A model generated the notes under the pieces. The model was not told the DNA's origin, ran no database searches, and saw only the letters and a program-made list of their open reading frames with translations. Positions 1-64,000 of a DNA stretch of 64,000 nt are shown in pieces (the first letter of the stretch is position 1; each line of letters starts with the position of its first letter). The stretch covers positions 20,218 to 84,217 of the forward strand of contig NZ_JAKCMI010000007.1 in assembly GCF_021412585.1 (NCBI RefSeq), read 5' to 3'. This stretch comes from Halomonas alkalisoli. Lineage in GTDB: Bacteria; Pseudomonadota; Gammaproteobacteria; Pseudomonadales; Halomonadaceae. The position numbers and the translations under genes were made by a program.

Positions 1-104
1 GGTCGCATCGTACGGTGGATAACCCGATCGCCAATTTTATTAGGTCTTTTACGGGCCGCTCGCAGGATCCGCGCTACTGGTATATCAAGGAATTCCAGGT
101 ATGA
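1..104 (+). CDS. C-terminal end of an unrecognised protein (5' end outside window)
   Basis: An open frame enters from the left edge (first full codon at base 3) and ends in TGA at 102-104. It encodes about 33 residues finishing with the aromatic stretch DPRYWYIKEFQV. The stop overlaps the ATG of the next gene in an ATGA arrangement, which is the main reason to believe it is coding and co-transcribed with that gene. Too little is visible to assign a family. A toxin or effector followed by duplicated membrane partner genes would fit the layout, but that is only inference. Confidence 0.6.
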   Translation, partial: SHRTVDNPIANFIRSFTGRSQDPRYWYIKEFQV

Positions 105-1171
105 ATGAGGCAGCTTCCCCCCACTATGGCCCCGGTGCTTACCGTGCCGGTGTTATTCCTTCCATGCCGGCGCCGCCGAAAAAGCGCGAGCGTATCGGTG
201 AGGAACTGCTGCCCTTTGGCGACTACGCCGGCATCGATCCCTACCAGCAACTCTGTGAGGATGCGGAGTTCGTTCAGCATCAGGATCGTCAGGATAAAGC
301 GTTCTACGAAACGGATGATTGGTGGTGGGACCATCAGCGCATTCGTTTTCTGAAAAGTCAATTGGGGCTTTCTGCCTTATTGATGGCTTTTCCCTTCATT
401 TATCTATGTGTTTTAGCAGGAGGGGCTTTTTTTTTGGCTTCAGGTGTTGCGGATTTGCTTCATGATAGTAGCCCTGCGCTTGCAACACTAGTTTTTGCTG
501 TAGTTTTTGGCGGTGGGTTTATAGCTGCAATCCTGATGGTGGCCTATACAACCCAGCCATTTTTTAATCGATTGGTTAAAATTTTTGCATTGTTGTTAAG
601 TCCTTTGAGTCGATGGTCTGCTAATCGAGCTAATCGTTATATGGAAAACCGTTGCAGCGAGTTCAATCGCCAAACCGGGATGGCGAGCTTCGCCCAAGGC
701 AAGAAGAAGCCACCGCTGAAGGCGCCTTTCGTCGAGTTCGATGGCTACGTGGAAAGGGTTGTGCAGCGTGGCGGTATCTTCTATCGGTTGATGTTCGTGC
801 ATCGCTATACCGGCAAGCAGTTCAGCCAGACCACACTCAGCGCCATCGTCGATCACAAGCACGAGGTGCACGCCACGTGGGACATGCTGCAGCGCTACAT
901 GGACGTGAGCCAGCCCATGCCGGATGTACCGCGCTTGGAGCCGTTCCGCCATCTTGATCCCACTACCGCCGAGCACGACCGGCAAACCGCGCGCAACCCG
1001 CGCTTCTGGCGCGACCTGGATCTAGAAGCGTGGAAGGCGGGAGAGGGCGCCGCCCACCTCAAGGCACAGATTGACTTTCCTTGGGCCCGCCAGCGCTGCC
1101 AGCTCACCCCGCAGCTTGGCAAGGTGGAGATGGCTATCTACCGCGAGCGGCAGGAGGCTGCGGTAGCATGA
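101..1171 (+). CDS. hypothetical membrane protein, 356 aa
   Basis: I do not recognise the family. The N-terminal 80 residues are hydrophilic with a Pro/Lys-rich stretch (IPSMPAPPKKRERIGEELLP). Two clear hydrophobic segments follow at about residues 88-113 and 127-150, with a weaker one near 158-168, and then a soluble C-terminal half. The start ATG overlaps the upstream stop (ATGA), and the stop overlaps the ATG of a truncated paralogue (ATGA), so these are tandem translationally coupled genes. The DNA coding for the membrane segments (roughly 360-660) is visibly more AT-rich than its flanks, suggesting a mosaic gene. Tandem duplication next to a larger upstream gene resembles immunity-gene arrays, but no direct evidence supports that role. 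Confidence 0.7.
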   Translation: MNEAASPHYGPGAYRAGVIPSMPAPPKKRERIGEELLPFGDYAGIDPYQQLCEDAEFVQHQDRQDKAFYETDDWWWDHQRIRFLKSQLGLSALLMAFPFIYLCVLAGGAFFLASGVADLLHDSSPALATLVFAVVFGGGFIAAILMVAYTTQPFFNRLVKIFALLLSPLSRWSANRANRYMENRCSEFNRQTGMASFAQGKKKPPLKAPFVEFDGYVERVVQRGGIFYRLMFVHRYTGKQFSQTTLSAIVDHKHEVHATWDMLQRYMDVSQPMPDVPRLEPFRHLDPTTAEHDRQTARNPRFWRDLDLEAWKAGEGAAHLKAQIDFPWARQRCQLTPQLGKVEMAIYRERQEAAVA

Positions 1172-1287
1172 GTGAAGCAAGTCCTTCCTACTATGGCTCC
1201 TGCCCGTATCGAGTTGGCGCTATTCCTTCCATGACGTCACCGGGAAAGAAGTGCGAGCGGATTGGTGAGGAACTGCTGCCTTACCAT
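1168..1287 (+). pseudogene. truncated second copy of the preceding membrane-protein gene
   Basis: The first ~39 codons from ATG 1168 closely match the start of the 356-aa gene. Both share the pattern Y-G-x-x-x-Y-R-x-G-x-IPSM followed by K-K-x-ERIGEELLP. Similarity stops abruptly near 1285; the frame then runs through unrelated sequence to a stop at 1378-1380, overlapping the 3' end of the convergent usher gene. This looks like a tandem paralogue truncated by a deletion or rearrangement whose junction lies between the membrane-protein locus and the fimbrial cluster. Confidence 0.7.
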
Positions 1288-1309
1288 GCGGACCAATATC
1301 CGGGGCGAT

Positions 1310-3922
1310 TCATATGTCGGTTAACACTTCATCCAAAAAGTCGACGACGGGCTCTGATGGTGTGGTGGATGACGAAGTAAATACCCTCAAATCGATACCG
1401 CTAATAAAATCACCATCACCCAATACGGTCAGTTTCTTGGTACCACTGTCGCTCAGGCCAAGGCGTTGCAGTTGCTGGGGAGAGATCCTCAACCGATAAT
1501 CCCCGGCGATGACGCCTGGCACGATATAGAAGCCGTCCCAACTGCTTGTCGTACGGGCCACTACCTCTTGCCGGTCGTTCAGGAGCTCCAGCTCAATATC
1601 ACCGATACCGCGCTCAACCTCGTTCTCTAACAAGTAGACGGTGCCATCGATTTCCGTGGCCATGTGCACCGCAAGGTCCAAGCTGACCACGCTGCCCGGG
1701 CGCGGCACCAACCTCAGACCTTCGATTGCCGGCGCCCATTGCGGGTCTATCAGCGTTGCGGTGTCTATTCCGATGTCGACATACTGCTTCACCGGCAAGT
1801 GATCAATATAGGCGATACCATCCGCATCCGTTCGGGCTTGATGCCTGACGCCATTGACAATGAAACCTGCGCCCTGCAGTGGCTCCTCATGCGTGTCTAG
1901 TACGCCATTGTGATTATCATCCAGGAACAGACGAACAGAAGCGGCACCGCTATTCGCCATGGGCCGAGCATTGAATCGCCAGTCTGAGCGCCGGGTATCC
2001 CGGCCCATGGCAAAAAACAATTGCGCCCCGAGAGCGATATCTCCTGTGTCTACATAGCTGGCATTAACGCCCAATCCGAAGCGGCCCAGGTTTTTGGTAA
2101 AGCCGGCGGTATAACGGGTTTCGGGTGACGCAAAGTTGTGGGCTATGCCAAGGGTCCCGCGATAGCCGTCTGCCAGATTCTTTTCGGCAGAGAAGGCTAA
2201 CGAGGAGATGTCACTCTCAGCGCCCAGCCGGTAATCGATCTGGCTGCGTAAGCTCATATCGTGTACACGGCGGCTGATCTGCAGGCTGCCGCTAGTGTGC
2301 TCGATGTCATTGGAGTCGCGCCAGCGAAGGGTGTTGGTGAGGGACGTGCGATGCACGTAAGCGGAAACACGGGTGCCGACCTGGGTATTGACCCTGCCGG
2401 ATACCCGCTCGTCCCGTGTGATCTCCAGGGTTGCGGGCATGCGCGAGCGAGACGTCAGCGGAAGGGAGCCGGTGAGTCGAAGTGCATCTTGGGTGCGAAT
2501 GGGATCGCTGCTGGCAGGAAATATCTCACTGGTGAAATCGGTCAGGAGAATGCGACTGGCGTCCACGGCCACGCCGCGGATACGGGTCTGCACATCGAGC
2601 TTGGCCAGTGAGCCACCGTCCTTCGCCTGGACAAGGCCGCCGCCGAGACTCAGCGACCGCCAGAAGGTGCGTACTCCCTGGGTGGTATAGAGTTCCTCGT
2701 CGCTGTCCCCCGGTGCCCGGATCAAACCGGCCGAGGCGGTCAGCGAGCGCGCGAGACCCAAATCGAATTGGGCGATGGTTCGGGATTGCCCGTCGTCGTC
2801 CCGGTGCTCCGTCACGCTGTACTGGAACTCCCCGGGAAGCACCATGGATTGATCCAGAGGAAAGCTGTATTGCTCTACCCGTGTCTCGCCCAAGGGGCCA
2901 TGGAAAATCAGCCGAAAGTCATTGCGGCCATAGCTCAGGGGCTGGTCCTCGAACCGATAGCGGCCCTCGGCATCGGCCTGGGTGAAACCGACAAGGGCAC
3001 CATTGTAAAAGAGCTCCAGGTCCCATCCCGGGAGCAAGTCGCCCTCGAAGGTGTGGCGGTCGAAGCTGGTGGGCCGTGTCAGGGGGCGATTGCTCAACGT
3101 CACCCCCTCACCGCTGCTACCGCGGGAAATGTTTTCGACGCGGGGAGTAGAGAGACTGCCGAATTGGAAAGAGCGTGCCTGCAGTGGCCCCAGCAGGTTT
3201 CCGCCGGGGTCGTGACGCCCAAGCGTGGCCCGGACTTCCGGAGAAGGGTCCTGTTGGCGGCTGGAAAAGTAGATCGAGGACTCCATGCCCAGCAGGTCCC
3301 CGGTGAGGTAAGCGGTATAGGCCGCGTCGCTCTGGAAAGAGTTGTTCTTGTGCTGCAGTTCGGTGGTCAACGTCTGATCGATGAATGGCAGGCTCCAAAG
3401 CCGGTAGGGCTGCTCGTGGTTGGGATAGCCGGGATCCTCATAGCCGCCTCGCGTTCCGGCACGAGCGCCAAGGCCTTCCCGAGCCAGACGGGCCTGCAGG
3501 GGCAATGCCTCGAGGGCATGAGTGCGAAGGAAAAGGCCTGCACGGTCGATCTCGAGTGCCAGCGGTAGCCAATCTTCGAGCAGGGTCGCCGCCACATAGA
3601 TATCATCCGGCTCCGCCAGCACCAGCGCCGGATCGAAGGTCTCGGTATTCCCGGCCAGGGTAACGCTGGCGTTGTCGAGGTTCAGGCTGAACCCGCGATC
3701 TTCACTGAGGATGAAACCGCTGGCTACGCCTTCTCCCGGCTGAGTCTTGATGGCGATTGTCAAAAGCCTGGCCAGTTCGCCCAGTGGCAGCAGGGTATGT
3801 TCACCCACCTCATAGGCAGGGATGGCGCCTGACAGTACGAACTGGTCCAGGCGCACTTCCAGGATCAGGAGCTCCGGCTCCCCGGCTGGCTCCTGGCCCG
3901 GCAGGACCGGGGCGTAGGTCAA
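1310..3922 (-). CDS. outer-membrane fimbrial usher (PapC/FimD family), about 870 aa
   Basis: The usher forms the outer-membrane pore through which chaperone-bound pilins are assembled into a fimbria. Visible features are an N-terminal domain (LLPLGELARLL region), a long beta-rich barrel with the usher-type plug region (PGWDLELFYNG, GRYRFEDQPL), and a C-terminal part with two Ig-like, carboxypeptidase-regulatory-like blocks (FLDDNHNGVLD...). The length is typical. The first good start codon is TTG at 3922. In-frame codons upstream encode a hydrophobic stretch (SLLALWFSLLTYAP) resembling a signal peptide, so translation may begin farther upstream, near or inside the chaperone gene. Last gene of the fimbrial operon, 60 bp after the chaperone. 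Confidence 0.85.
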   Translation of the reverse strand: MTYAPVLPGQEPAGEPELLILEVRLDQFVLSGAIPAYEVGEHTLLPLGELARLLTIAIKTQPGEGVASGFILSEDRGFSLNLDNASVTLAGNTETFDPALVLAEPDDIYVAATLLEDWLPLALEIDRAGLFLRTHALEALPLQARLAREGLGARAGTRGGYEDPGYPNHEQPYRLWSLPFIDQTLTTELQHKNNSFQSDAAYTAYLTGDLLGMESSIYFSSRQQDPSPEVRATLGRHDPGGNLLGPLQARSFQFGSLSTPRVENISRGSSGEGVTLSNRPLTRPTSFDRHTFEGDLLPGWDLELFYNGALVGFTQADAEGRYRFEDQPLSYGRNDFRLIFHGPLGETRVEQYSFPLDQSMVLPGEFQYSVTEHRDDDGQSRTIAQFDLGLARSLTASAGLIRAPGDSDEELYTTQGVRTFWRSLSLGGGLVQAKDGGSLAKLDVQTRIRGVAVDASRILLTDFTSEIFPASSDPIRTQDALRLTGSLPLTSRSRMPATLEITRDERVSGRVNTQVGTRVSAYVHRTSLTNTLRWRDSNDIEHTSGSLQISRRVHDMSLRSQIDYRLGAESDISSLAFSAEKNLADGYRGTLGIAHNFASPETRYTAGFTKNLGRFGLGVNASYVDTGDIALGAQLFFAMGRDTRRSDWRFNARPMANSGAASVRLFLDDNHNGVLDTHEEPLQGAGFIVNGVRHQARTDADGIAYIDHLPVKQYVDIGIDTATLIDPQWAPAIEGLRLVPRPGSVVSLDLAVHMATEIDGTVYLLENEVERGIGDIELELLNDRQEVVARTTSSWDGFYIVPGVIAGDYRLRISPQQLQRLGLSDSGTKKLTVLGDGDFISGIDLRVFTSSSTTPSEPVVDFLDEVLTDI

Positions 3923-3984
3923 CAGCGAGAACCATAACGCCAGCAGACTTGCCTGGCGGGCGATAGTGGATGCCGGATCGGCGG

Positions 3985-4860
3985 CTATAGCGCTAGCTGC
4001 GATTCTGCCAGCAACCTGCCACCGTCTTCCGCCTGTTCCCGGTAGGTTACGCGCAGGGTGCCGTTGCTGAGGGGCAGGCCACTCGACGACTGCAGTGCAA
4101 TGCGTGCTCGACGCAGAGGGTTGGGGGTGTAGACCGCCACCCCATTGGCGCGCCCGATAACCTGCTCGGCCCCGCTCCTCGGGGTGAAGCTGACCGTCAG
4201 GTCGCCGTAAACAGACTGCGTACCGCTACGCTGCATCTGGAGGGCAAGCAGCGGTGCTCCGGTCGGGGATCGTTGAAGCTCGAGCTGGGTCAAGGCAACA
4301 TTGGCGTTGGTCGCGCCATGACGCACGATCACCGGGATGGAGGCGCCGACCAGCGCCGTCAACTGAATGCCTATCTCGCCAGCGGCGGTAGAGCGGGACT
4401 CGATGCTCCGACGTCCAGTGGTTTCTGGCTGTTGTGATAACAGCAGGTGAGATCGATACTCACCGGCGACCAGATCGGCAGGCTTGCGTACCATGATACG
4501 GATCGCCTGACCTGTACCGGGCTCGAGTGTCACCTGGCGCGGCGAGTATTGCAGCAGAGTATCGGCAAACTGTTCACCCGGCATAGGCGCGGTGATGTCA
4601 GAGAATTCACCGGTTTCACTCATGCGTCGGTTGACCAGGGAAATGCGATAGGTGGTAGTTTCGGTGCCATTGTTGATCAGCTCCAACTGGGCTGAACGCT
4701 GGTTGCCCTCGAGGACGACGCGGGTCGGGTAAAGCATCAACTGGGCCAGCGCATGGCTCGCCGGCAACAAGAACAGCAGGGCGCAAAAGGTGAAGTGGAA
4801 GAGGAACGTCGTGCCACGTGATTTGTGGGTCCAGGCCTTGGGAATCATGGTGAAATCCAT
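3985..4860 (-). CDS. periplasmic fimbrial chaperone (PapD-like), 291 aa
   Basis: Escorts pilin subunits across the periplasm to the usher by donor-strand complementation. The N-terminus has a hydrophobic signal segment (TFCALLFLLPASHALAQ). The mature protein starts with LMLYPTRVVLEG and NQRSAQLELINNG, characteristic of the first Ig-like chaperone domain, and continues with YRISLVNRRMSE. A second domain follows (residues ~180-290). It lies between the minor pilin and the usher on the same strand. Translation may start at the second Met (MIPKAW, base 4848), because the first ATG adds only four residues. Confidence 0.85.
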   Translation of the reverse strand: MDFTMIPKAWTHKSRGTTFLFHFTFCALLFLLPASHALAQLMLYPTRVVLEGNQRSAQLELINNGTETTTYRISLVNRRMSETGEFSDITAPMPGEQFADTLLQYSPRQVTLEPGTGQAIRIMVRKPADLVAGEYRSHLLLSQQPETTGRRSIESRSTAAGEIGIQLTALVGASIPVIVRHGATNANVALTQLELQRSPTGAPLLALQMQRSGTQSVYGDLTVSFTPRSGAEQVIGRANGVAVYTPNPLRRARIALQSSSGLPLSNGTLRVTYREQAEDGGRLLAESQLAL

Positions 4861-4934
4861 TTATCGTTTGTTTCGTGAGTACCGGACGGCACATGGAACG
4901 ACGGGCGCCACCCGGTTGTGGCGCTCGAGATGCA

Positions 4935-5405
4935 TCAGTTGTAGTTCACGATCACGCTGAGGGTGCCGGCATAATCCCCCGGTGCCTGTGCAAAACCGAC
5001 ATTGAGTGTTCCTCCGACCCTCAGGCTCTGGGATCCACCCGCGCTCAGCTGGCCGCCGGCCCCGGAAGGGGCACTGGTAAAGTCGTTGATGACCATATCG
5101 CTGCCCGGGCCGGTTAGTTTCACGAAATCGTTGCCGGGCAACTGGATGGTATAGGTCGCCTCGGCATCGCCCGTCACCGTAAACTCGGCGGCAAGGCCCT
5201 CGCCCGAGCGAATCAACAGCACATCGCCGCCGGCACTGCGCAGGCCGCTGGGGCTGACCGCGACCGAGCCGCCATTGCCGGCCACGAAGCTACCGAACGA
5301 CAATCCCCGGGTGTTCTGGATCGCGATTTCCTGTGCCCAGCCATGGGAAGCCACGAGAGTGGCCAAGGCGGCGCAAGCCGTGATTGCTGCCCATTTATGT
5401 GTCAT
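4935..5405 (-). CDS. DUF4402 pilin-like subunit, 156 aa
   Basis: Secreted subunit of the fimbria. It has a signal peptide ending near SHGWAQ, then the DUF4402 pattern: a strand with LSFGSFVAG, an ATYTIQLPG block, a GGTLNVG-like block and a C-terminal YAGTLSVIVNYN strand. It resembles the 186-aa subunit at 5660-6220 throughout but is shorter. It sits directly upstream of the chaperone and downstream of a terminator that follows the larger pilin, so it may be a less abundant adaptor or base subunit or may have its own promoter. The assignment as pilin rests on family and context. Confidence 0.8.
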   Translation of the reverse strand: MTHKWAAITACAALATLVASHGWAQEIAIQNTRGLSFGSFVAGNGGSVAVSPSGLRSAGGDVLLIRSGEGLAAEFTVTGDAEATYTIQLPGNDFVKLTGPGSDMVINDFTSAPSGAGGQLSAGGSQSLRVGGTLNVGFAQAPGDYAGTLSVIVNYN

Positions 5406-5497
5406 CGCAATATCCCTGGATTCTGGTAATGCTGGTCTAGTTAGTTATAGACCTGAACTCAAGCAATAAGTGCATCGCCTACAGTTATTCTATGAAT

Positions 5498-5528
5498 AAA
5501 AAATATCCCCCGATATTGCCGGGGGATA
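5498..5528 (-). terminator. rho-independent terminator between the two pilin genes
   Basis: On the minus strand a perfect 8-bp stem (tatccccc with gggggata, arms 5504-5511 and 5521-5528, loop 9) is followed by six U residues (5503-5498). It lies ~130 bp past the stop of the first pilin gene, so it should reduce read-through into the second pilin, chaperone and usher. Confidence 0.85.
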
Positions 5529-5659
5529 CTTTCTTTAGGGTGCAAAGTAACGCTGTCATTAGTCAGCGTTTAATCAGAGTGAAGCTTCTGAACGTTACTT
5601 CCATGACTCCACTCTGGTCTTCGCCGGTCTAATGCCCGGCTCTACATGCCAATGGAAGG

Positions 5660-6220
5660 TTAGTTGTACTCTACCGTTGCAGTTACATCGCCGGTATAGA
5701 CCCCGGCTACCTGAGCGGCACCCACTGAAAGCGTGCCCCCCAGGTAGATGGTTTGATCACCCCCTGCGCTTAGGGCGCCTGATAACACGTCTGCCGAGGC
5801 GCCGCCACCGCCGGTGAGGTCACTGATTCTTGCCAGTGTCATGGTCTCAGCTCCCGCTCCGGTCGTGTTGGTCAGCACAGCGCCCGTCCATGAGATAGTG
5901 TAGGTTGCATCAGCACCCCCGGTGACCAGGAATTGGGCGGCGGTCGGGGTTGGGCCGACGGTCGGGAGAAAGGCATCCCCTGTTGCGGTTCGACTACCGT
6001 TAGTGTCAACCTTCACGGTACCGACAGCGACGCCGGCGACAAATCTGCCAAAATTTAGATTCACCGGATTGGTGATCGCAATGGGCGCAATAACGGTACC
6101 CGTCGCCGTGGTTGTCGACTCCGCAGCAAAGCTGTTGGATGCTCCGAACGCCCCAAGCGCGACGACGGAGGCCAGCACGGTACGGCGAAAGCTCTTGCGA
6201 ATGACAGTAGATGAGTTCAT
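5660..6220 (-). CDS. DUF4402 major pilin-like subunit, 186 aa
   Basis: First gene of the fimbrial cluster and the likely main structural subunit. It has an N-terminal signal peptide (VLASVVALGAFGASNSFA) and then the DUF4402 core: LNFGRFVAG, an ATYTISW strand, a GGTLSVG block and the C-terminal YTGDVTATVEYN strand. Its 5' leader is long and contains a cyclic-di-GMP-I riboswitch (6356-6436), and its 3' end is followed by a strong terminator. Together these suggest a separately controlled, highly expressed subunit gene. Start chosen at ATG 6220; the GGGGA at about 6228-6232 is the candidate ribosome site. Confidence 0.85.
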   Translation of the reverse strand: MNSSTVIRKSFRRTVLASVVALGAFGASNSFAAESTTTATGTVIAPIAITNPVNLNFGRFVAGVAVGTVKVDTNGSRTATGDAFLPTVGPTPTAAQFLVTGGADATYTISWTGAVLTNTTGAGAETMTLARISDLTGGGGASADVLSGALSAGGDQTIYLGGTLSVGAAQVAGVYTGDVTATVEYN

Positions 6221-6355
6221 TTATCTATCCCCGGCAAGTTATTGCCACGATGGTTTAGCGTGGGCAATCACTTTAGTTAACACCAGTTAGGGGAACCGTT
6301 AACACTGCGATGGCGGGCGGGCATGAGAAAAGTGTGCTCGGACCCAAAGGAGATG

Positions 6356-6436
6356 TAGGCGGTCCCGCTGTCTTAGGGATTTTACCCCCGTTAGATCGGT
6401 GACTTTGCGTCCCCGCCTTTCGACGGGTTTGCCCTT
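6356..6436 (-). promoter_or_regulatory. cyclic-di-GMP-I (GEMM-I) riboswitch in the leader of the pilin gene
   Basis: Read on the minus strand the segment contains GGGCAAACCC, a stem capped by the tetraloop cGAAAg, then GGGGACGCAAAG, then TCACCGATCTAA and a 3' AGCGGG element. These are the conserved blocks of the GEMM-I aptamer in the right order and spacing (compare the Vibrio Vc2 aptamer: GGGCAAACC, GAAA loop, GGGACGCAAAGCC, CCGGCCTAA, AGCGGGG). The G before CAAACC is retained, which favours c-di-GMP over cGAMP. Just downstream the 3' aptamer strand GGACC could pair with a later GGTCC, a possible switching helix. Another hairpin (ccgaca/tgtcgg, 6447-6478) lies upstream. The aptamer is about 140 nt before the pilin start codon. 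Confidence 0.82.
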
Positions 6437-6482
6437 TTCTTTCCTTCCGACAAATCGGTGAAGCCTTCGGTCTGTCGGGGGC

Positions 6483-6903
6483 CGTATTACCCTTCGGTGA
6501 GTTGGCCTGAATCCATACTGGCGGAAAGAGAAATTTTCCACAAGAGGATTGTTTGCAAGACACTAAATTAAGGGGGGTAAATTAATTCCATTAATTTCTA
6601 TCTGTTTGTTTTGTAGAATAAATCGCCTTGAGTGCCGTGTTGGCTGCTAGTGTTTTTTATATTTCTATTCGAGATCCGCCGATCCAGCGAGATAAAAGCA
6701 TGTGATAAATTAAACCCCATTTTTCACTGGAACATTACGAAAGCATATATTATTCAATGGTTTGTTCTTTTCCTGAGGATGCGTTCGGACTTTTCATCCC
6801 GCCCTATTGTTTAGGTTTGTTAAATGGAACGGCTTGGGGTCCGATGCCTGTCAAGGAATCTGTCGCCTCTGAGGTCTGTACAGTGATGGTACTCACCTGA
6901 CAC
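6483..6903. other. AT-rich non-coding stretch upstream of the riboswitch
   Basis: About 420 bp with no convincing gene; base composition is distinctly more AT-rich than the rest of the window. It should contain the promoter of the riboswitch-pilin transcript on the minus strand, but no single -35/-10 pair stands out. A 60-codon open frame at 6632-6814 lacks a good ribosome site and is probably not a gene. Confidence 0.5.
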
Positions 6904-6939
6904 AAAGCCCCTGAGCCAGTCACCTGACTCAGGGGCTTT
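6904..6939 (-). terminator. terminator of the liu operon
   Basis: A perfect 12-bp stem (aaagcccctgag / ctcaggggcttt, 6904-6915 and 6928-6939) with a 12-nt loop lies 18 bp after the HMG-CoA lyase stop. On the minus strand the stem ends in GGGGCTTTGTGT, a short U-containing tail. Confidence 0.75.
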
Positions 6940-6956
6940 CCGTTTCTACCCCGTGA

Positions 6957-7856
6957 TCACTTCGCCGCCAGCGCCACGCCCACCTTCGAGCGATTCGGTC
7001 GGCCGATGGTCTGGGTGATCCAGGTGCCGGTGTCGGCGAGTGCCTCGAGGTCGATGCCGGTTTCGATGCCGAGGCCGTTGAGCAGGTAGACGACGTCTTC
7101 ACTGGCGACGTTGCCGGAGGCGCCCTTGGCGTAGGGGCAGCCGCCGAGGCCGGCAACGGAGCTGTCCACCACGCTGATGCCTTCTTCCAGCACGGCGTAG
7201 AGGTTGGCGAGTGCCTGGCCGTAGGTGTCATGGAAGTGGGCGGCGAGATGGGCAATGGGCACCTCGTCGCTCACGGCTTCGAGCATGCGCTTGGCGGCGA
7301 GGGGGGTGCCTACGCCGATGGTGTCGCCTAGCGAGATTTCGTAGCAGCCCATGTCATAGAGTGCTTTTGAAACCTCGGCCACCTTGGCCGGGGCGATCTC
7401 GCCTTCGTAGGGGCAGCCGAGCACGCAGGAGACGTAGCCGCGCACGCGCACGTTGGCTTCCTTGGCCCGCTCCAGCACCGGGGCGAAGCGCTCGAGGGAT
7501 TCGGCGACGGAGCAGTTGATGTTCTTCTGCGAGAAGGCCTCGCTGGCGGCGCCGAAGACCGCCACTTCTTCCACGCCGCACTCCAGCGCCGCTTCCAGCC
7601 CCTTGAGGTTGGGGGTGAGGGCGGCGTAGGTGACGCCTTGGCGGCGCGTGAGGCCGGTCATCACCTCACGGTGGTCGGCCATTTGCGGCACCCACTTGGG
7701 CGAGACGAAGCTGGCTGCTTCGATGTAGGCAATGCCGGCGGCGCCCAGGCGGTCGATGAGTTCGAGCTTGGTGGCCGTGTCGATCGGGTTGGGTTCGTTC
7801 TGCAGTCCGTCGCGGGGGCCGACCTCGACCAGGCGCACGGATTTGGGGAATGTCAT
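6957..7856 (-). CDS. liuE: hydroxymethylglutaryl-CoA lyase, 299 aa
   Basis: Cleaves (S)-3-hydroxy-3-methylglutaryl-CoA to acetyl-CoA and acetoacetate, the last step of leucine catabolism. The family start [15 protein letters not shown] is present, as are the metal-binding HFHDTYGQA and the conserved [14 protein letters not shown] segment with its catalytic cysteine. Length is normal for the bacterial enzyme. It is the last gene of the minus-strand liu run and is followed by a terminator; it is separated from liuD by ~220 bp of REP-like repeats. Confidence 0.95.
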
Positions 7857-7880
7857 GGCGGTGTCTCCAGCAGTGGCTGT

Positions 7881-8071
7881 TGATTCGGGAGGCCTTCGGC
7901 CTCCTGTCGCGATGCGGAGTCGGAGCGCCGAACCGAGCGCTCCTACAGCTGTTTTAGCTTAGGGCAGCGGCCGTATCGGGAGGCCTTCGGCCTCCAGTCG
8001 CGATGGGAACCAGCGCTCCTACAGCTTTCTTTTCTTCTGTTGCGGTTGATTCGGGAGGCCTGCGGCCTCCC
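7881..8071. repeat. REP-like palindromic repeats between liuE and liuD
   Basis: Three copies of the palindrome GGGAGGCC-ttc/tgc-GGCCTCC occur at about 7887, 7978 and 8053. The first two are followed by GTCGCGATG and a GAGCGCTCCTACAGCT arm. The same arms appear between liuB and liuA. These are typical extragenic palindromes of gammaproteobacteria and may stabilise 3' ends or bind gyrase. Confidence 0.8.
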
Positions 8072-8076
8072 TTGTT

Positions 8077-10128
8077 TTATTCGTCGGCGGCGAATTCGAG
8101 CAGTACGTCGCCTTGGCCGACGGTGTCGCCGCCCTGGAAGTGGAAGTTTTCCACGTGGCCGTCGGCGGGGGCGGTCATGGTGTGTTCCATCTTCATGGCT
8201 TCCATGACCATCAGCGGCATGCCTTTCTCGACGCGCTGGCCGGGTTCGACGAGCAGTGCCACCACGGTGCCGTGCATGGGCGCGGTGAGGGTCGATTCGG
8301 CTTCGTGGTGGCCATGGTCGATGGCGTCGATGCGGCGCCAGAACAGCCGGGTTTCGCCGCGCGGGTCGACCATGACGACGACGTTGCCGTCGCGGCGTGC
8401 CTGCAGGCGGCGGCGGTGGCCGTTGAGGGTCACGGCGACGGCGTCGCCGGCCAGCGGTTGCAGGCTGGCGGTGAGGGTCTCGCCGCGGATGGTCAGGGTC
8501 CAGAGTGCCTCGCCGCTGTGGCGGGTGCCGTCGACCACCACCACGGTGTCGGCGTCTTCGCTGTCCTGCACGTGCGCCGGGTCGCATAGGGCGATGCGGA
8601 TGCTGTGCGGGGCGTTGAGGCGGAAGCCGTCGTGGCGGTCCCAGGGGGAGTCGCTTTCGCACTCGCGGGCGAGCTGGTTGAGGCCCACCAGGGCGGCGCC
8701 GGCGTACGCTTCGATGCTGTACTGCTTGGGGGCGAAGAGGGTGGCTTCGTTGCGCTCGATAAAGCGGGTATCGAGGTCGCAGGCCTTGAACGCCGGGTGG
8801 GTCGCCAGGCGCTGCAGGAAGGCGCGGTTGGTCACCACGCCCTGCACGTCCAGCGCGGCCAGGGCGCGGTTGAGGGTGGCGAGTGCCTGGTCGCGGTCGT
8901 CACCGTGGACGATCAGCTTGGCCAGCATCGGGTCGTAGTGCATGGACACGGCGTCGCCGGTCTCCACGCCGCTGTCCAGGCGCACGCGCGCAGGATCCAG
9001 GCCGGCGCCTTCCAGGTCCATGGCGAACTGGGTCAGCAGGCCGGTGGCGGGCAGGAAGTCCTGGTCCGGGTCTTCGGCGTAGAGCCGCGCCTCGAAGCTG
9101 TGGCCGGTGATGGTCAGCTCGTCCTGGGTGCAGGGCAGGGCTTCGCCCATGGCCACGCGCAGCTGCCACTCGACCAGGTCCTGGCCGGTGATCATCTCGG
9201 TGACGGGGTGCTCCACCTGCAGGCGGGTGTTCATCTCCATGAAGAAGAAGGAGCCGTCCGCATCCAGCAGGAACTCGACGGTGCCGGCGCCCACGTAGCC
9301 GATCTCCTTGGCTGCGCGCACGGCAGCGTCGCCCATCTCGCGGCGCAGTTCGGCGGTCATGCCGGGGGCGGGGGCTTCCTCGAGCACCTTCTGGTGGCGG
9401 CGCTGCACGGAGCAGTCGCGCTCGAACAGGTAGACGCCGTTGCCGTGGGAATCGCAGAACACCTGGACCTCGACGTGGCGCGGCTGGGTCAGGTACTTCT
9501 CGATCAGCATGCGGGTGTCGCCGAAGGCGGCCTGGGACTCGCGGCGGCAGCCGTCCAGCGCGGCCTGGAAGTCAGCGCCGGACTCGACCACGCGCATGCC
9601 CTTGCCGCCACCGCCGGCGCTGGCCTTGAGCAGCACCGGGTAGCCGATCTTGTCGGCCTCGGTCTTGAGCAGGGCGTCGTCCTGGTCGTTACCGTGGTAG
9701 CCCGGCACCAGCGGCACGCCGGCGTCAGCCATGCGCGCCTTGGCGGCGGACTTGTCGCCCATGGCGGCGATCGCCGAGGCGGGCGGGCCGACGAAGACGA
9801 TGCCGGCCTGGTCCAGTGCTTCGACGAAGCCGCCGTTCTCGGAGAGGAAGCCGTAGCCGGGGTGGATGGCGCCGGCGCCGGTGCGCTTGGCGGCTTCGAC
9901 CACGGCCTCGACCTTGAGGTAGCTGTCGCGGGCGGCGGCGGGGCCCAGGCGCACGGCCTCGTCGGCCTCGCGCACGTGGCGGGCGCTGGCGTCGGCGTCG
10001 GAATAGACGGCCACAGTGCGCAGGCCCATGGCGCGGGCGGTGCGCATGACGCGGCAGGCGATCTCGCCGCGGTTGGCCACCAGCAGGGTGTCGAACTGGC
10101 GGGTACGGGTGTGCGGTGTCTGGCTCAT
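8077..10128 (-). CDS. liuD: 3-methylcrotonyl-CoA carboxylase, biotin-containing alpha subunit, 683 aa
   Basis: Carries out the biotin carboxylase half reaction and holds the biotin for carboxylation of 3-methylcrotonyl-CoA in leucine breakdown. Domains in order: biotin carboxylase N-domain (LLVANRGEIACRV), ATP-grasp with the glycine loop KASAGGGGKGM, the carboxylase C-domain, a linker, and a C-terminal biotinyl domain with the acceptor motif VMEAMKMEH. Its start overlaps the liuC stop by 4 bp (ATGA), showing translational coupling with the crotonase; the transferase partner liuB lies just upstream of liuC. Confidence 0.95.
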   Translation of the reverse strand: MSQTPHTRTRQFDTLLVANRGEIACRVMRTARAMGLRTVAVYSDADASARHVREADEAVRLGPAAARDSYLKVEAVVEAAKRTGAGAIHPGYGFLSENGGFVEALDQAGIVFVGPPASAIAAMGDKSAAKARMADAGVPLVPGYHGNDQDDALLKTEADKIGYPVLLKASAGGGGKGMRVVESGADFQAALDGCRRESQAAFGDTRMLIEKYLTQPRHVEVQVFCDSHGNGVYLFERDCSVQRRHQKVLEEAPAPGMTAELRREMGDAAVRAAKEIGYVGAGTVEFLLDADGSFFFMEMNTRLQVEHPVTEMITGQDLVEWQLRVAMGEALPCTQDELTITGHSFEARLYAEDPDQDFLPATGLLTQFAMDLEGAGLDPARVRLDSGVETGDAVSMHYDPMLAKLIVHGDDRDQALATLNRALAALDVQGVVTNRAFLQRLATHPAFKACDLDTRFIERNEATLFAPKQYSIEAYAGAALVGLNQLARECESDSPWDRHDGFRLNAPHSIRIALCDPAHVQDSEDADTVVVVDGTRHSGEALWTLTIRGETLTASLQPLAGDAVAVTLNGHRRRLQARRDGNVVVMVDPRGETRLFWRRIDAIDHGHHEAESTLTAPMHGTVVALLVEPGQRVEKGMPLMVMEAMKMEHTMTAPADGHVENFHFQGGDTVGQGDVLLEFAADE

Positions 10129-10970
10129 GAGCGTCGCTCCGTGTCGGCTGACGTCTTGGTTGAAGCGGCGGTGTCGTCGACCCAGGCGGGGCGGCGCTTC
10201 TCGAAGAAACTGGATAGGCCTTCCTGCCCCTCGGCACTGACGCGCAGCTCGCTGATCACGCCGCAGGTGTGCTCGCGGGTGGCCTTGCTGTCGGGCTCCC
10301 GGGCGACCTCGAAGAGCAGCGCCTTGGTGGCGCGCTGGGCCTGGGGCGAGCCGCCGAGCAGGGTCTCGATCATGGCCTCGACGGCCTCGTCCAGCTCATC
10401 GAGACCGACCACCTGATGGCTCAGGCCGAGCGCCAGGCTGGTGGCGGCATCGACCACTTCGGCGGAGAGCGCGAAGCGGCGCATCTGGCGCGGACCGATG
10501 GCACGCTGCACGTAGGGGCTGATCACCGCGGGCGAGAGGCCGATCTTGACCTCGGAGAGGCAGAACTTGGCCTTGTCGGAGGCGATGACGATGTCACAGC
10601 AGGCGGCCAGGCCCACGGCGCCGCCGAAGGCTGCGCCTTGCACGCGGCAGATCGTGGGGCAGGGCAGGGTGTCGAGGCGGTGCATCAGCTGCGAGAGCTT
10701 GCGCGAATCGGCCAGGTTGCCCTCGAAGTCGTACTCGACCATGCGCTTCATCCAGTTCAGGTCGGCCCCGGCGGAGAAGCTCTTGCCCTCGGAGCCCAGC
10801 ACCACCAAGCGCACGTGGCCGTGGTGGGCGTCGTCGTGGAGGGTGTCGAGATGCGCGTTGAGCTCGGCGATCAGGCTGTCGTCGAAGGCGTTGTGCACCT
10901 CGGGACGGTTCAGCGTCAGCCGGGCGACGCCGCGCTCGTCGATCTGCAGTTCGGAATATGTCTGTGTCAT
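10125..10970 (-). CDS. liuC: methylglutaconyl-CoA hydratase (crotonase family), 281 aa
   Basis: Hydrates 3-methylglutaconyl-CoA to HMG-CoA. Crotonase features are LTLNRPEVHNAFDD, the oxyanion-hole loop FSAGADLNWM and the second loop AAFGGAVGLAACCDIV. The start at 10970 (MTQTYSEL) is chosen because it gives the usual family N-terminus, sits 7 bp after the liuB stop and has a TGAGG ribosome site. An open extension to 11021 would overlap liuB. It overlaps the downstream liuD by 4 bp. Confidence 0.93.
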   Translation of the reverse strand: MTQTYSELQIDERGVARLTLNRPEVHNAFDDSLIAELNAHLDTLHDDAHHGHVRLVVLGSEGKSFSAGADLNWMKRMVEYDFEGNLADSRKLSQLMHRLDTLPCPTICRVQGAAFGGAVGLAACCDIVIASDKAKFCLSEVKIGLSPAVISPYVQRAIGPRQMRRFALSAEVVDAATSLALGLSHQVVGLDELDEAVEAMIETLLGGSPQAQRATKALLFEVAREPDSKATREHTCGVISELRVSAEGQEGLSSFFEKRRPAWVDDTAASTKTSADTERRS

Positions 10971-10977
10971 AACGGCC

Positions 10978-12585
10978 TCACATCCGGAATACGCCGAACT
11001 TGGTTTCCTGCACTTCGGCATTCATGGCGGCGGCGAGCGACAGCCCCAGCACGTCGCGGGTCTGCAGCGGGTCGATCACGCCGTCGTCCCATAGCCGCGC
11101 GCTGGCGTAGTAGGGGTGGCCCTGGTGCTCGTACTGGTCGCGGGTGGGGGCCTTGAAGGCTTCCTCGTCCTCGGCGGACCATTCGCGGCCCTCGCGCTCG
11201 TGCTGGTCGCGCTTGACCTGGGCCAGCACGCCGGCGGCCTGTTCGCCGCCCATCACCGAGATGCGGGCATTGGGCCACATAAACAGCAGGTTGGGATCGT
11301 AGGCGCGGCCGCACATGCCGTAGTTGCCGGCGCCGAAGCTGCCGCCGATCAGCACGGTGAACTTGGGCACCTTGGCGCAGGCCACGGCGGTAACCAGCTT
11401 GGCGCCGTGCTTGGCGATGCCTTCGTGCTCGTACTTGGAGCCGACCATGAAGCCGGTGATGTTCTGCAGGAACACCAGCGGGATCTTGCGCTGGGCGCAG
11501 AGCTCGATGAAGTGCGCGCCCTTGACCGCGGATTCGGAGAACAGCACGCCGTTGTTGGCGACGATGCCCACCGGGTAGCCGTGGATATGAGCGAAGCCGG
11601 TCACCAGGGTGTCGCCGTAGTAGCGCTTGAACTCGTCGAAGTCGGAGTCGTCGACGATGCGGGCGATCACCTCGCGCACGTCGTAGGGCTTCTTGAGGTC
11701 GGTGCCGACGATGCCGTAGATTTCAGCGGGGTCGAGCCGCGGCGGCTTGGGCGCCTGCATCTTGAGCTGGCCGCGCTTCTGCCAGTTGAGTCGTGAGATG
11801 CAGCCGCGGGCGAGCTGCAGGGCGTGGGCGTCGTTCTCGGCGTAGTGGTCGGCCACGCCGCTCACCTTGCAGTGCACGTCGGCGCCGCCCAGGTCCTCGG
11901 CGCTGATGCTCTCGCCGGTGGCGGCCTTCACCAGCGGCGGGCCACCCAGGAAGATGGTGCCCTGCTGCTTGACGATGATCGACTCGTCGGCCATGGCCGG
12001 CACGTAGGCGCCGCCGGCGGTGCAGGAGCCCATCACCACGGCGATCTGCGGGATGCCTTCGGCGGAGAGGGTGGCCTGGTTATAGAAGATGCGGCCGAAG
12101 TGGTCGCGGTCGGGGAACACCTCGTCCTGGCTCGGCAGGTGGGCGCCGCCGGAGTCGACCAGGTAGATGCACGGCAGGCGGTGCTTGCGGGCGATCTCCT
12201 GGGCGCGGATGTGCTTCTTCACCGTCATCGGGAAGTAGGTGCCGCCCTTGACCGTGGCGTCGTTGGCGACGATCACGCACTCCACGCCAGAGACGCGGCC
12301 GATGCCGGTGACCACCCCGGCGGCGGGAATCGGGCTGTCATAGGTCTCGTGGGCCGCCAGCGCCGAGAACTCGAGGAAGGGCGAGCCTTCGTCGAGCAGG
12401 TTGTCGATGCGGTCGCGCACGAACAGCTTGCCGCGGGACTCGTGGCGGGTACGGGCCTTCTCGCCGCCGCCCTGGCTGATCGCCGCGGTCAGCTCGCGCA
12501 GTTTCATGACCTCGTGGCGCATCGACGCCTCGTTGGCCTGGAAGACATCGCTGCGTGGATTGATCTGGGTGTTCAGGATGCTCAT
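10978..12585 (-). CDS. liuB: 3-methylcrotonyl-CoA carboxylase, carboxyltransferase beta subunit, 535 aa
   Basis: Transfers the carboxyl group from biotin to 3-methylcrotonyl-CoA. It has the acyl-CoA carboxylase beta fold with [24 protein letters not shown] and the C-terminal [16 protein letters not shown] motif typical of MCC rather than propionyl-CoA carboxylase. Expected length. First gene of the tightly packed liuB-C-D block and separated from liuA by the 160-bp repeat array. Confidence 0.95.
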
Positions 12586-12660
12586 GGAAAGATCCTTGCT
12601 GTTCGTCTTCGAAGCAGGGTAGTGCTTCGTGGGCGGTGCGTCTTTGATGGTTCTGTTGCC

Positions 12661-13027
12661 AAGGCGCCTTGCGGCGCCAGTCGCGATGCGGAGCAGCGCT
12701 CCAACAAGGCCGGCGCCCTCTGCACTGTAGGAGCAGCTTTAGCTCGCGACTGGAGGCTTAAAGCCTCCTGGCGGTGTTGCCCGATGTGGGTGATTACCGC
12801 CAACGTTGGTAGCCTCCGCCAAGGCGCCTGACGGCGCCAGTCGCGATGCGGAGCAGCGCTCCAACAAGGTCGGCTGCCTCTGCACTGTAGGAGCAGCTTT
12901 AGCTCGCGACTGGAGGCTGAAAGCCTCCCGGCGGTGTTGCCCGATGTGGGTGATTACCGCCAACGTTGGCAGCCTCCGCCAAGGCGCCTTGCGGCGCCAG
13001 TCGCGATGCGGAGCAGCGCTCCTACAG
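12661..13027. repeat. 160-bp tandem repeat array built from REP-type palindromes, 2.3 copies
   Basis: A unit starting AAGGCGCC begins at 12661, 12821 and 12981, i.e. an exact 160-bp period; copies differ at only a few positions and the third is cut after about 47 bp. Each unit contains two REP arms: GCGCCAGTCGCGATGCGGAG followed by CAGCGCTCC, and GTAGGAGCAGCTTTAGCTCG followed by CGACTGGAGGCT(t/g)AAAGCCTCC. The array fills most of the 500-bp gap between liuA and liuB; no gene is visible in that gap. Confidence 0.9.
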
Positions 13028-13083
13028 TGTCGTCGGTCGTCACGTATCACGAGATTCCGTGCCATCCGTCGTCGCTGCCACCC

Positions 13084-14253
13084 TTACCTAGATTCGTTGA
13101 AGATCTCGCGGCCGATCAGCATCCGACGGATCTCGCTGGTGCCGGCGCCGATTTCGTAGAGCTTGGCGTCGCGCAGCAGGCGTCCGGTCGGGTATTCGTT
13201 GATGTAGCCGTTACCGCCGAGCAGCTGGATCGAGTCCAGCGCCACCTGGGTGGCCTTCTCGGCGCAGTAGAGGATCACGCCGGCGGCGTCCTTCCTCGAC
13301 GTCTGGCCGCGGTCGCAGCCGGCGGCCACGGCGTAGAGATAGGCGCGGCAGGCGTTCAGCGTGGTGTACATGTCGGCGATCTTGCCCTGCACCAGCTGGA
13401 ATTCGCCGATGGCCTGGTCGAACTGCTTACGCTCGTGGATGTAGGGCACCACGATGTCCATGGCCGCCTGCATGATGCCGATGGGGCCGGCGGCGAGCAC
13501 GGTGCGCTCGTAGTCCAGGCCGCTCATCAGTACCTTGACGCCGCGGTTCAGCTCGCCGAGCACGTTCTCGACGGGCACTTCGCAGTCCTGGAACACCAGC
13601 TCGCAGGTGTTGGAGCCACGCATGCCGAGCTTGTCGAGCTTCTGGGCGGTGGTGAAGCCGGGCATGTCCTTCTCGATGATGAAGGCGGTGATGCCCTTGG
13701 AGCCAGCGTCCGGGTCAGTCTTGGCGTAGACCACCAGCACATCGGCGTCGGGGCCGTTGGTGATCCACATCTTGTTGCCGTTGAGGACGAAGTGGTCGCC
13801 CTCCTTGCGCGCGCGCAGCTTCATGGAGACCACGTCGGAGCCGGCGCCCGGCTCTGACATGGCCAGTGCGCCGACATGCTCGCCGGTCATCAGCTTGGGC
13901 AGGTACTTGGCCTTCTGCTCGGCACTGGCATTGATCTTGAGCTGGTTGACGCAGAGGTTGGAGTGCGCGCCGTAGGAGAGACCCACCGAGGCACTGGCCC
14001 GGGAGATCTCTTCCATGGCGATGCAGTGCGCCAGGTAGCCCATGCCGGTGCCGCCGTCCTCTTCCGAGACGGTGATGCCCAGCAGCCCCATGTCGCCGAA
14101 TTTCTGCCACAGGTCGTTGGGGAACTCGTTCTTCTCGTCGATCTCGGCGGCGCGCGGGGCGATCTCGTCGCGGGCGAAGGCGTTGACCTGATCGCGCAGC
14201 ATGTTCAGTTCATCGTCGAGGCCGAAGTCGAGGGGCTTGTAGGGCGTGAGCAT
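13084..14253 (-). CDS. liuA: isovaleryl-CoA dehydrogenase, 389 aa
   Basis: FAD enzyme oxidising isovaleryl-CoA to 3-methylcrotonyl-CoA, the first committed step of the Liu pathway. Acyl-CoA dehydrogenase motifs are [23 protein letters not shown], and [29 protein letters not shown] split over the C-terminal domain; the [12 protein letters not shown] region is typical of the isovaleryl-CoA subgroup. It is the promoter-proximal gene of the pathway, with a candidate LiuR operator 105 bp upstream. No liuR gene lies next to it, which is unusual. Confidence 0.94.
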
Positions 14254-14357
14254 GGGCGGAACTCCCTTTTACTGTCGGTATGGCGGCTATCAGGTTGTGC
14301 GAGGTGAAGGGCACAGAGTCGCCTCGCATCTTGGAATGGCTACAAGACTAGGCCAGG

Positions 14358-14373
14358 TTGACGTTAACGTAAA
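14358..14373 (-). promoter_or_regulatory. candidate LiuR operator upstream of liuA
   Basis: The 16-bp element ttgACGTTAACGTaaa has a perfect 10-bp palindromic core and one mismatch over the full length. MerR-family LiuR sites in proteobacteria have an ACGTTAACGT-like centre placed in long-spacer promoters of liu genes. The position (about 105 bp before liuA) and the absence of any other strong palindrome support the call. The regulator gene itself is not in the window. Confidence 0.55.
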
Positions 14374-14506
14374 GTGCAAGCGAGGCGGCTGCGACGAATG
14401 TCGAAGAAACCACGCTGTAATAAACGATCCCTGATAAACGACGAGGGAAGAAACGGCGTGGAAAGAATTGAGGTTGAGAGTGCAAGACTGGCAGAAGGGT
14501 GGGATT

Positions 14507-14535
14507 GGCGCCACCGACCCTGGGCCGGTGGCGCC
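14507..14535 (-). terminator. hairpin after the SbtA-like gene
   Basis: A 10-bp perfect stem (ggcgccaccg / cggtggcgcc) begins 11 bp past the stop codon of the permease. No U-run follows on the minus strand, so it may be a weak terminator or an mRNA-stabilising hairpin. Confidence 0.5.
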
Positions 14536-14545
14536 TGGGCATGGT

Positions 14546-15484
14546 TCAGCCCAGCCACAGCGCCAGCTGGTGATAGAGGGGGATGCCGACGATCACGTTC
14601 AGCGGGAAGGTGAAGCCGAGCGCGGCCAACATGGCCAGGCCAATGTTGGCCTCGGGAATGGCGTTGCGCATGGCAGCCGGCGCGGCGATGTAGGAGGCGC
14701 TGGCGGCAAGCGCCGTCAGGATCAGCAGGGAGCCGCTGGGAAGCCCCAGTGCCAGGCCGACCGCCAGGCCGGCCAGTGACAGGACGAACGGCGCCACCAG
14801 GGCGAAGGTGAGCAGCCGCCAGTGGAACCAGGGGATGGGGCGCAGGGTTTCGGCCGCGGTCAGGCCCATCTGCAGCAGGAACAGCGCCAGCACCGCATGG
14901 AAGGCGCCGGTGAACAGCTCGGTGACGTTGGCGCCCTGCATGGGGCCATACATGGCACCGATCACCGCGCCGCCGGCCAGCAGGATCACCCCCCGGTTGG
15001 TCAGGGTCTCGTGCCAGATGCCCTGCAGCGCTTCGCCGGAGTCGCTGCCCTTGTAGCGGCGAAAGAGGGCGATGGCCACCATGATCGCCGGCAGTTCCAT
15101 CATCACCAGGTAGAGCGTGACCTCGGCGCCGATGGGTAGGCCGCGGCCTTCGGCGAAGGCCAGGGCCACGGCGAAGGTGCCGGCGCTGACCGAGCCGTAG
15201 TGGGCGGCGATGCTGGCGCTATCGGCAGGCGAGAGGCGAACCAGGCGACGCAGCACCGGCATCAGGACAAGCGGGATCACCGCCCCCAGGGCGGCGACCG
15301 CGAGCAGTTCCGGCACCAGCGACCAGCGCAGGTTGCCGTAGAGCGCCATGCCGCCCTTGAGGCCGATGGTCAGCATCAGCAGCAGGCTCAAGGTGTCGTA
15401 GGCGGCCTTGGGGATGTTCAGGTCGGACTTGACGATACCGGCGAGCAGGCCGAGCAGAAAGAACATCACGACGATGTCTGGCAT
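14546..15484 (-). CDS. sbtA: SbtA-like sodium-dependent bicarbonate permease, 312 aa
   Basis: Predicted inner-membrane permease of the SbtA/DUF897 family, which imports bicarbonate with sodium. About ten hydrophobic segments span the protein. Family blocks are the N-terminal FFLLGLLAGIVKSDL, LMLTIGLKGG, AAHYGSVSAGTFAVA in the middle, and SASYIAAPAAMRNAIPEAN near the C-terminus, consistent with two inverted five-helix repeats. It is transcribed divergently from a LysR regulator of the CbbR/CmpR type, an arrangement that suggests control by inorganic-carbon status. In a heterotroph it could feed the biotin-dependent carboxylases nearby, but that link is inference. Confidence 0.85.
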   Translation of the reverse strand: MPDIVVMFFLLGLLAGIVKSDLNIPKAAYDTLSLLLMLTIGLKGGMALYGNLRWSLVPELLAVAALGAVIPLVLMPVLRRLVRLSPADSASIAAHYGSVSAGTFAVALAFAEGRGLPIGAEVTLYLVMMELPAIMVAIALFRRYKGSDSGEALQGIWHETLTNRGVILLAGGAVIGAMYGPMQGANVTELFTGAFHAVLALFLLQMGLTAAETLRPIPWFHWRLLTFALVAPFVLSLAGLAVGLALGLPSGSLLILTALAASASYIAAPAAMRNAIPEANIGLAMLAALGFTFPLNVIVGIPLYHQLALWLG

Positions 15485-15617
15485 AGGTCTCTCTTCTTCT
15501 GGAGTCGCAGTGGCAGGGTAGTCGCGGATTGTGAGGAGTGCGTGATATTGATTCCAATTGAATATCCATCAATTTAGCATAGATAATTATCTATATGATC
15601 CGCCGTGGAGCCGTGTC

Positions 15618-16577
15618 ATGAACGTGCGTCACCTGACGTTTCGTCTACTGCAGGTGTATGTGGCCGTGGTGCGCAGCGGCTCGGTCAGCGAGGCCGCTCG
15701 GCAGCTCCACCTGACCCAGCCGACCGTTTCGCAGCAGCTCAAGCGGCTGGGCGAGGCGGTGGGGGAGCCGCTGCTGGAGAGCCGTCGCGGCCGCCTGGTA
15801 ACCACCGAGGCCGGCACCGAACTCTACCGCGCCAGCCGGGAAGTGCTCGACCGCTTCGACGACTTCGAGGATTACCTGGTTGCCCTGCGGGGCGGTGAAA
15901 GGGGGCGCTTCAGCATCGCCCTGGTCAATACGGCGCAGTACGTGTTGCCCCGTCTGTTGGGGCCTTACAGCCAGTCGTTTCCCGAGGTCGACGTGACGCT
16001 GCATATCGGCAACCGCCGCCAGATGCTGACTCGCTTCGAGCGTCAGGATGACGATCTCTATGTTTTCAGCCATCCACCCTCGCTGGCCCATGCCCTGGCT
16101 GGCCGCTTCCTGCGCAATCCGCTGGTGGTGATCGCCCCGCGGGGGCATGCCTTGGCCACCCGAGAGCGCGTTGCCATGAGCGAGCTGCTGGCGGAGCGTT
16201 TCCTGCTGCGCGAGCCGGGTTCTGCCACCCGCATGCTGTTCGAGAGCTGGCTGCAGGAGCAGGGGCTGTCACTTGGCGCGACCCTGCAGATGGCCAGTAA
16301 CGAGGCGATTCGCGTGGGGGTGGCGTCGGGCATGGGGCTCGCGGTGCTCTCCGAGCATGTGTTGCCGCCGGAGCATCCCGACCTGGTGATCCTGCCGGTG
16401 GAAGGGTGGCCCATCGAGAGCCACTGGCAGTTTATCGTGCGCCGGGACCGGCGACTGCCCCACGCCGCGCTGGGCTTCCTGACGTTCGCCCAGGGCCACC
16501 TGGGCGAGTGCGTGGAGGCGCGCTTCATCTCCAACGAGCTGGGGGCGATGCTGGCGGGGTTGGGGTCAGGAACTTAA
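15618..16577 (+). CDS. LysR-family regulator (CbbR/CmpR-like), 319 aa
   Basis: N-terminal winged helix-turn-helix (VRSGSVSEAARQLHLTQPTVSQQLKRL) followed by a LysR effector-binding domain. Start ATG 15618 is chosen because it gives the canonical MNVRHLTFRLLQVYVAV beginning; an in-frame upstream extension to 15558 is AT-rich and looks like promoter. Divergent from the SbtA-like permease with ~130 bp between them, so it probably controls that gene and itself. The 3' end overlaps the convergent tupA gene by 4 bp. Confidence 0.88.
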   Translation: MNVRHLTFRLLQVYVAVVRSGSVSEAARQLHLTQPTVSQQLKRLGEAVGEPLLESRRGRLVTTEAGTELYRASREVLDRFDDFEDYLVALRGGERGRFSIALVNTAQYVLPRLLGPYSQSFPEVDVTLHIGNRRQMLTRFERQDDDLYVFSHPPSLAHALAGRFLRNPLVVIAPRGHALATRERVAMSELLAERFLLREPGSATRMLFESWLQEQGLSLGATLQMASNEAIRVGVASGMGLAVLSEHVLPPEHPDLVILPVEGWPIESHWQFIVRRDRRLPHAALGFLTFAQGHLGECVEARFISNELGAMLAGLGSGT

Positions 16578-17404
16578 GGTGCGTCGGCGGCGTTGGGCTG
16601 ACTGTTGGGAAAGAACAGCTGCTCGCCGTTGACCCGGAAGTCGGCGATCGCCTGCTGGCCAGCCTCGGAGAGCAGCCACTCATGCCACTGCGCGGCGAGG
16701 TCGTGCTTGAGGTGGGGATGGCGCTCGGGGGCGATTCGCACGCTGCCGTACTGGTTGAACAGCGCCTCGTCGCCCTCGAAGAGCAGCGTGAGATCCTGGC
16801 GATTCCTGAAGGCGACCCAGGTGGCGCGATCCGTGAAAACATAGGCATCCATGGCGGCGGCGGTATTGAGGGTGGCGCCCATGCCGCTGCCGAGTTCGCG
16901 GTACCAGGGGGATGCGGGGGCGATCCCTGCCGCCTTCCAGAGGCGCTGTTCGGCACGGTGGGTGCCGCTGTCGTCCCCGCGGGAGGTGAAGGGGGCTTCA
17001 GCCGCACCGATACGAGCGAAGGCCTCGTTGACGTCATCGGCTTCGGCAATGCCTGCCGGATCGCCGGCCGGGCCGACGAGCACGAAGTCGTTATACATGA
17101 CGTCGGCGCGTTCGCTGCCATGGCCCTCGGCGACGAAGCGCGCCTCGCCTTCGGTGTCGTGCACCAGCAGGCTGTCGACATCGCCGCGGCGGGCGATCTC
17201 GAAGGCCTGGCCGGTGCCCACGGCCACGACGCGCACCTCGATGCCGGTGGCCTCGGTGAACGCGGGAATGATGGCGCCGAACAGGCCCGAGTTCTCGGTG
17301 GAGGTGGTAGAGGCCAGGGTGATATGGCCGATGCCCTGGGCGGTGGCGGGAAGCGACAGCCCCATCAGGGCGAGTGCGGCAAGGATGAGTCCGGCTTTGG
17401 GCAT
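16574..17404 (-). CDS. tupA: tungstate-type ABC transporter substrate-binding protein, 276 aa
   Basis: Periplasmic binding protein for an oxyanion, most likely tungstate. The signal peptide (LILAALALMGLSLPATAQ) is followed by the TupA signature STTSTENSGL and by motifs such as GTGQAF, DSLLVHD, FVLVGPAGDPAGI and SRGDDSGTH. ATG 17404 is preferred over the farther upstream start because it begins the signal peptide. It is the last gene of the tupB-tupC-tupA run. Molybdate or another oxyanion cannot be excluded from sequence alone. Confidence 0.87.
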   Translation of the reverse strand: MPKAGLILAALALMGLSLPATAQGIGHITLASTTSTENSGLFGAIIPAFTEATGIEVRVVAVGTGQAFEIARRGDVDSLLVHDTEGEARFVAEGHGSERADVMYNDFVLVGPAGDPAGIAEADDVNEAFARIGAAEAPFTSRGDDSGTHRAEQRLWKAAGIAPASPWYRELGSGMGATLNTAAAMDAYVFTDRATWVAFRNRQDLTLLFEGDEALFNQYGSVRIAPERHPHLKHDLAAQWHEWLLSEAGQQAIADFRVNGEQLFFPNSQPNAADAP

Positions 17405-17448
17405 CCTGTCTTCCTCCTGGTGGTGGTCATCCGAGGTGGTCATCCGAG

Positions 17449-18177
17449 CTACCAGATCAGATCACCGTCGATGAAGGCGCGGGTGGTCGGTGAAGCCGGC
17501 GTGGTGAAGAAACGCTCGGCGTCGCTGTGTTCGATCAGCCGCCCTTCGTGGAGCAGCACGACGTCGTCTGCCAGCCGTTTCGCCTGGTTGAGGTCGTGGG
17601 TGGTCATCAGGATACGCGTGCCCCGGGCATGGAAGTCGACGACCGCCGCTTCCACGGCGCGCATCGAGGCCGGGTCCAGGGCGGCGGTGGGTTCGTCGAG
17701 GAACAGCACCTTTGGGTTGAGCAGCCAGGCCCGGGCCAGGGCCAGGCGTTGCTGCTCGCCGCCGGAGAGTACCCGCGCCGGGCGCCTTTCCAGGGGGCTC
17801 AGGCCGAAACGCGCAAGGGCTTCGCGGGCCAGTGGCTTGCGTGCCCGCCAAGGGGTGCCGCTGACGGCCAGGGCATAGGTGAGGTTGTCCAGGGCGGAGC
17901 GCTTGAGCAGCACGGGGCGCTGGAAGACCATCGCCTGGCGCGGTGGCTTGCCTTCCCAGTACACCTGTCCGGCGCTGGGGAGCAGCAGCCCGTGGGCCAG
18001 GCGCATCAGCAGGCTCTTGCCGGCCCCGTTGGGCCCCATCACCAGGGTGCGCCGGCAGCCGTCGAGGGAGAGGGTCAGCGGCTGGAGCAGCGTCTGGCCG
18101 CGGTGGACCACGCTCGCACCTTCGAAGCGCAGGGCAGGGATCGCAAGTTCGGGCAGCTGATGGGCCATTTGGGTCAT
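17449..18177 (-). CDS. tupC: tungstate-type ABC transporter ATP-binding protein, 242 aa
   Basis: Energises oxyanion import. Walker A is GPNGAGKS, Q-loop VFQRPVLL, signature LSGGEQQRLALARAW, Walker B VLFLDEPT and the switch histidine TTHD. The ATG at 18177 overlaps the tupB stop (ATGA), and the length is typical for TupC. The open frame continues upstream of this start, but that sequence is a shadow of tupB in another phase. Confidence 0.9.
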   Translation of the reverse strand: MTQMAHQLPELAIPALRFEGASVVHRGQTLLQPLTLSLDGCRRTLVMGPNGAGKSLLMRLAHGLLLPSAGQVYWEGKPPRQAMVFQRPVLLKRSALDNLTYALAVSGTPWRARKPLAREALARFGLSPLERRPARVLSGGEQQRLALARAWLLNPKVLFLDEPTAALDPASMRAVEAAVVDFHARGTRILMTTHDLNQAKRLADDVVLLHEGRLIEHSDAERFFTTPASPTTRAFIDGDLIW

Positions 18178-18878
18178 CCCAGTCGCCTCCGGGCCGTTTC
18201 GCCCACCAGGTAGGCGGCACCGTTGATCAGCGTGACCAGGGCGAGCAGCACCAGGCCGAGGCCAAGGGCCAGCGGCAGGTTGCCCTTGCTGGTTTCCAGC
18301 ACGATCGCCGTGGTCATGACCCGGGTGACGCCTTCGATATTCCCGCCCACGATCATCACCGCGCCCACCTCGGCACTGGCGCGACCGAAGCCGGCCAGTA
18401 TCACCGTCATCAGCCCGAAGCGGGCGTCCCACAGCAGGGTGGGGATCCGGCGTAGGCGTGACAACCCGAGCGACTGCAGCTGTTCGCGATACTCGGCGTG
18501 CAGCTCCTCCACCTGCTGGCGGGTCAGGGCGGCGATGATCGGCAGGATCAGCAGGACCTGGGCGACCACCATGGCGCCGGGCGTGAACAGCAGGCCGAAC
18601 TGCCCCAGCGGGCCGGCACGAGACAGCAGCAGGTAGACCGCCAGCCCAGCCACCACCGGCGGCAGCCCCATCAGGGCATTGAGTACCACCACGACCGCGC
18701 CGCGTCCCGGGAAGCGCCACAGCGCCAGGGCAGCGCCCAAGGGCAGCCCGATCACCGCACCCACCGCTACGGCGGCAAGTGACACCTGAAGCGACAGGGC
18801 CAGGATGCCGACCAGCGTCGGGTCCAGGCCCAGGATCAGGTTGAGGGCGGCCTGGAAGGCGTTGTCGAATTCCGGCAT
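18174..18878 (-). CDS. tupB: tungstate-type ABC transporter permease, 234 aa
   Basis: Inner-membrane channel of the same transporter. Five to six hydrophobic segments are seen. The cytoplasmic coupling loop contains EQLQSLGLSRLRR... and ILAGFGRASAEVGAVMIVGGN, the EAA-like region of tungstate/molybdate permeases. ATG 18878 (MPEFDNAFQAAL) is preferred because its extension to 18956 is not membrane-like. First gene of the operon, coupled to tupC by a 4-bp overlap. Confidence 0.88.
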   Translation of the reverse strand: MPEFDNAFQAALNLILGLDPTLVGILALSLQVSLAAVAVGAVIGLPLGAALALWRFPGRGAVVVVLNALMGLPPVVAGLAVYLLLSRAGPLGQFGLLFTPGAMVVAQVLLILPIIAALTRQQVEELHAEYREQLQSLGLSRLRRIPTLLWDARFGLMTVILAGFGRASAEVGAVMIVGGNIEGVTRVMTTAIVLETSKGNLPLALGLGLVLLALVTLINGAAYLVGETARRRLG

Positions 18879-19017
18879 GCGGGTCTCCGGGCGAGGGTGG
18901 CGAAGCCCCATGGTATGCCAAGGAAGCCATGACGACACCCGCGAAACGACACACACATGCCCGTTCGGGTCGCGTTATCTCCTGGACTGGGGCGCCGGAA
19001 CATCGTGAGGATCAGAA

Positions 19018-20085
19018 TTATCGATCAGGGGCTTCCTCGGGCTTGGCGAACGGACGGAATGAATCCTGGAACACCGCATTCAGGTCGAAGGAGGAGCACT
19101 TGCCGATGGAGTCGAAGTGCTGTTCGAGCCAGAGGTCCGCCCAGGCACGGCCCTGGTGGTGGAGCCGGGAAACGAAGTCCCATTCGGCGTTGAGCTTGCT
19201 CGAGGCGCTGAGCTTCTCGACTTCCTGCTCGGCATGGATCAGGTGCAGGCGCATGGAGCGGTACCGTTCAAGCTCCACATCCGCCGAGTCGATCAGCTGC
19301 TGCAGCAGCTGGATGCTGCGCAGCTCCTTGATCAGGCTGGTGTTGAAGGTGATCTCGTTGATGCGGTTGATGATGTCCCGGGCGCTGTCGGGCAGCTGAT
19401 GGCGAACCAGCGGGTTGACCTGGACTACCACCAGGTCGCGACAGCCCTGGTCGTCGACCAGCGGAAACAGGGCGGGGTTGCCGCTGTAGCCGCCGTCCCA
19501 GTAGGCCTCGCCGTCGATCTCCACGGCGGGAAACATGAAGGGCAGGCAGGCCGAGGCCATGACGGTATCCACGCTCAGATGAGGCTGGCGGAAGACCGTG
19601 GCGCGCCCGGTGCGTACATTGGTGGCAGTGACGAACACCTTCGCCTTGCGGCAGGCGTTTACCCGTTCGAAGTCCACCAGTTCGCTGACCAGGTCACGCA
19701 GGGGGTTGATGGCCAGGGGGTTGAGCTTCGCGGGCGCGACCAGCTGGGTGAGGCTCTCGAAGAACAGGTAGCTCGGCGAGTTGTCGAGACCATCGTTGCC
19801 CATCAGCCGATCCCAGGGGGTGCGCTGAATCGGTGAGAAGCGAGCCGCATCGCTGACCCCCTTCCAGAAGGTATAGAGCGCTTTCCGCGCTCCCTCGCGC
19901 CCACCCTTGTGCAGTCCATCGGCCAGCACCACCGCATTCATGGCACCGGCACTGGTGCCGCTGACCCCGTCGATCTCCAGCCGATCCTCTTCCAGCAGGC
20001 GGTCGAGCACGCCCCAGGTCAAGGCGCCGTGGGAGCCGCCGCCCTGCAGTGCCAGATCGATGCGCTTCTTGTCGTCCTTCGCCAT
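19018..20085 (-). CDS. patatin-like phospholipase, 355 aa
   Basis: Serine lipase of the patatin family, cytoplasmic as no signal peptide is seen. The oxyanion loop GGGSHG is at about residues 15-20, the nucleophile elbow GTSAG at about 43-47, and the catalytic aspartate in DGGYSGNP near 195, so the Ser-Asp dyad is complete. A mixed-charge helical C-terminus follows. In halophiles related proteins sit near polyester (PHB) genes, but no such genes are close here, so the substrate is left open. Confidence 0.85.
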   Translation of the reverse strand: MAKDDKKRIDLALQGGGSHGALTWGVLDRLLEEDRLEIDGVSGTSAGAMNAVVLADGLHKGGREGARKALYTFWKGVSDAARFSPIQRTPWDRLMGNDGLDNSPSYLFFESLTQLVAPAKLNPLAINPLRDLVSELVDFERVNACRKAKVFVTATNVRTGRATVFRQPHLSVDTVMASACLPFMFPAVEIDGEAYWDGGYSGNPALFPLVDDQGCRDLVVVQVNPLVRHQLPDSARDIINRINEITFNTSLIKELRSIQLLQQLIDSADVELERYRSMRLHLIHAEQEVEKLSASSKLNAEWDFVSRLHHQGRAWADLWLEQHFDSIGKCSSFDLNAVFQDSFRPFAKPEEAPDR

Positions 20086-20220
20086 GCTGTCTCCTTGAGC
20101 CCTGAATCCAGAAGCCTGAATGCTGCGTTGCAGTCTAGGCTTCCTGATCGCCGCTGTCTGCCCCTGGGGACAGGGTCATCGATGCTCTAACGGGGCATGG
20201 ACCAGTGAGGACGAAAGCGT

Positions 20221-20252
20221 GGCGGGAGCAGAGTCTTTGCTCCGCTCCCGCC
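20221..20252 (-). terminator. hairpin after the cupin gene
   Basis: A 9-bp stem (ggcgggagc / gctcccgcc) with a 14-nt loop lies just past the cupin stop codon. Only a short T-containing tail follows on the minus strand, so it is a weak terminator candidate. Confidence 0.45.
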
Positions 20253-20264
20253 TGAAGCCGGCCA

Positions 20265-20816
20265 TTAGTGTCCGGCGCCGATGGGCAGGTCGGGACAGCT
20301 CTGCTCGGGCTCGCGGGGCAGCGTCAGCCCCTGGCCGTTCTCGCCTTCGGGGGCGTTGAGGAAGGTGGCTACCACCACGGCGACCTCGTCCTCGCTGGGG
20401 TTGAAGGAGCTGTGGATGTTGTCGAAGCCGGGGTCGATGAACAGCTCGCCGGCCCGGTAGGGGCGCTCGACGCAGTCGTCGGCATAGACGTAGACCAGCT
20501 CGCCCTGGCGAATGGTGGCGATCACGGGGCCGGGATGGCTGTGCCAGGGGAAGGCGGCCCCCGGCTGGACGGTGATCTCGGCCATGGCCACCCGTCCGGG
20601 TTCGGGTACCTCCAGGACCTGGCGGTCGCGGCCCTCGGTGGCGAGGGTGATCTGGATACTCACCTCGTCGATGATCGCGCTGCGCTGGGTCAGCTCCTGC
20701 ACGGCGATGGGCGGCGGGTCGTCGCCGGCGGCCAGCGGCGGGACGGCCAGTGCCAGGGCGCCGACGGTCAGCGCGGCGAGGGGCAGGGTCAGGGGAGGGA
20801 GGGCGTGGCGTTTCAT
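20265..20816 (-). CDS. secreted cupin-domain protein, 183 aa
   Basis: Has an N-terminal signal peptide (LTLPLAALTVGALALAVPPLAAG) and a single cupin barrel with the metal-ligand motif PWHSHPGPVIATIRQGE and a second motif around YRAGELFIDPGFDNIHSSFN. Exported small cupins often sense or store a small molecule, but no specific role is visible. It lies immediately downstream of the first FAD oxidase (34 bp) and is probably co-transcribed with it, so it may act in the same pathway. Confidence 0.75.
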   Translation of the reverse strand: MKRHALPPLTLPLAALTVGALALAVPPLAAGDDPPPIAVQELTQRSAIIDEVSIQITLATEGRDRQVLEVPEPGRVAMAEITVQPGAAFPWHSHPGPVIATIRQGELVYVYADDCVERPYRAGELFIDPGFDNIHSSFNPSEDEVAVVVATFLNAPEGENGQGLTLPREPEQSCPDLPIGAGH

Positions 20817-20849
20817 GGCGGTTCTCCTTCGTCTCGTCGGACGTGGCGA

Positions 20850-22247
20850 TCACGCCGGATCGGCCGGCGGGATGTTGTGGTTGTGGCGGAACAGGTTGTG
20901 GGGGTCGTACCGCGCCTTGATGCGGGCCAGGCGGGAGTAGTTCTCGCCATAGGTGGCACGGACCCGGTCGTGGCCCTCGTCCATCATGAAGTTCACGTAG
21001 GCGCCGCCGGCCGAGCTCGGGTGCAGTGCCTCCCAGTAGCGCACCGCCCAGTCGCGGATGCGGTCGGCATTGGCCGGGTCGGGATCGACGCCCACCATCA
21101 CCGCGTTCCAGGTGGCGTTCCGGAAGCGGAAGGCGGTCTCGTCGCTACCCACCCGGTGCGCGGCCCCGTCGATGGGGTAGAGGTGCATGGTGGAGAGCGG
21201 AGTGGGCACCTCGGCGAAGCGCTCATGGACGGCGATCGCCTCGTCGGTGATCTCGGTGAAGAAGTCGCCTCGCCAGTAGGAGTGCAGCCCCGGCGGATAG
21301 AGCGGATCGAAGACCGACTGCAGGGCCGGGAAGGGCACCTCGTGGATGCCGTCCAGCAGTGGCTTGCCGAAGGCCCGTACCGGGGCCAGGGTGCCCTCGG
21401 CCGCCTCGGGGTCGCCGCCGTAGACCCAGACGATGCCGCAGATGTGTCGGCCGTGCAGGCCCTCCGGGAAGGGCGGCGCCGGCGGGACGGTACCGACCAT
21501 GAAGAAGCCGTTGAGCGTCTCCGGTGCCGCGGGCATGAACTCCCGGAACCAGCGCAGCACCTCGCCGGTGTCGGCCAGGTCGTAGAGGACCGGGCCCGCC
21601 ATGACGTTGCGCACCGGATGGCAGCGAAAACGGAAGGCGGTGACCACCCCGAAGTTGCCGCCGCCGCCGCGCAGGGCCCAGTAGAGGTCCGGGTGCGACT
21701 CGGCGCTGGCGGTGACGAAGCTGCCGTCGGCCAACACCACGTCCGCGGCCAGCAGGTTGTCGATGGTCAGGCCGTACTGGCGGGTGAGGTATCCGCTGCC
21801 GCCACCCAGGCTGAGGCCGCCGACGCCGCTGGTGGAGATGATGCCGAAGGGGGTGGCGAGCCCGAAGGGGTGGGTCGCGTGATCGACGTCGCCCAGGGTG
21901 CAGCCGCCCTCCACCAGGACGCTGCCCTCGGTGGGCTCGACCCGCACGCCGCGCATGGCCGAGAGATCGATCACCAGGCCGCCGTCGCAGATGGCCTGGC
22001 CGCTGGCGCTGTGGCCGCCGCCGCGCACGGCGAGCGGCAGGCCGTGCTCGCTCGCCGTGCGCACCGCCGCCATCACGTCGGCGACGTCGACACAGCGGGC
22101 GATGGCGCCGGGCTGGCGGTCGATCATGCCGTTCCACACGGCGCGTGCCGCGTCGTAGCCCTCCTGCCCGGGGCGCAGCAGCCTGCCGCGCATCGCGCCC
22201 TGCAGGGCCTCGAGGGCGGCCTGGGGCGGTTCAAGGTGGTTGTCCAT
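20850..22247 (-). CDS. FAD-linked oxidase, BBE-like (PCMH fold), 465 aa
   Basis: Flavoprotein oxidase of the berberine-bridge-enzyme type. The FAD-binding PCMH domain shows LAVRGGGHSASGQAICDGG, where the conserved His is the usual site of covalent FAD attachment, then GGGSGYLTRQYGLTIDNL and GGGGNFGVVTAFRF. The C-terminal BBE motif ends YVNFM...YDPHNLFRHNHNIPP. The start at 22247 gives a normal N-terminus. The protein is a paralogue of the next gene upstream, and the two encode products of identical length. Substrates in this family range from sugars to alkaloids, so none is assigned. Confidence 0.85.
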   Translation of the reverse strand: MDNHLEPPQAALEALQGAMRGRLLRPGQEGYDAARAVWNGMIDRQPGAIARCVDVADVMAAVRTASEHGLPLAVRGGGHSASGQAICDGGLVIDLSAMRGVRVEPTEGSVLVEGGCTLGDVDHATHPFGLATPFGIISTSGVGGLSLGGGSGYLTRQYGLTIDNLLAADVVLADGSFVTASAESHPDLYWALRGGGGNFGVVTAFRFRCHPVRNVMAGPVLYDLADTGEVLRWFREFMPAAPETLNGFFMVGTVPPAPPFPEGLHGRHICGIVWVYGGDPEAAEGTLAPVRAFGKPLLDGIHEVPFPALQSVFDPLYPPGLHSYWRGDFFTEITDEAIAVHERFAEVPTPLSTMHLYPIDGAAHRVGSDETAFRFRNATWNAVMVGVDPDPANADRIRDWAVRYWEALHPSSAGGAYVNFMMDEGHDRVRATYGENYSRLARIKARYDPHNLFRHNHNIPPADPA

Positions 22248-22388
22248 GGGAGTGCCTCCTGATCTCGGTGTGTGACACCCCGAGCATGGACCGCCCGGCG
22301 TTTGCCAGGCGTTCGGCAAGCGTTCGCGAAGGAGAGACGCCAGCGGCGGCGGGCGCCGGGCGGTGCCCGGGAGCCCCGCCGGACGCCC

Positions 22389-23786
22389 TCATGCTGGTGT
22401 GATGTTCGAGTTGAAGCGAAACAGGTTCTGCGGATCGCAGGATGCTTTTAGTGCCTGCAACCTTGCGTACTTCTGTCCGAAGGTGGCCCTGGTCTCCTCA
22501 TCCTGGTTCTCGAGGAAGCCCGGGTAGTTGAGGTAGAGGCCGTCGCCGTACCCGAAACGTGCGAAGTCGTCCACCGCGTTGCGGGACCAGGCAATGTTGC
22601 TTTCGTCATCGGCCCGATCGCTCCAGATCGACTCGGCCGCGAGCATGTACTCGGCGCCACGGCCGCCGTAGGCCGTGGCGTTCTCGTCGACCCGTCGAAT
22701 CGCGCCGCCCAGATGCCAGATCACCAGCGCCGTCAGCGGTGAGGGGCGACGCTCGGCGTAGTCGACGAGCATGTCGATGCCGGCGTCGCCGAGTGCGGCC
22801 GCTGTCAGCGGGCGGCCCTTCCAGTAGTAAAGCCCGCCGGCCGGGAAGTTCGCATCCAGCAGCGATTGAATGTCCACCCAGCGCATCGTGCCGCTCAGGT
22901 CGAAAAGCGGCGCCGCAACCTGGCGGAGGGGGGCCATCGCTGCCTCGCCTGCCTCGGGGGCTCCAAGGGACACCCCGAGGAAGGCGATGGCGGGCTTGCC
23001 GCGGGCGTCGGGGACGGGGAAGGCCGGGTCGTCCGGCACCGTGATCGAGGTGACGAGCGTAGAGACCTCATCGGGGGCGTGCTGCGTGAAGTCGCGGTAC
23101 GCCTCGTAACACTTCCGGCGGTCGTCGGCCGGATAGCCCACGAAGGTGAAGGCGACCTCGGGACCCACCGGATGGAGCCTGAACTCGAAGGTGGTCACCA
23201 CGCCGAAGTTGCCGCCACCGCCGCGCAAGCCCCAGAGCAGCTCCGGATTATGGGTCTCGCTGGTGTAGACCACCTCGCCGTTGCCGGTGACGACCTCGGC
23301 ACCGATCAGGTTGTCGCAGGTGAGGCCGTGCTTGCGTCGCAGCCAGCCGAGCCCGCCGCTGAGGCAGAGCCCCGCGATACCGGTCTTCGATACCAGGCCG
23401 GTCGGGGTGGCCAGTCCATGGACCTGGGTCTCCCGATCGACATCCTGCAGCAGGGCCCCGCCCTGGACGCGGGCAACGCGCGCGTTCGCGTCCACGATGA
23501 CCGTGCGCATGAGCGACAGGTCGATCATCAGGCTATTGTCCCCGACCGCCGTGCCAGCGACGTTGTGGCCGCCACCGCGGACCGAGATCGGCAGGTCCTG
23601 CTTGCGGGCGAAGGCCACCGCCGCGACCACGTCCGCCGTTCCGCGACAGCGCGCGATAAGCGCCGGCCGGCGATCGATCATGCCGTTCCAGACCTGGCGT
23701 ACCTCATCGAAGGCCGGGTCATCGGGACCCAGGAGGTTGCCTCCAAGGGTCATTTTCAGGGCTTCGGTGCTTGCATCAGTGATCAT
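22389..23786 (-). CDS. FAD-linked oxidase, BBE-like, 465 aa (paralogue of neighbour)
   Basis: Same fold and motifs as the 20850-22247 product: ISVRGGGHNVAGTAVGDNS with the FAD-linking His, LCLSGGLGWLRRKHGLTCDNL, and the C-terminal YLNYPGFLEN...CDPQNLFRFNSNI. ATG 23786 is preferred over ATG 23801 because GGGGGAGAG lies just in front of it. It is the first gene of the run FAD oxidase - FAD oxidase - cupin and is divergent from the GlxA-type regulator. A TCGG-N6-CCGA motif lies 45 bp upstream. Confidence 0.85.
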   Translation of the reverse strand: MITDASTEALKMTLGGNLLGPDDPAFDEVRQVWNGMIDRRPALIARCRGTADVVAAVAFARKQDLPISVRGGGHNVAGTAVGDNSLMIDLSLMRTVIVDANARVARVQGGALLQDVDRETQVHGLATPTGLVSKTGIAGLCLSGGLGWLRRKHGLTCDNLIGAEVVTGNGEVVYTSETHNPELLWGLRGGGGNFGVVTTFEFRLHPVGPEVAFTFVGYPADDRRKCYEAYRDFTQHAPDEVSTLVTSITVPDDPAFPVPDARGKPAIAFLGVSLGAPEAGEAAMAPLRQVAAPLFDLSGTMRWVDIQSLLDANFPAGGLYYWKGRPLTAAALGDAGIDMLVDYAERRPSPLTALVIWHLGGAIRRVDENATAYGGRGAEYMLAAESIWSDRADDESNIAWSRNAVDDFARFGYGDGLYLNYPGFLENQDEETRATFGQKYARLQALKASCDPQNLFRFNSNITPA

Positions 23787-23830
23787 CGTTCTCTCCCCCA
23801 TGATGTCGCAATCCGTCTTTCTCGTGTCGA

Positions 23831-23844
23831 TCGGTCGAATCCGA
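23831..23844. promoter_or_regulatory. TCGG-N6-CCGA motif in the FAD oxidase / glxA-type divergent promoter
   Basis: TCGGTCGAATCCGA, an inverted repeat with a 6-bp centre, is embedded in a ~30-bp stretch shared with the BTAD regulator promoter at 28294. It is a candidate operator for one of the regulators in this locus. Confidence 0.4.
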
Positions 23845-23935
23845 CAGACTGCTGGCAGTTTGCTCGCGAGCGGGCTTGCGGCGCAGAGCGGGGGGCGCCA
23901 AATTTAGGTTAGATTCCCGTCAAGCAGGGGGAGCC

Positions 23936-24955
23936 ATGCATGATGTGACGGTCGTTCTGGTCGAGGGGGGAATGCCGTCCACGGCGGTCGCGCCATTGGA
24001 GATCTTCGGGACGGCGGGCGTGCTGTGGAATTTCATGTGCGAGCGGCGCGCCGAGCCGCGGTTTCGGGTGCGCACGGTGTCCAAGGATGGCCGGCCCGTG
24101 CGTACGGGCGTCTCCCTGCTCCTGCAGCCGGATTGCGGAATCGAGGCGATCGAGTCCACGGATCTGATCCTGGTCGCTGCGGTGGGTGCCGACCTGGAGG
24201 CGGCTTTTCCCCTTCATGCCGCCCTCTATCCATGGCTGCGGGAGTGGCATGAGCGCGGTGCCACCATCGCCGGTGTCTGTGCCGGCGTGGCGTTGCTGGC
24301 GGAGGCCGGGATACTCGATGACCGGCCGGCCACCACCCACTGGGCGGTCGTCGATGCCTGTCGCCGGCGCTATCCCCGTGTCCACTGGCAGCCCGAGCGC
24401 GTCATCACCGAGTCCGGCAATGTACTCTGCAGCGGCGGCGTCTACGCGGCGGTGGACCTGAGTCTGTACCTGATCGAGAAGCTCTGCGGTCACAAGCTGG
24501 CCATGGAGACGGCACGGGCGCTGGTGCTGGAGACTCCGCGTACCTGGCAGATCGGCTACGGGGCCGAGCCACCGGAGTATGCCCACGAGGACCAGCGCAT
24601 CCAGAAAGCGCAGGAGTGGCTGTTCCGTCATTTCACCGATATCGCCTCGATGGAGCAGTTGGCCCGGAATGTCGGCATGAGCGAGCGTACCTTCGAGAGG
24701 CGATTCAAGCGCGCGACCGGCGAGACCCCCAGGCATTATCTGCACCGGGTGCGCGTCAATGCGGCGCGGCACCTGCTGGAGAATGAGCAGCAATCGGTAC
24801 AGGAGGTGAGCAGTGCGGTGGGATATGACGACGTGAGTCACTTCCGTCGCCTGTTCAAGCGTCACACGGGCATGACCCCGCAGGCATATCGGGAGAACTT
24901 CGGCGCCTTCGTCTCCGGCAACGTCGCCCGGGTCGGGCGTACGCCGCATCACTAG
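23936..24955 (+). CDS. GlxA-family transcriptional regulator (DJ-1/PfpI domain plus AraC HTH), 339 aa
   Basis: The N-terminal DJ-1/PfpI-like amidase domain contains the nucleophile-elbow region AGVCAGVALLAEAG (cysteine retained) and THW. The C-terminal AraC/XylS DNA-binding domain has two HTHs: SMEQLARNVGMSERTFERRFKRATG and VQEVSSAVGYDDVSHFRRLFKRHTGMTP. Start ATG 23936 (MHDVTVVLVEGG) gives the canonical beginning and has a GGGGGAG ribosome site. Being divergent from the FAD oxidase genes, it is their most likely regulator. Confidence 0.88.
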   Translation: MHDVTVVLVEGGMPSTAVAPLEIFGTAGVLWNFMCERRAEPRFRVRTVSKDGRPVRTGVSLLLQPDCGIEAIESTDLILVAAVGADLEAAFPLHAALYPWLREWHERGATIAGVCAGVALLAEAGILDDRPATTHWAVVDACRRRYPRVHWQPERVITESGNVLCSGGVYAAVDLSLYLIEKLCGHKLAMETARALVLETPRTWQIGYGAEPPEYAHEDQRIQKAQEWLFRHFTDIASMEQLARNVGMSERTFERRFKRATGETPRHYLHRVRVNAARHLLENEQQSVQEVSSAVGYDDVSHFRRLFKRHTGMTPQAYRENFGAFVSGNVARVGRTPHH

Positions 24956-25057
24956 CGAGGACCCCGGGGCGTTGCAGGTGTAGGCGACGCCCTGGGCCAC
25001 CAGGGGCGTGGCGCCCTCGGCCAGGGCGTCTGGATCGGCCATGATCCGGCGGAGGGC

Positions 25058-28192
<3,135 letters not shown>

Positions 28193-28293
28193 GACGCGCC
28201 CCCGTCGCCGATGTACCGGTCCCGGCGGGCTCGCCGGGCCGGATGAGGTGCCCTCGACCAGCAGTATAGTGGCCAGCAAATCTCTCGCGACGA

Positions 28294-28307
28294 TCGGTCA
28301 ACTCCGA
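28294..28307. promoter_or_regulatory. TCGG-N6-CCGA motif upstream of the ATPase-type BTAD regulator
   Basis: TCGGTCAACTCCGA matches the motif at 23831, and the similarity extends on both sides (CGA before, CAG-CT-CTGG after). It is ~100 bp before the regulator start codon. Confidence 0.4.
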
Positions 28308-28332
28308 CAGGCTCCTGGGCAGATACCAGCAC

Positions 28333-29625
28333 TCAGCTCGGCAGGGTAACTCTTCTGGTGCTTCTAGCCAGCCAGCCTGCCATGTGGTGGCTGAGTTCGC
28401 GGGCATCGTCGTCGGCGCCGTGGATGGCGCCCGACTTGCGTCGACGCATGAAGGGCAGGCCCATGGCGTAGAGGCCTGGCGCCACCACGCCACCGTCGTG
28501 CCGCAGGCGCCCGCGGGCGTCGAATACCGGCATGTCGAGCCAGCTGAAGTCGGGTCGAAACCCGGTGGCCCACAGCACCGTGCGGATCTCGCCGCCGGCC
28601 AGGTCGAGCCCGAGGCAGGGCCGCTGCGGTACCCGCGTGGAAGGCAGGTGCTCCGGGGCGGGCAGGGCATCGTGCCAGCCGTGGGCAAGGGCCCAGGCAT
28701 TCAGGTTGTCCAGCAGCCGGGCGAGCTTGAGGTCTGCCGCCGCGGCGTGCATGGCAAGCGAACCCGAGAACTGCAGCCGGGTGCCGGCGATGCCTGCCAG
28801 GCGCCCCACCAGGCGTACGCCGCGCTGGCTCAGGGCGTTGAGGTCCAGGTCGCGGGGTTCGGCGCTGCCCAGCAGTTGCGGAGAGGGCTGGCGTCGGGCG
28901 CGGGCCAGGTCCTCCACTTCGTCGAAGCGCTGGTCGAGCATCCCGGCGTGCTCCAGCCACCACTGGATGTCGCGGCCACGGTAGCGCCGGGGCAGGCGCA
29001 GGTGCTGCCCCACGGCAAGCGTCACGGCACGGCCGCTGCGCTGGAGCTCGTCGGCCAGCTGCACGCCGGTGGCCGAGGCGCCCACCACCAGCACGCCGCC
29101 CGGCGGCAACTGCTCCGGGCGACGATACCCATGGGGCGTCAGGCTTTCCACCCAGGGTGGCAGCGCCGCGGCCATGGCGGGCACGACGGGAAGCTGGCAG
29201 GCGCCGGTGGCGATCACCACCGTCCGGCAGCGCCAGTCGCCCCGGTTCGTCACCACCCGGTAGCCGCCCTCCGCCGGCCGTACGCAGATCACCTCGTTGC
29301 CGGTATGCACCGGGGCCGCAAGGCCCCGGGCATAGCCATCGAGCAAGGCGATCAGCTCCGTCATGCTCATGAAGCCTTCCGGCTCCGGTCCGCCGTAGGC
29401 CTGCCCGGGCAGCCGACACTGCCAGTTGGGGGTGAGCAGGCGAAGCGAGTCCCAGCGTTCGCTGCGCCAGGCGTTGGCCACCTCGCCGCGCTCCAGGATC
29501 ACGTGGTCGATGCCGCGCCGCGCCAGGTGGTGGCTCATGGCGAGCCCGGCGTGTCCCGCGCCGATGACCACGGTGGTCACGGCGCGGGCCTGGCGGTGCA
29601 GCGGGCGTGAGTGCCCCGCGGTCAT
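28333..29625 (-). CDS. flavin-containing monooxygenase / CzcO-like NAD(P)-FAD oxidoreductase, 430 aa
   Basis: Two Rossmann signatures are visible: the FAD site VVIGAGHAGLAMSHHLARRG and the NAD(P) site VVGASATGVQLADEL, plus the ATGFRPD motif near the C-terminus, as in group-B monooxygenases. It lacks the Baeyer-Villiger fingerprint FxGxxxHxxxWP, so the reaction is probably not a Baeyer-Villiger one. The ATG at 29625 overlaps the OsmC stop (ATGA), so both are translated from one mRNA. Upstream in the same strand run are a DUF4242 protein and a BTAD regulator. Confidence 0.85.
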   Translation of the reverse strand: MTAGHSRPLHRQARAVTTVVIGAGHAGLAMSHHLARRGIDHVILERGEVANAWRSERWDSLRLLTPNWQCRLPGQAYGGPEPEGFMSMTELIALLDGYARGLAAPVHTGNEVICVRPAEGGYRVVTNRGDWRCRTVVIATGACQLPVVPAMAAALPPWVESLTPHGYRRPEQLPPGGVLVVGASATGVQLADELQRSGRAVTLAVGQHLRLPRRYRGRDIQWWLEHAGMLDQRFDEVEDLARARRQPSPQLLGSAEPRDLDLNALSQRGVRLVGRLAGIAGTRLQFSGSLAMHAAAADLKLARLLDNLNAWALAHGWHDALPAPEHLPSTRVPQRPCLGLDLAGGEIRTVLWATGFRPDFSWLDMPVFDARGRLRHDGGVVAPGLYAMGLPFMRRRKSGAIHGADDDARELSHHMAGWLARSTRRVTLPS

Positions 29626-30182
29626 TTCACCTTGACCTGCACGTGAGTGGGGTTGGTGAGCAGGTCGTAGACCGCCGAGCGCTTCTGGGACTGGGCCACC
29701 AGCGCCTCGATGTCGGCGCGGCTGGCGTCGGCATCGATCTCGAAGGCCACCCGGATGTCGTCGAAGCCGTTGCGGACTTCGGGGTCCATGCCGAGGATGC
29801 CCTGGATATCCATGTCGCCTTCCACCGTGGCCTTGACCGAACGCAGCTGGATGCCGCGATGCTGGGCCACGGCGGCGACACCGGCGGTGAGACAGGCGGC
29901 CAGTCCCACCAGCACGTATTCCACCGGGGTGGGACCATGGTCCTCGGCGGCGAACACCTCGGGGTGGTCCGCATTGTAGGTGAAGCGGGAGCGGTGCCGC
30001 TGTGCTTCGCCGAGGCCATGGAAATCCTCGACGGCAATACGGGTATGGGTGCCGCGGACCCACTCGCTGTGGGCACGCCAGGTAAAGCGGGCGGCCTGGG
30101 GGGCCTGGGACAGCGCTTCGCGGGCGCCCAGCAGGGCTGCGACGTTGACGCCATTGTCGATCTGTTGGGTGGCGGTGTGCAT
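29622..30182 (-). CDS. OsmC/Ohr-family protein, 186 aa
   Basis: Peroxidase-like fold that usually uses two cysteines to reduce organic hydroperoxides. The first cysteine is present (LVGLAACLTAGVAAVA), and the TPVEYVLVG block is typical of the OsmC family. At the usual second-cysteine position the sequence reads KRSAVYDLLTNPT, with serine in place of cysteine, so classical two-cysteine chemistry is unlikely. Translationally coupled to the downstream flavin monooxygenase. An inverted repeat (GTTGACC-N6-GGTCAAC) precedes it. Confidence 0.83.
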   Translation of the reverse strand: MHTATQQIDNGVNVAALLGAREALSQAPQAARFTWRAHSEWVRGTHTRIAVEDFHGLGEAQRHRSRFTYNADHPEVFAAEDHGPTPVEYVLVGLAACLTAGVAAVAQHRGIQLRSVKATVEGDMDIQGILGMDPEVRNGFDDIRVAFEIDADASRADIEALVAQSQKRSAVYDLLTNPTHVQVKVK

Positions 30183-30216
30183 GTGACTCTCCTCGTGTTG
30201 TTGTGTCTCGTCATGG

Positions 30217-30241
30217 GTTGACCACCAGCGGTCAACTGCGA
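30217..30241. promoter_or_regulatory. inverted repeat and shared CGGTCAACT-CGA motif upstream of osmC-fmo
   Basis: Perfect GTTGACC-N6-GGTCAAC repeat (30217-30236). Its right arm continues as GCGGTCAACTGCGA (30228-30241), matching the motif found before the BTAD regulator and the FAD oxidase. It lies ~46 bp before the OsmC start. Confidence 0.45.
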
Positions 30242-30288
30242 GATTGGGTGGGCGCTGTGTGAGCCAGCGTGGGAGAGGGCGTGGTTTT

Positions 30289-30840
30289 TCAGGGTTGCGG
30301 CGTGGAATCCGCCGCTGGTGTGACGCGCTGGAAGGCCCAGGTGCGCGTCACCGGCATGCCGGCCTGACGCTGGGCCAGGCGTACCGATTCGGCATCCGGG
30401 GCGTGGTAGAGGCAGCACATGCGCTGCCGGTCGAGGGAGAAGAAAGTGCGCAGGAAGCGCACCTGATGATTGTGCAGGCACGCTGCCCCGGCATCTTCCA
30501 GGGCCTGGATCGCCTCGAGGGTCACCGGGGCGGCGAAGTGGCGCTCCACCATGACGCTGGCGTTGGCCAGGTCCGCGGCTTTCAGGCCGGGGGCATCGTA
30601 TACCCGGCCGCCCCACAGCGAGCTGTCGTCGGCCCCGGCCTGGCGCAGGCCGATGCGTGCCGATTCCGTGTCGGGCGCCACGAAATGGCAGACCAGACGG
30701 CGTCCGTCCCGTGCCAGGAGGCTCTCCTGCCAGTGGATTCGATGCAGGTCGAAACAGGGCTGGGCGGCAAGTGTCAGTGAACGCACCAGCTGCGACCCAA
30801 GCGGTCGATCGAAGTCGCGCTCCAGGAAGACGTCGATCAT
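30289..30840 (-). CDS. tandem DUF4242 (SCO4226-like) protein, 183 aa
   Basis: Two ferredoxin-like DUF4242 modules: residues 1-82 (ending VCHFVAPDTESARIGLRQAG) and 93-175 (CCLYHAPDAESVRLAQRQAG MPVTRTW). The APD-x-E-S-x-R motif is the family hallmark. The characterised relative SCO4226 is a small nickel-binding protein; metal binding here is unproven. The ATG at 30840 overlaps the stop of the BTAD regulator, so the regulator and this protein are made together. The same two-module arrangement forms the N-terminus of the monooxygenase fusion at 52607-54793. Confidence 0.8.
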   Translation of the reverse strand: MIDVFLERDFDRPLGSQLVRSLTLAAQPCFDLHRIHWQESLLARDGRRLVCHFVAPDTESARIGLRQAGADDSSLWGGRVYDAPGLKAADLANASVMVERHFAAPVTLEAIQALEDAGAACLHNHQVRFLRTFFSLDRQRMCCLYHAPDAESVRLAQRQAGMPVTRTWAFQRVTPAADSTPQP

Positions 30841-33113
30841 GCCTCGTCCTCTGCTTCGGGCTGGGCCAGCAGCGCCTGCCAGCGCCGCCGGGCCCAACCG
30901 GCGACAGGTTCCTGCGCCAGGGCTTCGGCGGCCTGGGCATGGTGGCGCCAGCCAGTCTCGTCAGCGAGGCGCCGGCCGCATTCGGCCAGCAGGGCGTGGG
31001 CCAGCAGCTGTTCGCTGCGACGCTCCAGCACCCGTGCATGCTCCAGGGCTTCGCTGGCGCGTTGCCTGGCGCATTCGGCCCGCGTTCGAGCGAGGTCGAG
31101 CCGTGCCGCCTGCAGCAGCAGTACGGACAGGCGGTGGCGGGCATCGGCGTGGCGCAGGGTGACGAGCGCCACGCCGAAGGGATCGGGGTCGTCCTCCAGG
31201 GCATAGTGGCACAGGGCCTCGGCGGCGGCGGCATAGGGCGCCTCGCTGCCGTCGCGCAGGCGCTTGCCGAGTTCCCGCAGTTGGGCACAGCGCTCCCGGG
31301 CCTGGGCGTAGTCGTCCCGCTCGAAGTCCATCAGCAGCAGTGTCTCCAGGGCCTGGAACTCGCCCAGCTTGTCGCCCATGGCCTTGCACAGGGTGCGGGC
31401 CTCCTTGAAGTGGCTCTCAGCTCTGTCGAAGCGATCCTCGTGGAGGCTGAGCAGGCCCTGGGCCAGGGGAATGGCGGGGTGCCCGATGCGCTGCTGGATG
31501 GCCAGTTCGCGTGCCTCGGCGAGCAGTTCGGCCGCCTGGTGCAGGTCGCGTTCCAGCATCGCCAGGCAGCGGGCGGTTTCGGCCATGGCGATGATCTGCT
31601 CGCGGCCTCCGGCGCAGCGGGTCGCGCGTTCCGCCTGCAGTGCCTGCTCATGGGCATCGCTCCACTGGCCGTGGGCCCAGCGGATATGGCTGGCCAGCTG
31701 ATAGCCGAGCCGGGCGTGGGCGAGGGCGCCGTGCTCCAGGGCCTGCTCGGCAAGTGCCACCACGTCGCCGGCGCCGGCCTCCCAATCCGCCAGGGGGGCG
31801 GCGCTATAGAGGATGTCGTGAAGCTCCAGGGCCAGGCAGATGCGCCGAGTCCCGGTCATGTCCTCGGTCAGCGCCAGGCCTTGCTGGGCGAAGCGCTGGG
31901 CTTCCTGGTTGGCGAAGATGCGCAGGCAGAAGCGCCCGGCTTCGACCATTGCCCGGGCGGCCAGCTCCAGGTCGCCGCTGGCATGGGCGTGGTGTGCCAG
32001 GCTGGTGGCCTGGGGCATGTCGCTGAGCGGCCTTTCGGCCAACCATTCGGCGATGCGCCGATGCATGGCCTGGCGCCGCGCCGGGGTAATCGCATGGTAG
32101 AGCTCGGTGGCCAGTTCACCCTGCGTGAAGCGCAGCCCTTCGGCGCTGATGGAGAGCCACTGGTGCCGTTCGGCCACCTCCAGCGCCATGCCGATACGGT
32201 TGGTGTCGAGCCCCGAGACCTGGCCCAAGGTGGCGGGGTCGGGATCGGGGGCCAGCAGCGCCGCCCAGCGCATCACCTCCAGGGTATCGCCTTCCAGGGC
32301 ATCGCTTTTCAGGGCATCGCTTGTCAGGGCGGAGGGGCTGTCAACGGCAGGGGGGTGAGGCGGTATCGCCGTGCCGGCATTCGCTGCCAGTGGGCCTGGC
32401 GCAAGCCTGGGCTCCCGCCAGGCGCGCAGCAGCTGGCCGTTGAGCGGCAGGCCCGCCTCGCGGATCAATCGCACACCCAACTGCAGCTGCTGTTCGGCTT
32501 CCCGCGGCCGGTGCAGGGCCAGCAACAGGCGCACCAGCTGTGCCCGTGCCGCTTCACTGAAGGGGGCGAGACGCACCCAGGCGTGAGCGTGGGGCAGTGC
32601 GCGCTCGGGGTTGTTGGAGAGACGCTCGACCAGGGCCGTCAGGAGGGCCGTCTGGGCGCGTATGGCGGCTTCCCGCTCGGCCAGGCACCAGCCATGGAAG
32701 TCGGGAAAGCGGTCCAGCTCCAGGCCTTCCAGGAAGGGGCCGCGGTAGCGGCAGGCGGCGTGCTCGAGCGCTTCGATGTCGTCCGTTGCCAAGCGAGCGG
32801 CATGCAGGCCAGCCACATCGATGTCGATGTCCGTAGTATCCAGGCTCACGCCGAGCCGGTCGGCCCTGAGTCGAGGCCGGCCTGGGGTATCCACCAGGCG
32901 GCGGAGCTTCGACAGGCTCCAGCGCAGCGAGCCCCGCGGGTCGTCGGGCAGCTCCCACAGCAGGTCGCAGAGGTGTTCACGGCTCAAGGGGCGGGAGTGT
33001 CGGGCCAGGTAGGCGAGCAGGGCACGGGTTTTCCGGGAGGGAGGCAGCGCCAATACCTGCCCCTCCCGAATCACTTCGAGATCGCCGAGCAGGTTGAGGG
33101 TCAGCGCGTTCAT
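30837..33113 (-). CDS. BTAD-type regulator without an ATPase domain, 758 aa
   Basis: Starts with an OmpR-like winged helix (LTLNLLGDLEVIREGQVLALPPSRKTRALLAYLA), then a BTAD domain to about residue 240 (LHRPREAEQQLQLG). After a short Ala/Ser-rich linker come a winged-helix-like segment and a long TPR-like helical array. No P-loop or Walker B was found, unlike the 1044-aa relative at 25058-28192, so the ATPase seems to have been lost. ATG 33113 is the natural start, as an upstream extension would antisense cysK. Divergent from the cysteine synthase fusion; first gene of BTAD-DUF4242. Confidence 0.83.
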   Translation of the reverse strand: MNALTLNLLGDLEVIREGQVLALPPSRKTRALLAYLARHSRPLSREHLCDLLWELPDDPRGSLRWSLSKLRRLVDTPGRPRLRADRLGVSLDTTDIDIDVAGLHAARLATDDIEALEHAACRYRGPFLEGLELDRFPDFHGWCLAEREAAIRAQTALLTALVERLSNNPERALPHAHAWVRLAPFSEAARAQLVRLLLALHRPREAEQQLQLGVRLIREAGLPLNGQLLRAWREPRLAPGPLAANAGTAIPPHPPAVDSPSALTSDALKSDALEGDTLEVMRWAALLAPDPDPATLGQVSGLDTNRIGMALEVAERHQWLSISAEGLRFTQGELATELYHAITPARRQAMHRRIAEWLAERPLSDMPQATSLAHHAHASGDLELAARAMVEAGRFCLRIFANQEAQRFAQQGLALTEDMTGTRRICLALELHDILYSAAPLADWEAGAGDVVALAEQALEHGALAHARLGYQLASHIRWAHGQWSDAHEQALQAERATRCAGGREQIIAMAETARCLAMLERDLHQAAELLAEARELAIQQRIGHPAIPLAQGLLSLHEDRFDRAESHFKEARTLCKAMGDKLGEFQALETLLLMDFERDDYAQARERCAQLRELGKRLRDGSEAPYAAAAEALCHYALEDDPDPFGVALVTLRHADARHRLSVLLLQAARLDLARTRAECARQRASEALEHARVLERRSEQLLAHALLAECGRRLADETGWRHHAQAAEALAQEPVAGWARRRWQALLAQPEAEDEA

Positions 33114-33272
33114 GTCAGGACCCGATGGGGTAACGATAGCAGTATAGTCCGCGTTCTCGACGGGCTGGCTGCCCTTTTTCACACCCTTGGCAGGAAAAAC
33201 CACGCTGGCTACCACGCCGGCTTCCTCGGCACGGGTCAACCCTGTGGGCATAGCCAACCGAGGAGACTCACC

Positions 33273-34760
33273 ATGCCCCGCTACGCCAGCATACTGGAAA
33301 CCATAGGACGCACCCCGCTTGTGCGATTGGCCCGTCTCGCGCCGCCGGACGTCAACGTGCATGTGAAGGTGGAGGCCTTCAACCCCATGGGGTCGGTCAA
33401 GGACCGCATGGCCTTGGCGGTGATCGAGGCCGCCGAGCGCAGCGGCGCCTTGCGCCCGGGCCAGACGGTGATCGAGGCCACCAGCGGCAATACCGGCATC
33501 GGCCTGGCCATGGTGTGCGCACGCAAGGGCTACCCGCTGGTGGTGACCATGGCCGAGAGCTTCAGCCTCGAGCGCCGACGCTTGCTGCGCTTCCTGGGCG
33601 CGCGGGTGGTGCTGACGCCGGCCTCCGAGAAGGGCAGCGGCATGCTGGCCAAGGCGATCGAACTGGCCGAGACCCACGGCTACTTCCTGTGCCGCCAGTT
33701 CGAGAACGAGGCCAATGCCGAGGTGCACAGCCGCACCACGGCGCGGGAGATTCTCGACGACATGCAGGGTGAGCCGATCCATGCCTGGGTGACCGGCTTC
33801 GGCACCGGCGGCACCCTCAAGGGCGTCTCCCGGGTACTCAAGGCAGCCGATCCGAGGACCCGCGTGGTGGTCGCCGAGCCGGACAACGCCCCGCTGCTGG
33901 GCAGCGGCGAGGCGCAGCCACAAGGCAAGAGCCACCCGCGTTTTCGCCCGCACCTGATGCAGGGCTGGAGCCCCGATTTCATCTCGGCGCTGACCCGGCA
34001 GGCGGTGGCCGCCGGCATGGTCGACGAGGTGATGCCGGTGGCGGGGGAGGACGCGCTGCGCCTGGCCCGCGAGCTGGCCCGCAAGGAGGGCATCTTTGTC
34101 GGCATTTCCGCCGGTGCGACCCTGGCCGCAGCCTTGCAGGTGGCCCGGCGGGCGCCGGCCGGCAGCCATGTGGTCTGCATGCTGCCCGACACCGGCGAAC
34201 GCTACCAGTCCACGCCCCTGTTCGAGGGCATCGAGGACGAGATGAACGAGGAGGAGCTGGCGCTGTCGCGCTCCACGCCCGGTTGTCGCTTCGATACGCC
34301 TGCGGCTGCGCCGGCTCCCCGGCCGGCCGCCACGCCCGTGGCACAAGATGCCACAAGCGATGTTGAGGCCGAGCGTCGGCTCGACGACTACCTGGCCCAG
34401 GCGCCGGTGGTCATGTTCGCCCTGGCCTGGTGCGAGTTCTGCTGGGCCGCGCGCAAGCTGTTCGACCACCTGGGCGTGGAGTTCTTGAGCGTGGAGCTGG
34501 ATGCCCCGGCCTGCCAGGCCGATGACATGGGCGTGCGCCTGCGTCCGGTGCTGGCACGGCGCACCGGGGCGCCCACCATTCCGCAGATCTTCATCGGCGG
34601 CGAGCCGCTAGGCGGCTGCGGCGAGTTGTTCGAGGCCTGGCGCGACGGCAGCCTGGGCGAGCGGCTCAACGCCTGCGGTATCGCCTACGATGCCGAGGCC
34701 GAGATCGACCCCGAGCGCCTGCTGCCGGCCTGGCTGCATCCACGCTCCGCTACGGCCTGA
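33273..34760 (+). CDS. cysteine synthase - glutaredoxin fusion, 495 aa
   Basis: Residues 1-~320 are a PLP-dependent cysteine synthase/cystathionine beta-synthase fold: the PLP lysine is in GSVKDRM (K43), the phosphate/substrate loop is TSGNTG (70-75), and GTGGTL and SAGAT are present. After a Pro/Ala-rich linker, residues ~370-480 form a glutaredoxin-like domain with a CEFC active site (C387, C390) and the GSH-binding PTIPQIFIGGEPLGGCGEL block. The fusion suggests that the sulfur product or enzyme is kept reduced in situ. Ribosome site GAGGAG lies before ATG 33273. Followed after 14 bp by an AhpD-like gene. Confidence 0.88.
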   Translation: MPRYASILETIGRTPLVRLARLAPPDVNVHVKVEAFNPMGSVKDRMALAVIEAAERSGALRPGQTVIEATSGNTGIGLAMVCARKGYPLVVTMAESFSLERRRLLRFLGARVVLTPASEKGSGMLAKAIELAETHGYFLCRQFENEANAEVHSRTTAREILDDMQGEPIHAWVTGFGTGGTLKGVSRVLKAADPRTRVVVAEPDNAPLLGSGEAQPQGKSHPRFRPHLMQGWSPDFISALTRQAVAAGMVDEVMPVAGEDALRLARELARKEGIFVGISAGATLAAALQVARRAPAGSHVVCMLPDTGERYQSTPLFEGIEDEMNEEELALSRSTPGCRFDTPAAAPAPRPAATPVAQDATSDVEAERRLDDYLAQAPVVMFALAWCEFCWAARKLFDHLGVEFLSVELDAPACQADDMGVRLRPVLARRTGAPTIPQIFIGGEPLGGCGELFEAWRDGSLGERLNACGIAYDAEAEIDPERLLPAWLHPRSATA

Positions 34761-34774
34761 CACAGGAGAAACCC

Positions 34775-35365
34775 ATGAGCTATATCGAAACGATCCCCCC
34801 GGAGCTGGCCGAGGACGAGGTCAAGGCGATGTACCAGCGCCAGGAGGCCCACTTCGGGTTCTTGCCCAACTATGCCCGCGTGTTCTGCCATCGCCCCGAG
34901 GTCATGAAGTGCTGGGCGGCGCTGATCGCGACCATCCGTCGGCCCATGGAGCCGCGCCGGTATGAGCTGGTGACGCTCGCCGCCGCCCGTGCCCTGGGCA
35001 ACAGCTACTGCTCGCTGGCGCACGCCAAGGTCCTGTCGGGGCTACTGGGCATGGAAGCGACCCAGGCGATGGTGGCGGGCGAGGCGGGGCCGCTCAGCGA
35101 GGCGGAACGTGGGATGATGGCCTTCGCCGCCAAGGTGGCTTGCCGCGCCCAGGAGGTCAGCGCCGAGGATATCGAAGCGCTGCGGGCTCACGGCTTCGCC
35201 GACGACGAGATCTTCGACATCGTTGCCGTGGTGGCGGGGCGCGCCTTCTTCACCCGTATCCTCGATGGGCTGGGTGCCGAGCCCGATGCCGCCTTCCGCG
35301 AGCTGCCGCCCGATCTGATAGGACCACTCAGCGTGGGCAGGCCAATAGCACTTGACGAAGCGTAG
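34775..35365 (+). CDS. peroxidase-related / carboxymuconolactone decarboxylase (AhpD-like) protein, 196 aa
   Basis: All-alpha AhpD/CMD fold. The active-site region reads NSYCSLAHAKVLSG: one cysteine and the following histidine are kept, but the usual CxxC is reduced to a single Cys. The rest (TLAAARALGNSYC, AFAAKVA) fits the peroxidase-related subfamily. Co-transcribed with the cysteine synthase-glutaredoxin fusion, which supports a thiol-redox role. Confidence 0.82.
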   Translation: MSYIETIPPELAEDEVKAMYQRQEAHFGFLPNYARVFCHRPEVMKCWAALIATIRRPMEPRRYELVTLAAARALGNSYCSLAHAKVLSGLLGMEATQAMVAGEAGPLSEAERGMMAFAAKVACRAQEVSAEDIEALRAHGFADDEIFDIVAVVAGRAFFTRILDGLGAEPDAAFRELPPDLIGPLSVGRPIALDEA

Positions 35366-35371
35366 GCTTGA

Positions 35372-35399
35372 GCCCGGCGCCTTATGGCGCCGGGCCTGT
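35372..35399 (+). terminator. terminator of the cysK-grx / ahpD-like operon
   Basis: Perfect 10-bp stem gcccggcgcc-ttat-ggcgccgggc immediately after the stop, with a CTGTTT tail on the plus strand. Confidence 0.75.
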
Positions 35400-35443
35400 T
35401 TCGTCGTGGGAAATGCCATGAAGGCACTCGTACCTGCGCCGCA

Positions 35444-36274
35444 TCATGCCTGCAGCCGCGTAGCCAGGCTGTCATCCAATGCCTCTGCCACGGCCTCGAG
35501 CATCTGAGGGTCGGCCTCGGTGGCAGGGGCCAGGCACCAAGCCTCGTGTACCAGCGCCGTGAGCATCGAGAGGTTTCCTTCGGCGACCGGCAGGTGGCCG
35601 GAGAGCACCGTGGTCGGCGCCAGGCGCTCCAGGGCATGCAGCGATCGGCCCAGGGCGTCGCGATCGGCCATGGCCAGCCAGGGTGCGTCGATCGATGACC
35701 AGGTCACCAGTCCGTCACGCAGGGTCTGCGCCTCGATTTCCGCTACGTTTTCCGCCGGTTCGGGAAGCAGGGCACCGAAGCTGTCGGCGGCGAACAGGGT
35801 GCGCGAGCGGGTATCGAGGAAGCCGAGTGTTTCCGGCGCGTCGTAATACGGGGGGCGCAGCGGCACCAGCTCGCGGTCGCCCAGAGATAGCCGTGCACCG
35901 GGTTCCAGCAAGTGCACACGACTGGTGTCGAGGCCTAGCAGGCCCATCTTGCCCATGCCCAGGAAGTTGGTGACGACCCTGGCTTGCGGGGCTCGTTGCA
36001 GTATCCGGACAAGGTTGCCGATGTGGTCGGCATCGGTATGGCTCAGCCAGATCCAACGCAGGTCGCGAAGGTCGATCTCCGCCTCGAGAGCGTCGAGGAA
36101 GGCATCGCCGAGCGCGGCAAGCCCTGTGTCTACCAGTAGCGGTTCCCGGCCTTTATGCAGGAAGGCGTTTATCGTTAGGCCGCCCATGCCGGGCAACGGC
36201 AGGAAGGCGGGTAGCACACGCCAGTCGTTTCCGGTCTCCCGGGTGGTCAGCATCATGGGATTATTGTCGGTCAT
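35444..36274 (-). CDS. MBL-fold metallo-hydrolase, 276 aa
   Basis: Metallo-beta-lactamase fold with the metal motif written SHTDADHIG, i.e. HxDxDH instead of the usual HxHxDH, and a later GHLPVAEGN histidine. The Asp for His change at the second ligand is also known in flavodiiron-type (ODP) domains, so it may bind iron. LVDTGLAALGD and FAADSFGALLPEP are further ODP-like marks. Divergent from a TetR regulator, with two matching operators between them; that regulator most probably controls it. Confidence 0.82.
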   Translation of the reverse strand: MTDNNPMMLTTRETGNDWRVLPAFLPLPGMGGLTINAFLHKGREPLLVDTGLAALGDAFLDALEAEIDLRDLRWIWLSHTDADHIGNLVRILQRAPQARVVTNFLGMGKMGLLGLDTSRVHLLEPGARLSLGDRELVPLRPPYYDAPETLGFLDTRSRTLFAADSFGALLPEPAENVAEIEAQTLRDGLVTWSSIDAPWLAMADRDALGRSLHALERLAPTTVLSGHLPVAEGNLSMLTALVHEAWCLAPATEADPQMLEAVAEALDDSLATRLQA

Positions 36275-36304
36275 CGTCGGGCTCCGAGGTCTTGGTCATT
36301 TTCC

Positions 36305-36324
36305 AGTGAACACGGCTGTTCACT
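36305..36324. promoter_or_regulatory. TetR operator 1 (AGTGAAC-N6-GTTCACT)
   Basis: Perfect 7-6-7 inverted repeat located 31 bp before the MBL-fold gene start, identical in both arms to operator 2, 61 bp away. Confidence 0.85.
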
Positions 36325-36352
36325 CGACAAGTGAAAACCCGACCCGTAGCGC

Positions 36353-36387
36353 TTGTCAAGAGTTAAGTGAACATGTATGTTCACTGA
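36353..36387 (+). promoter_or_regulatory. tetR promoter with operator 2; predicted leaderless transcript
   Basis: TTGTCA (36353-36358), a 17-bp spacer and TATGTT (36376-36381) form a sigma-70 promoter. The second AGTGAAC-N6-GTTCACT repeat (36366-36385) covers the spacer and -10. The expected start point, 7 bp after the -10, is the A of the tetR ATG at 36388, and no ribosome site is visible, so the mRNA is probably leaderless. The complement of the -35 also reads TTGACA on the other strand. Confidence 0.65.
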
Positions 36388-36975
36388 ATGGCCAAGACAC
36401 GTCGTTATACCCAACGCAAACGCGCCGCCGACCGCGAAGAGACTCGCCTGCGCATCGTCGAAGCGACGATGGCGCTGCATGAGGAGGTCGGTCCGAGTGC
36501 CACCACTATCAGCGCCATCGCCCAACGGGCCGGTGTGCAGCGCCTGACCGTCTATCGTCACTTTCCGGACGAGACTGCGGTCTTCGAGGCCTGCACCAGA
36601 CACTGGCTCGAGCTGAACCCGCCACCGGATCCTGCCGCCTGGGCCTCCCACGAGGCGGGGCAGAGCCAAGCCCGCGCCGCGCTGCTGGCCTTCTATCGCT
36701 ACTATCGCGAGACCCAGCGCATGTGGCGGGCCGCCGTTCGCGACGAGCCCAAGGTGCCGGCGCTACAGGAGCCTATGAAGAGTTTTCGCAGCCAGTTGAA
36801 TGCGCTGGGCGAGACGATCGGCAAGGGTTTCGGGGGGGCGGAGGATTCGCTACCGACCACCACGCTGCGTCATGCCCTGGCGTTTACCACCTGGGCATCG
36901 CTGGAGGCGCAGGGGCTTGACGACGAGGCCATGGCGGACCTCGTGATGGCGTGGCTGCAGGGGGTAAGGAACTGA
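36388..36975 (+). CDS. TetR-family regulator, 195 aa
   Basis: N-terminal HTH (ATTISAIAQRAGVQRLTVYRHFPDETAVFEAC) with a helical ligand-binding C-terminus. Two perfect operators, one overlapping its own promoter and one near the divergent MBL-fold gene, point to autorepression and repression of that gene. The ATG directly follows operator 2. Confidence 0.9.
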   Translation: MAKTRRYTQRKRAADREETRLRIVEATMALHEEVGPSATTISAIAQRAGVQRLTVYRHFPDETAVFEACTRHWLELNPPPDPAAWASHEAGQSQARAALLAFYRYYRETQRMWRAAVRDEPKVPALQEPMKSFRSQLNALGETIGKGFGGAEDSLPTTTLRHALAFTTWASLEAQGLDDEAMADLVMAWLQGVRN

Positions 36976-37089
36976 CGTGCTGTTCGTTCAAACTTGATAA
37001 CGCCGGTAGTGCGGCGCTCTACAGTTTCTTGTGCGCTCTGATGTTTTCTGTACATCAGAACGACGGCGCGACAAGGGCGATGCTGACGC

Positions 37090-37494
37090 TCAGGTGGGTG
37101 GCCCCTTGAGTTCGATGGTATTGCCTTCGGGGTCTTCGAGATAGATCGAGGGGCCCGGGCCTTCGGCGCCGTAGCGTTGCTTGAGTTCACCGGCCTCGAT
37201 GCCATGAGTGGCAAGGTATCGGCGAATCGCCCCTTCGTCAAAGGGCTCCAGGCGCAGGCAGAAGTGATCGAGATTGCGCCCCTCGCTTCCGGGGGCTGCG
37301 CCGCCACGTTGCCCCAGCGGGCCTTCCACGGGTACCAGGTCGATCAGGCTGTGTCCGGCACGCAGTTGGATCAGGCCAATCGCTACCTGATGCTTTTCCA
37401 GGGTGCAGCCCAGCACCCCGCAGTAGAAGGCGAGCATGGCGTCGGTGTCGCGGATGCGCAGTACCAGATGATCGATCCCTTGGATGGGCAGCAT
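37090..37494 (-). CDS. glyoxalase/VOC-superfamily protein, 134 aa
   Basis: Small vicinal-oxygen-chelate protein: start IQGIDHLVLRIRDTDAMLAFYCGVLGC, then HSLIDLVP, LDHFCLRLEPFD and YLEDPEGNTIELKGP. Metal-ligand candidates are the His in GIDHLVL, the His in LDHFCL and the Glu in NTIELKG. Similar to virulence-protein/YaeR-like VOC proteins; the substrate is unknown. A 8-bp hairpin (TCTGATGT/ACATCAGA, 37037-37059) lies past its 3' end. Confidence 0.85.
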   Translation of the reverse strand: MLPIQGIDHLVLRIRDTDAMLAFYCGVLGCTLEKHQVAIGLIQLRAGHSLIDLVPVEGPLGQRGGAAPGSEGRNLDHFCLRLEPFDEGAIRRYLATHGIEAGELKQRYGAEGPGPSIYLEDPEGNTIELKGPPT

Positions 37495-37733
37495 GGCGTT
37501 CCGAGTTCGTTCTGGGGACTAACCGACACTATGGCTCAAGCGGCTGACAGGCACCAGATCACTTGCCGTCACCACCTGCCACGTCCTTGCTCCGACACCA
37601 TGCGGCCGAAATAGAGTAGCCCGAAGATCAGCCAGGACGCAGCTGCCAGATGGGCACGCTGGTTCGCCAATTGGCCAGATAAATTGGTCAGCTCATGCCA
37701 CTATTGGCTTGCCGAATTGCCAGGATGTCTACC

Positions 37734-38819
37734 ATGACCCGACTGTTCAGGAAGCACTATCACCCGGCCGGGACCGCCCCGGGTACCCTGCGCGAGCTAT
37801 CGATGGAGCAGGCGGCCCTGCACGGGCCGGCCAGGTTCTCCCTGGCGCGCCGCGATGCCGGCCGCTGGGGCCAGATGCAGGAAGTCCTCTCCGAGGCGAT
37901 TCCCGAGGCGTCGGGCGAGGCGGCGCTCTACTGGCTGCACGTGCAGGGCATGCCCACCGCCGAGGAGCTGGAACGGCTCGGCGATCGGGTGGGTCTGCAT
38001 CCGCTGGCCCAGGAGGACATACTCAATGGCGGCCAGCGCCCCAAGGTCGAACGCTTCGATGAGTCGCTGGTGGTCATTCTCGGCATACCCGAGGTGGATG
38101 ACGAGGGCAGGCTGCACCTCTACCAGCTGACCCTGTTCATGGGCGGCAATATGGTCGCCAGCGTCATGACGGAGAGCCTGGATCCTTTCGCCGAGGTGCG
38201 TCGCCGGCTCAAGGAGCGCGGCGGACGCGCCCTGGGGGAGCCGGACGACCTGCTCTATGGCCTGCTCGATGCCGCCGTGGACCATGCATTTCCGGTGCTG
38301 GACGGGATCGGCGAGCGCATCGAGGAACTGGAAATGGAGATCCTCAACCGCCCCGACAGCTCGACGCTGGAGCTGCTGCATGGCCTGAAGCGCGAACTGA
38401 TCATGCTGCGCCGCTACCTATGGCCCACCCGCGAGGTCATCAACCAGCTGCTGCGCGACCACGACGACCTGTTCACGGCGGATACGCGCATGTGGATGCG
38501 CGATGTCTACGACCATACCGTGCAGGTGATGGATCTGGTGGAGAGCTATCGCGACATGACGGCGAGCCTGCTCGACGTCTATCTCTCCAGCATGAGTCAC
38601 CGGCTCAACGAGAGCATGCGTACCCTGACCATCATCGCCACCGTCTTCATGCCGTTGACCTTTATTGCCGGCGTCTATGGCATGAATTTCGAGCACCCGA
38701 CCAGCCCCTTTGCCATGCCTGAGCTGGGCTGGTATTGGGGCTATCCTGTTGTGTGGGGTGTGATGCTCGCCGCTGCCATCGGCATGGTCATCTGGTTCAA
38801 GCGCAGACGGTGGTTCTAG
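37734..38819 (+). CDS. CorA-family divalent metal transporter (magnesium/zinc), 361 aa
   Basis: Long cytoplasmic N-terminal domain followed by the two C-terminal membrane helices (TIIATVFMPLTFIAGVYGMNF and WGVMLAAAIGMVIW), with the pore signature YGMNFEH (GMN). The ZntB-like subgroup shares this layout, so the direction of transport and the metal cannot be settled. ATG 37734 has the best-spaced AGG; an in-frame ATG at 37725 is also possible. The TAG stop lies inside a long inverted repeat. Confidence 0.9.
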   Translation: MTRLFRKHYHPAGTAPGTLRELSMEQAALHGPARFSLARRDAGRWGQMQEVLSEAIPEASGEAALYWLHVQGMPTAEELERLGDRVGLHPLAQEDILNGGQRPKVERFDESLVVILGIPEVDDEGRLHLYQLTLFMGGNMVASVMTESLDPFAEVRRRLKERGGRALGEPDDLLYGLLDAAVDHAFPVLDGIGERIEELEMEILNRPDSSTLELLHGLKRELIMLRRYLWPTREVINQLLRDHDDLFTADTRMWMRDVYDHTVQVMDLVESYRDMTASLLDVYLSSMSHRLNESMRTLTIIATVFMPLTFIAGVYGMNFEHPTSPFAMPELGWYWGYPVVWGVMLAAAIGMVIWFKRRRWF

Positions 38820-38870
38820 GCATTGTCCGAAAACTGGCTGCGCTCGCCGACTTTTCAGACAATGCCTAGC
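38816..38870. repeat. 18-bp inverted repeat between corA-like and araC-like genes
   Basis: CTAGGCATTGTCcGAAAA at the left arm and TTTTCaGACAATGCCTAG at the right arm match at 17 of 18 positions, with an 18-bp centre (CTGGCTGCGCTCGCCGAC). It contains the stop codon of the transporter and most of the leader of the AraC gene. It may act as a bidirectional terminator or be a mobile REP-like unit. Confidence 0.75.
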
Positions 38871-39671
38871 CCGAGAGTGGATACTGCCATCGTGGAAAGT
38901 CCCGTCATCGAAATGCGAACCTATCCCGATCGCGTCTTGACCGACCGACACGGTTTTCACCAGCTGTTGCTGGGGCTCGATGGTGCCCTGGAGCTGGAGT
39001 CGGCAGGGCGCTTGACGCACCTCACCCGCGGTGTGCTGACCCCGGTGGCGAGCGGCGACGTGCACCACTACCTGGCGCCGGGCGACAACCGTGTGCTGGT
39101 CCTCGACCTGTCTGAAGCCTGGTGCGAGGCGCTGGGCCTGGAGCGGCTCTTCGACACGCAGGCGAGGCGCTTGCCCGAGCCGCTGGCGGCCCAGGGAGAG
39201 ACGCTGGTGGCCCATGGAGAAGAGCTTGGCACGGCCGGACCGGCGCTGCTCCACTGGCTTGAGTTGGCACTGGCGGCCGGTGGCCGGTGCGCTATACCGC
39301 CGCGGCTGAAACTGCTCGAGTTGCTGCCCGCCGTGCGTGCCGACCTGGCGCATCCATGGCGCGTTGCCGAAATGGCAGGGCGCTGCCATCTGGCCGAGGC
39401 TGTCTTTGCCCGGCAGTTTCGCGCCCTGACCGGCCTGTCGCCCCATGAGTGGCTGGTACGGCAGCGCCTGGCGCGAGCCCGCGAGCTGCTTCAGGTCGGC
39501 GGCGTCTCGCTCACCGAGGTGGCCCTGGCCTGCGGCTTTGCCGACAGTGCCCACTTCTCGCGCAGCTTTCGCAAGCAGCATGACGTCTCGCCGAGCGAAT
39601 GGCGGCGGCTGGTGACCTCGGGCGGTACCTCGGAAAGAGGTCAGGATTCGACAAGCCGCGCCGCAACCTGA
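38862..39671 (+). CDS. AraC-family regulator, 269 aa
   Basis: N-terminal cupin-like sensor domain (FHQLLLGLDGALELES, ASGDVHHYLAPGDN) and C-terminal AraC HTH pair (RVAEMAGRCHLAEAVFARQFRALTGLSPHEW, SLTEVALACGFADSAHFSRSFRKQHDVSPSEW). Start placed at ATG 38862; a TTG at 38823 in the same frame lies within the inverted repeat and is less likely. The EamA exporter 41 bp downstream on the same strand is its likely target. Confidence 0.85.
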   Translation: MPSPRVDTAIVESPVIEMRTYPDRVLTDRHGFHQLLLGLDGALELESAGRLTHLTRGVLTPVASGDVHHYLAPGDNRVLVLDLSEAWCEALGLERLFDTQARRLPEPLAAQGETLVAHGEELGTAGPALLHWLELALAAGGRCAIPPRLKLLELLPAVRADLAHPWRVAEMAGRCHLAEAVFARQFRALTGLSPHEWLVRQRLARARELLQVGGVSLTEVALACGFADSAHFSRSFRKQHDVSPSEWRRLVTSGGTSERGQDSTSRAAT

Positions 39672-39712
39672 AGCAGATGCTGTGGCCTCGATAACGCTGA
39701 CGAGGTCTCATC

Positions 39713-40618
39713 ATGTCCATCCTGACCCGACGACAGGCCACGGCCATCGGGGCCACCACCGTTCTCAACTGGGCGCTGCTCGCCACCCTGACCCAGCTTT
39801 CGGGGCCGGTGCCGCCGTTCCTGCTCACCGGCCTGGCATTCGGCATCGCCTTCCTCTGCTTTCTGGCTTGGAGCCTTGGGCGAGGCGAGTCCTTCATCGC
39901 GCCGCTGCGCCAGGCCCCTTCGGTCTGGGCGCTGGGCGTCGGCGGGCTGTTCGGCTATCACGCGCTCTATTTCGTCGCCCAGCAGAATGCGCCGCCGGCC
40001 AACGCGGGGTTGATCAGCTATCTGTGGCCGCTGCTCATCGTGCTGTTCGTCGGCCTGCTGCCGGGGGAGCGCCTGCTGGCCAGGCATGTGGTCGGCGGGC
40101 TGCTGGGCTTCGCCGGGGCAGCGCTGCTGATTGGCGCCGACCTGGGTGGCGGGGGCAGCGCGCTGGGCTACGGCGCTGCCTTCGCCTGTGCCCTGGTCTG
40201 GAGCGGCTACTCCGTGCTGTCACGGGCCAAGAAGGCGGTGCCCACGGCGGCGGTGGGTGGCTTCTGCCTGGCCACTGCGCTGCTGGCCTTCGTCTGCCAT
40301 GGCTTGTTCGAAGCGATGCGCTGGCCCCAGGGCATCGAATGGGTGGGCGTGATCGGGCTCGGACTTGGGCCGGTGGGCAGTGCCTTCTTCACCTGGGACA
40401 TCGGCGTCAAGCACGGCGACCTGCACCTGCTGGGGCTTTTGGCCTACGCCACGCCGCTGCTCTCCACTGGGGTATTGATCCTTGCCGGCTATGCGGAGGC
40501 CACGCCGCTGCTGGCCCTGGCGGCCGGCGTGATCACGTTGGGCATGCTGATCGGCAGTGGTGTGCTGGCCCTACGCAAGGACAAGCCGAGGAACCCCGCG
40601 CGCCCCGATCCTACCTGA
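39713..40618 (+). CDS. EamA/DMT-superfamily exporter, 301 aa
   Basis: Ten hydrophobic segments in two EamA repeats. Marks are LFGYHALYFVAQQNAPPANAGLISYLWPLLIVLF in the first half and LGPVGSAFFTWDIGVKHGDLHLLGLLAYATPLLSTGVL in the second, close to the YddG-type aromatic amino-acid exporters. Following an AraC regulator on the same strand, it may be its target. Substrate not known. Confidence 0.85.
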   Translation: MSILTRRQATAIGATTVLNWALLATLTQLSGPVPPFLLTGLAFGIAFLCFLAWSLGRGESFIAPLRQAPSVWALGVGGLFGYHALYFVAQQNAPPANAGLISYLWPLLIVLFVGLLPGERLLARHVVGGLLGFAGAALLIGADLGGGGSALGYGAAFACALVWSGYSVLSRAKKAVPTAAVGGFCLATALLAFVCHGLFEAMRWPQGIEWVGVIGLGLGPVGSAFFTWDIGVKHGDLHLLGLLAYATPLLSTGVLILAGYAEATPLLALAAGVITLGMLIGSGVLALRKDKPRNPARPDPT

Positions 40619-40708
40619 GTCACAGGGCGCATCGCTCGTTCGCTGCCGCCCAGCGCGCCCAGGCTGGCAAGCGGAAGCCAGCCAGGAAATGAATGACCGC
40701 CGCGCCGC

Positions 40709-42154
40709 CTAGAACGACCCGACCAGCGAGCCGACGATGATCAGCAGGATCAGGGAGATGATCGGTCCGACAACGGCCACCGCGGCGATGTCCAGGTATG
40801 CCTTGCGATGCGTCAGCCCACAGATCGAAAGCAGCGTGATCACCGCGCCGTTGTGGGGCAGGGCATCCAGCCCGCCGGTGGCCACCGCCGTGACCCGGTG
40901 CAGCAGGTCGGGTGAGATGCCGGCCGCCTGGCCCATGGCCAGGTAGGTGTCGCCAAGGGTGGACAGGGCGATACTCATGCCGCCCGAGGCGGAGCCGGTC
41001 ATGCCGGCCAGCAGGTTCACCGCGAGGGCCAGCGAGATCAGCGGGTTGTCGCCGCCGGCGGTGGTCACCCAGGCACTGATGGCCTCGAAGGCCGCCAGCG
41101 AGGCGATCACCGAGCCGAACCCGACCAGGCTGGCCGTGTTGAAGATCGGCAGCAGCGAGGCGTTGGCGCCACTGTCCAGCGACGCGGTCAGGTTCTGCAA
41201 TCGCTGCCAGTTCAGCGCAATCAACAGCAGGATCGAGAGCACCAGGGCGGCGATGACCGACCAGACGCCGCGCACCGACTCGATGCTGGTGGCACCATAG
41301 GCCGGATCGGAGAGGTAGCCGGTGTCCATGGCCGGGATGATCACCGCGGTGAACAGCAGGTTCAGCGCGATCACCATCACGATCGGCAGCAGCGCCAATG
41401 GCAGGGGAGGCAGCCCGCTGCGCGGCTGAGGCTCGACCTCGGCCAGGTCGAAGCCTTCGCCGGCGGCTCGCTCACGCAAGTGATCGTGCAGGCTGGGCGC
41501 GGTTTCCTGCTCGCCGTAGCCTTCGCCGGCCGTGCGGGCCTGCCTGGCGCGGTAGGTCAGCCAGGCCTGGCCCAGGCCCAGCATCACCAGCCCGGTCATG
41601 ATGCCAAGCCCCGGTGCGGCGAAGGGCGAGGTACCGAAGAAGGGCATCGGTATGGCGTTCTGGATCGCCGGCGTGCCGGGCAGGGCGGTCATGGTGAAGG
41701 TGAAGGCGCCCAGGGCGATGGTGCCGGGGATCAGCCGCTTGGGCAGGTCGGCCTTGCGAAACAGTGCTGCGGCGATGGGGAACACGGCGAAGGCCACCAC
41801 GAACAGCGACACGCCGCCGTAGGTCATCACCGCGCAGGAGAGCACCACGGCCAGGATGGCCCGGCTGTCTCCAAGGCGTTCGACGATGGCGCTGGCCAGT
41901 ACCTCGGCGCTGCCGGAATCCTCCATCAGCTTGCCGAAGATCGCCCCCAGCAGGAACAGCGGGAAGTAGCTGACGATGAATCCCCCCGCCGAGCCCATGA
42001 ATACCTGGGTGTAGCTCGCCAGCAGCGGGGTATCCACCGATACCAGCGCCACCAGGGCGGCGAGTGCCGGGGCCAGGATCAGCAGGCTAAGGCCGCGGTA
42101 GGCCAGGTACATGAGCAGGGTCAATGCGACCACGATGGCCAGAATGCCGGTCAT
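40709..42154 (-). CDS. GntP-family permease (gluconate/organic acid symporter), 481 aa
   Basis: Inner-membrane proton symporter with about 12-14 hydrophobic segments, including LFLLGAIFGKLMEDSGSAE, FTMTALPGTPAIQNAIPMPFFGT and GLDALPHNGAVITLL, characteristic of the GntP family. ATG 42154 overlaps the TGA of a 35-codon ORF upstream, so its translation is probably coupled to that ORF. In related bacteria GntP members import gluconate, hydroxybutyrate or similar acids; no catabolic genes are adjacent to point to one. Confidence 0.88.
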   Translation of the reverse strand: MTGILAIVVALTLLMYLAYRGLSLLILAPALAALVALVSVDTPLLASYTQVFMGSAGGFIVSYFPLFLLGAIFGKLMEDSGSAEVLASAIVERLGDSRAILAVVLSCAVMTYGGVSLFVVAFAVFPIAAALFRKADLPKRLIPGTIALGAFTFTMTALPGTPAIQNAIPMPFFGTSPFAAPGLGIMTGLVMLGLGQAWLTYRARQARTAGEGYGEQETAPSLHDHLRERAAGEGFDLAEVEPQPRSGLPPLPLALLPIVMVIALNLLFTAVIIPAMDTGYLSDPAYGATSIESVRGVWSVIAALVLSILLLIALNWQRLQNLTASLDSGANASLLPIFNTASLVGFGSVIASLAAFEAISAWVTTAGGDNPLISLALAVNLLAGMTGSASGGMSIALSTLGDTYLAMGQAAGISPDLLHRVTAVATGGLDALPHNGAVITLLSICGLTHRKAYLDIAAVAVVGPIISLILLIIVGSLVGSF

Positions 42155-42258
42155 GCCATGTCCTCCCCGCCCGGCAGCCCGTCGGGCTTCCTCTCTGCGC
42201 CGTGGGAGCCGCCGTCTTTCCGGACCGGCTCGCTGTGCGCGCGTTCTTCCTTGTGCAT
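42151..42258 (-). CDS. 35-aa peptide coupled to the GntP permease
   Basis: Short hydrophilic, charged peptide starting MHKEERAHSEPVRKDGG and ending GLPGGEDMA. It has a near-perfect ribosome site (AAAGGAGGTGG) 2-5 nt before its ATG, and its TGA overlaps the permease ATG (ATGA); the permease has no ribosome site of equal strength. It is either a leader peptide controlling permease translation or a small accessory protein. No known family is recognised. Confidence 0.6.
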   Translation of the reverse strand: MHKEERAHSEPVRKDGGSHGAERKPDGLPGGEDMA

Positions 42259-42463
42259 GCCACCTCCTTTGTCTTTCTGGCGCCGCCATTTATGCATTGT
42301 CGTGCATGCTGCATCGCAGTATATGCGGTGCAGCGCAATTTTCCTATCGGGCAGCCAGGCCCGAAAGAGAGGAATGTTGAACTAAAGTATAATAAGGTGG
42401 ATAATATGAAAAATTATTCCACAAATTTACTGGAGGCGGTTCACCAAGGACCGCAACGACACC

Positions 42464-42667
42464 ATGACGACATTGCGTTTCAACACCATCTGGGACCTGC
42501 CCCTGGTCAGCCGTCGCGACACGAACGAAGCCAAAGGCGAAGCCGAAACCGACACGGCGTCCATCAGCGAGCGTTTCCTGACCATCTGGGACAGCCCACG
42601 CCCGCCTCGGGCCAAGGCGGCCGCGAGCAAGCGCGCCCGGCGCAGGTTGCCGAAGTTTTATACGTAA
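42464..42667 (+). CDS. small hypothetical protein, 67 aa
   Basis: Open frame with an internal repeat of a short motif (FNTIWDLPLVSR near the start, FLTIWDSPRPPR later) separated by an acidic stretch, and a basic C-terminus (KRARRRLPKF). An AT-rich promoter-like region precedes it. Codon use fits the genome, but the ribosome site is weak. The TIWD repeat favours a real gene. Function unknown. Confidence 0.4.
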   Translation: MTTLRFNTIWDLPLVSRRDTNEAKGEAETDTASISERFLTIWDSPRPPRAKAAASKRARRRLPKFYT

Positions 42668-42668
42668 G

Positions 42669-42822
42669 CGTTAGGGAAACACTGAATAAATGCCTGCGCA
42701 GATCAATCGCTGCGTTGCGCGGTGCGCGGAATCCTCACATATACCCCATATGCTCCGGTTCCTGTGCTCCGTGCGCCTTGCGCTTGAACATGCTCGTCAA
42801 TTTATTCAGCGCTTCCTTAGCT
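42669..42822. mobile_element. MITE-like element, about 150 bp
   Basis: Terminal inverted repeats of ~21 bp: left TTAGGGAAACACTGAATAAAT (42671-42691) and right ATTTATTCAGCGCTTCCTTAG, complementary except for 4 positions. The interior is also self-complementary in part (GCGCGG...CCGTGCGC) and encodes nothing. No clear target-site duplication is visible. It looks like a non-autonomous element mobilised by a transposase elsewhere. Confidence 0.6.
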
Positions 42823-42892
42823 GTCAGGTCTTGCTGCAAGTCTAGAGAAGTCGCGGTAACGCGATCGTCACAAGGCGGCAGCGGGTACAAGG

Positions 42893-42926
42893 CGAAGCGC
42901 CCATGCCGTCCGGCATGGGCGCTTCG
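42893..42926. terminator. strong palindrome downstream of the MFS operon
   Basis: 16-bp perfect stem (cgaagcgcccatgccg / cggcatgggcgcttcg) with a 2-nt gap, 39 bp past the stop of the 41-aa peptide. No U-run on either strand, so it is a terminator or stabilising hairpin with modest support. Confidence 0.5.
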
Positions 42927-42964
42927 GCGTATGGCGAGCCTTCAAGCTGCGAGGCCAGAAAGGC

Positions 42965-43090
42965 TCAACACAGCCGCGTACCGAGCAGCAGCAGCGAGGC
43001 GTCGGCGGTCTGCCAGCCCCACCAGGCCAGGGCCAGGGCGCCCGTGATTGCTACCGTGGCCACCAGCTTGAACAAAAGCGTTTGGGTCAT
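42965..43090 (-). CDS. 41-aa single-span membrane peptide coupled to the MFS transporter
   Basis: Consists of a short polar start (MTQTLLFK), one hydrophobic helix (LVATVAITGALALAWWGW) and a short tail. The ATG overlaps the MFS stop codon (ATGA), so it is translated from the same mRNA. Small membrane peptides of this kind sometimes modulate their partner transporter; that role is inferred only from the position. Confidence 0.6.
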   Translation of the reverse strand: MTQTLLFKLVATVAITGALALAWWGWQTADASLLLLGTRLC

Positions 43091-44295
43091 GCCTGGACCT
43101 CCGTGGGCTTGGGCCGATTGACCGGCGCCTCGCTGATGAACCAGTGCAGCAGGGCCGCGACGACCGAGAGCAGGATGGCGATCTTCCATACCACATCATA
43201 GTGGCCGGTGAGGTCGTAGAGGTAGCCTCCCATCCATACGCCCATGAACGAGCCTAGCTGGTGGAACAGGAAGACGATGCCGCCCAGCATGGAGAGGTGG
43301 CGCACGCCGAACACCGAGGCAACGATGCCGTTGGTCAGCGGTACGGTGGAAAGCCACAGTAGCCCCATGGCAATGCCGAACAGGTAGGCGCTGGCGGGGC
43401 TCAGGGGCAGGAACACGAAGGCGGTAATCACGGCGCCCCGGGTCAGGTAGAGCCAGCTCAGCAGCCGCGGCTTTGAGTAGATGCCCCCCAGCCAGCCGGC
43501 GGCATAGGTGCCGAAGATATTGAACAACCCCACCAGCGCCAGAACGGTACTGCCCACCTGTACGGCGAGGCCGTTGTCGAACAGGTAGCCCGGCAGGTGC
43601 ACGCCGATGAATACCACCTGAAAGCCGCAGACGAAGAAGCCCAGGCAGAGCAGCCAGAACCCGCGCTGGCCGGCGGCCTCGTCCAGTGCGGCGCGCAGCG
43701 AGAGGTCGCTGCTCAGGCGGGCCGAGGGGCGATCGCGCAGCATGCCGCCCAGCGGCACCATCATTGCCGCCAGCGCGCCCATGGCCAGCAGTGCGGCGGA
43801 CCAGCCGAGCCAGCCCAGCAGCCCCAGGGTGCCCGGCAGCATGGCGAATTGGCCGAACGAGCCGGCGGCGCTGACGATCCCCATGGCCATGCTGCGCTTC
43901 TCGGGCGCCACGGCTCGGCCCACGGCGCCGAGGATCACCGAGAAGGTGGTGCCGGAAAGCCCCAGGCCGATCAATAAGCCGGCGGAGAGCGACATGCCCA
44001 GCGCCGTCTCCGATAGCCCCATGAACGCCAGCCCCAGCGCATAGAGCGCACCGCCGGTCACCACCACCCGGGCGGCGCCGAAGCGGTCGGCCAGCGCCCC
44101 GGTGAAAGGCTGAGCCAGCCCCCAGATCAGGTTCTGCAGCGCCAGGGCGAAGGCGAATACCTCACGGCCCCAGCCCAGCTCGCTGCTCATCGGCTCCAGG
44201 AACAGCCCGAAACCATGACGCAGGCCCATGGCCAGGGAGATGACAAGGCTGCCCACGACAATGATCAGCAGTGAGTGACGACGAAGGGCGTCCAT
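43087..44295 (-). CDS. MFS transporter, 402 aa
   Basis: Twelve hydrophobic segments with the MFS loop motif FTGALADRFGAARVVVTGG after TM2 and RGFWLLCLGFFVCGFQVVFIGVHLP at the start of the second half, resembling the oxalate/formate antiporter-like and monocarboxylate MFS groups. ATG 44295 (MDALRRHSLL) is chosen; the extension upstream is hydrophilic and overlaps the divergent promoter. Coupled to a 41-aa membrane peptide. Confidence 0.88.
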   Translation of the reverse strand: MDALRRHSLLIIVVGSLVISLAMGLRHGFGLFLEPMSSELGWGREVFAFALALQNLIWGLAQPFTGALADRFGAARVVVTGGALYALGLAFMGLSETALGMSLSAGLLIGLGLSGTTFSVILGAVGRAVAPEKRSMAMGIVSAAGSFGQFAMLPGTLGLLGWLGWSAALLAMGALAAMMVPLGGMLRDRPSARLSSDLSLRAALDEAAGQRGFWLLCLGFFVCGFQVVFIGVHLPGYLFDNGLAVQVGSTVLALVGLFNIFGTYAAGWLGGIYSKPRLLSWLYLTRGAVITAFVFLPLSPASAYLFGIAMGLLWLSTVPLTNGIVASVFGVRHLSMLGGIVFLFHQLGSFMGVWMGGYLYDLTGHYDVVWKIAILLSVVAALLHWFISEAPVNRPKPTEVQA

Positions 44296-44461
44296 GGAAA
44301 GGGCCTGTTTGCAGACTAATGAAATGGCACTATGGCCGTTCTTACAGCACCTTTCCAGTCTCGATTTTGCGACAAGCCTGTTGCCAGCGTGCCACATCTA
44401 TCGCGTAGAAAATGCTTCGCTAGAATACCGCCTTCGACTCACCCAAAATAAGGAGGCTCTC

Positions 44462-44644
44462 ATGTCTCGTGCACTGCTGACGCTTTTCATCGTGCTGATA
44501 GCGGCCCTGATGGTGGCCGGGTGCAGCTACCAGCCGGCGCGCATCAAGTCACAGCCCCTGGTGGTCATCGACGACGGTCACGGTGGCTACTCCCACGGCT
44601 CACGCTTCTGTCCTCCCGGGCAGGCCAAGAAGGGCCGTTGCTGA
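44462..44644 (+). CDS. small lipoprotein, 60 aa
   Basis: Signal peptide with a lipobox (TLFIVLIAALMVAGC, lipidated Cys 22) followed by a 38-residue mature part rich in Gly/His (VVIDDGHGGYSHGSRFCPPGQ). A strong ribosome site (TAAGGAGG) lies 6 nt before the ATG. Function unknown; the HG-rich part could bind metal. Confidence 0.75.
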   Translation: MSRALLTLFIVLIAALMVAGCSYQPARIKSQPLVVIDDGHGGYSHGSRFCPPGQAKKGRC

Positions 44645-44750
44645 AGTTGACTTCGGCGTGAGCGGGGAGTGAGGCAGGATGGTTTCGCATCGGTTTGCCG
44701 GGGAGTAAGGTAATAACGATTCCCGATGAAACGGACCGCAAGAAACCGTC

Positions 44751-45551
44751 ATGGCTATTCTCGACCTGCGTGCTTGTACCCTAGGGCATGAACATGTTGC
44801 CCATGCCCATACGCATCACCAGCTGATCCTGGCAACCTGCGGCGTCACCGAGCTGGAAATCGAGGGAGCTGGGGACCGTGTGACCGGCGCCCGTGGCTGC
44901 CTGATTCCCTGCTCCTACCATCATGAGTACGAGGGCGATGGCCTGAACCGTACGCTGGTGCTGGACGTGGCCCTGGATGACCTGGAGCCGCTGCGCGATG
45001 CCGATGCCATGCAGCGGCTCTTCGAGCGCCCGCAGTTCTTTACCGTGCCGACCCGCCTCAATCAGCTGGCGGCAACACTGATGGCCCAGCTTGAACAGTT
45101 CCCGGCGCTGCACAGCGAGATCGCCGCGCTGCTGCTGAGGGCGCTCTATCTTCACCTGGATCTTCGCCTGGAGCAGGGCCCGGCTATCGCTGGTAACGGC
45201 CATCCGCCGCTACGCGTGACCAGCGAGCGGATCGACCTGGGCCGCTTGAATACCTGGATCGATCGCCATCTTGCCGACGATATCCGAGTCGAGGAACTGG
45301 CGGGGCTCTGTGCTCTCAGCCCCGGCCACTTCCATGCCCGTTTTCGCGAGACCTTTGGCACCACGCCGCTGGCCTATGTGCAGCGGCGCCGGCTCGAGCA
45401 TGCCCGCACGCTGGTCCGGCACAGCAATCTGAGCCTGGGGCATATCGCCTCCCTGGTGGGTTTTCGCGACCAGGGCAGCTTTTCCCGCGCCTATCGGCGC
45501 CATTTCGACGTCACCCCTTCCGCCGTACGCCGTACCCGAACGGCCATCTGA
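44751..45551 (+). CDS. AraC-family regulator, 266 aa
   Basis: Cupin-like sensor domain (HVAHAHTHHQLILATCG, IPCSYHHEYEGDG) and a C-terminal AraC HTH pair (RVEELAGLCALSPGHFHARFRETFGTTPLAYV, SLGHIASLVGFRDQGSFSRAYRRHFDVTPSAV). It is on the same strand and 166 bp ahead of the deacetylase/RidA/aminotransferase operon and is the likely activator of that operon. Confidence 0.87.
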   Translation: MAILDLRACTLGHEHVAHAHTHHQLILATCGVTELEIEGAGDRVTGARGCLIPCSYHHEYEGDGLNRTLVLDVALDDLEPLRDADAMQRLFERPQFFTVPTRLNQLAATLMAQLEQFPALHSEIAALLLRALYLHLDLRLEQGPAIAGNGHPPLRVTSERIDLGRLNTWIDRHLADDIRVEELAGLCALSPGHFHARFRETFGTTPLAYVQRRRLEHARTLVRHSNLSLGHIASLVGFRDQGSFSRAYRRHFDVTPSAVRRTRTAI

Positions 45552-45717
45552 CAAGGGCAGGCAGTCGCGTAACTGAACAGCCTGGGGCAAATCTTCGGCA
45601 GTCTCGGGCAAGCAGTGGCCACCGACACGTTCTAATCTTATAGAGAAAGCATCATTCTCCCCGGCCTGGTCCAGGGGGGATATCCGTGCCCAGTACCGCT
45701 TCGCCAAGGATCCAACG

Positions 45718-46752
45718 ATGAAGTTCTTCTATCATCCTGACCAGGAGCGGCATGCTCCGACGACCTTTCTGGTGCGTGGCCAGCCGACCCCGTCGCCGGA
45801 GGGGCCGGTACGTGCGGAACTGCTGGCCGGCGGACTGGCGACGGTCGGGCTTTCACTGACCCCGCCCGCCGAGACCGATAGCCCGACGCTGCGCAGCCGC
45901 CTGGCAAGGATCCATACGCCGCGCTACCTGACGTTCCTCGAAACCATTCATGGGCGCTGGCGCGAGTTGCCCGGTGCGTCTGAGCTGGTGTCGCCCAACG
46001 TGCACCCCTGCGGCGGCGGGCATCACTACCCGCGTCATCCGGTGGGGCAGGCCGGCTGGCACCTGCATGACATGGCCTGTCCGGTGGGTGCCGACAGCTT
46101 TGCCGGTATCCTGGCCAGCGCCGCCACGGCCCAGGCCGCAGCCGAAGCGCTACTGAGCGGTCACGGTACCACCTACGCGCTTTGTCGCCCTCCTGGCCAC
46201 CATGCCGGACCGGACCGGGCCGGCGGTTTCTGCTTCCTGAACAACGCGGCACTCGCCGCCACCGTGCTGCGCGAGCACTTTTCCCGGGTGGCCATCCTGG
46301 ATGTGGACCTCCATCACGGCAACGGTACCCAGGACATCTTCTACTACCGCGGGGATGTCTGGACCGGATCGCTTCATGTCGATCCCGCCGATTTCTACCC
46401 GTTCTTCTGGGGCGGCGCCAACGAGGAGGGCATGGGGGAGGGATTGGGTGCCAACGTCAACCTGCCGCTACCGCTGGGCAGCGATGGCCAGGTCTTTCTC
46501 GACACCCTGGATGAACTCATCGGGCGGATGCACGAATTTCGGCCCGAGGCGCTGGTGGTGGCGTTGGGCCTCGACGCCCATCGCGGCGACCCCCTGGCCG
46601 GTATGGCCCTGGAAACCGAGGATTTCCACGCCATGGGACGGTGCCTGGCGGCACTCGCCTTGCCCACCGTGCTGGTGCAGGAGGGGGGCTATCCCACCGA
46701 GTACCTGGGCGCCAATCTGGCCGCCTTCATGACCGGCTTTACCGGCGGCTGA
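45718..46752 (+). CDS. histone deacetylase-family amidohydrolase (acetylpolyamine amidohydrolase-like), 344 aa
   Basis: Zinc amidohydrolase that removes acetyl groups from amines. All catalytic parts are present: the His pair in CRPPGHHAG, the zinc Asp/His in ILDVDLHHGNGTQD, the zinc Asp in ALGLDAHRGDPL and the final EGGY. The SLHVDP...YPFFWGGANEEG segment and the N-terminal MKFFYHPDQERHAP match acetylpolyamine amidohydrolases. First gene of an apparent operon with RidA, an ornithine-cyclodeaminase-like enzyme, a second deacetylase and an aminotransferase. Confidence 0.87.
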   Translation: MKFFYHPDQERHAPTTFLVRGQPTPSPEGPVRAELLAGGLATVGLSLTPPAETDSPTLRSRLARIHTPRYLTFLETIHGRWRELPGASELVSPNVHPCGGGHHYPRHPVGQAGWHLHDMACPVGADSFAGILASAATAQAAAEALLSGHGTTYALCRPPGHHAGPDRAGGFCFLNNAALAATVLREHFSRVAILDVDLHHGNGTQDIFYYRGDVWTGSLHVDPADFYPFFWGGANEEGMGEGLGANVNLPLPLGSDGQVFLDTLDELIGRMHEFRPEALVVALGLDAHRGDPLAGMALETEDFHAMGRCLAALALPTVLVQEGGYPTEYLGANLAAFMTGFTGG

Positions 46753-46864
46753 GCTGCCGGGCCACCATGAACGAGAATTCCATCTATCCGACCGAAAAGC
46801 GCCGGCGATACGACCGAAAAACCGACGACGATACGAACACGACACGACACGAGAGAGAGATGAC

Positions 46865-47221
46865 ATGAGCATCAGCTATCACGACAGCAACACTCGCATG
46901 AGCCAGGCCACCATTCACAACGGTACCGTCTACCTGGCTGGCCAGGTGCCACAGGACGCCAGTGCCGACATGCGCGGCCAGACGGAGCAGGTGCTGGCGC
47001 GCATCGACGAACTGCTGGGCCAGGCCGGCACCTCCAAGGAGAACCTGCTGTCGGCCCAGATCTGGGTGACCAGCATGGCGGAGTTCGACCAGATGAATGC
47101 CGCCTGGGACGCCTGGGTGGTGCCCGGTCGGCCACCGGTTCGTGCCGCCCTGGAGGCCAAGCTGGCCAAGCCCGAGTGGAAGGTCGAGATCATGGTCGTG
47201 GCGGCGCTACCGGAGGCCTGA
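46865..47221 (+). CDS. RidA-family enamine/imine deaminase, 118 aa
   Basis: Trimeric RidA (YjgF) fold with NGTVYLAGQVPQD, QTEQVLARIDELL and the active-site arginine in RPPVRAALEAKL. RidA proteins hydrolyse reactive enamine/imine intermediates released by PLP or amino-acid oxidising enzymes. It lies in an operon with an OCD-family enzyme and an aminotransferase, which would generate such intermediates. The following gene starts 1 bp after its stop. Confidence 0.88.
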   Translation: MSISYHDSNTRMSQATIHNGTVYLAGQVPQDASADMRGQTEQVLARIDELLGQAGTSKENLLSAQIWVTSMAEFDQMNAAWDAWVVPGRPPVRAALEAKLAKPEWKVEIMVVAALPEA

Positions 47222-47222
47222 G

Positions 47223-48164
47223 ATGCGCATCGTATCCGCTGAGGAAGTCGCGGCGTCGCTGCCCTGGCCGGCACTGGTGGAGCGCCTGGCGACGACCTTT
47301 CGTGCCGGCGTGGAATCGCCGCCGCGCCACCATCACACCATGCACCGGCCCGATGGTGAAGCCACCATGCTGCTGATGCCGGCCTGGGAGCGTGCCGGCT
47401 ATATCGGGGTGAAGATGGTCAATGTCTTCCCCCAGAACGCCGACCATGGCCTGCCGGCCATCTCCGGGGTCTATTTCCTCAGTGAAGGCACCCACGGGCG
47501 TCCGCTGGCCTGTCTGGACGGCAGTGAGTTGACGCGTCGTCGCACCGCCGCCGCCTCGGCCCTTGCCGCACGGGAACTGGCCCGGCAGGATGCCTCGACC
47601 CTGTTGGTGGTGGGAACCGGAAAGCTGGCACCCATGGTGATCGAGGCCCATGCCGCGGTACGCCCCATCACGCGGGTACGCATCTGGGGGCGCAACCCCG
47701 GGAAGGCACAGAAGCTGGCAGCGGAGTATGCCGACCGGTTCGAGACCGAGGCGGTGACGGACCTGGAGTCGGCGGCCCGCGAAGCGGACCTGATCAGCTG
47801 CGTGACGCTCTCCACGGAGCCGCTGATTCGCGGCGAGTGGCTCGCTGCCGGCACCCATCTGGACCTGATCGGCGCCTTCCGCCCCAACATGCGGGAAACC
47901 GATGGCGAGTGCCTGCGCCGCGGCGAGGTGTTCGTCGACACCTTCGCCGGCGCCAGGGGCGAGGCTGGCGATATCCTCCAGGCCATCGACGAGGGGGCCT
48001 TCGACTTCGACGAGATTCGGGCCGACCTGGCCGAGCTGCTGCTGGCCAGGCAGCCGGGACGCTCCTCCGACCAGGCCATCACGGTGTTCAAGTCGGTGGG
48101 GGCTTCGCTCGAGGACCTGGCCGCTGCCATCGAGGTCTGGGAGCAGTTGGAGGCGCAGGCATGA
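47223..48164 (+). CDS. ornithine cyclodeaminase/mu-crystallin-family protein, 313 aa
   Basis: NAD(P)-binding enzyme of the OCD family: KMVNVFPQNADHGLP, LDGSELTRRRTAAASALAA, a Rossmann turn VVGTGKLAP and HLDLIGAFRPNMRE. Family members include ornithine cyclodeaminase, alanine dehydrogenase, the pyrroline/piperideine-2-carboxylate reductases and EutC of ectoine use. The neighbourhood (RidA and a transaminase) would fit reduction of a cyclic imine, but the substrate is not determined. The stop overlaps the next ATG (ATGA). Confidence 0.85.
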   Translation: MRIVSAEEVAASLPWPALVERLATTFRAGVESPPRHHHTMHRPDGEATMLLMPAWERAGYIGVKMVNVFPQNADHGLPAISGVYFLSEGTHGRPLACLDGSELTRRRTAAASALAARELARQDASTLLVVGTGKLAPMVIEAHAAVRPITRVRIWGRNPGKAQKLAAEYADRFETEAVTDLESAAREADLISCVTLSTEPLIRGEWLAAGTHLDLIGAFRPNMRETDGECLRRGEVFVDTFAGARGEAGDILQAIDEGAFDFDEIRADLAELLLARQPGRSSDQAITVFKSVGASLEDLAAAIEVWEQLEAQA

Positions 48165-49291
48165 ATGCAGGCAGTAGTGCAGGAAAAGGGACGGGGTTTT
48201 TCTGGCATGAGCGCTGCTTCTGGCACGACCCGGGGCCCATCGGCGTCTTTTCGTCCCGGGGGGAGTATCTTCAACCTCAGCCGGCCTCGGAGAGCCCCGA
48301 GAGCAAGCGCCGGCTGAAGAACCTGCTCGAGGTGTCGGGCCTGATCGATGAGCTCGAGGTGCGCAAGCCGCCGGCGGCTTCCCGGGAGGATCTGTTGCGC
48401 TTTCATACCGCACGCTACCTCGACGAGCTGGAGGGCGGCGACCAGGCCCGGGGCGGCGATGCCGGCGAAGCCGCCCCCTACATGCCGGGCAGCCTGGCGG
48501 CGGCGCAGCACTCGGCCGGCCTGGCCATTGCCGCGGTGGAGGCGGTGGCGACCGGTGAGCTGAAGAATGCCTATGCGCTGTGTCGCCCTCCGGGGCATCA
48601 CGCCGAGGCGGACCGCGGGCGCGGCTTCTGTCTGCTGGGTAATATTCCGGTGGCGGTCATGCGGGCCCGCGCCCTGGGGCAGGTGCAGCGCGTGGCGATA
48701 CTCGACTGGGACGTGCACCACGGCAACGGGCAGCAGGCAGCCTTCTACGACGATCCGGACGTTCTCACGATATCGATCCATCAGGCTGGCAACTATCCGC
48801 TCGACACCGGCTTCTTCGAGGAGCTGGGGGAGGGGGCAGGGCACGGCGCCAACCTCAACCTGCCGATGCCGCCGGGTTCCGGTATCGGCGCCTACCGCTA
48901 TGCCATGCAGGAGCTGGTGCTGCCCGCCATCGGCGGTTTCGCCCCGGACCTGATCGTGGTGGCCTGTGGCTTTGACGCCTGCGGCAAGGACCCGCTGGGC
49001 AAGATGCTGCTCAACAGCTCGGCGTTCGCGGCCATGACGCAGCAGGTCTGTGCCCTTGCCACCCGCATCAGCGAGAACCGGCTGGTGATGATCCACGAAG
49101 GGGGCTATTCGGAAGGCTACGCGCCGCTATGCGGCCATGCCGTGATCCAGGCACTCGCGGGAAGCCGGATCTCCGTCTCCGACCCGCAGAACGACGAGAT
49201 CGCTGCCTGGGGCTACCAGTCCCTGCAGCCACATCAGCGAGCGCTGATCGACAGCTGGAGGGAAGGCTGGATGAAGGCGGCACCACTATGA
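48161..49291 (+). CDS. histone deacetylase-family amidohydrolase, second copy, 376 aa
   Basis: A second zinc deacetylase of a different subtype from the first: FFWHERCFWHDPG start, RPPGHHAEADRG, LDWDVHHGNGQQ, CGFDACGKDPLGKM and HEGGYSEGY, all catalytic residues intact. Similar to the class II-like bacterial HDACs. Overlaps the genes on both sides by 4 bp (ATGA), showing it belongs to the operon. Two distinct deacetylases in one operon suggest two acetylated substrates or steps. Confidence 0.87.
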   Translation: MNAGSSAGKGTGFFWHERCFWHDPGPIGVFSSRGEYLQPQPASESPESKRRLKNLLEVSGLIDELEVRKPPAASREDLLRFHTARYLDELEGGDQARGGDAGEAAPYMPGSLAAAQHSAGLAIAAVEAVATGELKNAYALCRPPGHHAEADRGRGFCLLGNIPVAVMRARALGQVQRVAILDWDVHHGNGQQAAFYDDPDVLTISIHQAGNYPLDTGFFEELGEGAGHGANLNLPMPPGSGIGAYRYAMQELVLPAIGGFAPDLIVVACGFDACGKDPLGKMLLNSSAFAAMTQQVCALATRISENRLVMIHEGGYSEGYAPLCGHAVIQALAGSRISVSDPQNDEIAAWGYQSLQPHQRALIDSWREGWMKAAPL

Positions 49292-50256
49292 CCCCCCTAT
49301 ACGACCGTGACGGCTGGATCTGGCACGACGGCGAGTGGCTGCCCTGGCGCGATGCCCGCACCCATATGCTGACCCATACCCTGCACTACGGCATGGGCTG
49401 CTTCGAAGGCGTGCGTGCCTACCAGGGCCCTGGCGGCACGCATCTGTTCCGCGTCGCCGAGCACACCCGGCGTCTGCTGGACAGCGCCCATGCCCTGGAC
49501 ATGGCGATGCCCTTCACCGACGACGACCTGATCGAGGCGCAGCGACAGTGCCTGACCCGCAACGGCCTGAGCAACGCCTACCTCAAGCCGACGGTCTACT
49601 TCGGCGCCGAGGGGCTGGGGTTGCGGGCCAAGGGGCTGACGGTTCATGTCATGGTGGCGGCCTGGGACCTGGGCGACTACATCTCGGCGGAAGCCGCCGC
49701 CATCGGCCTGCGCGCGCTGACCTCCTCCTGGGCCCGGCATCATGTCAACATCAGCCTCTGCCGCGCCAAGACCAACGGCCACTACGTCAATTCGATGCTG
49801 GCGCTCAATACGGCGGTGAAGGCGGGGTTCGACGAAGCGATCATGCTCGACCCGGAGGGCTATGTCGCCGAGGCCTCGGCGGCCAACGTCTTCCTGCTGC
49901 GCGACGGCGTGCTGCATACGCCCGAGATCACCTCCTGCCTGCAGGGCATCACCCGGGACAGCGTGATCCGGCTGGCCCGTGAGGTGCTGGGCATCGAGGT
50001 GCGCGAGCGTCGCATCACTCGTGACGAACTCTATACCGCCGATGAAGCCTTCGTCACCGGTACCGCCGCCGAGATTCTGCCCCTGCGTGAGCTCGATGGG
50101 CGTCATATCGGCGGCAGGGTCGGCGCGCCGAAGCCGGGCTTGCCGATCGCCAATGACTCCGTGACCGCCCGGCTGCAACGGCTGTACCGGCGTGTCACCC
50201 GCGGTGACCTGGGCGATGACCTGCCGGCCTTTCGCGACTGGCTGACCCAGCCCTGA
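49288..50256 (+). CDS. ilvE: branched-chain amino-acid-type aminotransferase (class IV), 322 aa
   Basis: PLP fold-type IV transaminase. It shows the family start DGWIWHDGEWLPWRDA, LHYGMGCFEGVRAY, the PLP lysine region CRAKTNGHYVNSMLAL, and EGYVAEASAANVFL with the glutamate that anchors the PLP ring. Sequence is IlvE-like, yet the operon with deacetylases, RidA and OCD suggests a role beyond branched-chain synthesis, possibly on an amino acid released by the deacetylases. Start at 49288 overlaps the upstream stop; a hairpin terminator follows. Confidence 0.88.
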   Translation: MTPLYDRDGWIWHDGEWLPWRDARTHMLTHTLHYGMGCFEGVRAYQGPGGTHLFRVAEHTRRLLDSAHALDMAMPFTDDDLIEAQRQCLTRNGLSNAYLKPTVYFGAEGLGLRAKGLTVHVMVAAWDLGDYISAEAAAIGLRALTSSWARHHVNISLCRAKTNGHYVNSMLALNTAVKAGFDEAIMLDPEGYVAEASAANVFLLRDGVLHTPEITSCLQGITRDSVIRLAREVLGIEVRERRITRDELYTADEAFVTGTAAEILPLRELDGRHIGGRVGAPKPGLPIANDSVTARLQRLYRRVTRGDLGDDLPAFRDWLTQP

Positions 50257-50258
50257 GC

Positions 50259-50285
50259 GGGGCGTCAGGGTTCGCCTGACGCCCC
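50259..50285 (+). terminator. terminator after the aminotransferase operon
   Basis: 11-bp perfect stem ggggcgtcagg / cctgacgcccc with a 5-nt loop, beginning 3 bp after the stop. It lacks a strong U-run. Confidence 0.65.
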
Positions 50286-50347
50286 GGGGCGATTCCATTC
50301 AGTGTGTAACGTGCTACCTTGCGACTACCTGAACAAGATGGACCGAA

Positions 50348-51364
50348 ATGGCACAGGCAATCGTATGGATCGCGCTTTTCACGCTGCTGACGCTGGGCAT
50401 GCTGTGGGGGCTGGCAGCCCTCTGGTTTCGGCTCGAGCTGCCCTCGCCGTGGCGCCAGGTCACCCTGGTGCTATGGGGCCTGCTGACCCTTGGCCTGGTC
50501 GTGCTGGGGGTGGAGGAGTCCGTCACGGTTCGCCGCGACTGGTCGGCGCCGGTTGGACAGCTGCTGCTGCTGGCGGTACTCATGACCTGGTGGTTCCGGC
50601 TGCGGCCTTCCCATGACCGCTCCTGGGCCGACGATGTGGTGCACCTGGCGACCGGTGAGGTCGAGGGCAACCGCCTGACCCTGCATCATGTCCGTAACTT
50701 CGACTGGCGTACCCGCGACGACGCAACGGTTTGCTGGGAGCGTCGTCACTATGACCTCGAGCAGCTGGACTCCGTCGACATGATCGTGTCCAGCTGGGGG
50801 CGTCCCGGGATCGCCCACGTGATGGTCTCCTTCGGCTTCGGAGGCGACGCCTTCGTGGTCTTCTCGGTGGAGGTGCGGCGCCAGCGAGGCGAACGCTTCT
50901 CCGAGCTCGGCGGTTTCTTCCGCCAGTATGAGTTGGCGATCGTGGCCAGCGACGAACGCGATGCCGTGCGCCTGCGCAGCAATGTGCGTGGCGAACAGGT
51001 GCGGCTGTTTCGTATCGCCATGCCGCGGCACACCATGCGCTCGCTGCTGCTCGCCTATGTGGATGAGGCAAATCATCTTCACGAGCATCCTCGTTTCTAC
51101 AATACGATCACCGCCAACTGCAGCACCCTGGTATTTGCCATGGCACGCCGTATCGGTGCCGGGCTGCCGCTGGACTACCGGATACTGGTCACCGACAGGC
51201 TGCCCGATTACGCCTTCGCGATGGGCGGTCTATGGCAAGGCTACTCGCTGACCGAGCTGCAGGATCAGGGGAATATCGTCGAACGGGCGCGTCAGGCCCA
51301 CGACGACCCGGCCTTTTCACGCCGGATTCGCCGCGGTGTGCCGGGTTGGGAAACGCTGCCGTAA
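50348..51364 (+). CDS. DUF4105-domain membrane protein, 338 aa
   Basis: N-terminal hydrophobic segments (IVWIALFTLLTLGMLWGLAALWF, VTLVLWGLLTLGLVVLG, QLLLLAVLMTWWF) anchor a periplasmic domain of about 230 residues. DUF4105 marks are YDLEQLDSVDMIVSSWGRPGIAHVMVSFGFG and ITANCSTLVFAMARRI, where the Cys and a preceding His look like a papain-type site. It may be a periplasmic thiol hydrolase of the cell envelope; function is not known. Confidence 0.82.
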   Translation: MAQAIVWIALFTLLTLGMLWGLAALWFRLELPSPWRQVTLVLWGLLTLGLVVLGVEESVTVRRDWSAPVGQLLLLAVLMTWWFRLRPSHDRSWADDVVHLATGEVEGNRLTLHHVRNFDWRTRDDATVCWERRHYDLEQLDSVDMIVSSWGRPGIAHVMVSFGFGGDAFVVFSVEVRRQRGERFSELGGFFRQYELAIVASDERDAVRLRSNVRGEQVRLFRIAMPRHTMRSLLLAYVDEANHLHEHPRFYNTITANCSTLVFAMARRIGAGLPLDYRILVTDRLPDYAFAMGGLWQGYSLTELQDQGNIVERARQAHDDPAFSRRIRRGVPGWETLP

Positions 51365-51466
51365 CGTCTGAGGGCGGGCCTGAGATGGCGCTGACACGGC
51401 AATTTCTGACAATATGCCTTGCGCACAATAAATCGGCCAGCCAGATGATGGTGTGCCAATATCCAA

Positions 51467-51649
51467 TATAAAGAACGCCACGGGAAAGCCCGTGGCGCAT
51501 GTCCTCCCTGGGCATCCTCGGGATGCCGAACCACTCCCTGGCAGGCTTCCTGCCCGCTCGCATCCGTGTCGCATCACTCAGCAGTATCCATTGCCCGTCC
51601 CCGTCGGGGGACACAGCCTTTATCACTCACCTGGATGACAACGTAGCAA
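51467..51649 (-). ncRNA. candidate CsrB/RsmZ-type small RNA
   Basis: Minus strand. A TTGCTA (51649-51644)-18 bp-TGATAA (51625-51620) promoter gives an expected start near 51613. The ~147-nt product carries about eight GGA motifs in and between hairpins (GTCCCC-GGGGAC, GGCAGG-CCTGCC, GGCATCC-GGATGCC) and ends in a terminator hairpin (CGCCACGGG-CTTT-CCCGTGGCG) followed by TTCTTTATA. AGGGAG and CAGGGAGGA between stems resemble RsmZ. It fills the gap of ~350 bp between the DUF4105 gene and trmJ, where no protein gene was seen. Confidence 0.5.
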
Positions 51650-51713
51650 CAAGGAGATGAAAGGTGTGTGATGCCAGCCCTAGGAGTTTAGGTGGCGATC
51701 GCCGTTGGCGCTA

Positions 51714-52466
51714 CTATGATCGGCCTGTGTCGGAGGGCTCCGGCGCATCGGGTTCCAGCGACCTGAGCAGGCCGCGCAGCAGCGAGAGCTCCTTGCGGCT
51801 GGGCTGGGCGCGTGCGAAGAGCGCCTGAAGCTGGGTTTCGGTACGGGCGTGAGGCTGCGTCAAGAAACCGCTCTGCCGCATGACACGACCCAGGTGCTCA
51901 TGGAAGTGCTCCAGCTGCTCCCGGGTGGGCTGGCGTTCCTCGGCGGGACGCGGCTGGCGATACTGGCTCTCGGGTCGCTGGCGCCACGCCTTGAGCGTCT
52001 CGTAGGCCAGCACCTGTACCGCCTGGGCGAGATTGAGGATGCCATAGTCGGGATTGGCGGGAATGCTGACCTGATGGCTGCAGCAGCGGATCTCGTCGTT
52101 GGTCAAGCCGAAGCGCTCCCGGCCGAATACCAATGCCACCGGGTCGCTGGCGGCGTGGCTGACCAGCTCGCGTGCCATCGCCTCGGGCTCGTCGAAGTGG
52201 GGCAGCGGCAGGCTGCGCAGGCGTGCGCTGGCGCCCACGACCTGCACGCAGTCGGAAACCGCTTCTTTCAGCGAGGTGACCACTCGGGCGCTGTCGATCA
52301 CATCCTCGGCTCCCGCCGCGAGCCGCGAGGCTTCGGTATCAGGAAAGCAGCGGGGATTGACCAGCACCAGGTCGGTCAGGCCCATGGTCTTCATGGCCCG
52401 CGCCGAGGCGCCGATATTGCCGGGGTGGTAGGTCTGGACGAGAACGACACGAATATTGGCAAGCAT
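51714..52466 (-). CDS. trmJ: tRNA (cytidine/uridine-2'-O-)-methyltransferase TrmJ, 250 aa
   Basis: SPOUT-class methyltransferase that methylates the 2'-O of position 32 in tRNA anticodon loops. Motifs are VLVQTYHPGNIGASARAMKTMGL, VFGRERFGLTNDEI (SAM knot) and IPANPDYGILNLAQAVQVLAYE. Length is normal. The start codon lies 140 bp from the divergent monooxygenase fusion gene. Confidence 0.92.
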   Translation of the reverse strand: MLANIRVVLVQTYHPGNIGASARAMKTMGLTDLVLVNPRCFPDTEASRLAAGAEDVIDSARVVTSLKEAVSDCVQVVGASARLRSLPLPHFDEPEAMARELVSHAASDPVALVFGRERFGLTNDEIRCCSHQVSIPANPDYGILNLAQAVQVLAYETLKAWRQRPESQYRQPRPAEERQPTREQLEHFHEHLGRVMRQSGFLTQPHARTETQLQALFARAQPSRKELSLLRGLLRSLEPDAPEPSDTGRS

Positions 52467-52606
52467 AGGGGCACGGGGAAAAAGGCAAGTTGAAAGATCG
52501 GCGTATGACGCCTGGAAGGGAACATTCTACGCTATTCGGCGTGCTTGCCTCGCCCGTTGCGACGGAGCAAGATGCTAGACACCCCTCCGCCAGCCACTCT
52601 GCCCGG

Positions 52607-54793
52607 ATGAACGACTTCATTTCGATCCTTCCCCTGTTGGCGCCGCTCGATCGTGACGGTCTGCGGCGGCTGGCGATCCATGCCTGTCTGACACTCCACC
52701 GGGTACGCTGGCGGCGGTGTTACCTGGCGGACGACGGCACGCGCATGCTCTGCTGGTACCAGGCCGCGGACGCGGAGTCCGTACGCCTGGTGCTGCGCCA
52801 GCAGGGTGCGGCCGGAACCCCGGTCTGGCCGGCGGAGGCGACGGGCGCAGCGGTCACGGAGTCGCCCACCGTTGCTAGCGACCGTGTCCTGGTGGAGCTG
52901 TCTCTCGAAGGACTCACTCTCGATGGGCTCGACCCGAGCGACATCGCGCCGACGACGAGTGCGCTCCTTGACGCCCTGGCAACGGCCGGTGCGGTGGTCA
53001 TCCGAACTTTCCTGTCCCGACATCATGGCCGGCTGATCTGCCTGGTGGAGGGCGGTGACACCCATGGCGTTACCCAATGCCTGGGAACCGCCGGCATCGT
53101 TCCGACAAGCGTCTGGCGGTGCACCGAACTCGATCCCGAACCGCCCGGGCTCTTCGCCTCACAGTCCGCGTCGCGGCCACCCCAATCCGCGCCGCGCCAG
53201 GGGGCCGCGGCCCTGGATGCCGTCATCATCGGGGCCGGCCTGTCGGGCATCTGTGCGTTGGAACGACTCAACCGGATGGGGCTGCGCGCGCGGGTGTATG
53301 AGGGCGGCAGCGAGGTGGGGGGCGTCTGGCATTGGAATCGCTATCCCGGCGCGCGGGTCGATTCGGAGATCCATACCTACGGTTTCTCGTTCTCCGATGC
53401 CTTGCTCCGGGATTGGGAGTGGCAGGAACTCTTCCCGACCCAGCCCGATATTGCCCGCTACCTTCGCCACGTGGTCGACCGCTTCGGCCTGCGCCGGCAC
53501 CTACGGCTCGGCACGCCTGTGCTTGCCGCAACGTTTGACGAGGCTGAGGCGCTCTGGCGGATCGAAACCGGCACTGGCGAGCGCGTGACCGCGCGCTACC
53601 TGATCGCTGCGACAGGGACCTTGTCGGTGCCACAGCTGCCTGACTACCCGGGGATGAGCGACTTTTCGGGCGAGAGCTTTCATACCGCGAGATGGCCGGC
53701 CGGCGTGGAACTGGGCGGCAAGCGCGTCGGGGTCATCGGCACCGGCGCCTCGGGGGTGCAGGTGATCCAGACCATCGCGCCTGACGTCGCACACCTGACG
53801 GTATTTCAGCGCACCCCCACCTACTGTATTCCCCAGCGCAACCGGCCGCTGACGGATGCCGACCGCCGCGAGATCCGTCGGGACTGGACACGGATCCTGG
53901 CCACCTGCCGCGAGTCCTACGGCGGGTTCATTCACACCTTCGATCCCCGCTCCGGGCTGGCGGTTTCCGCTGCCGAACGGGAAGCCAAGTTCGAGGAGCT
54001 CTGGCAGAAGGCCGGCTTCGCCTTCTGGTTCGGCAATTTTGCCGACCTGATGATGAGCTTCGAAGTGAATGAGCACGCCTGCGATTTCCTGCGCCGCAAG
54101 ATCCAGGCGCGTATCCACGACCCCGAGACCGCCCGACGGCTGCTACCCCGCCATCCTTTCGGCACGAAGCGCGTGCCGTTGGAGAACGGCTATTACGAAA
54201 CCTACAACCGCGGCAACGTCGCCCTGGTGGATCTGCGGGAGACGCCCATCGAGAGGATTACGCCGGGAGGCATTCGTACCTCGCGGGATGAGCATCCGCT
54301 CGACGTGATCGTCTACGCCACCGGCTTCGATGCCGGTACCGGTTCGTTGAGCCGGATCGATATCCGCGGAGCCGGCGGCCTGTCGCTGGCCGAGAAGTGG
54401 CAGGCGGGGCCGAAGACGTTCCTCGGTCTGCTCGTCAGCGGCTTTCCCAACCTGTTCATCGTCAACGGCCCGCATAATGCCGCGGCACTCTGTAACGCGG
54501 GACGCTGCATCGAGCAGAACGTCGATTGGATCGTGCGTTGCATCGAGCAGATGCGATACCAGGGGGCCACGCGCGTCGTGCCGACCCCTGCCGCCGAGGA
54601 GGAGTGGACCCAGCATGTCCTTGATGTGGCCGACGCGTCCGTGCTGGCGGCGATGAGGGATTCCTGGTTCTTCGGCGCCAACACCCCGGGCAAACCGCGC
54701 GTTGCCACCATCTACGCGGCCGGTGCGCGCGAGTACCGACAACACTGCGAGGCGGTGGCCAACGCCGGTTTCGCGGGCCTGGAGCTGTCCTGA
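52607..54793 (+). CDS. DUF4242 - Baeyer-Villiger monooxygenase fusion, 728 aa
   Basis: Residues 1-75 and 93-172 are two DUF4242-like modules (LHRVRW, DGTRMLCWYQAADAESVRL; RTFLSRHHGRLICLVEGG) aligning well with the free-standing 183-aa protein at 30289-30840. After a Pro/Ser-rich linker, residues ~203-728 form a type I Baeyer-Villiger monooxygenase: FAD site IIGAGLSG, fingerprint FSGESFHTARWP (353-364), NADPH site VIGTGASG (376-383) and ATGFDAG near the end. Oxidises ketones or related carbonyls using NADPH and oxygen. The start at 52607 begins the DUF4242 part; the ribosome site is weak. Confidence 0.87.
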   Translation: MNDFISILPLLAPLDRDGLRRLAIHACLTLHRVRWRRCYLADDGTRMLCWYQAADAESVRLVLRQQGAAGTPVWPAEATGAAVTESPTVASDRVLVELSLEGLTLDGLDPSDIAPTTSALLDALATAGAVVIRTFLSRHHGRLICLVEGGDTHGVTQCLGTAGIVPTSVWRCTELDPEPPGLFASQSASRPPQSAPRQGAAALDAVIIGAGLSGICALERLNRMGLRARVYEGGSEVGGVWHWNRYPGARVDSEIHTYGFSFSDALLRDWEWQELFPTQPDIARYLRHVVDRFGLRRHLRLGTPVLAATFDEAEALWRIETGTGERVTARYLIAATGTLSVPQLPDYPGMSDFSGESFHTARWPAGVELGGKRVGVIGTGASGVQVIQTIAPDVAHLTVFQRTPTYCIPQRNRPLTDADRREIRRDWTRILATCRESYGGFIHTFDPRSGLAVSAAEREAKFEELWQKAGFAFWFGNFADLMMSFEVNEHACDFLRRKIQARIHDPETARRLLPRHPFGTKRVPLENGYYETYNRGNVALVDLRETPIERITPGGIRTSRDEHPLDVIVYATGFDAGTGSLSRIDIRGAGGLSLAEKWQAGPKTFLGLLVSGFPNLFIVNGPHNAAALCNAGRCIEQNVDWIVRCIEQMRYQGATRVVPTPAAEEEWTQHVLDVADASVLAAMRDSWFFGANTPGKPRVATIYAAGAREYRQHCEAVANAGFAGLELS

Positions 54794-54802
54794 TGGCGCA
54801 AT

Positions 54803-54833
54803 AAAAAACCCCCGCCGGTATCCCAGCGGGGGT
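54803..54833 (-). terminator. rho-independent terminator of groESL
   Basis: On the minus strand an 8-bp stem (acccccgc / gcgggggt, loop 10) is followed by TTTTTTATT, 35 bp past the groEL stop. It also lies just after the convergent monooxygenase gene and may serve both. Confidence 0.88.
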
Positions 54834-54867
54834 CGATCAGGCAGGTGCCTGGTAGGTCAGGGGGTGA

Positions 54868-56508
<1,641 letters not shown>

Positions 56509-56567
56509 CTACTTCCTGTGAGTTCGTGAACGTCGTATGGAATAAGGAGGGTAAGAGCAGGAGCGGC

Positions 56568-56861
56568 TCAGCCTACGACAACGGCGAGGATATCGGACTC
56601 GCTCATGATCAGGACTTCCTCACCATCGATCTTCTGCTTCTCTACGCCGAAGCCTTCTTTGAAGATCACGGTATCGCCGACCTTGACGTCCAGCGGGCGG
56701 ACATCGCCGCTGTCGAGAATCCGGCCGTTACCGACGGCGAGCACTTCGCCACGAGTCGGCTTTTCCTGGGCATTGCCCGGAAGCACGATGCCGCCAGCGG
56801 TTTTTTGCTCTTCTTCAACGCGACGGACGACGACGCGATCGTGCAAGGGACGGATGTTCAT
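56568..56861 (-). CDS. groES: co-chaperonin GroES, 97 aa
   Basis: 10-kDa lid of the GroEL chamber. Standard sequence [29 protein letters not shown] with the mobile-loop region and [14 protein letters not shown]. First gene of groESL; preceded by a sigma-32 promoter ~155 bp upstream. Confidence 0.97.
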
Positions 56862-57014
56862 TGCTCACGTTCTCCTGATGGTTTGCAGTGCCATGATTCA
56901 ACACATGGCGGTTCATCTTCACCCTTCCAGTCACCTGGAAGGTGGAGGCGAGGGACGCCTTCCTTGTCGAAGGTGCCAAGCTCTGCTCGGCACCGAAGCC
57001 TGGTGCTGACCGTG

Positions 57015-57042
57015 AAATGGGGTCGGGCAATTCCCTTTCAAG
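57015..57042 (-). promoter_or_regulatory. sigma-32 heat-shock promoter of groESL
   Basis: CTTGAAA - 13 bp - CCCCATTT on the minus strand agrees with the sigma-32 consensus in both boxes. No CIRCE inverted repeat was noticed. Confidence 0.85.
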
Positions 57043-57090
57043 GGCCAGTACGAAATTTTTTTACCCGATGAAGCTCATCGGCATAGCCGC

Positions 57091-57612
57091 TCAACGACTC
57101 GTCTCGTCACGGCTGATGAAATCCCCCTCCAGCGGCCGGTCGCCGCCGTCGCCCTGGCCGGGGCGACCCGAGTCATCCTTTCCGGCCTGTTCCCCGCTTG
57201 CCTGCTGCCAGTCGTCGGCCTGCCCTTGTCGGCTGGCACCGCGGCGGGAGGCCAGGACCTGCAGGCGGAGATTGGCGATGGCCAGCAGCCTGGCAAGGAC
57301 ACGTCTCGCCCCGGGAATCACGCAGAGGAAGCCTAATGCGTCGGAGAGGAAGCCGGGTGCCATCAGCAGGGCGCCGCCGAAGATCAGGGCCGCGCCGGTG
57401 AGCAACTCGCTCGACGGCAGTTCACCCTGCTCCATGCGCTGCCGGGCACGGGCGAGGGCGGCGGTGCCTTCCCGGCGAATCAGGTAGAGCCCGACAAAGC
57501 CGGTACCGAGCACCAGCGCCAGGGTCGTCAACAGGCCGATGTTGCTGCCCACGGAAAACAGAATGACGAAATCGAGCAGGGCAAAGAGTGTGAAGATAAA
57601 CAGAAAAGGCAT
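57091..57612 (-). CDS. fxsA: FxsA-family membrane protein, 173 aa
   Basis: Small inner-membrane protein with helices near the start (FLFIFTLFALLDFVILFSVG, LLTTLALVLGTGFVGLYLI) and GGALLMAPGFLSDALGFLCVIP, the FxsA signature region. C-terminal 50 residues are hydrophilic. ATG 57612 (MPFLFIF) is chosen as the family start. Known FxsA is dispensable and its function unclear; often adjacent to groESL as here. Confidence 0.88.
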   Translation of the reverse strand: MPFLFIFTLFALLDFVILFSVGSNIGLLTTLALVLGTGFVGLYLIRREGTAALARARQRMEQGELPSSELLTGAALIFGGALLMAPGFLSDALGFLCVIPGARRVLARLLAIANLRLQVLASRRGASRQGQADDWQQASGEQAGKDDSGRPGQGDGGDRPLEGDFISRDETSR

Positions 57613-57855
57613 GACGGCTCCGGGCGGGTCGGTTGCCGAAAGGATGGGGGCGAATACGAAAAAATCAACCATGACGGTCATTCGTGATGACAGGCGCTGG
57701 CGGCTTTTGATAGCGGGCTATTATTTGCTGCAATGCACAAAGATGGTAAGGTGGGACTAAAGCTTTCCACCATTGCGGCCGAAAAAGCAGGAGAGCCGAT
57801 ACAAATAATGAAAGGCGGTGTTCATGCCGCCGCATACCATTTCCTGAGGAAGCCT

Positions 57856-58617
57856 ATGAAACTGGACAAGACTGTCATTGCCATCACCGGTGGGGCTCGC
57901 GGCCTCGGCTTCGCCATGGCGCGTCGCCTGGGCAAGCAGGGTGCCACCGTGGCACTTCTCGACATGGACGCCGATGCTCTGGACCATGCGGTATCGACGC
58001 TGCATGGCGAGGGCATCAAGTCCGGTGCCTTTCGCGTTAATGTCGCCGACGAAGTCTCGGTGAAGCAGGCCTTCGGTGACGTCGCGGCCTCTTTGGGCCC
58101 GGTCAGCGGCCTGGTCAACAACGCCGGCATCCTGCGCGATGCGCTGCTGGTCAAGGCCAAGGATGGCAAGGTCGAGAAGACCATGTCCCTGCAGGCGTGG
58201 CAGCAGGTCATCGACGTCAACCTGACCGGGGTTTTCCTGTGCGGCCGTGAAGCGGCTTCACAGATGGTCGAGGCGGGCCATGACGGCGTGATCGTCAATA
58301 TCTCCAGCATCTCGCGGGCCGGCAACATGGGCCAGAGCAATTATGCCGCCGCCAAGGCTGCCGTGGTGTCGCTGACCACCACCTGGGCCAAGGAGCTGGC
58401 GCGCTACGGGATTCGCGTGGGTGCCGTGGCGCCGGGCTTCATCGAGACCGACATGACGGCCTCGATGCGTGAGGACATGCTGGAGAAGCTAACCGCGGGT
58501 GTGCCGCTAAGGCGTCTCGGCGATCCCGACCATATTGCCCAGAGCGTGGCGTTCATCTTCGAGAACGACTATTTTACCGGCCGCGTGATCGAATGCGATG
58601 GTGGGCTGCGCCTCTGA
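57856..58617 (+). CDS. short-chain dehydrogenase/reductase (FabG-like), 253 aa
   Basis: Classical SDR: nucleotide-binding [16 protein letters not shown], catalytic Ser in NISSIS, and YAAAK (Tyr-Lys), with PGFIETDM after it. Resembles 3-oxoacyl-ACP or acetoacetyl-CoA reductases. ATG 57856 has a good TGAGGAAG ribosome site. Flanked by fxsA and a comEA-like gene; its pathway is not shown by neighbours. Confidence 0.9.
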
Positions 58618-58646
58618 GTGCATGCCGCTAAGCGGTAAGGGCTGAA

Positions 58647-58682
58647 CGACGAGGCCGGCGGTGTTCACCGCCGGCCTCGTCG
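58647..58682. terminator. bidirectional terminator between SDR and comEA-like genes
   Basis: 17-bp stem cgacgaggccggcggtg / caccgccggcctcgtcg with a 2-nt gap lies between the convergent stops; tail CGTTT on the plus strand. Confidence 0.8.
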
Positions 58683-58706
58683 CGTTTCAAGGTAGCGCCC
58701 CCATCC

Positions 58707-58985
58707 TCAGAATTCGACTTGATCTCGGAACGCCTCCACCGTCGCCGGCCCGATGCCGCTGACCCGGGTGAGGTCGTCGGCACTCTCGAAGCTGCCGTTG
58801 GCCTCGCGCTCCTCGATGATGGCCTCGGCCCGGCTGGGCCCGATGCCCGGCAGCTCGGCCAGCAGCTCGGCGTCCGCGGTATTGACATTGATGGGGGCCA
58901 GCTCCTGGGCCTGGGTCGCAGAGGACAGGGCCAGCAGTACACACAGAATCAGCCCGATCGCAGCGCCATGAATGTTTCCTTTCAT
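58707..58985 (-). CDS. ComEA-like helix-hairpin-helix protein, 92 aa
   Basis: Signal peptide (IGLILCVLLALSSATQAQ) followed by a tandem helix-hairpin-helix domain: INVNTADAELLAELPGIGPSRAEAII and DLTRVSGIGPATVEAF. ComEA-type secreted DNA-binding proteins help DNA uptake in the periplasm. Short single-domain form is normal in gammaproteobacteria. Confidence 0.9.
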   Translation of the reverse strand: MKGNIHGAAIGLILCVLLALSSATQAQELAPINVNTADAELLAELPGIGPSRAEAIIEEREANGSFESADDLTRVSGIGPATVEAFRDQVEF

Positions 58986-59221
58986 GATTCTTTTTCTCCT
59001 TGCTTGACGTTTATGACACCGGCTGGTGTCCCGTTCAAACTATAAGAAAGGGCGCGATGGCGGGGTCGGCATATGCCTTTTTTCTATGTAAGAAAAAGCC
59101 GATTATCATGGGCGTCATTTTCGACGTCACTTGTGGGACAACGCCTAAATTCGCCCGACTCCGCCAGCAGGCGGGTCGGGCGAGGTAGAACTAAGCGCGG
59201 GTATAGCGCGGGGCGCGGGGC

Positions 59222-59563
59222 TTACTCGGTGGCGGCTTCATCGGTACGGGCTGCCAGGATGAAGTCGTTCTTGTGCAGGCCCTTCATTTCGTGGGACCAC
59301 CAGGTCACCGTGACCTTGCCCCATTCGGTGAGCAGGGCGGGGTGATGGCCCACCTCTTCGGCGATCTCACCGACACGGTTGGTGAACGCCAGCGCCTGCT
59401 TGAAGTTGCGGAACTTGAATACGCGCTCGAGCTGCTTGACGCCATCGCGTTCGACGATCTCCCACTCCGGGATATCGCGATGGTAGGCCTGAATCTCTTC
59501 GTCACTCACATGGGGGGCGTCCCAGCCGCAGGCTTCGCACTGCTGTTCGGATAGTTGGCTCAT
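59222..59563 (-). CDS. phhB: pterin-4a-carbinolamine dehydratase, 113 aa
   Basis: Recycles the tetrahydrobiopterin cofactor used by phenylalanine hydroxylase. The active-site motif [19 protein letters not shown] is intact, with the N-terminal [11 protein letters not shown] typical of PhhB. It lies 35 bp downstream of phhA on the same strand. Confidence 0.95.
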
Positions 59564-59598
59564 GCCGTCTCCTTGTCGTCGTCGGGGGTTGTCGTTGT

Positions 59599-60429
59599 TC
59601 AGGCCTTGGTGCGCTTGGGGGCCGGCTCGAAGAGCGGCTCGTGCAGACCCAGCGCCATGGCCTGCTGCACCATGCCCATGATGTCCTTGTGGGAAAGGTC
59701 GTGCAGGGTCTTGAGGTCGTCAAGCACGTAGTAGAGCGGCTGCAGGATATCGATGCGGTAGGGCGTGCGCAGTGCTTCGACCGGGTCGAATGGCTCGTGT
59801 ACCGGTGCATCGGAGAGGGCATGCAGGGTCTCCTTGGGCGAGGAGATGATGCCGCCGCCGTAGATGCGTCGACCCGCCGGCGTGTCCACCAGCCCGAACT
59901 CCACCGTCATCCAGTAGAGGCGAGCCAGATAGACCCGCTCCTTGGGCGATGCCGCCAGGCCCAGCCGCCCATACGTCGCGGTGAATTCGGCGAAGGCCGG
60001 GTTGGTGAGCATGGGGCAGTGGCCGAAGATCTCATGGAAGATATCCGGCTCCTTGAGGTAGTCCAGCTCCTCCGGAGTACGAATGAAGGTGGCCACCGGA
60101 AAGCGCTGGCTGGCGAGCAGGGCGAAGAAGGTGTCGAAGGGGATCAGCGCCGGCACCTGGGCGGTTTCCCAGCCGGTGCTGGCCTTGAGTACCCGGTCGA
60201 TATCGGCGAGCTGGGGTACCCGGTCTTCCGGCAGGGCCAGCCGCTCGAGCCCGTCGAGATACTCCTGGCAGACGCGTCCCTCGATCATGCCGAGCTGGCG
60301 CTGCATCAGTGTCTGCCAGGTGGCGTTGTCCTGCTCCGACCAGGTGATATGGCCACTCTCGTCGGGCAGGCGTGCGCGATAGCCGGTCTTGCTGGCGACA
60401 TCGCTGAGATGAGCGTTGGATGACGTCAT
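59599..60429 (-). CDS. phhA: phenylalanine 4-monooxygenase, 276 aa
   Basis: Iron- and pterin-dependent enzyme making tyrosine from phenylalanine. Iron ligands are in [10 protein letters not shown] (two His) and WMTVEFGLV (Glu); [13 protein letters not shown] is family-typical. Co-transcribed with phhB and divergent from phhR. Confidence 0.95.
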
Positions 60430-60456
60430 GGGGTCTCCCGCTGGCGGTTTATGATT

Positions 60457-60493
60457 GTCTTGTACGAGTGTCTTTTCAATCGTCTTGTACGAG
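60457..60493. promoter_or_regulatory. 12-bp direct repeats upstream of phhA
   Basis: GTCTTGTACGAG occurs at 60457-60468 and again at 60482-60493 (25 bp apart), 28-64 bp before the phhA start. Possible activator site or promoter duplication. Confidence 0.4.
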
Positions 60494-60578
60494 CCTTGGA
60501 GTGGCTTCGAGTCTAGACAGATCTGCCGCCGCCGCGTGTCCGGTTCGCGCCCCTTTTGGCCTCGGGAAGGGGGCTTGT

Positions 60579-60596
60579 CGTAAAGAAAACGTTACG
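60579..60596. promoter_or_regulatory. TyrR/PhhR box between phhA and phhR
   Basis: CGTAAA-N6-GTTACG resembles the TyrR-family consensus TGTAAA-N6-TTTACA (three mismatches over 12). Located in the ~330-bp divergent region, ~150 bp from phhA. Confidence 0.55.
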
Positions 60597-60762
60597 AATG
60601 GATCGGCCCAGGGGCCAGCTTGTGGAAAGTCACGGGCAAGGCGGATTGAGACCTTGAGGGTGTCACGTTATCTTGACAGGAGAGTCACGGTGGCTTGACG
60701 CCTTTCTGCTCCGGCGCCTGTTCCTGACGATCCTTTGCCCGTTTCTGATTCGAGTACCCCTG

Positions 60763-62325
60763 ATGAGACTGAGGTTCCACTGCCAGAATCGCATCGGCAT
60801 TCTGCGCGATATCGTGTCGCACTTCGTCGATTACGGGCTCAACGTGGCGCGCGGCGAGGTGGGGGGCGAGCACGGCAACGCCATCTACCTGCACGTGCCC
60901 AATCTGCTCAATGCCCAGCTTGCGACCCTCAGGCCGGTCCTGGAAGCGGTACCCGGCGTGTTCGGCGTCCGCCGGGTCAACCTGATGCCCAGCGAACGCC
61001 GGCACCTGGAGCTCGATGCGCTGCTGTCGTCGCTCTCCGACCCGGTGATGTCCATCGACATGGAGGGGCATATCGTGGCGGCCAACCGTGCCGCCGGTCA
61101 GCTGCTTGGCGTTCGCATCGACGAGGTGCCGGGGCTGTCCCTGAACCGCTATCTGCCCGACCTTGACCTGCCGGCACTGATCCGCCGCAACAACGCCCGG
61201 GTCAACGGCCTGCGCATCAAGCTGCGCGACGCCACCTTCCTCGCCGATATCGCCCCCCTGCACCGGGAGCATCTCGATGACGTGGCATCGCTGGCCGGCG
61301 CGGTGGTGACCCTGCACAGCGTTGACCGCATCGGCGAGCGGATCTACCAGGTCCAGCGCCAGGAGCTGCGCGGCTTCGATGCGCTGTTCCAGGCCAGCCC
61401 TCGGCTTGCCGCGCTGATTCGCGAGGCCCGCCGCATGGCGCCGCTGGAGGCGCCGCTGCTGATCCAGGGCGAGACCGGCACGGGCAAGGAGCTGCTGGCC
61501 CGGGCCTGCCACCTGGCCAGCTCCCGTGGACAGGCGCCGTTCATGGCATTGAACTGCGCCGGACTGCCGGAATCCATGGCCGAGACCGAGCTGTTCGGCT
61601 ATGCACCGGGGGCCTTCGAAGGAGCGCGCCCCGAAGGCAAGCTGGGGCTGCTGGAACTGACGGCGGGTGGCACCATCTTCCTCGACGAGGTGGGCGAGAT
61701 GAGCCCACGGCTGCAGGTCAAGCTGCTGCGCTTCCTGCAGGACGGCGGCTTTCGCCGGGTAGGCAGTGACGAGGAGACCTACCTCGACGTGCGGGTGATC
61801 TGTGCCACCCAGCAGGATTTGCCCGGGCTCTGCGCCGAAGGCCATTTCCGCCATGATCTCTATCACCGGCTCAACGTGCTGTCGCTGGCGGTACCGCCGC
61901 TGAGGGAGTGCCTGGATGGCATCGAGGCGATGGCCAACCACTTCATCGACCGGGCCGCGCGGCAGATCGGCTGCCGTGCGCCGTCGCTGTCGCCGGCGGC
62001 CCTGGCCCGGCTATCCGGCTACCATTGGCCCGGCAACGTGCGCCAGCTGGAGAACGTGCTGTTCCAGGCGGTCTCGCTCTGCGAGGGCGAGGCCATCGAG
62101 CCCGCCCACCTGCGCCTGCCGGATGTGGGCCAGGCACCAGGGCTCTCCGGCATCGACCTCGACGGCTCCCTCGCCGACATCATGGGCGACGTGGAGCGTC
62201 GAATACTCGCCTCGCTCTATCCGCAGTATCCTTCCAGCCGACAGCTGGCCAAGCGCCTGGGTGTCTCCCACACCACCATCGCCAACAAGCTGCGACACCA
62301 CGGTATTGGTGGAGAACGAGAGTGA
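60763..62325 (+). CDS. phhR: TyrR/PhhR-type regulator with ACT, PAS, AAA+ and HTH domains, 520 aa
   Basis: Aromatic amino-acid-sensing regulator. An N-terminal ACT domain (MRLRFHCQNRIGILRDIVSHFVDY) is followed by PAS (SDPVMSIDMEGHIVAANRAAGQLLG), AAA+ (Walker A GETGTGKE, Walker B GGTIFLDEVGEM) and a TyrR-type HTH (SSRQLAKRLGVSHTTIANKLRHHGIG). The usual sigma-54 contact loop GAFTGA reads GAFEGA, as in other TyrR-like proteins, so it may not need sigma-54. Divergent from phhAB, which it should activate. Confidence 0.92.
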   Translation: MRLRFHCQNRIGILRDIVSHFVDYGLNVARGEVGGEHGNAIYLHVPNLLNAQLATLRPVLEAVPGVFGVRRVNLMPSERRHLELDALLSSLSDPVMSIDMEGHIVAANRAAGQLLGVRIDEVPGLSLNRYLPDLDLPALIRRNNARVNGLRIKLRDATFLADIAPLHREHLDDVASLAGAVVTLHSVDRIGERIYQVQRQELRGFDALFQASPRLAALIREARRMAPLEAPLLIQGETGTGKELLARACHLASSRGQAPFMALNCAGLPESMAETELFGYAPGAFEGARPEGKLGLLELTAGGTIFLDEVGEMSPRLQVKLLRFLQDGGFRRVGSDEETYLDVRVICATQQDLPGLCAEGHFRHDLYHRLNVLSLAVPPLRECLDGIEAMANHFIDRAARQIGCRAPSLSPAALARLSGYHWPGNVRQLENVLFQAVSLCEGEAIEPAHLRLPDVGQAPGLSGIDLDGSLADIMGDVERRILASLYPQYPSSRQLAKRLGVSHTTIANKLRHHGIGGERE

Positions 62326-62454
62326 TTCACCTTACCCACACCAGTACAGGCCGGCCATCAGCTGTATATATCGCTTTCTCGCCAGAGATACGCCTTTGTT
62401 GCAAACTATGAGTTCCCCCGAAGTACTTTTACGTTTATACATGGAGTCGTCTCA

Positions 62455-63150
62455 ATGAAGAATAGGGGAATAACAGTTGCTAGCCGATTACTTATCATTC
62501 ATCCCTATTCGGTCGTCCGTGACGGGGTTGCCGGCTGGCTTAGCAAGCTTCCTCAGCCATCCGTAATGTTGGCCGGCTCTTTTTCGGAGGTTAGCGAGGC
62601 ATTGGCTTGGCTGGAAGAGGGGGACGCAGACCTGATTCTGATCGAGCCTTGGCAAGGGAGCACGGACGCCATGGAGGCGATTGACCTGTTGCGGGCGAGC
62701 AGTGATGCGCATTTGTTGCTGTTTACTGCTGTAACATCTAGTGAACTCCATGATCGCGCCATGATGAGAGGTGTCCGAGGCATCCTGCCCGTCGAGTCAG
62801 ACATTGCTACCGTGCTGACAGCTCTTCAGCGGGTGGCGAAGGGTGAGCTTTGGCTCAGCAGGGAGGCCACGGGAAGAATCTTTGATGCAATTGCCAGAGG
62901 AGGGGCGATGAATCATGAAGATCCCCACCAGAAGCGTCTTTCACAACTGACCCAGCGTGAGCGGGAGATCGTTTCGGTTTTCCTGGAAAGCGGAGGGGCG
63001 ACGGCCCGACGCGTGGCAGTACAGTTGCACATCAGCGAGCACACGCTGCGCAACCATCTGACCTCCATCTACGGCAAGCTGGGAGTGGCGAATCGCCTGG
63101 AGCTACATGCCTACGCCCAGAAGCATGGGGTTCGCTGCGTACTGGATTGA
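62455..63150 (+). CDS. LuxR-family regulator with a degenerate receiver domain (CsgD/VpsT-like), 231 aa
   Basis: Residues ~10-130 resemble a receiver domain, but the phospho-acceptor Asp position reads DLILIEPWQG (Glu), so normal phosphorylation is unlikely. WLSR follows (KGELWLSREATG), fitting the W[FLM][TS]R c-di-GMP motif known from VpsT. The C-terminal LuxR HTH is LTQREREIVSVFLESG...RRVAVQLHISEHTLRNHLTSIYGKLGV. It stands directly before a large adhesin gene. c-di-GMP binding is inferred from the motif. Confidence 0.8.
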   Translation: MKNRGITVASRLLIIHPYSVVRDGVAGWLSKLPQPSVMLAGSFSEVSEALAWLEEGDADLILIEPWQGSTDAMEAIDLLRASSDAHLLLFTAVTSSELHDRAMMRGVRGILPVESDIATVLTALQRVAKGELWLSREATGRIFDAIARGGAMNHEDPHQKRLSQLTQREREIVSVFLESGGATARRVAVQLHISEHTLRNHLTSIYGKLGVANRLELHAYAQKHGVRCVLD

Positions 63151-63385
63151 TCTTGTTGCTTCACCCGCGCCCGACAGAACGTAGGAGGTCTGTCACGTAG
63201 AGATATGGTCTGCATAGGAGTTTCCTCCTGTCTCGAAAGGGTGGTTTATCTCAGGTGAATTAACCTTTCTTTGCCTAGGCTAGAACGTTAAGAAACGTAA
63301 CGCTCAGTAACTGAGAGCGTTGCACCGATAAGGCGCGCCGGCGTCGTGCCACTCGTTCAGTGAGCTAAGGCAGGGAACAGACATC
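63151..63385. other. leader region of the adhesin gene
   Basis: Contains no gene. A hairpin (AACGCTC...GAGCGTT, 63298-63320) and an AT-richer block (gtgaattaacctttc) precede the ATG; these are likely parts of the adhesin promoter and leader. Confidence 0.4.
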
Positions 63386-64000
63386 ATGGCCAAGAACAAC
63401 GGTACTAGCACCTCGATTTACAACACCCCTCAGGCAAGCGATGACACCTATGACTTCATGGATAAGGACCTGAGTGACTTTGATATCGAAAATCATGAAA
63501 ATAATGGTATTTTTCATATAGATGTCATGTCGAATGATTCGGGTGGCAAGTCGAAGTCACTCTATTCACTGGATAGCGGTGAGTACGACGAGCAAGGCCA
63601 GCTGCTAAACGAGAGCGTCGAAAACCTCCTGGAAAAAGACTCAGCATTCAGCGTTGACTACCAGTTTCTTGAGGGTCATGAAGTAGACGCTGATGTCCAT
63701 GATGTGAGCGCTCAGGGCGCAAGAATCTGGATTACCGAAGATGGCAAGGTGGCCTATGACACCACCACAGAAGAGTTTCAGGCCAGCTATGCGGCGATGG
63801 CCAAAGGCGAAGAGTTCACCGATACCTTTATATATGCCATCCAGATGGGCAACGGCACGCTGAGCTGGGCGAAAGTCACCATCAATATGTTGGGGGTTAA
63901 TGACTCCCCGGAGATCACCGTGGGTGACGGCGACAGTGCCGCCGACACCCTGGCCGAGACCGACGACGGGCTGACCACCAGCGGCACGCTGAGCGTGGCC
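63386..64000 (+). CDS. large VCBS/cadherin-like repeat adhesin, N-terminal 205 aa (3' end outside window)
   Basis: No stop is reached before the window ends. The N-terminal region is acidic and unusual, then a VCBS-type repeat begins: FIYAIQMGNGTLSWAKVTIN, LGVNDSPEITV, ADTLAETDDGLTTSGTLSVA. No signal peptide is seen, consistent with type I secretion of giant RTX/Bap-type adhesins. The acidic composition matches such proteins in halophiles. Ribosome site CAGGGA. The LuxR-type gene upstream is likely its regulator. Confidence 0.85.
   Translation, partial: MAKNNGTSTSIYNTPQASDDTYDFMDKDLSDFDIENHENNGIFHIDVMSNDSGGKSKSLYSLDSGEYDEQGQLLNESVENLLEKDSAFSVDYQFLEGHEVDADVHDVSAQGARIWITEDGKVAYDTTTEEFQASYAAMAKGEEFTDTFIYAIQMGNGTLSWAKVTINMLGVNDSPEITVGDGDSAADTLAETDDGLTTSGTLSVA

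Follow-up and report, generated by a model that had tools for sequence, protein, structure and literature searches.

Tandem DUF4242 modules fused to a Baeyer-Villiger monooxygenase and encoded beside a second flavoprotein in Halomonas alkalisoli

The window analyzed here, a 64,000-nucleotide stretch at C5:20218-84217 of the 4.87-Mb genome of Halomonas alkalisoli, encodes two proteins with a tandem pair of DUF4242 (PF14026) modules. One carries the pair as the N-terminus of a Baeyer-Villiger monooxygenase (BVMO), and the other is a free protein encoded in a divergent cassette with a regulator, an OsmC-like protein and a flavoprotein. The features are as follows.

52607-54793, + strand: DUF4242-BVMO fusion gene, an open reading frame of 728 aa
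52607..53140, + strand: tandem DUF4242 (PF14026) N-terminus of the fusion, residues 1-178 (Pfam, BLASTP, AlphaFold2)
53204..54793, + strand: type I BVMO-like part of the fusion (Pfam, PDB search, motifs)
28333..29625, - strand: TIGR04046-like FAD/NAD(P) flavoprotein, 430 aa (Pfam, TIGR04046)
29622..30182, - strand: OsmC-like protein, 186 aa (PF02566)
30289..30840, - strand: free tandem DUF4242 protein, 183 aa (two PF14026 stretches, 78.7 bits in all, cut-off 28.5)
30837..33137 (about; start uncertain), - strand: BTAD/TPR-type regulator (weak Pfam matches to Trans_reg_C and TPR)
33273..34760, + strand: cysteine synthase-glutaredoxin fusion, 495 aa (TIGR01139, 356.9 bits, cut-off 350.95; PF00462)
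34775..35365, + strand: CMD/AhpD-like peroxidase-related protein (PF02627; TIGR01926, 79.3 bits, just below the cut-off of 81.8)

Domain structure and distribution of the fusion

The fusion frame extends 5' to a TTG at 52490, and the Met at 52607 is the start of most aligned homologues. The original prediction described the product as a two-module DUF4242 N-terminus, alignable with the free 183-aa protein and joined to an intact BVMO, and each part of that description holds. The N-terminus belongs to PF14026 by profile (40.8 bits over residues 31-68, gathering cut-off 28.5). Pfam reports this single DUF4242 stretch; the second module (about 90-176) is visible by BLASTP against the free protein, with 31% identity and an E value of 8e-22, and in the AlphaFold2 model, which shows one strand-helix-strand-strand-helix-strand order twice, in residues 2-80 and again in 91-175. 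The model has a mean pLDDT of 74, with about 83-90 across most of both modules, dips near residues 20-30, 81-90 and 101-120, and values below 50 in the linker, so that the interdomain arrangement is not reliable. The key residues are C27 and C49 in module 1 and W170 in module 2; C27 is conserved in 82/82 rows, E57 and R60 in 89/89, and W170 in 89/90, and only module 1 retains the cysteine pair.

The flavin and NAD domains begin at residue 204 by Pfam, and residues 195-727 match phenylacetone monooxygenase (PAMO, 1w4x) with an E value of about 1e-158 in the PDB search. The BVMO part aligns with residues 9-541 of PAMO, whose 542 residues, unlike the fusion, leave no room for an N-terminal barrel pair. 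The pattern FxGxxxHTxxW[PD], which we take to be the type I BVMO fingerprint, is present as FSGESFHTARWP at residue 353, and GGVWHWNRYPGARVD is found at residue 238, also in the BVMO part. Both Rossmann motifs are present (GAGLSG at 209 and GTGASG at 378), and R522, in GTKR at 519, aligns with PAMO R337, presumably the active-site arginine of type I BVMOs. By these motifs the flavin part is a type I BVMO-like enzyme with its motifs intact and with a putative activity converting ketones to esters or lactones.

When fusion residues 1-190 were used as a query, 34 of 34 retrieved proteins carried the flavin part by precomputed Pfam assignment; candidates were limited to 0.55-1.75 times the query length (about 400-1270 aa), so free DUF4242 proteins could not surface in that search. 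These 34, together with 88 new proteins among the best 120 of 7994 matches, make up a set of 122 close BVMO relatives, 89 of which have the DUF4242 N-terminus according to a profile built from the fusions, a proportion that is not a frequency among BVMOs because the relatives were taken in order of similarity to the window enzyme. Several shorter proteins among the 89 begin within or after module 1 and resemble miscalled starts. Of the 89 fused proteins 86 keep the BVMO fingerprint intact, as do 31 of the 33 unfused ones. A tree was built by a quick method from 119 flavin parts, those of the window protein and of 118 of the 122 relatives; the other four relatives, left out, had a flavin part of insufficient length or no recognizable start of the FAD motif. 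In this tree a branch with SH-aLRT 99 has the 88 fused rows, the window protein among them, on one side. The lone unfused exception within this clade, P0157 with 546 aa, may have lost its DUF4242 modules or have a wrongly called start. The fused rows come from sources that include Halomonas and metagenome-assembled genomes of Pseudorhodoplanes, Pseudomonadales, Gammaproteobacteria, Haliea and Sandaracinaceae, and the four named records that share this fusion all belong to Halomonas. The fusion is real and old. The survey also answers whether the pairing is peculiar to this genome, which it is not, given the 89 fused relatives and the 30 of 30 tandem loci with the cassette described below.

Five genomes among 117 relatives carry the fusion, and in all five the gene is flanked by groEL and by a SpoU-methylase gene, which we take to be TrmJ-like; no homologue of either window regulator was found near the fusion in these five genomes. 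Separately, window positions 49129-51364 contain a class IV aminotransferase gene (Pfam) followed by the gene for an Lnb_N domain protein, a homologue of which lies near the fusion in 3/5 fusion genomes.

In the literature searched, with most subscription journals outside its coverage, no description of an N-terminal SCO4226-like pair on a BVMO was found. The fusion is thus undescribed within that literature, and N-terminal extensions of BVMOs and flavin-containing monooxygenases (FMOs) as such are already known. According to one paper, the N-terminal extension of HAPMO serves structural integrity, and the SnoaL-like N-terminal domain of JsFMO sits away from the active site (PMC10028610). By description, HAPMO resembles the fusion as a type I BVMO with an N-terminal extension, a description that mentions no DUF4242; none of the 60 PDB matches listed for the fusion carries the name HAPMO. 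JsFMO (8acs) likewise joins a flavin monooxygenase to a small N-terminal domain, but it differs from the fusion in its SnoaL-like fold and its type II FMO, and 8acs matches the flavin part of the fusion alone and weakly (E 3.3e-9, residues 204-410).

The free tandem protein and its cassette

The free protein, with key residues C29, C51, C121, C143, W76 and W168, is modeled by AlphaFold2 with a mean pLDDT of 94.2. Residues 2..82 of the model superpose on residues 2..82 of the SCO4226 chain, with 81 residues aligned, which places the module in the ferredoxin-like fold of SCO4226, and the tandem form is predicted from the model and this structural alignment to make a closed double barrel. Tandem alpha/beta-barrel proteins of known structure (PenE 9kdp, anthrone oxidase-like 5f9p and ovorubin 9uaj) and sulfur oxygenase reductase are only 4-12% identical to it.

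The genes are closely packed: the regulator stop overlaps the DUF4242 start by 4 nt, the gap between the DUF4242 and OsmC-like genes is 106 nt, and the OsmC stop overlaps the flavoprotein start by 4 nt. The order regulator, tandem DUF4242, OsmC-like protein, flavoprotein is kept in 30/30 fetched tandem loci from four families. These comprise 27/27 fetched same-genus loci with the tandem form, where the regulator match is partial in L060, and 3/3 loci (G930, G1048 and G913) that represent three more families of the order, with DUF4242 identities of 42-49%. Two further same-genus loci, L051 and L063, have a single DUF4242 module and lack the quartet. A flavoprotein orthologue (at least 66% identity) and the tandem DUF4242 protein co-occur in the same 28 of 117 relatives; as parts of one operon they count as one unit inherited and not as repeated independent evidence. 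The A2 profile, used to look for further tandem proteins, matched 2/369 genomes of the class draw and 9/398 of the phylum draw, consisting of the window genome and one of its genus, with the remainder single-module; the order draw with the fusion N-terminus matched 5/341 genomes and was the source of the three other families.

The flavoprotein at 28333-29625 matches TIGR04046 (the MSMEG_0569 family) over nearly the full model (346.9 bits, E 1.5e-103), yet falls below the curated cut-off of 498.35, as does its homologue at L139 (358.4 bits); besides its orthologues, it is 36-43% identical to 11 other matches. It has neither the BVMO motif nor the FxGxxxH core of the FMO motif, the latter occurring in 1/31 flavoprotein rows. 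It is described here as a TIGR04046-like flavoprotein without the signature of a class B flavin-containing monooxygenase. The run had been proposed as DUF4242, OsmC and a flavin monooxygenase: the neighborhood of the free module with OsmC and flavoprotein genes is confirmed, the monooxygenase assignment is not, and the list was incomplete, since the BTAD-type regulator also belongs to it. This regulator is homologous to proteins with stronger BTAD/AAA matches. TIGR04046 is presumably NitH of the nit1C cyanide cluster; no nitrilase family match was found among the cassette proteins scanned.

In the OsmC-like protein, C97 is conserved in 31/31 rows, and the place expected for the second cysteine, read by eye without alignment to canonical OsmC, is S169 in 31/31. 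Canonical OsmC/Ohr peroxidases, as we understand them, have two conserved cysteines, the second expected at the S169 place, and the protein at 29622-30182 retains C97 only, with the second position judged by eye. At L058 (G032) the OsmC match consists of two overlapping pieces, and the gene there may be broken or the sequence in error.

Upstream of the regulator and divergent from it lies the cysteine synthase-glutaredoxin gene, matched in 27/30 tandem loci (missing in L047, L060 and L064), and the CMD/AhpD-like match is present in 30/30 (partial in L045, at the contig end in L138); both counts refer to tandem loci only, without control loci. The cassette is thus divergent and larger than the regulator-DUF4242-OsmC-flavoprotein run, and this wider extent is new here; no description of the cassette itself was found in the literature searched, which left most subscription journals outside its coverage. 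The cysteine synthase-glutaredoxin fusion could in principle take S-sulfocysteine to cysteine within one protein, and one study is said to concern thioredoxins and glutaredoxins in the S-sulfocysteine-to-cysteine step of E. coli.

Module descent, nickel ligands and reach of the flavoenzyme link

A tree of 80 modules joins the 13 rows of fusion module 1 with the 11 rows of free module 1 at 96/91 and keeps them separate from the 11 rows of free module 2 and from every one of the 32 single-domain rows. Thirty of these 32 form their own group at 97/97, the other two being L051 and L063. Fusion module 2 sits by itself, on long branches and not with free module 2; the tree has 85 columns only, and the program warns of long branches. 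The module 1 grouping suggests that the fusion and the free protein derive from one tandem ancestor. Among the 32 other modules, the two from L051 and L063 have a cysteine at the aligned first-cysteine position and, again, the tryptophan at position 76. Three more (L122, L127 and L129) have a cysteine within four columns of the first-cysteine position, and several further ones have a cysteine more upstream in the same helix region, so the first cysteine is a soft mark of the tandem branch. The signature is drawn from the 32 of 49 loci that yielded a module by profile, and less similar DUF4242 members are therefore under-sampled.

SCO4226 of Streptomyces coelicolor (4oi3/4oi6), also of PF14026, is reported to bind four nickel ions per dimer, with a Ni-1 site conserved among Streptomyces (PMC4186839). 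The window proteins differ from it in having two modules per chain, an extra first cysteine and a flavoenzyme fused or adjacent, and in lacking the Ni-1 ligands. In the structural alignment the ligands Asp43, Ser46 and His76 correspond to A43, G46 and W76 of the free protein, and over 31 rows these positions are Ala in 28 and Ser in 3, Gly in 31, and Trp in 31. The same positions in the fusion are Ala in 72/85, Gly in 79/85 and Trp in 65/90 (His in 2/90). The nickel-binding SCO4226 model NF033706 gives 17.5 bits on the free protein against an equivalog cut-off of 125, and no match on the fusion at E 0.01. Metal handling had been offered as a possible role, and in its SCO4226 Ni-1 form, the only form these positions address, we reject it for the tandem proteins. 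Since His76 occurs in 0/32 other modules, the Ni-1 site is no family trait, and its absence is not special to the tandem branch.

PF14026 is found in 43/398 phylum genomes. Around 46 other PF14026 loci from this sample, which excludes the window genome and G006 and includes some loci cut by contig ends, a BVMO/FMO homologue lies within about 6 kb in 3 (27-29% identity), compared with 0 of 37 control loci, a smaller number, positioned by hand at round coordinates within the same set of genomes. This difference is too small, and we do not claim a general DUF4242-flavin monooxygenase link. The proposal that DUF4242 is a working partner of flavoenzymes thus stands as likely for the tandem branch and falls as a general role; as far as the sample reaches, the partnership would be a trait of the branch marked by the tryptophan and cysteine. 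An AAA/BTAD homologue lies near 8/46 of the other DUF4242 genes by tblastn (9/46 by BLASTP on called ORFs) and 2/37 control loci, and the regulator link of DUF4242 may be wider than the flavoenzyme link.

The distance of 22 kb between fusion and cassette, originally read as a mirroring of the two, says little, because the fusion adjoins groEL and groEL is syntenic with the cassette: the two lie about 26-75 kb apart in 7/7 one-contig same-genus genomes, all of which are without the fusion. We therefore discard this proximity as a functional link.

Other flavin oxidases occur around DUF4242 genes. The source genome has a third PF14026 gene at C10:8926-9144, and at this locus (C10:8905-12404, L072) a BBE-type FAD oxidase lies about 2 kb away that is 64% identical to the window oxidase at 20850-22319. 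The latter is part of a row at 20265-28279 that also encodes a cupin, a second BBE-type FAD oxidase (both oxidases are BagG/FevA2-like, with scores below cut-off), a 377-aa protein that Pfam does not match and an AAA-BTAD regulator. Near other DUF4242 genes there are relatives of these oxidases (L110 and L118), of the 377-aa protein (L096) and of the regulator (8 loci).

Proposed role of the tandem modules

We propose, with a probability of roughly 0.4, that the tandem DUF4242 protein is a dedicated flavoenzyme partner whose double barrel binds a substrate or product and acts through its cysteines. The barrel would dock on the flavoenzyme and bind a small molecule that is the substrate or product of that enzyme, and its conserved cysteines would do chemistry. 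A reactive compound, electrophilic or peroxidic, made or used by the flavoenzyme might be held in the barrel and handed to thiol proteins; in the fusion, the same type of module would be tethered to the enzyme. The thiol idea comes from the company kept in the cassette, namely the cysteine synthase-glutaredoxin fusion, the one-cysteine OsmC-like protein and the AhpD-like protein, which appears to point to thiol or peroxide chemistry. A bolder form of the proposal, which we consider doubtful, is that this Trp/Cys branch, which lacks the Ni-1 ligands, serves flavoenzymes as a portable thiol module, that the cassette is a self-contained route for detoxifying a reactive compound, and that the module was built once into a BVMO lineage, where it captures a substrate or product beside the flavin site.

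The DUF4242 pair on the BVMO could instead be a mere structural extension that stabilizes or dimerizes the enzyme, as has been suggested for other monooxygenases extended at the N-terminus. The extensions on HAPMO, with its role in structural integrity, and on JsFMO (PMC10028610) are consistent with this, as is the strong divergence of fusion module 2; the retention of C27 (82/82), E57 and R60 (89/89) and W170 (89/90) argues against it, and it does not explain why a free module of the same type stands beside a flavoprotein in 30/30 loci, so that we think it rather unlikely. A role as the ligand-sensing subunit of BTAD-type regulators, with the flavoenzyme link secondary through the regulated genes, would fit the 4-nt overlap of the regulator and DUF4242 genes, the adjacent regulator in 30/30 tandem loci and the excess of AAA/BTAD homologues near other DUF4242 genes (8/46 by tblastn versus 2/37 controls). 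The fusion, however, sits between the SpoU-methylase gene and groEL in five genomes with homologues of the window regulators absent, and a sensor needs no fusion to a BVMO; we judge this account unlikely.

It is improbable that the modules supply or shield the flavoenzyme by holding nickel or another metal, bound or stored as in SCO4226. Membership of PF14026 above the curated cut-off speaks for this role, as do the four nickel ions per dimer given for SCO4226 (PMC4186839), and a different metal could be bound by the conserved cysteines. On the other side stand A43, G46 and W76 at the Ni-1 ligand positions and the NF033706 score of 17.5 versus 125 bits. Neither BVMOs nor TIGR04046-like flavoproteins are known to require a metal. 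Chance, with fusion and operon being unrelated uses of a common small fold 22 kb apart, gains from the groEL-cassette synteny that accounts for the distance and from the few columns and long-branch warnings of the module tree; it is very improbable in view of the grouping of module 1 of both proteins at 96/91 and of two features common to both proteins and lacking in 30/32 other modules, the first cysteine and a tryptophan where SCO4226 has His76.

DUF4242/SCO4226-like proteins are often labeled nickel-binding from one Streptomyces protein, and several of the homologues found here bear that name. The tandem branch lacks the Ni-1 ligands and is tied to flavoenzymes by an old fusion and a conserved cassette, and with it the Baeyer-Villiger enzyme field gains a natural extra domain to study.
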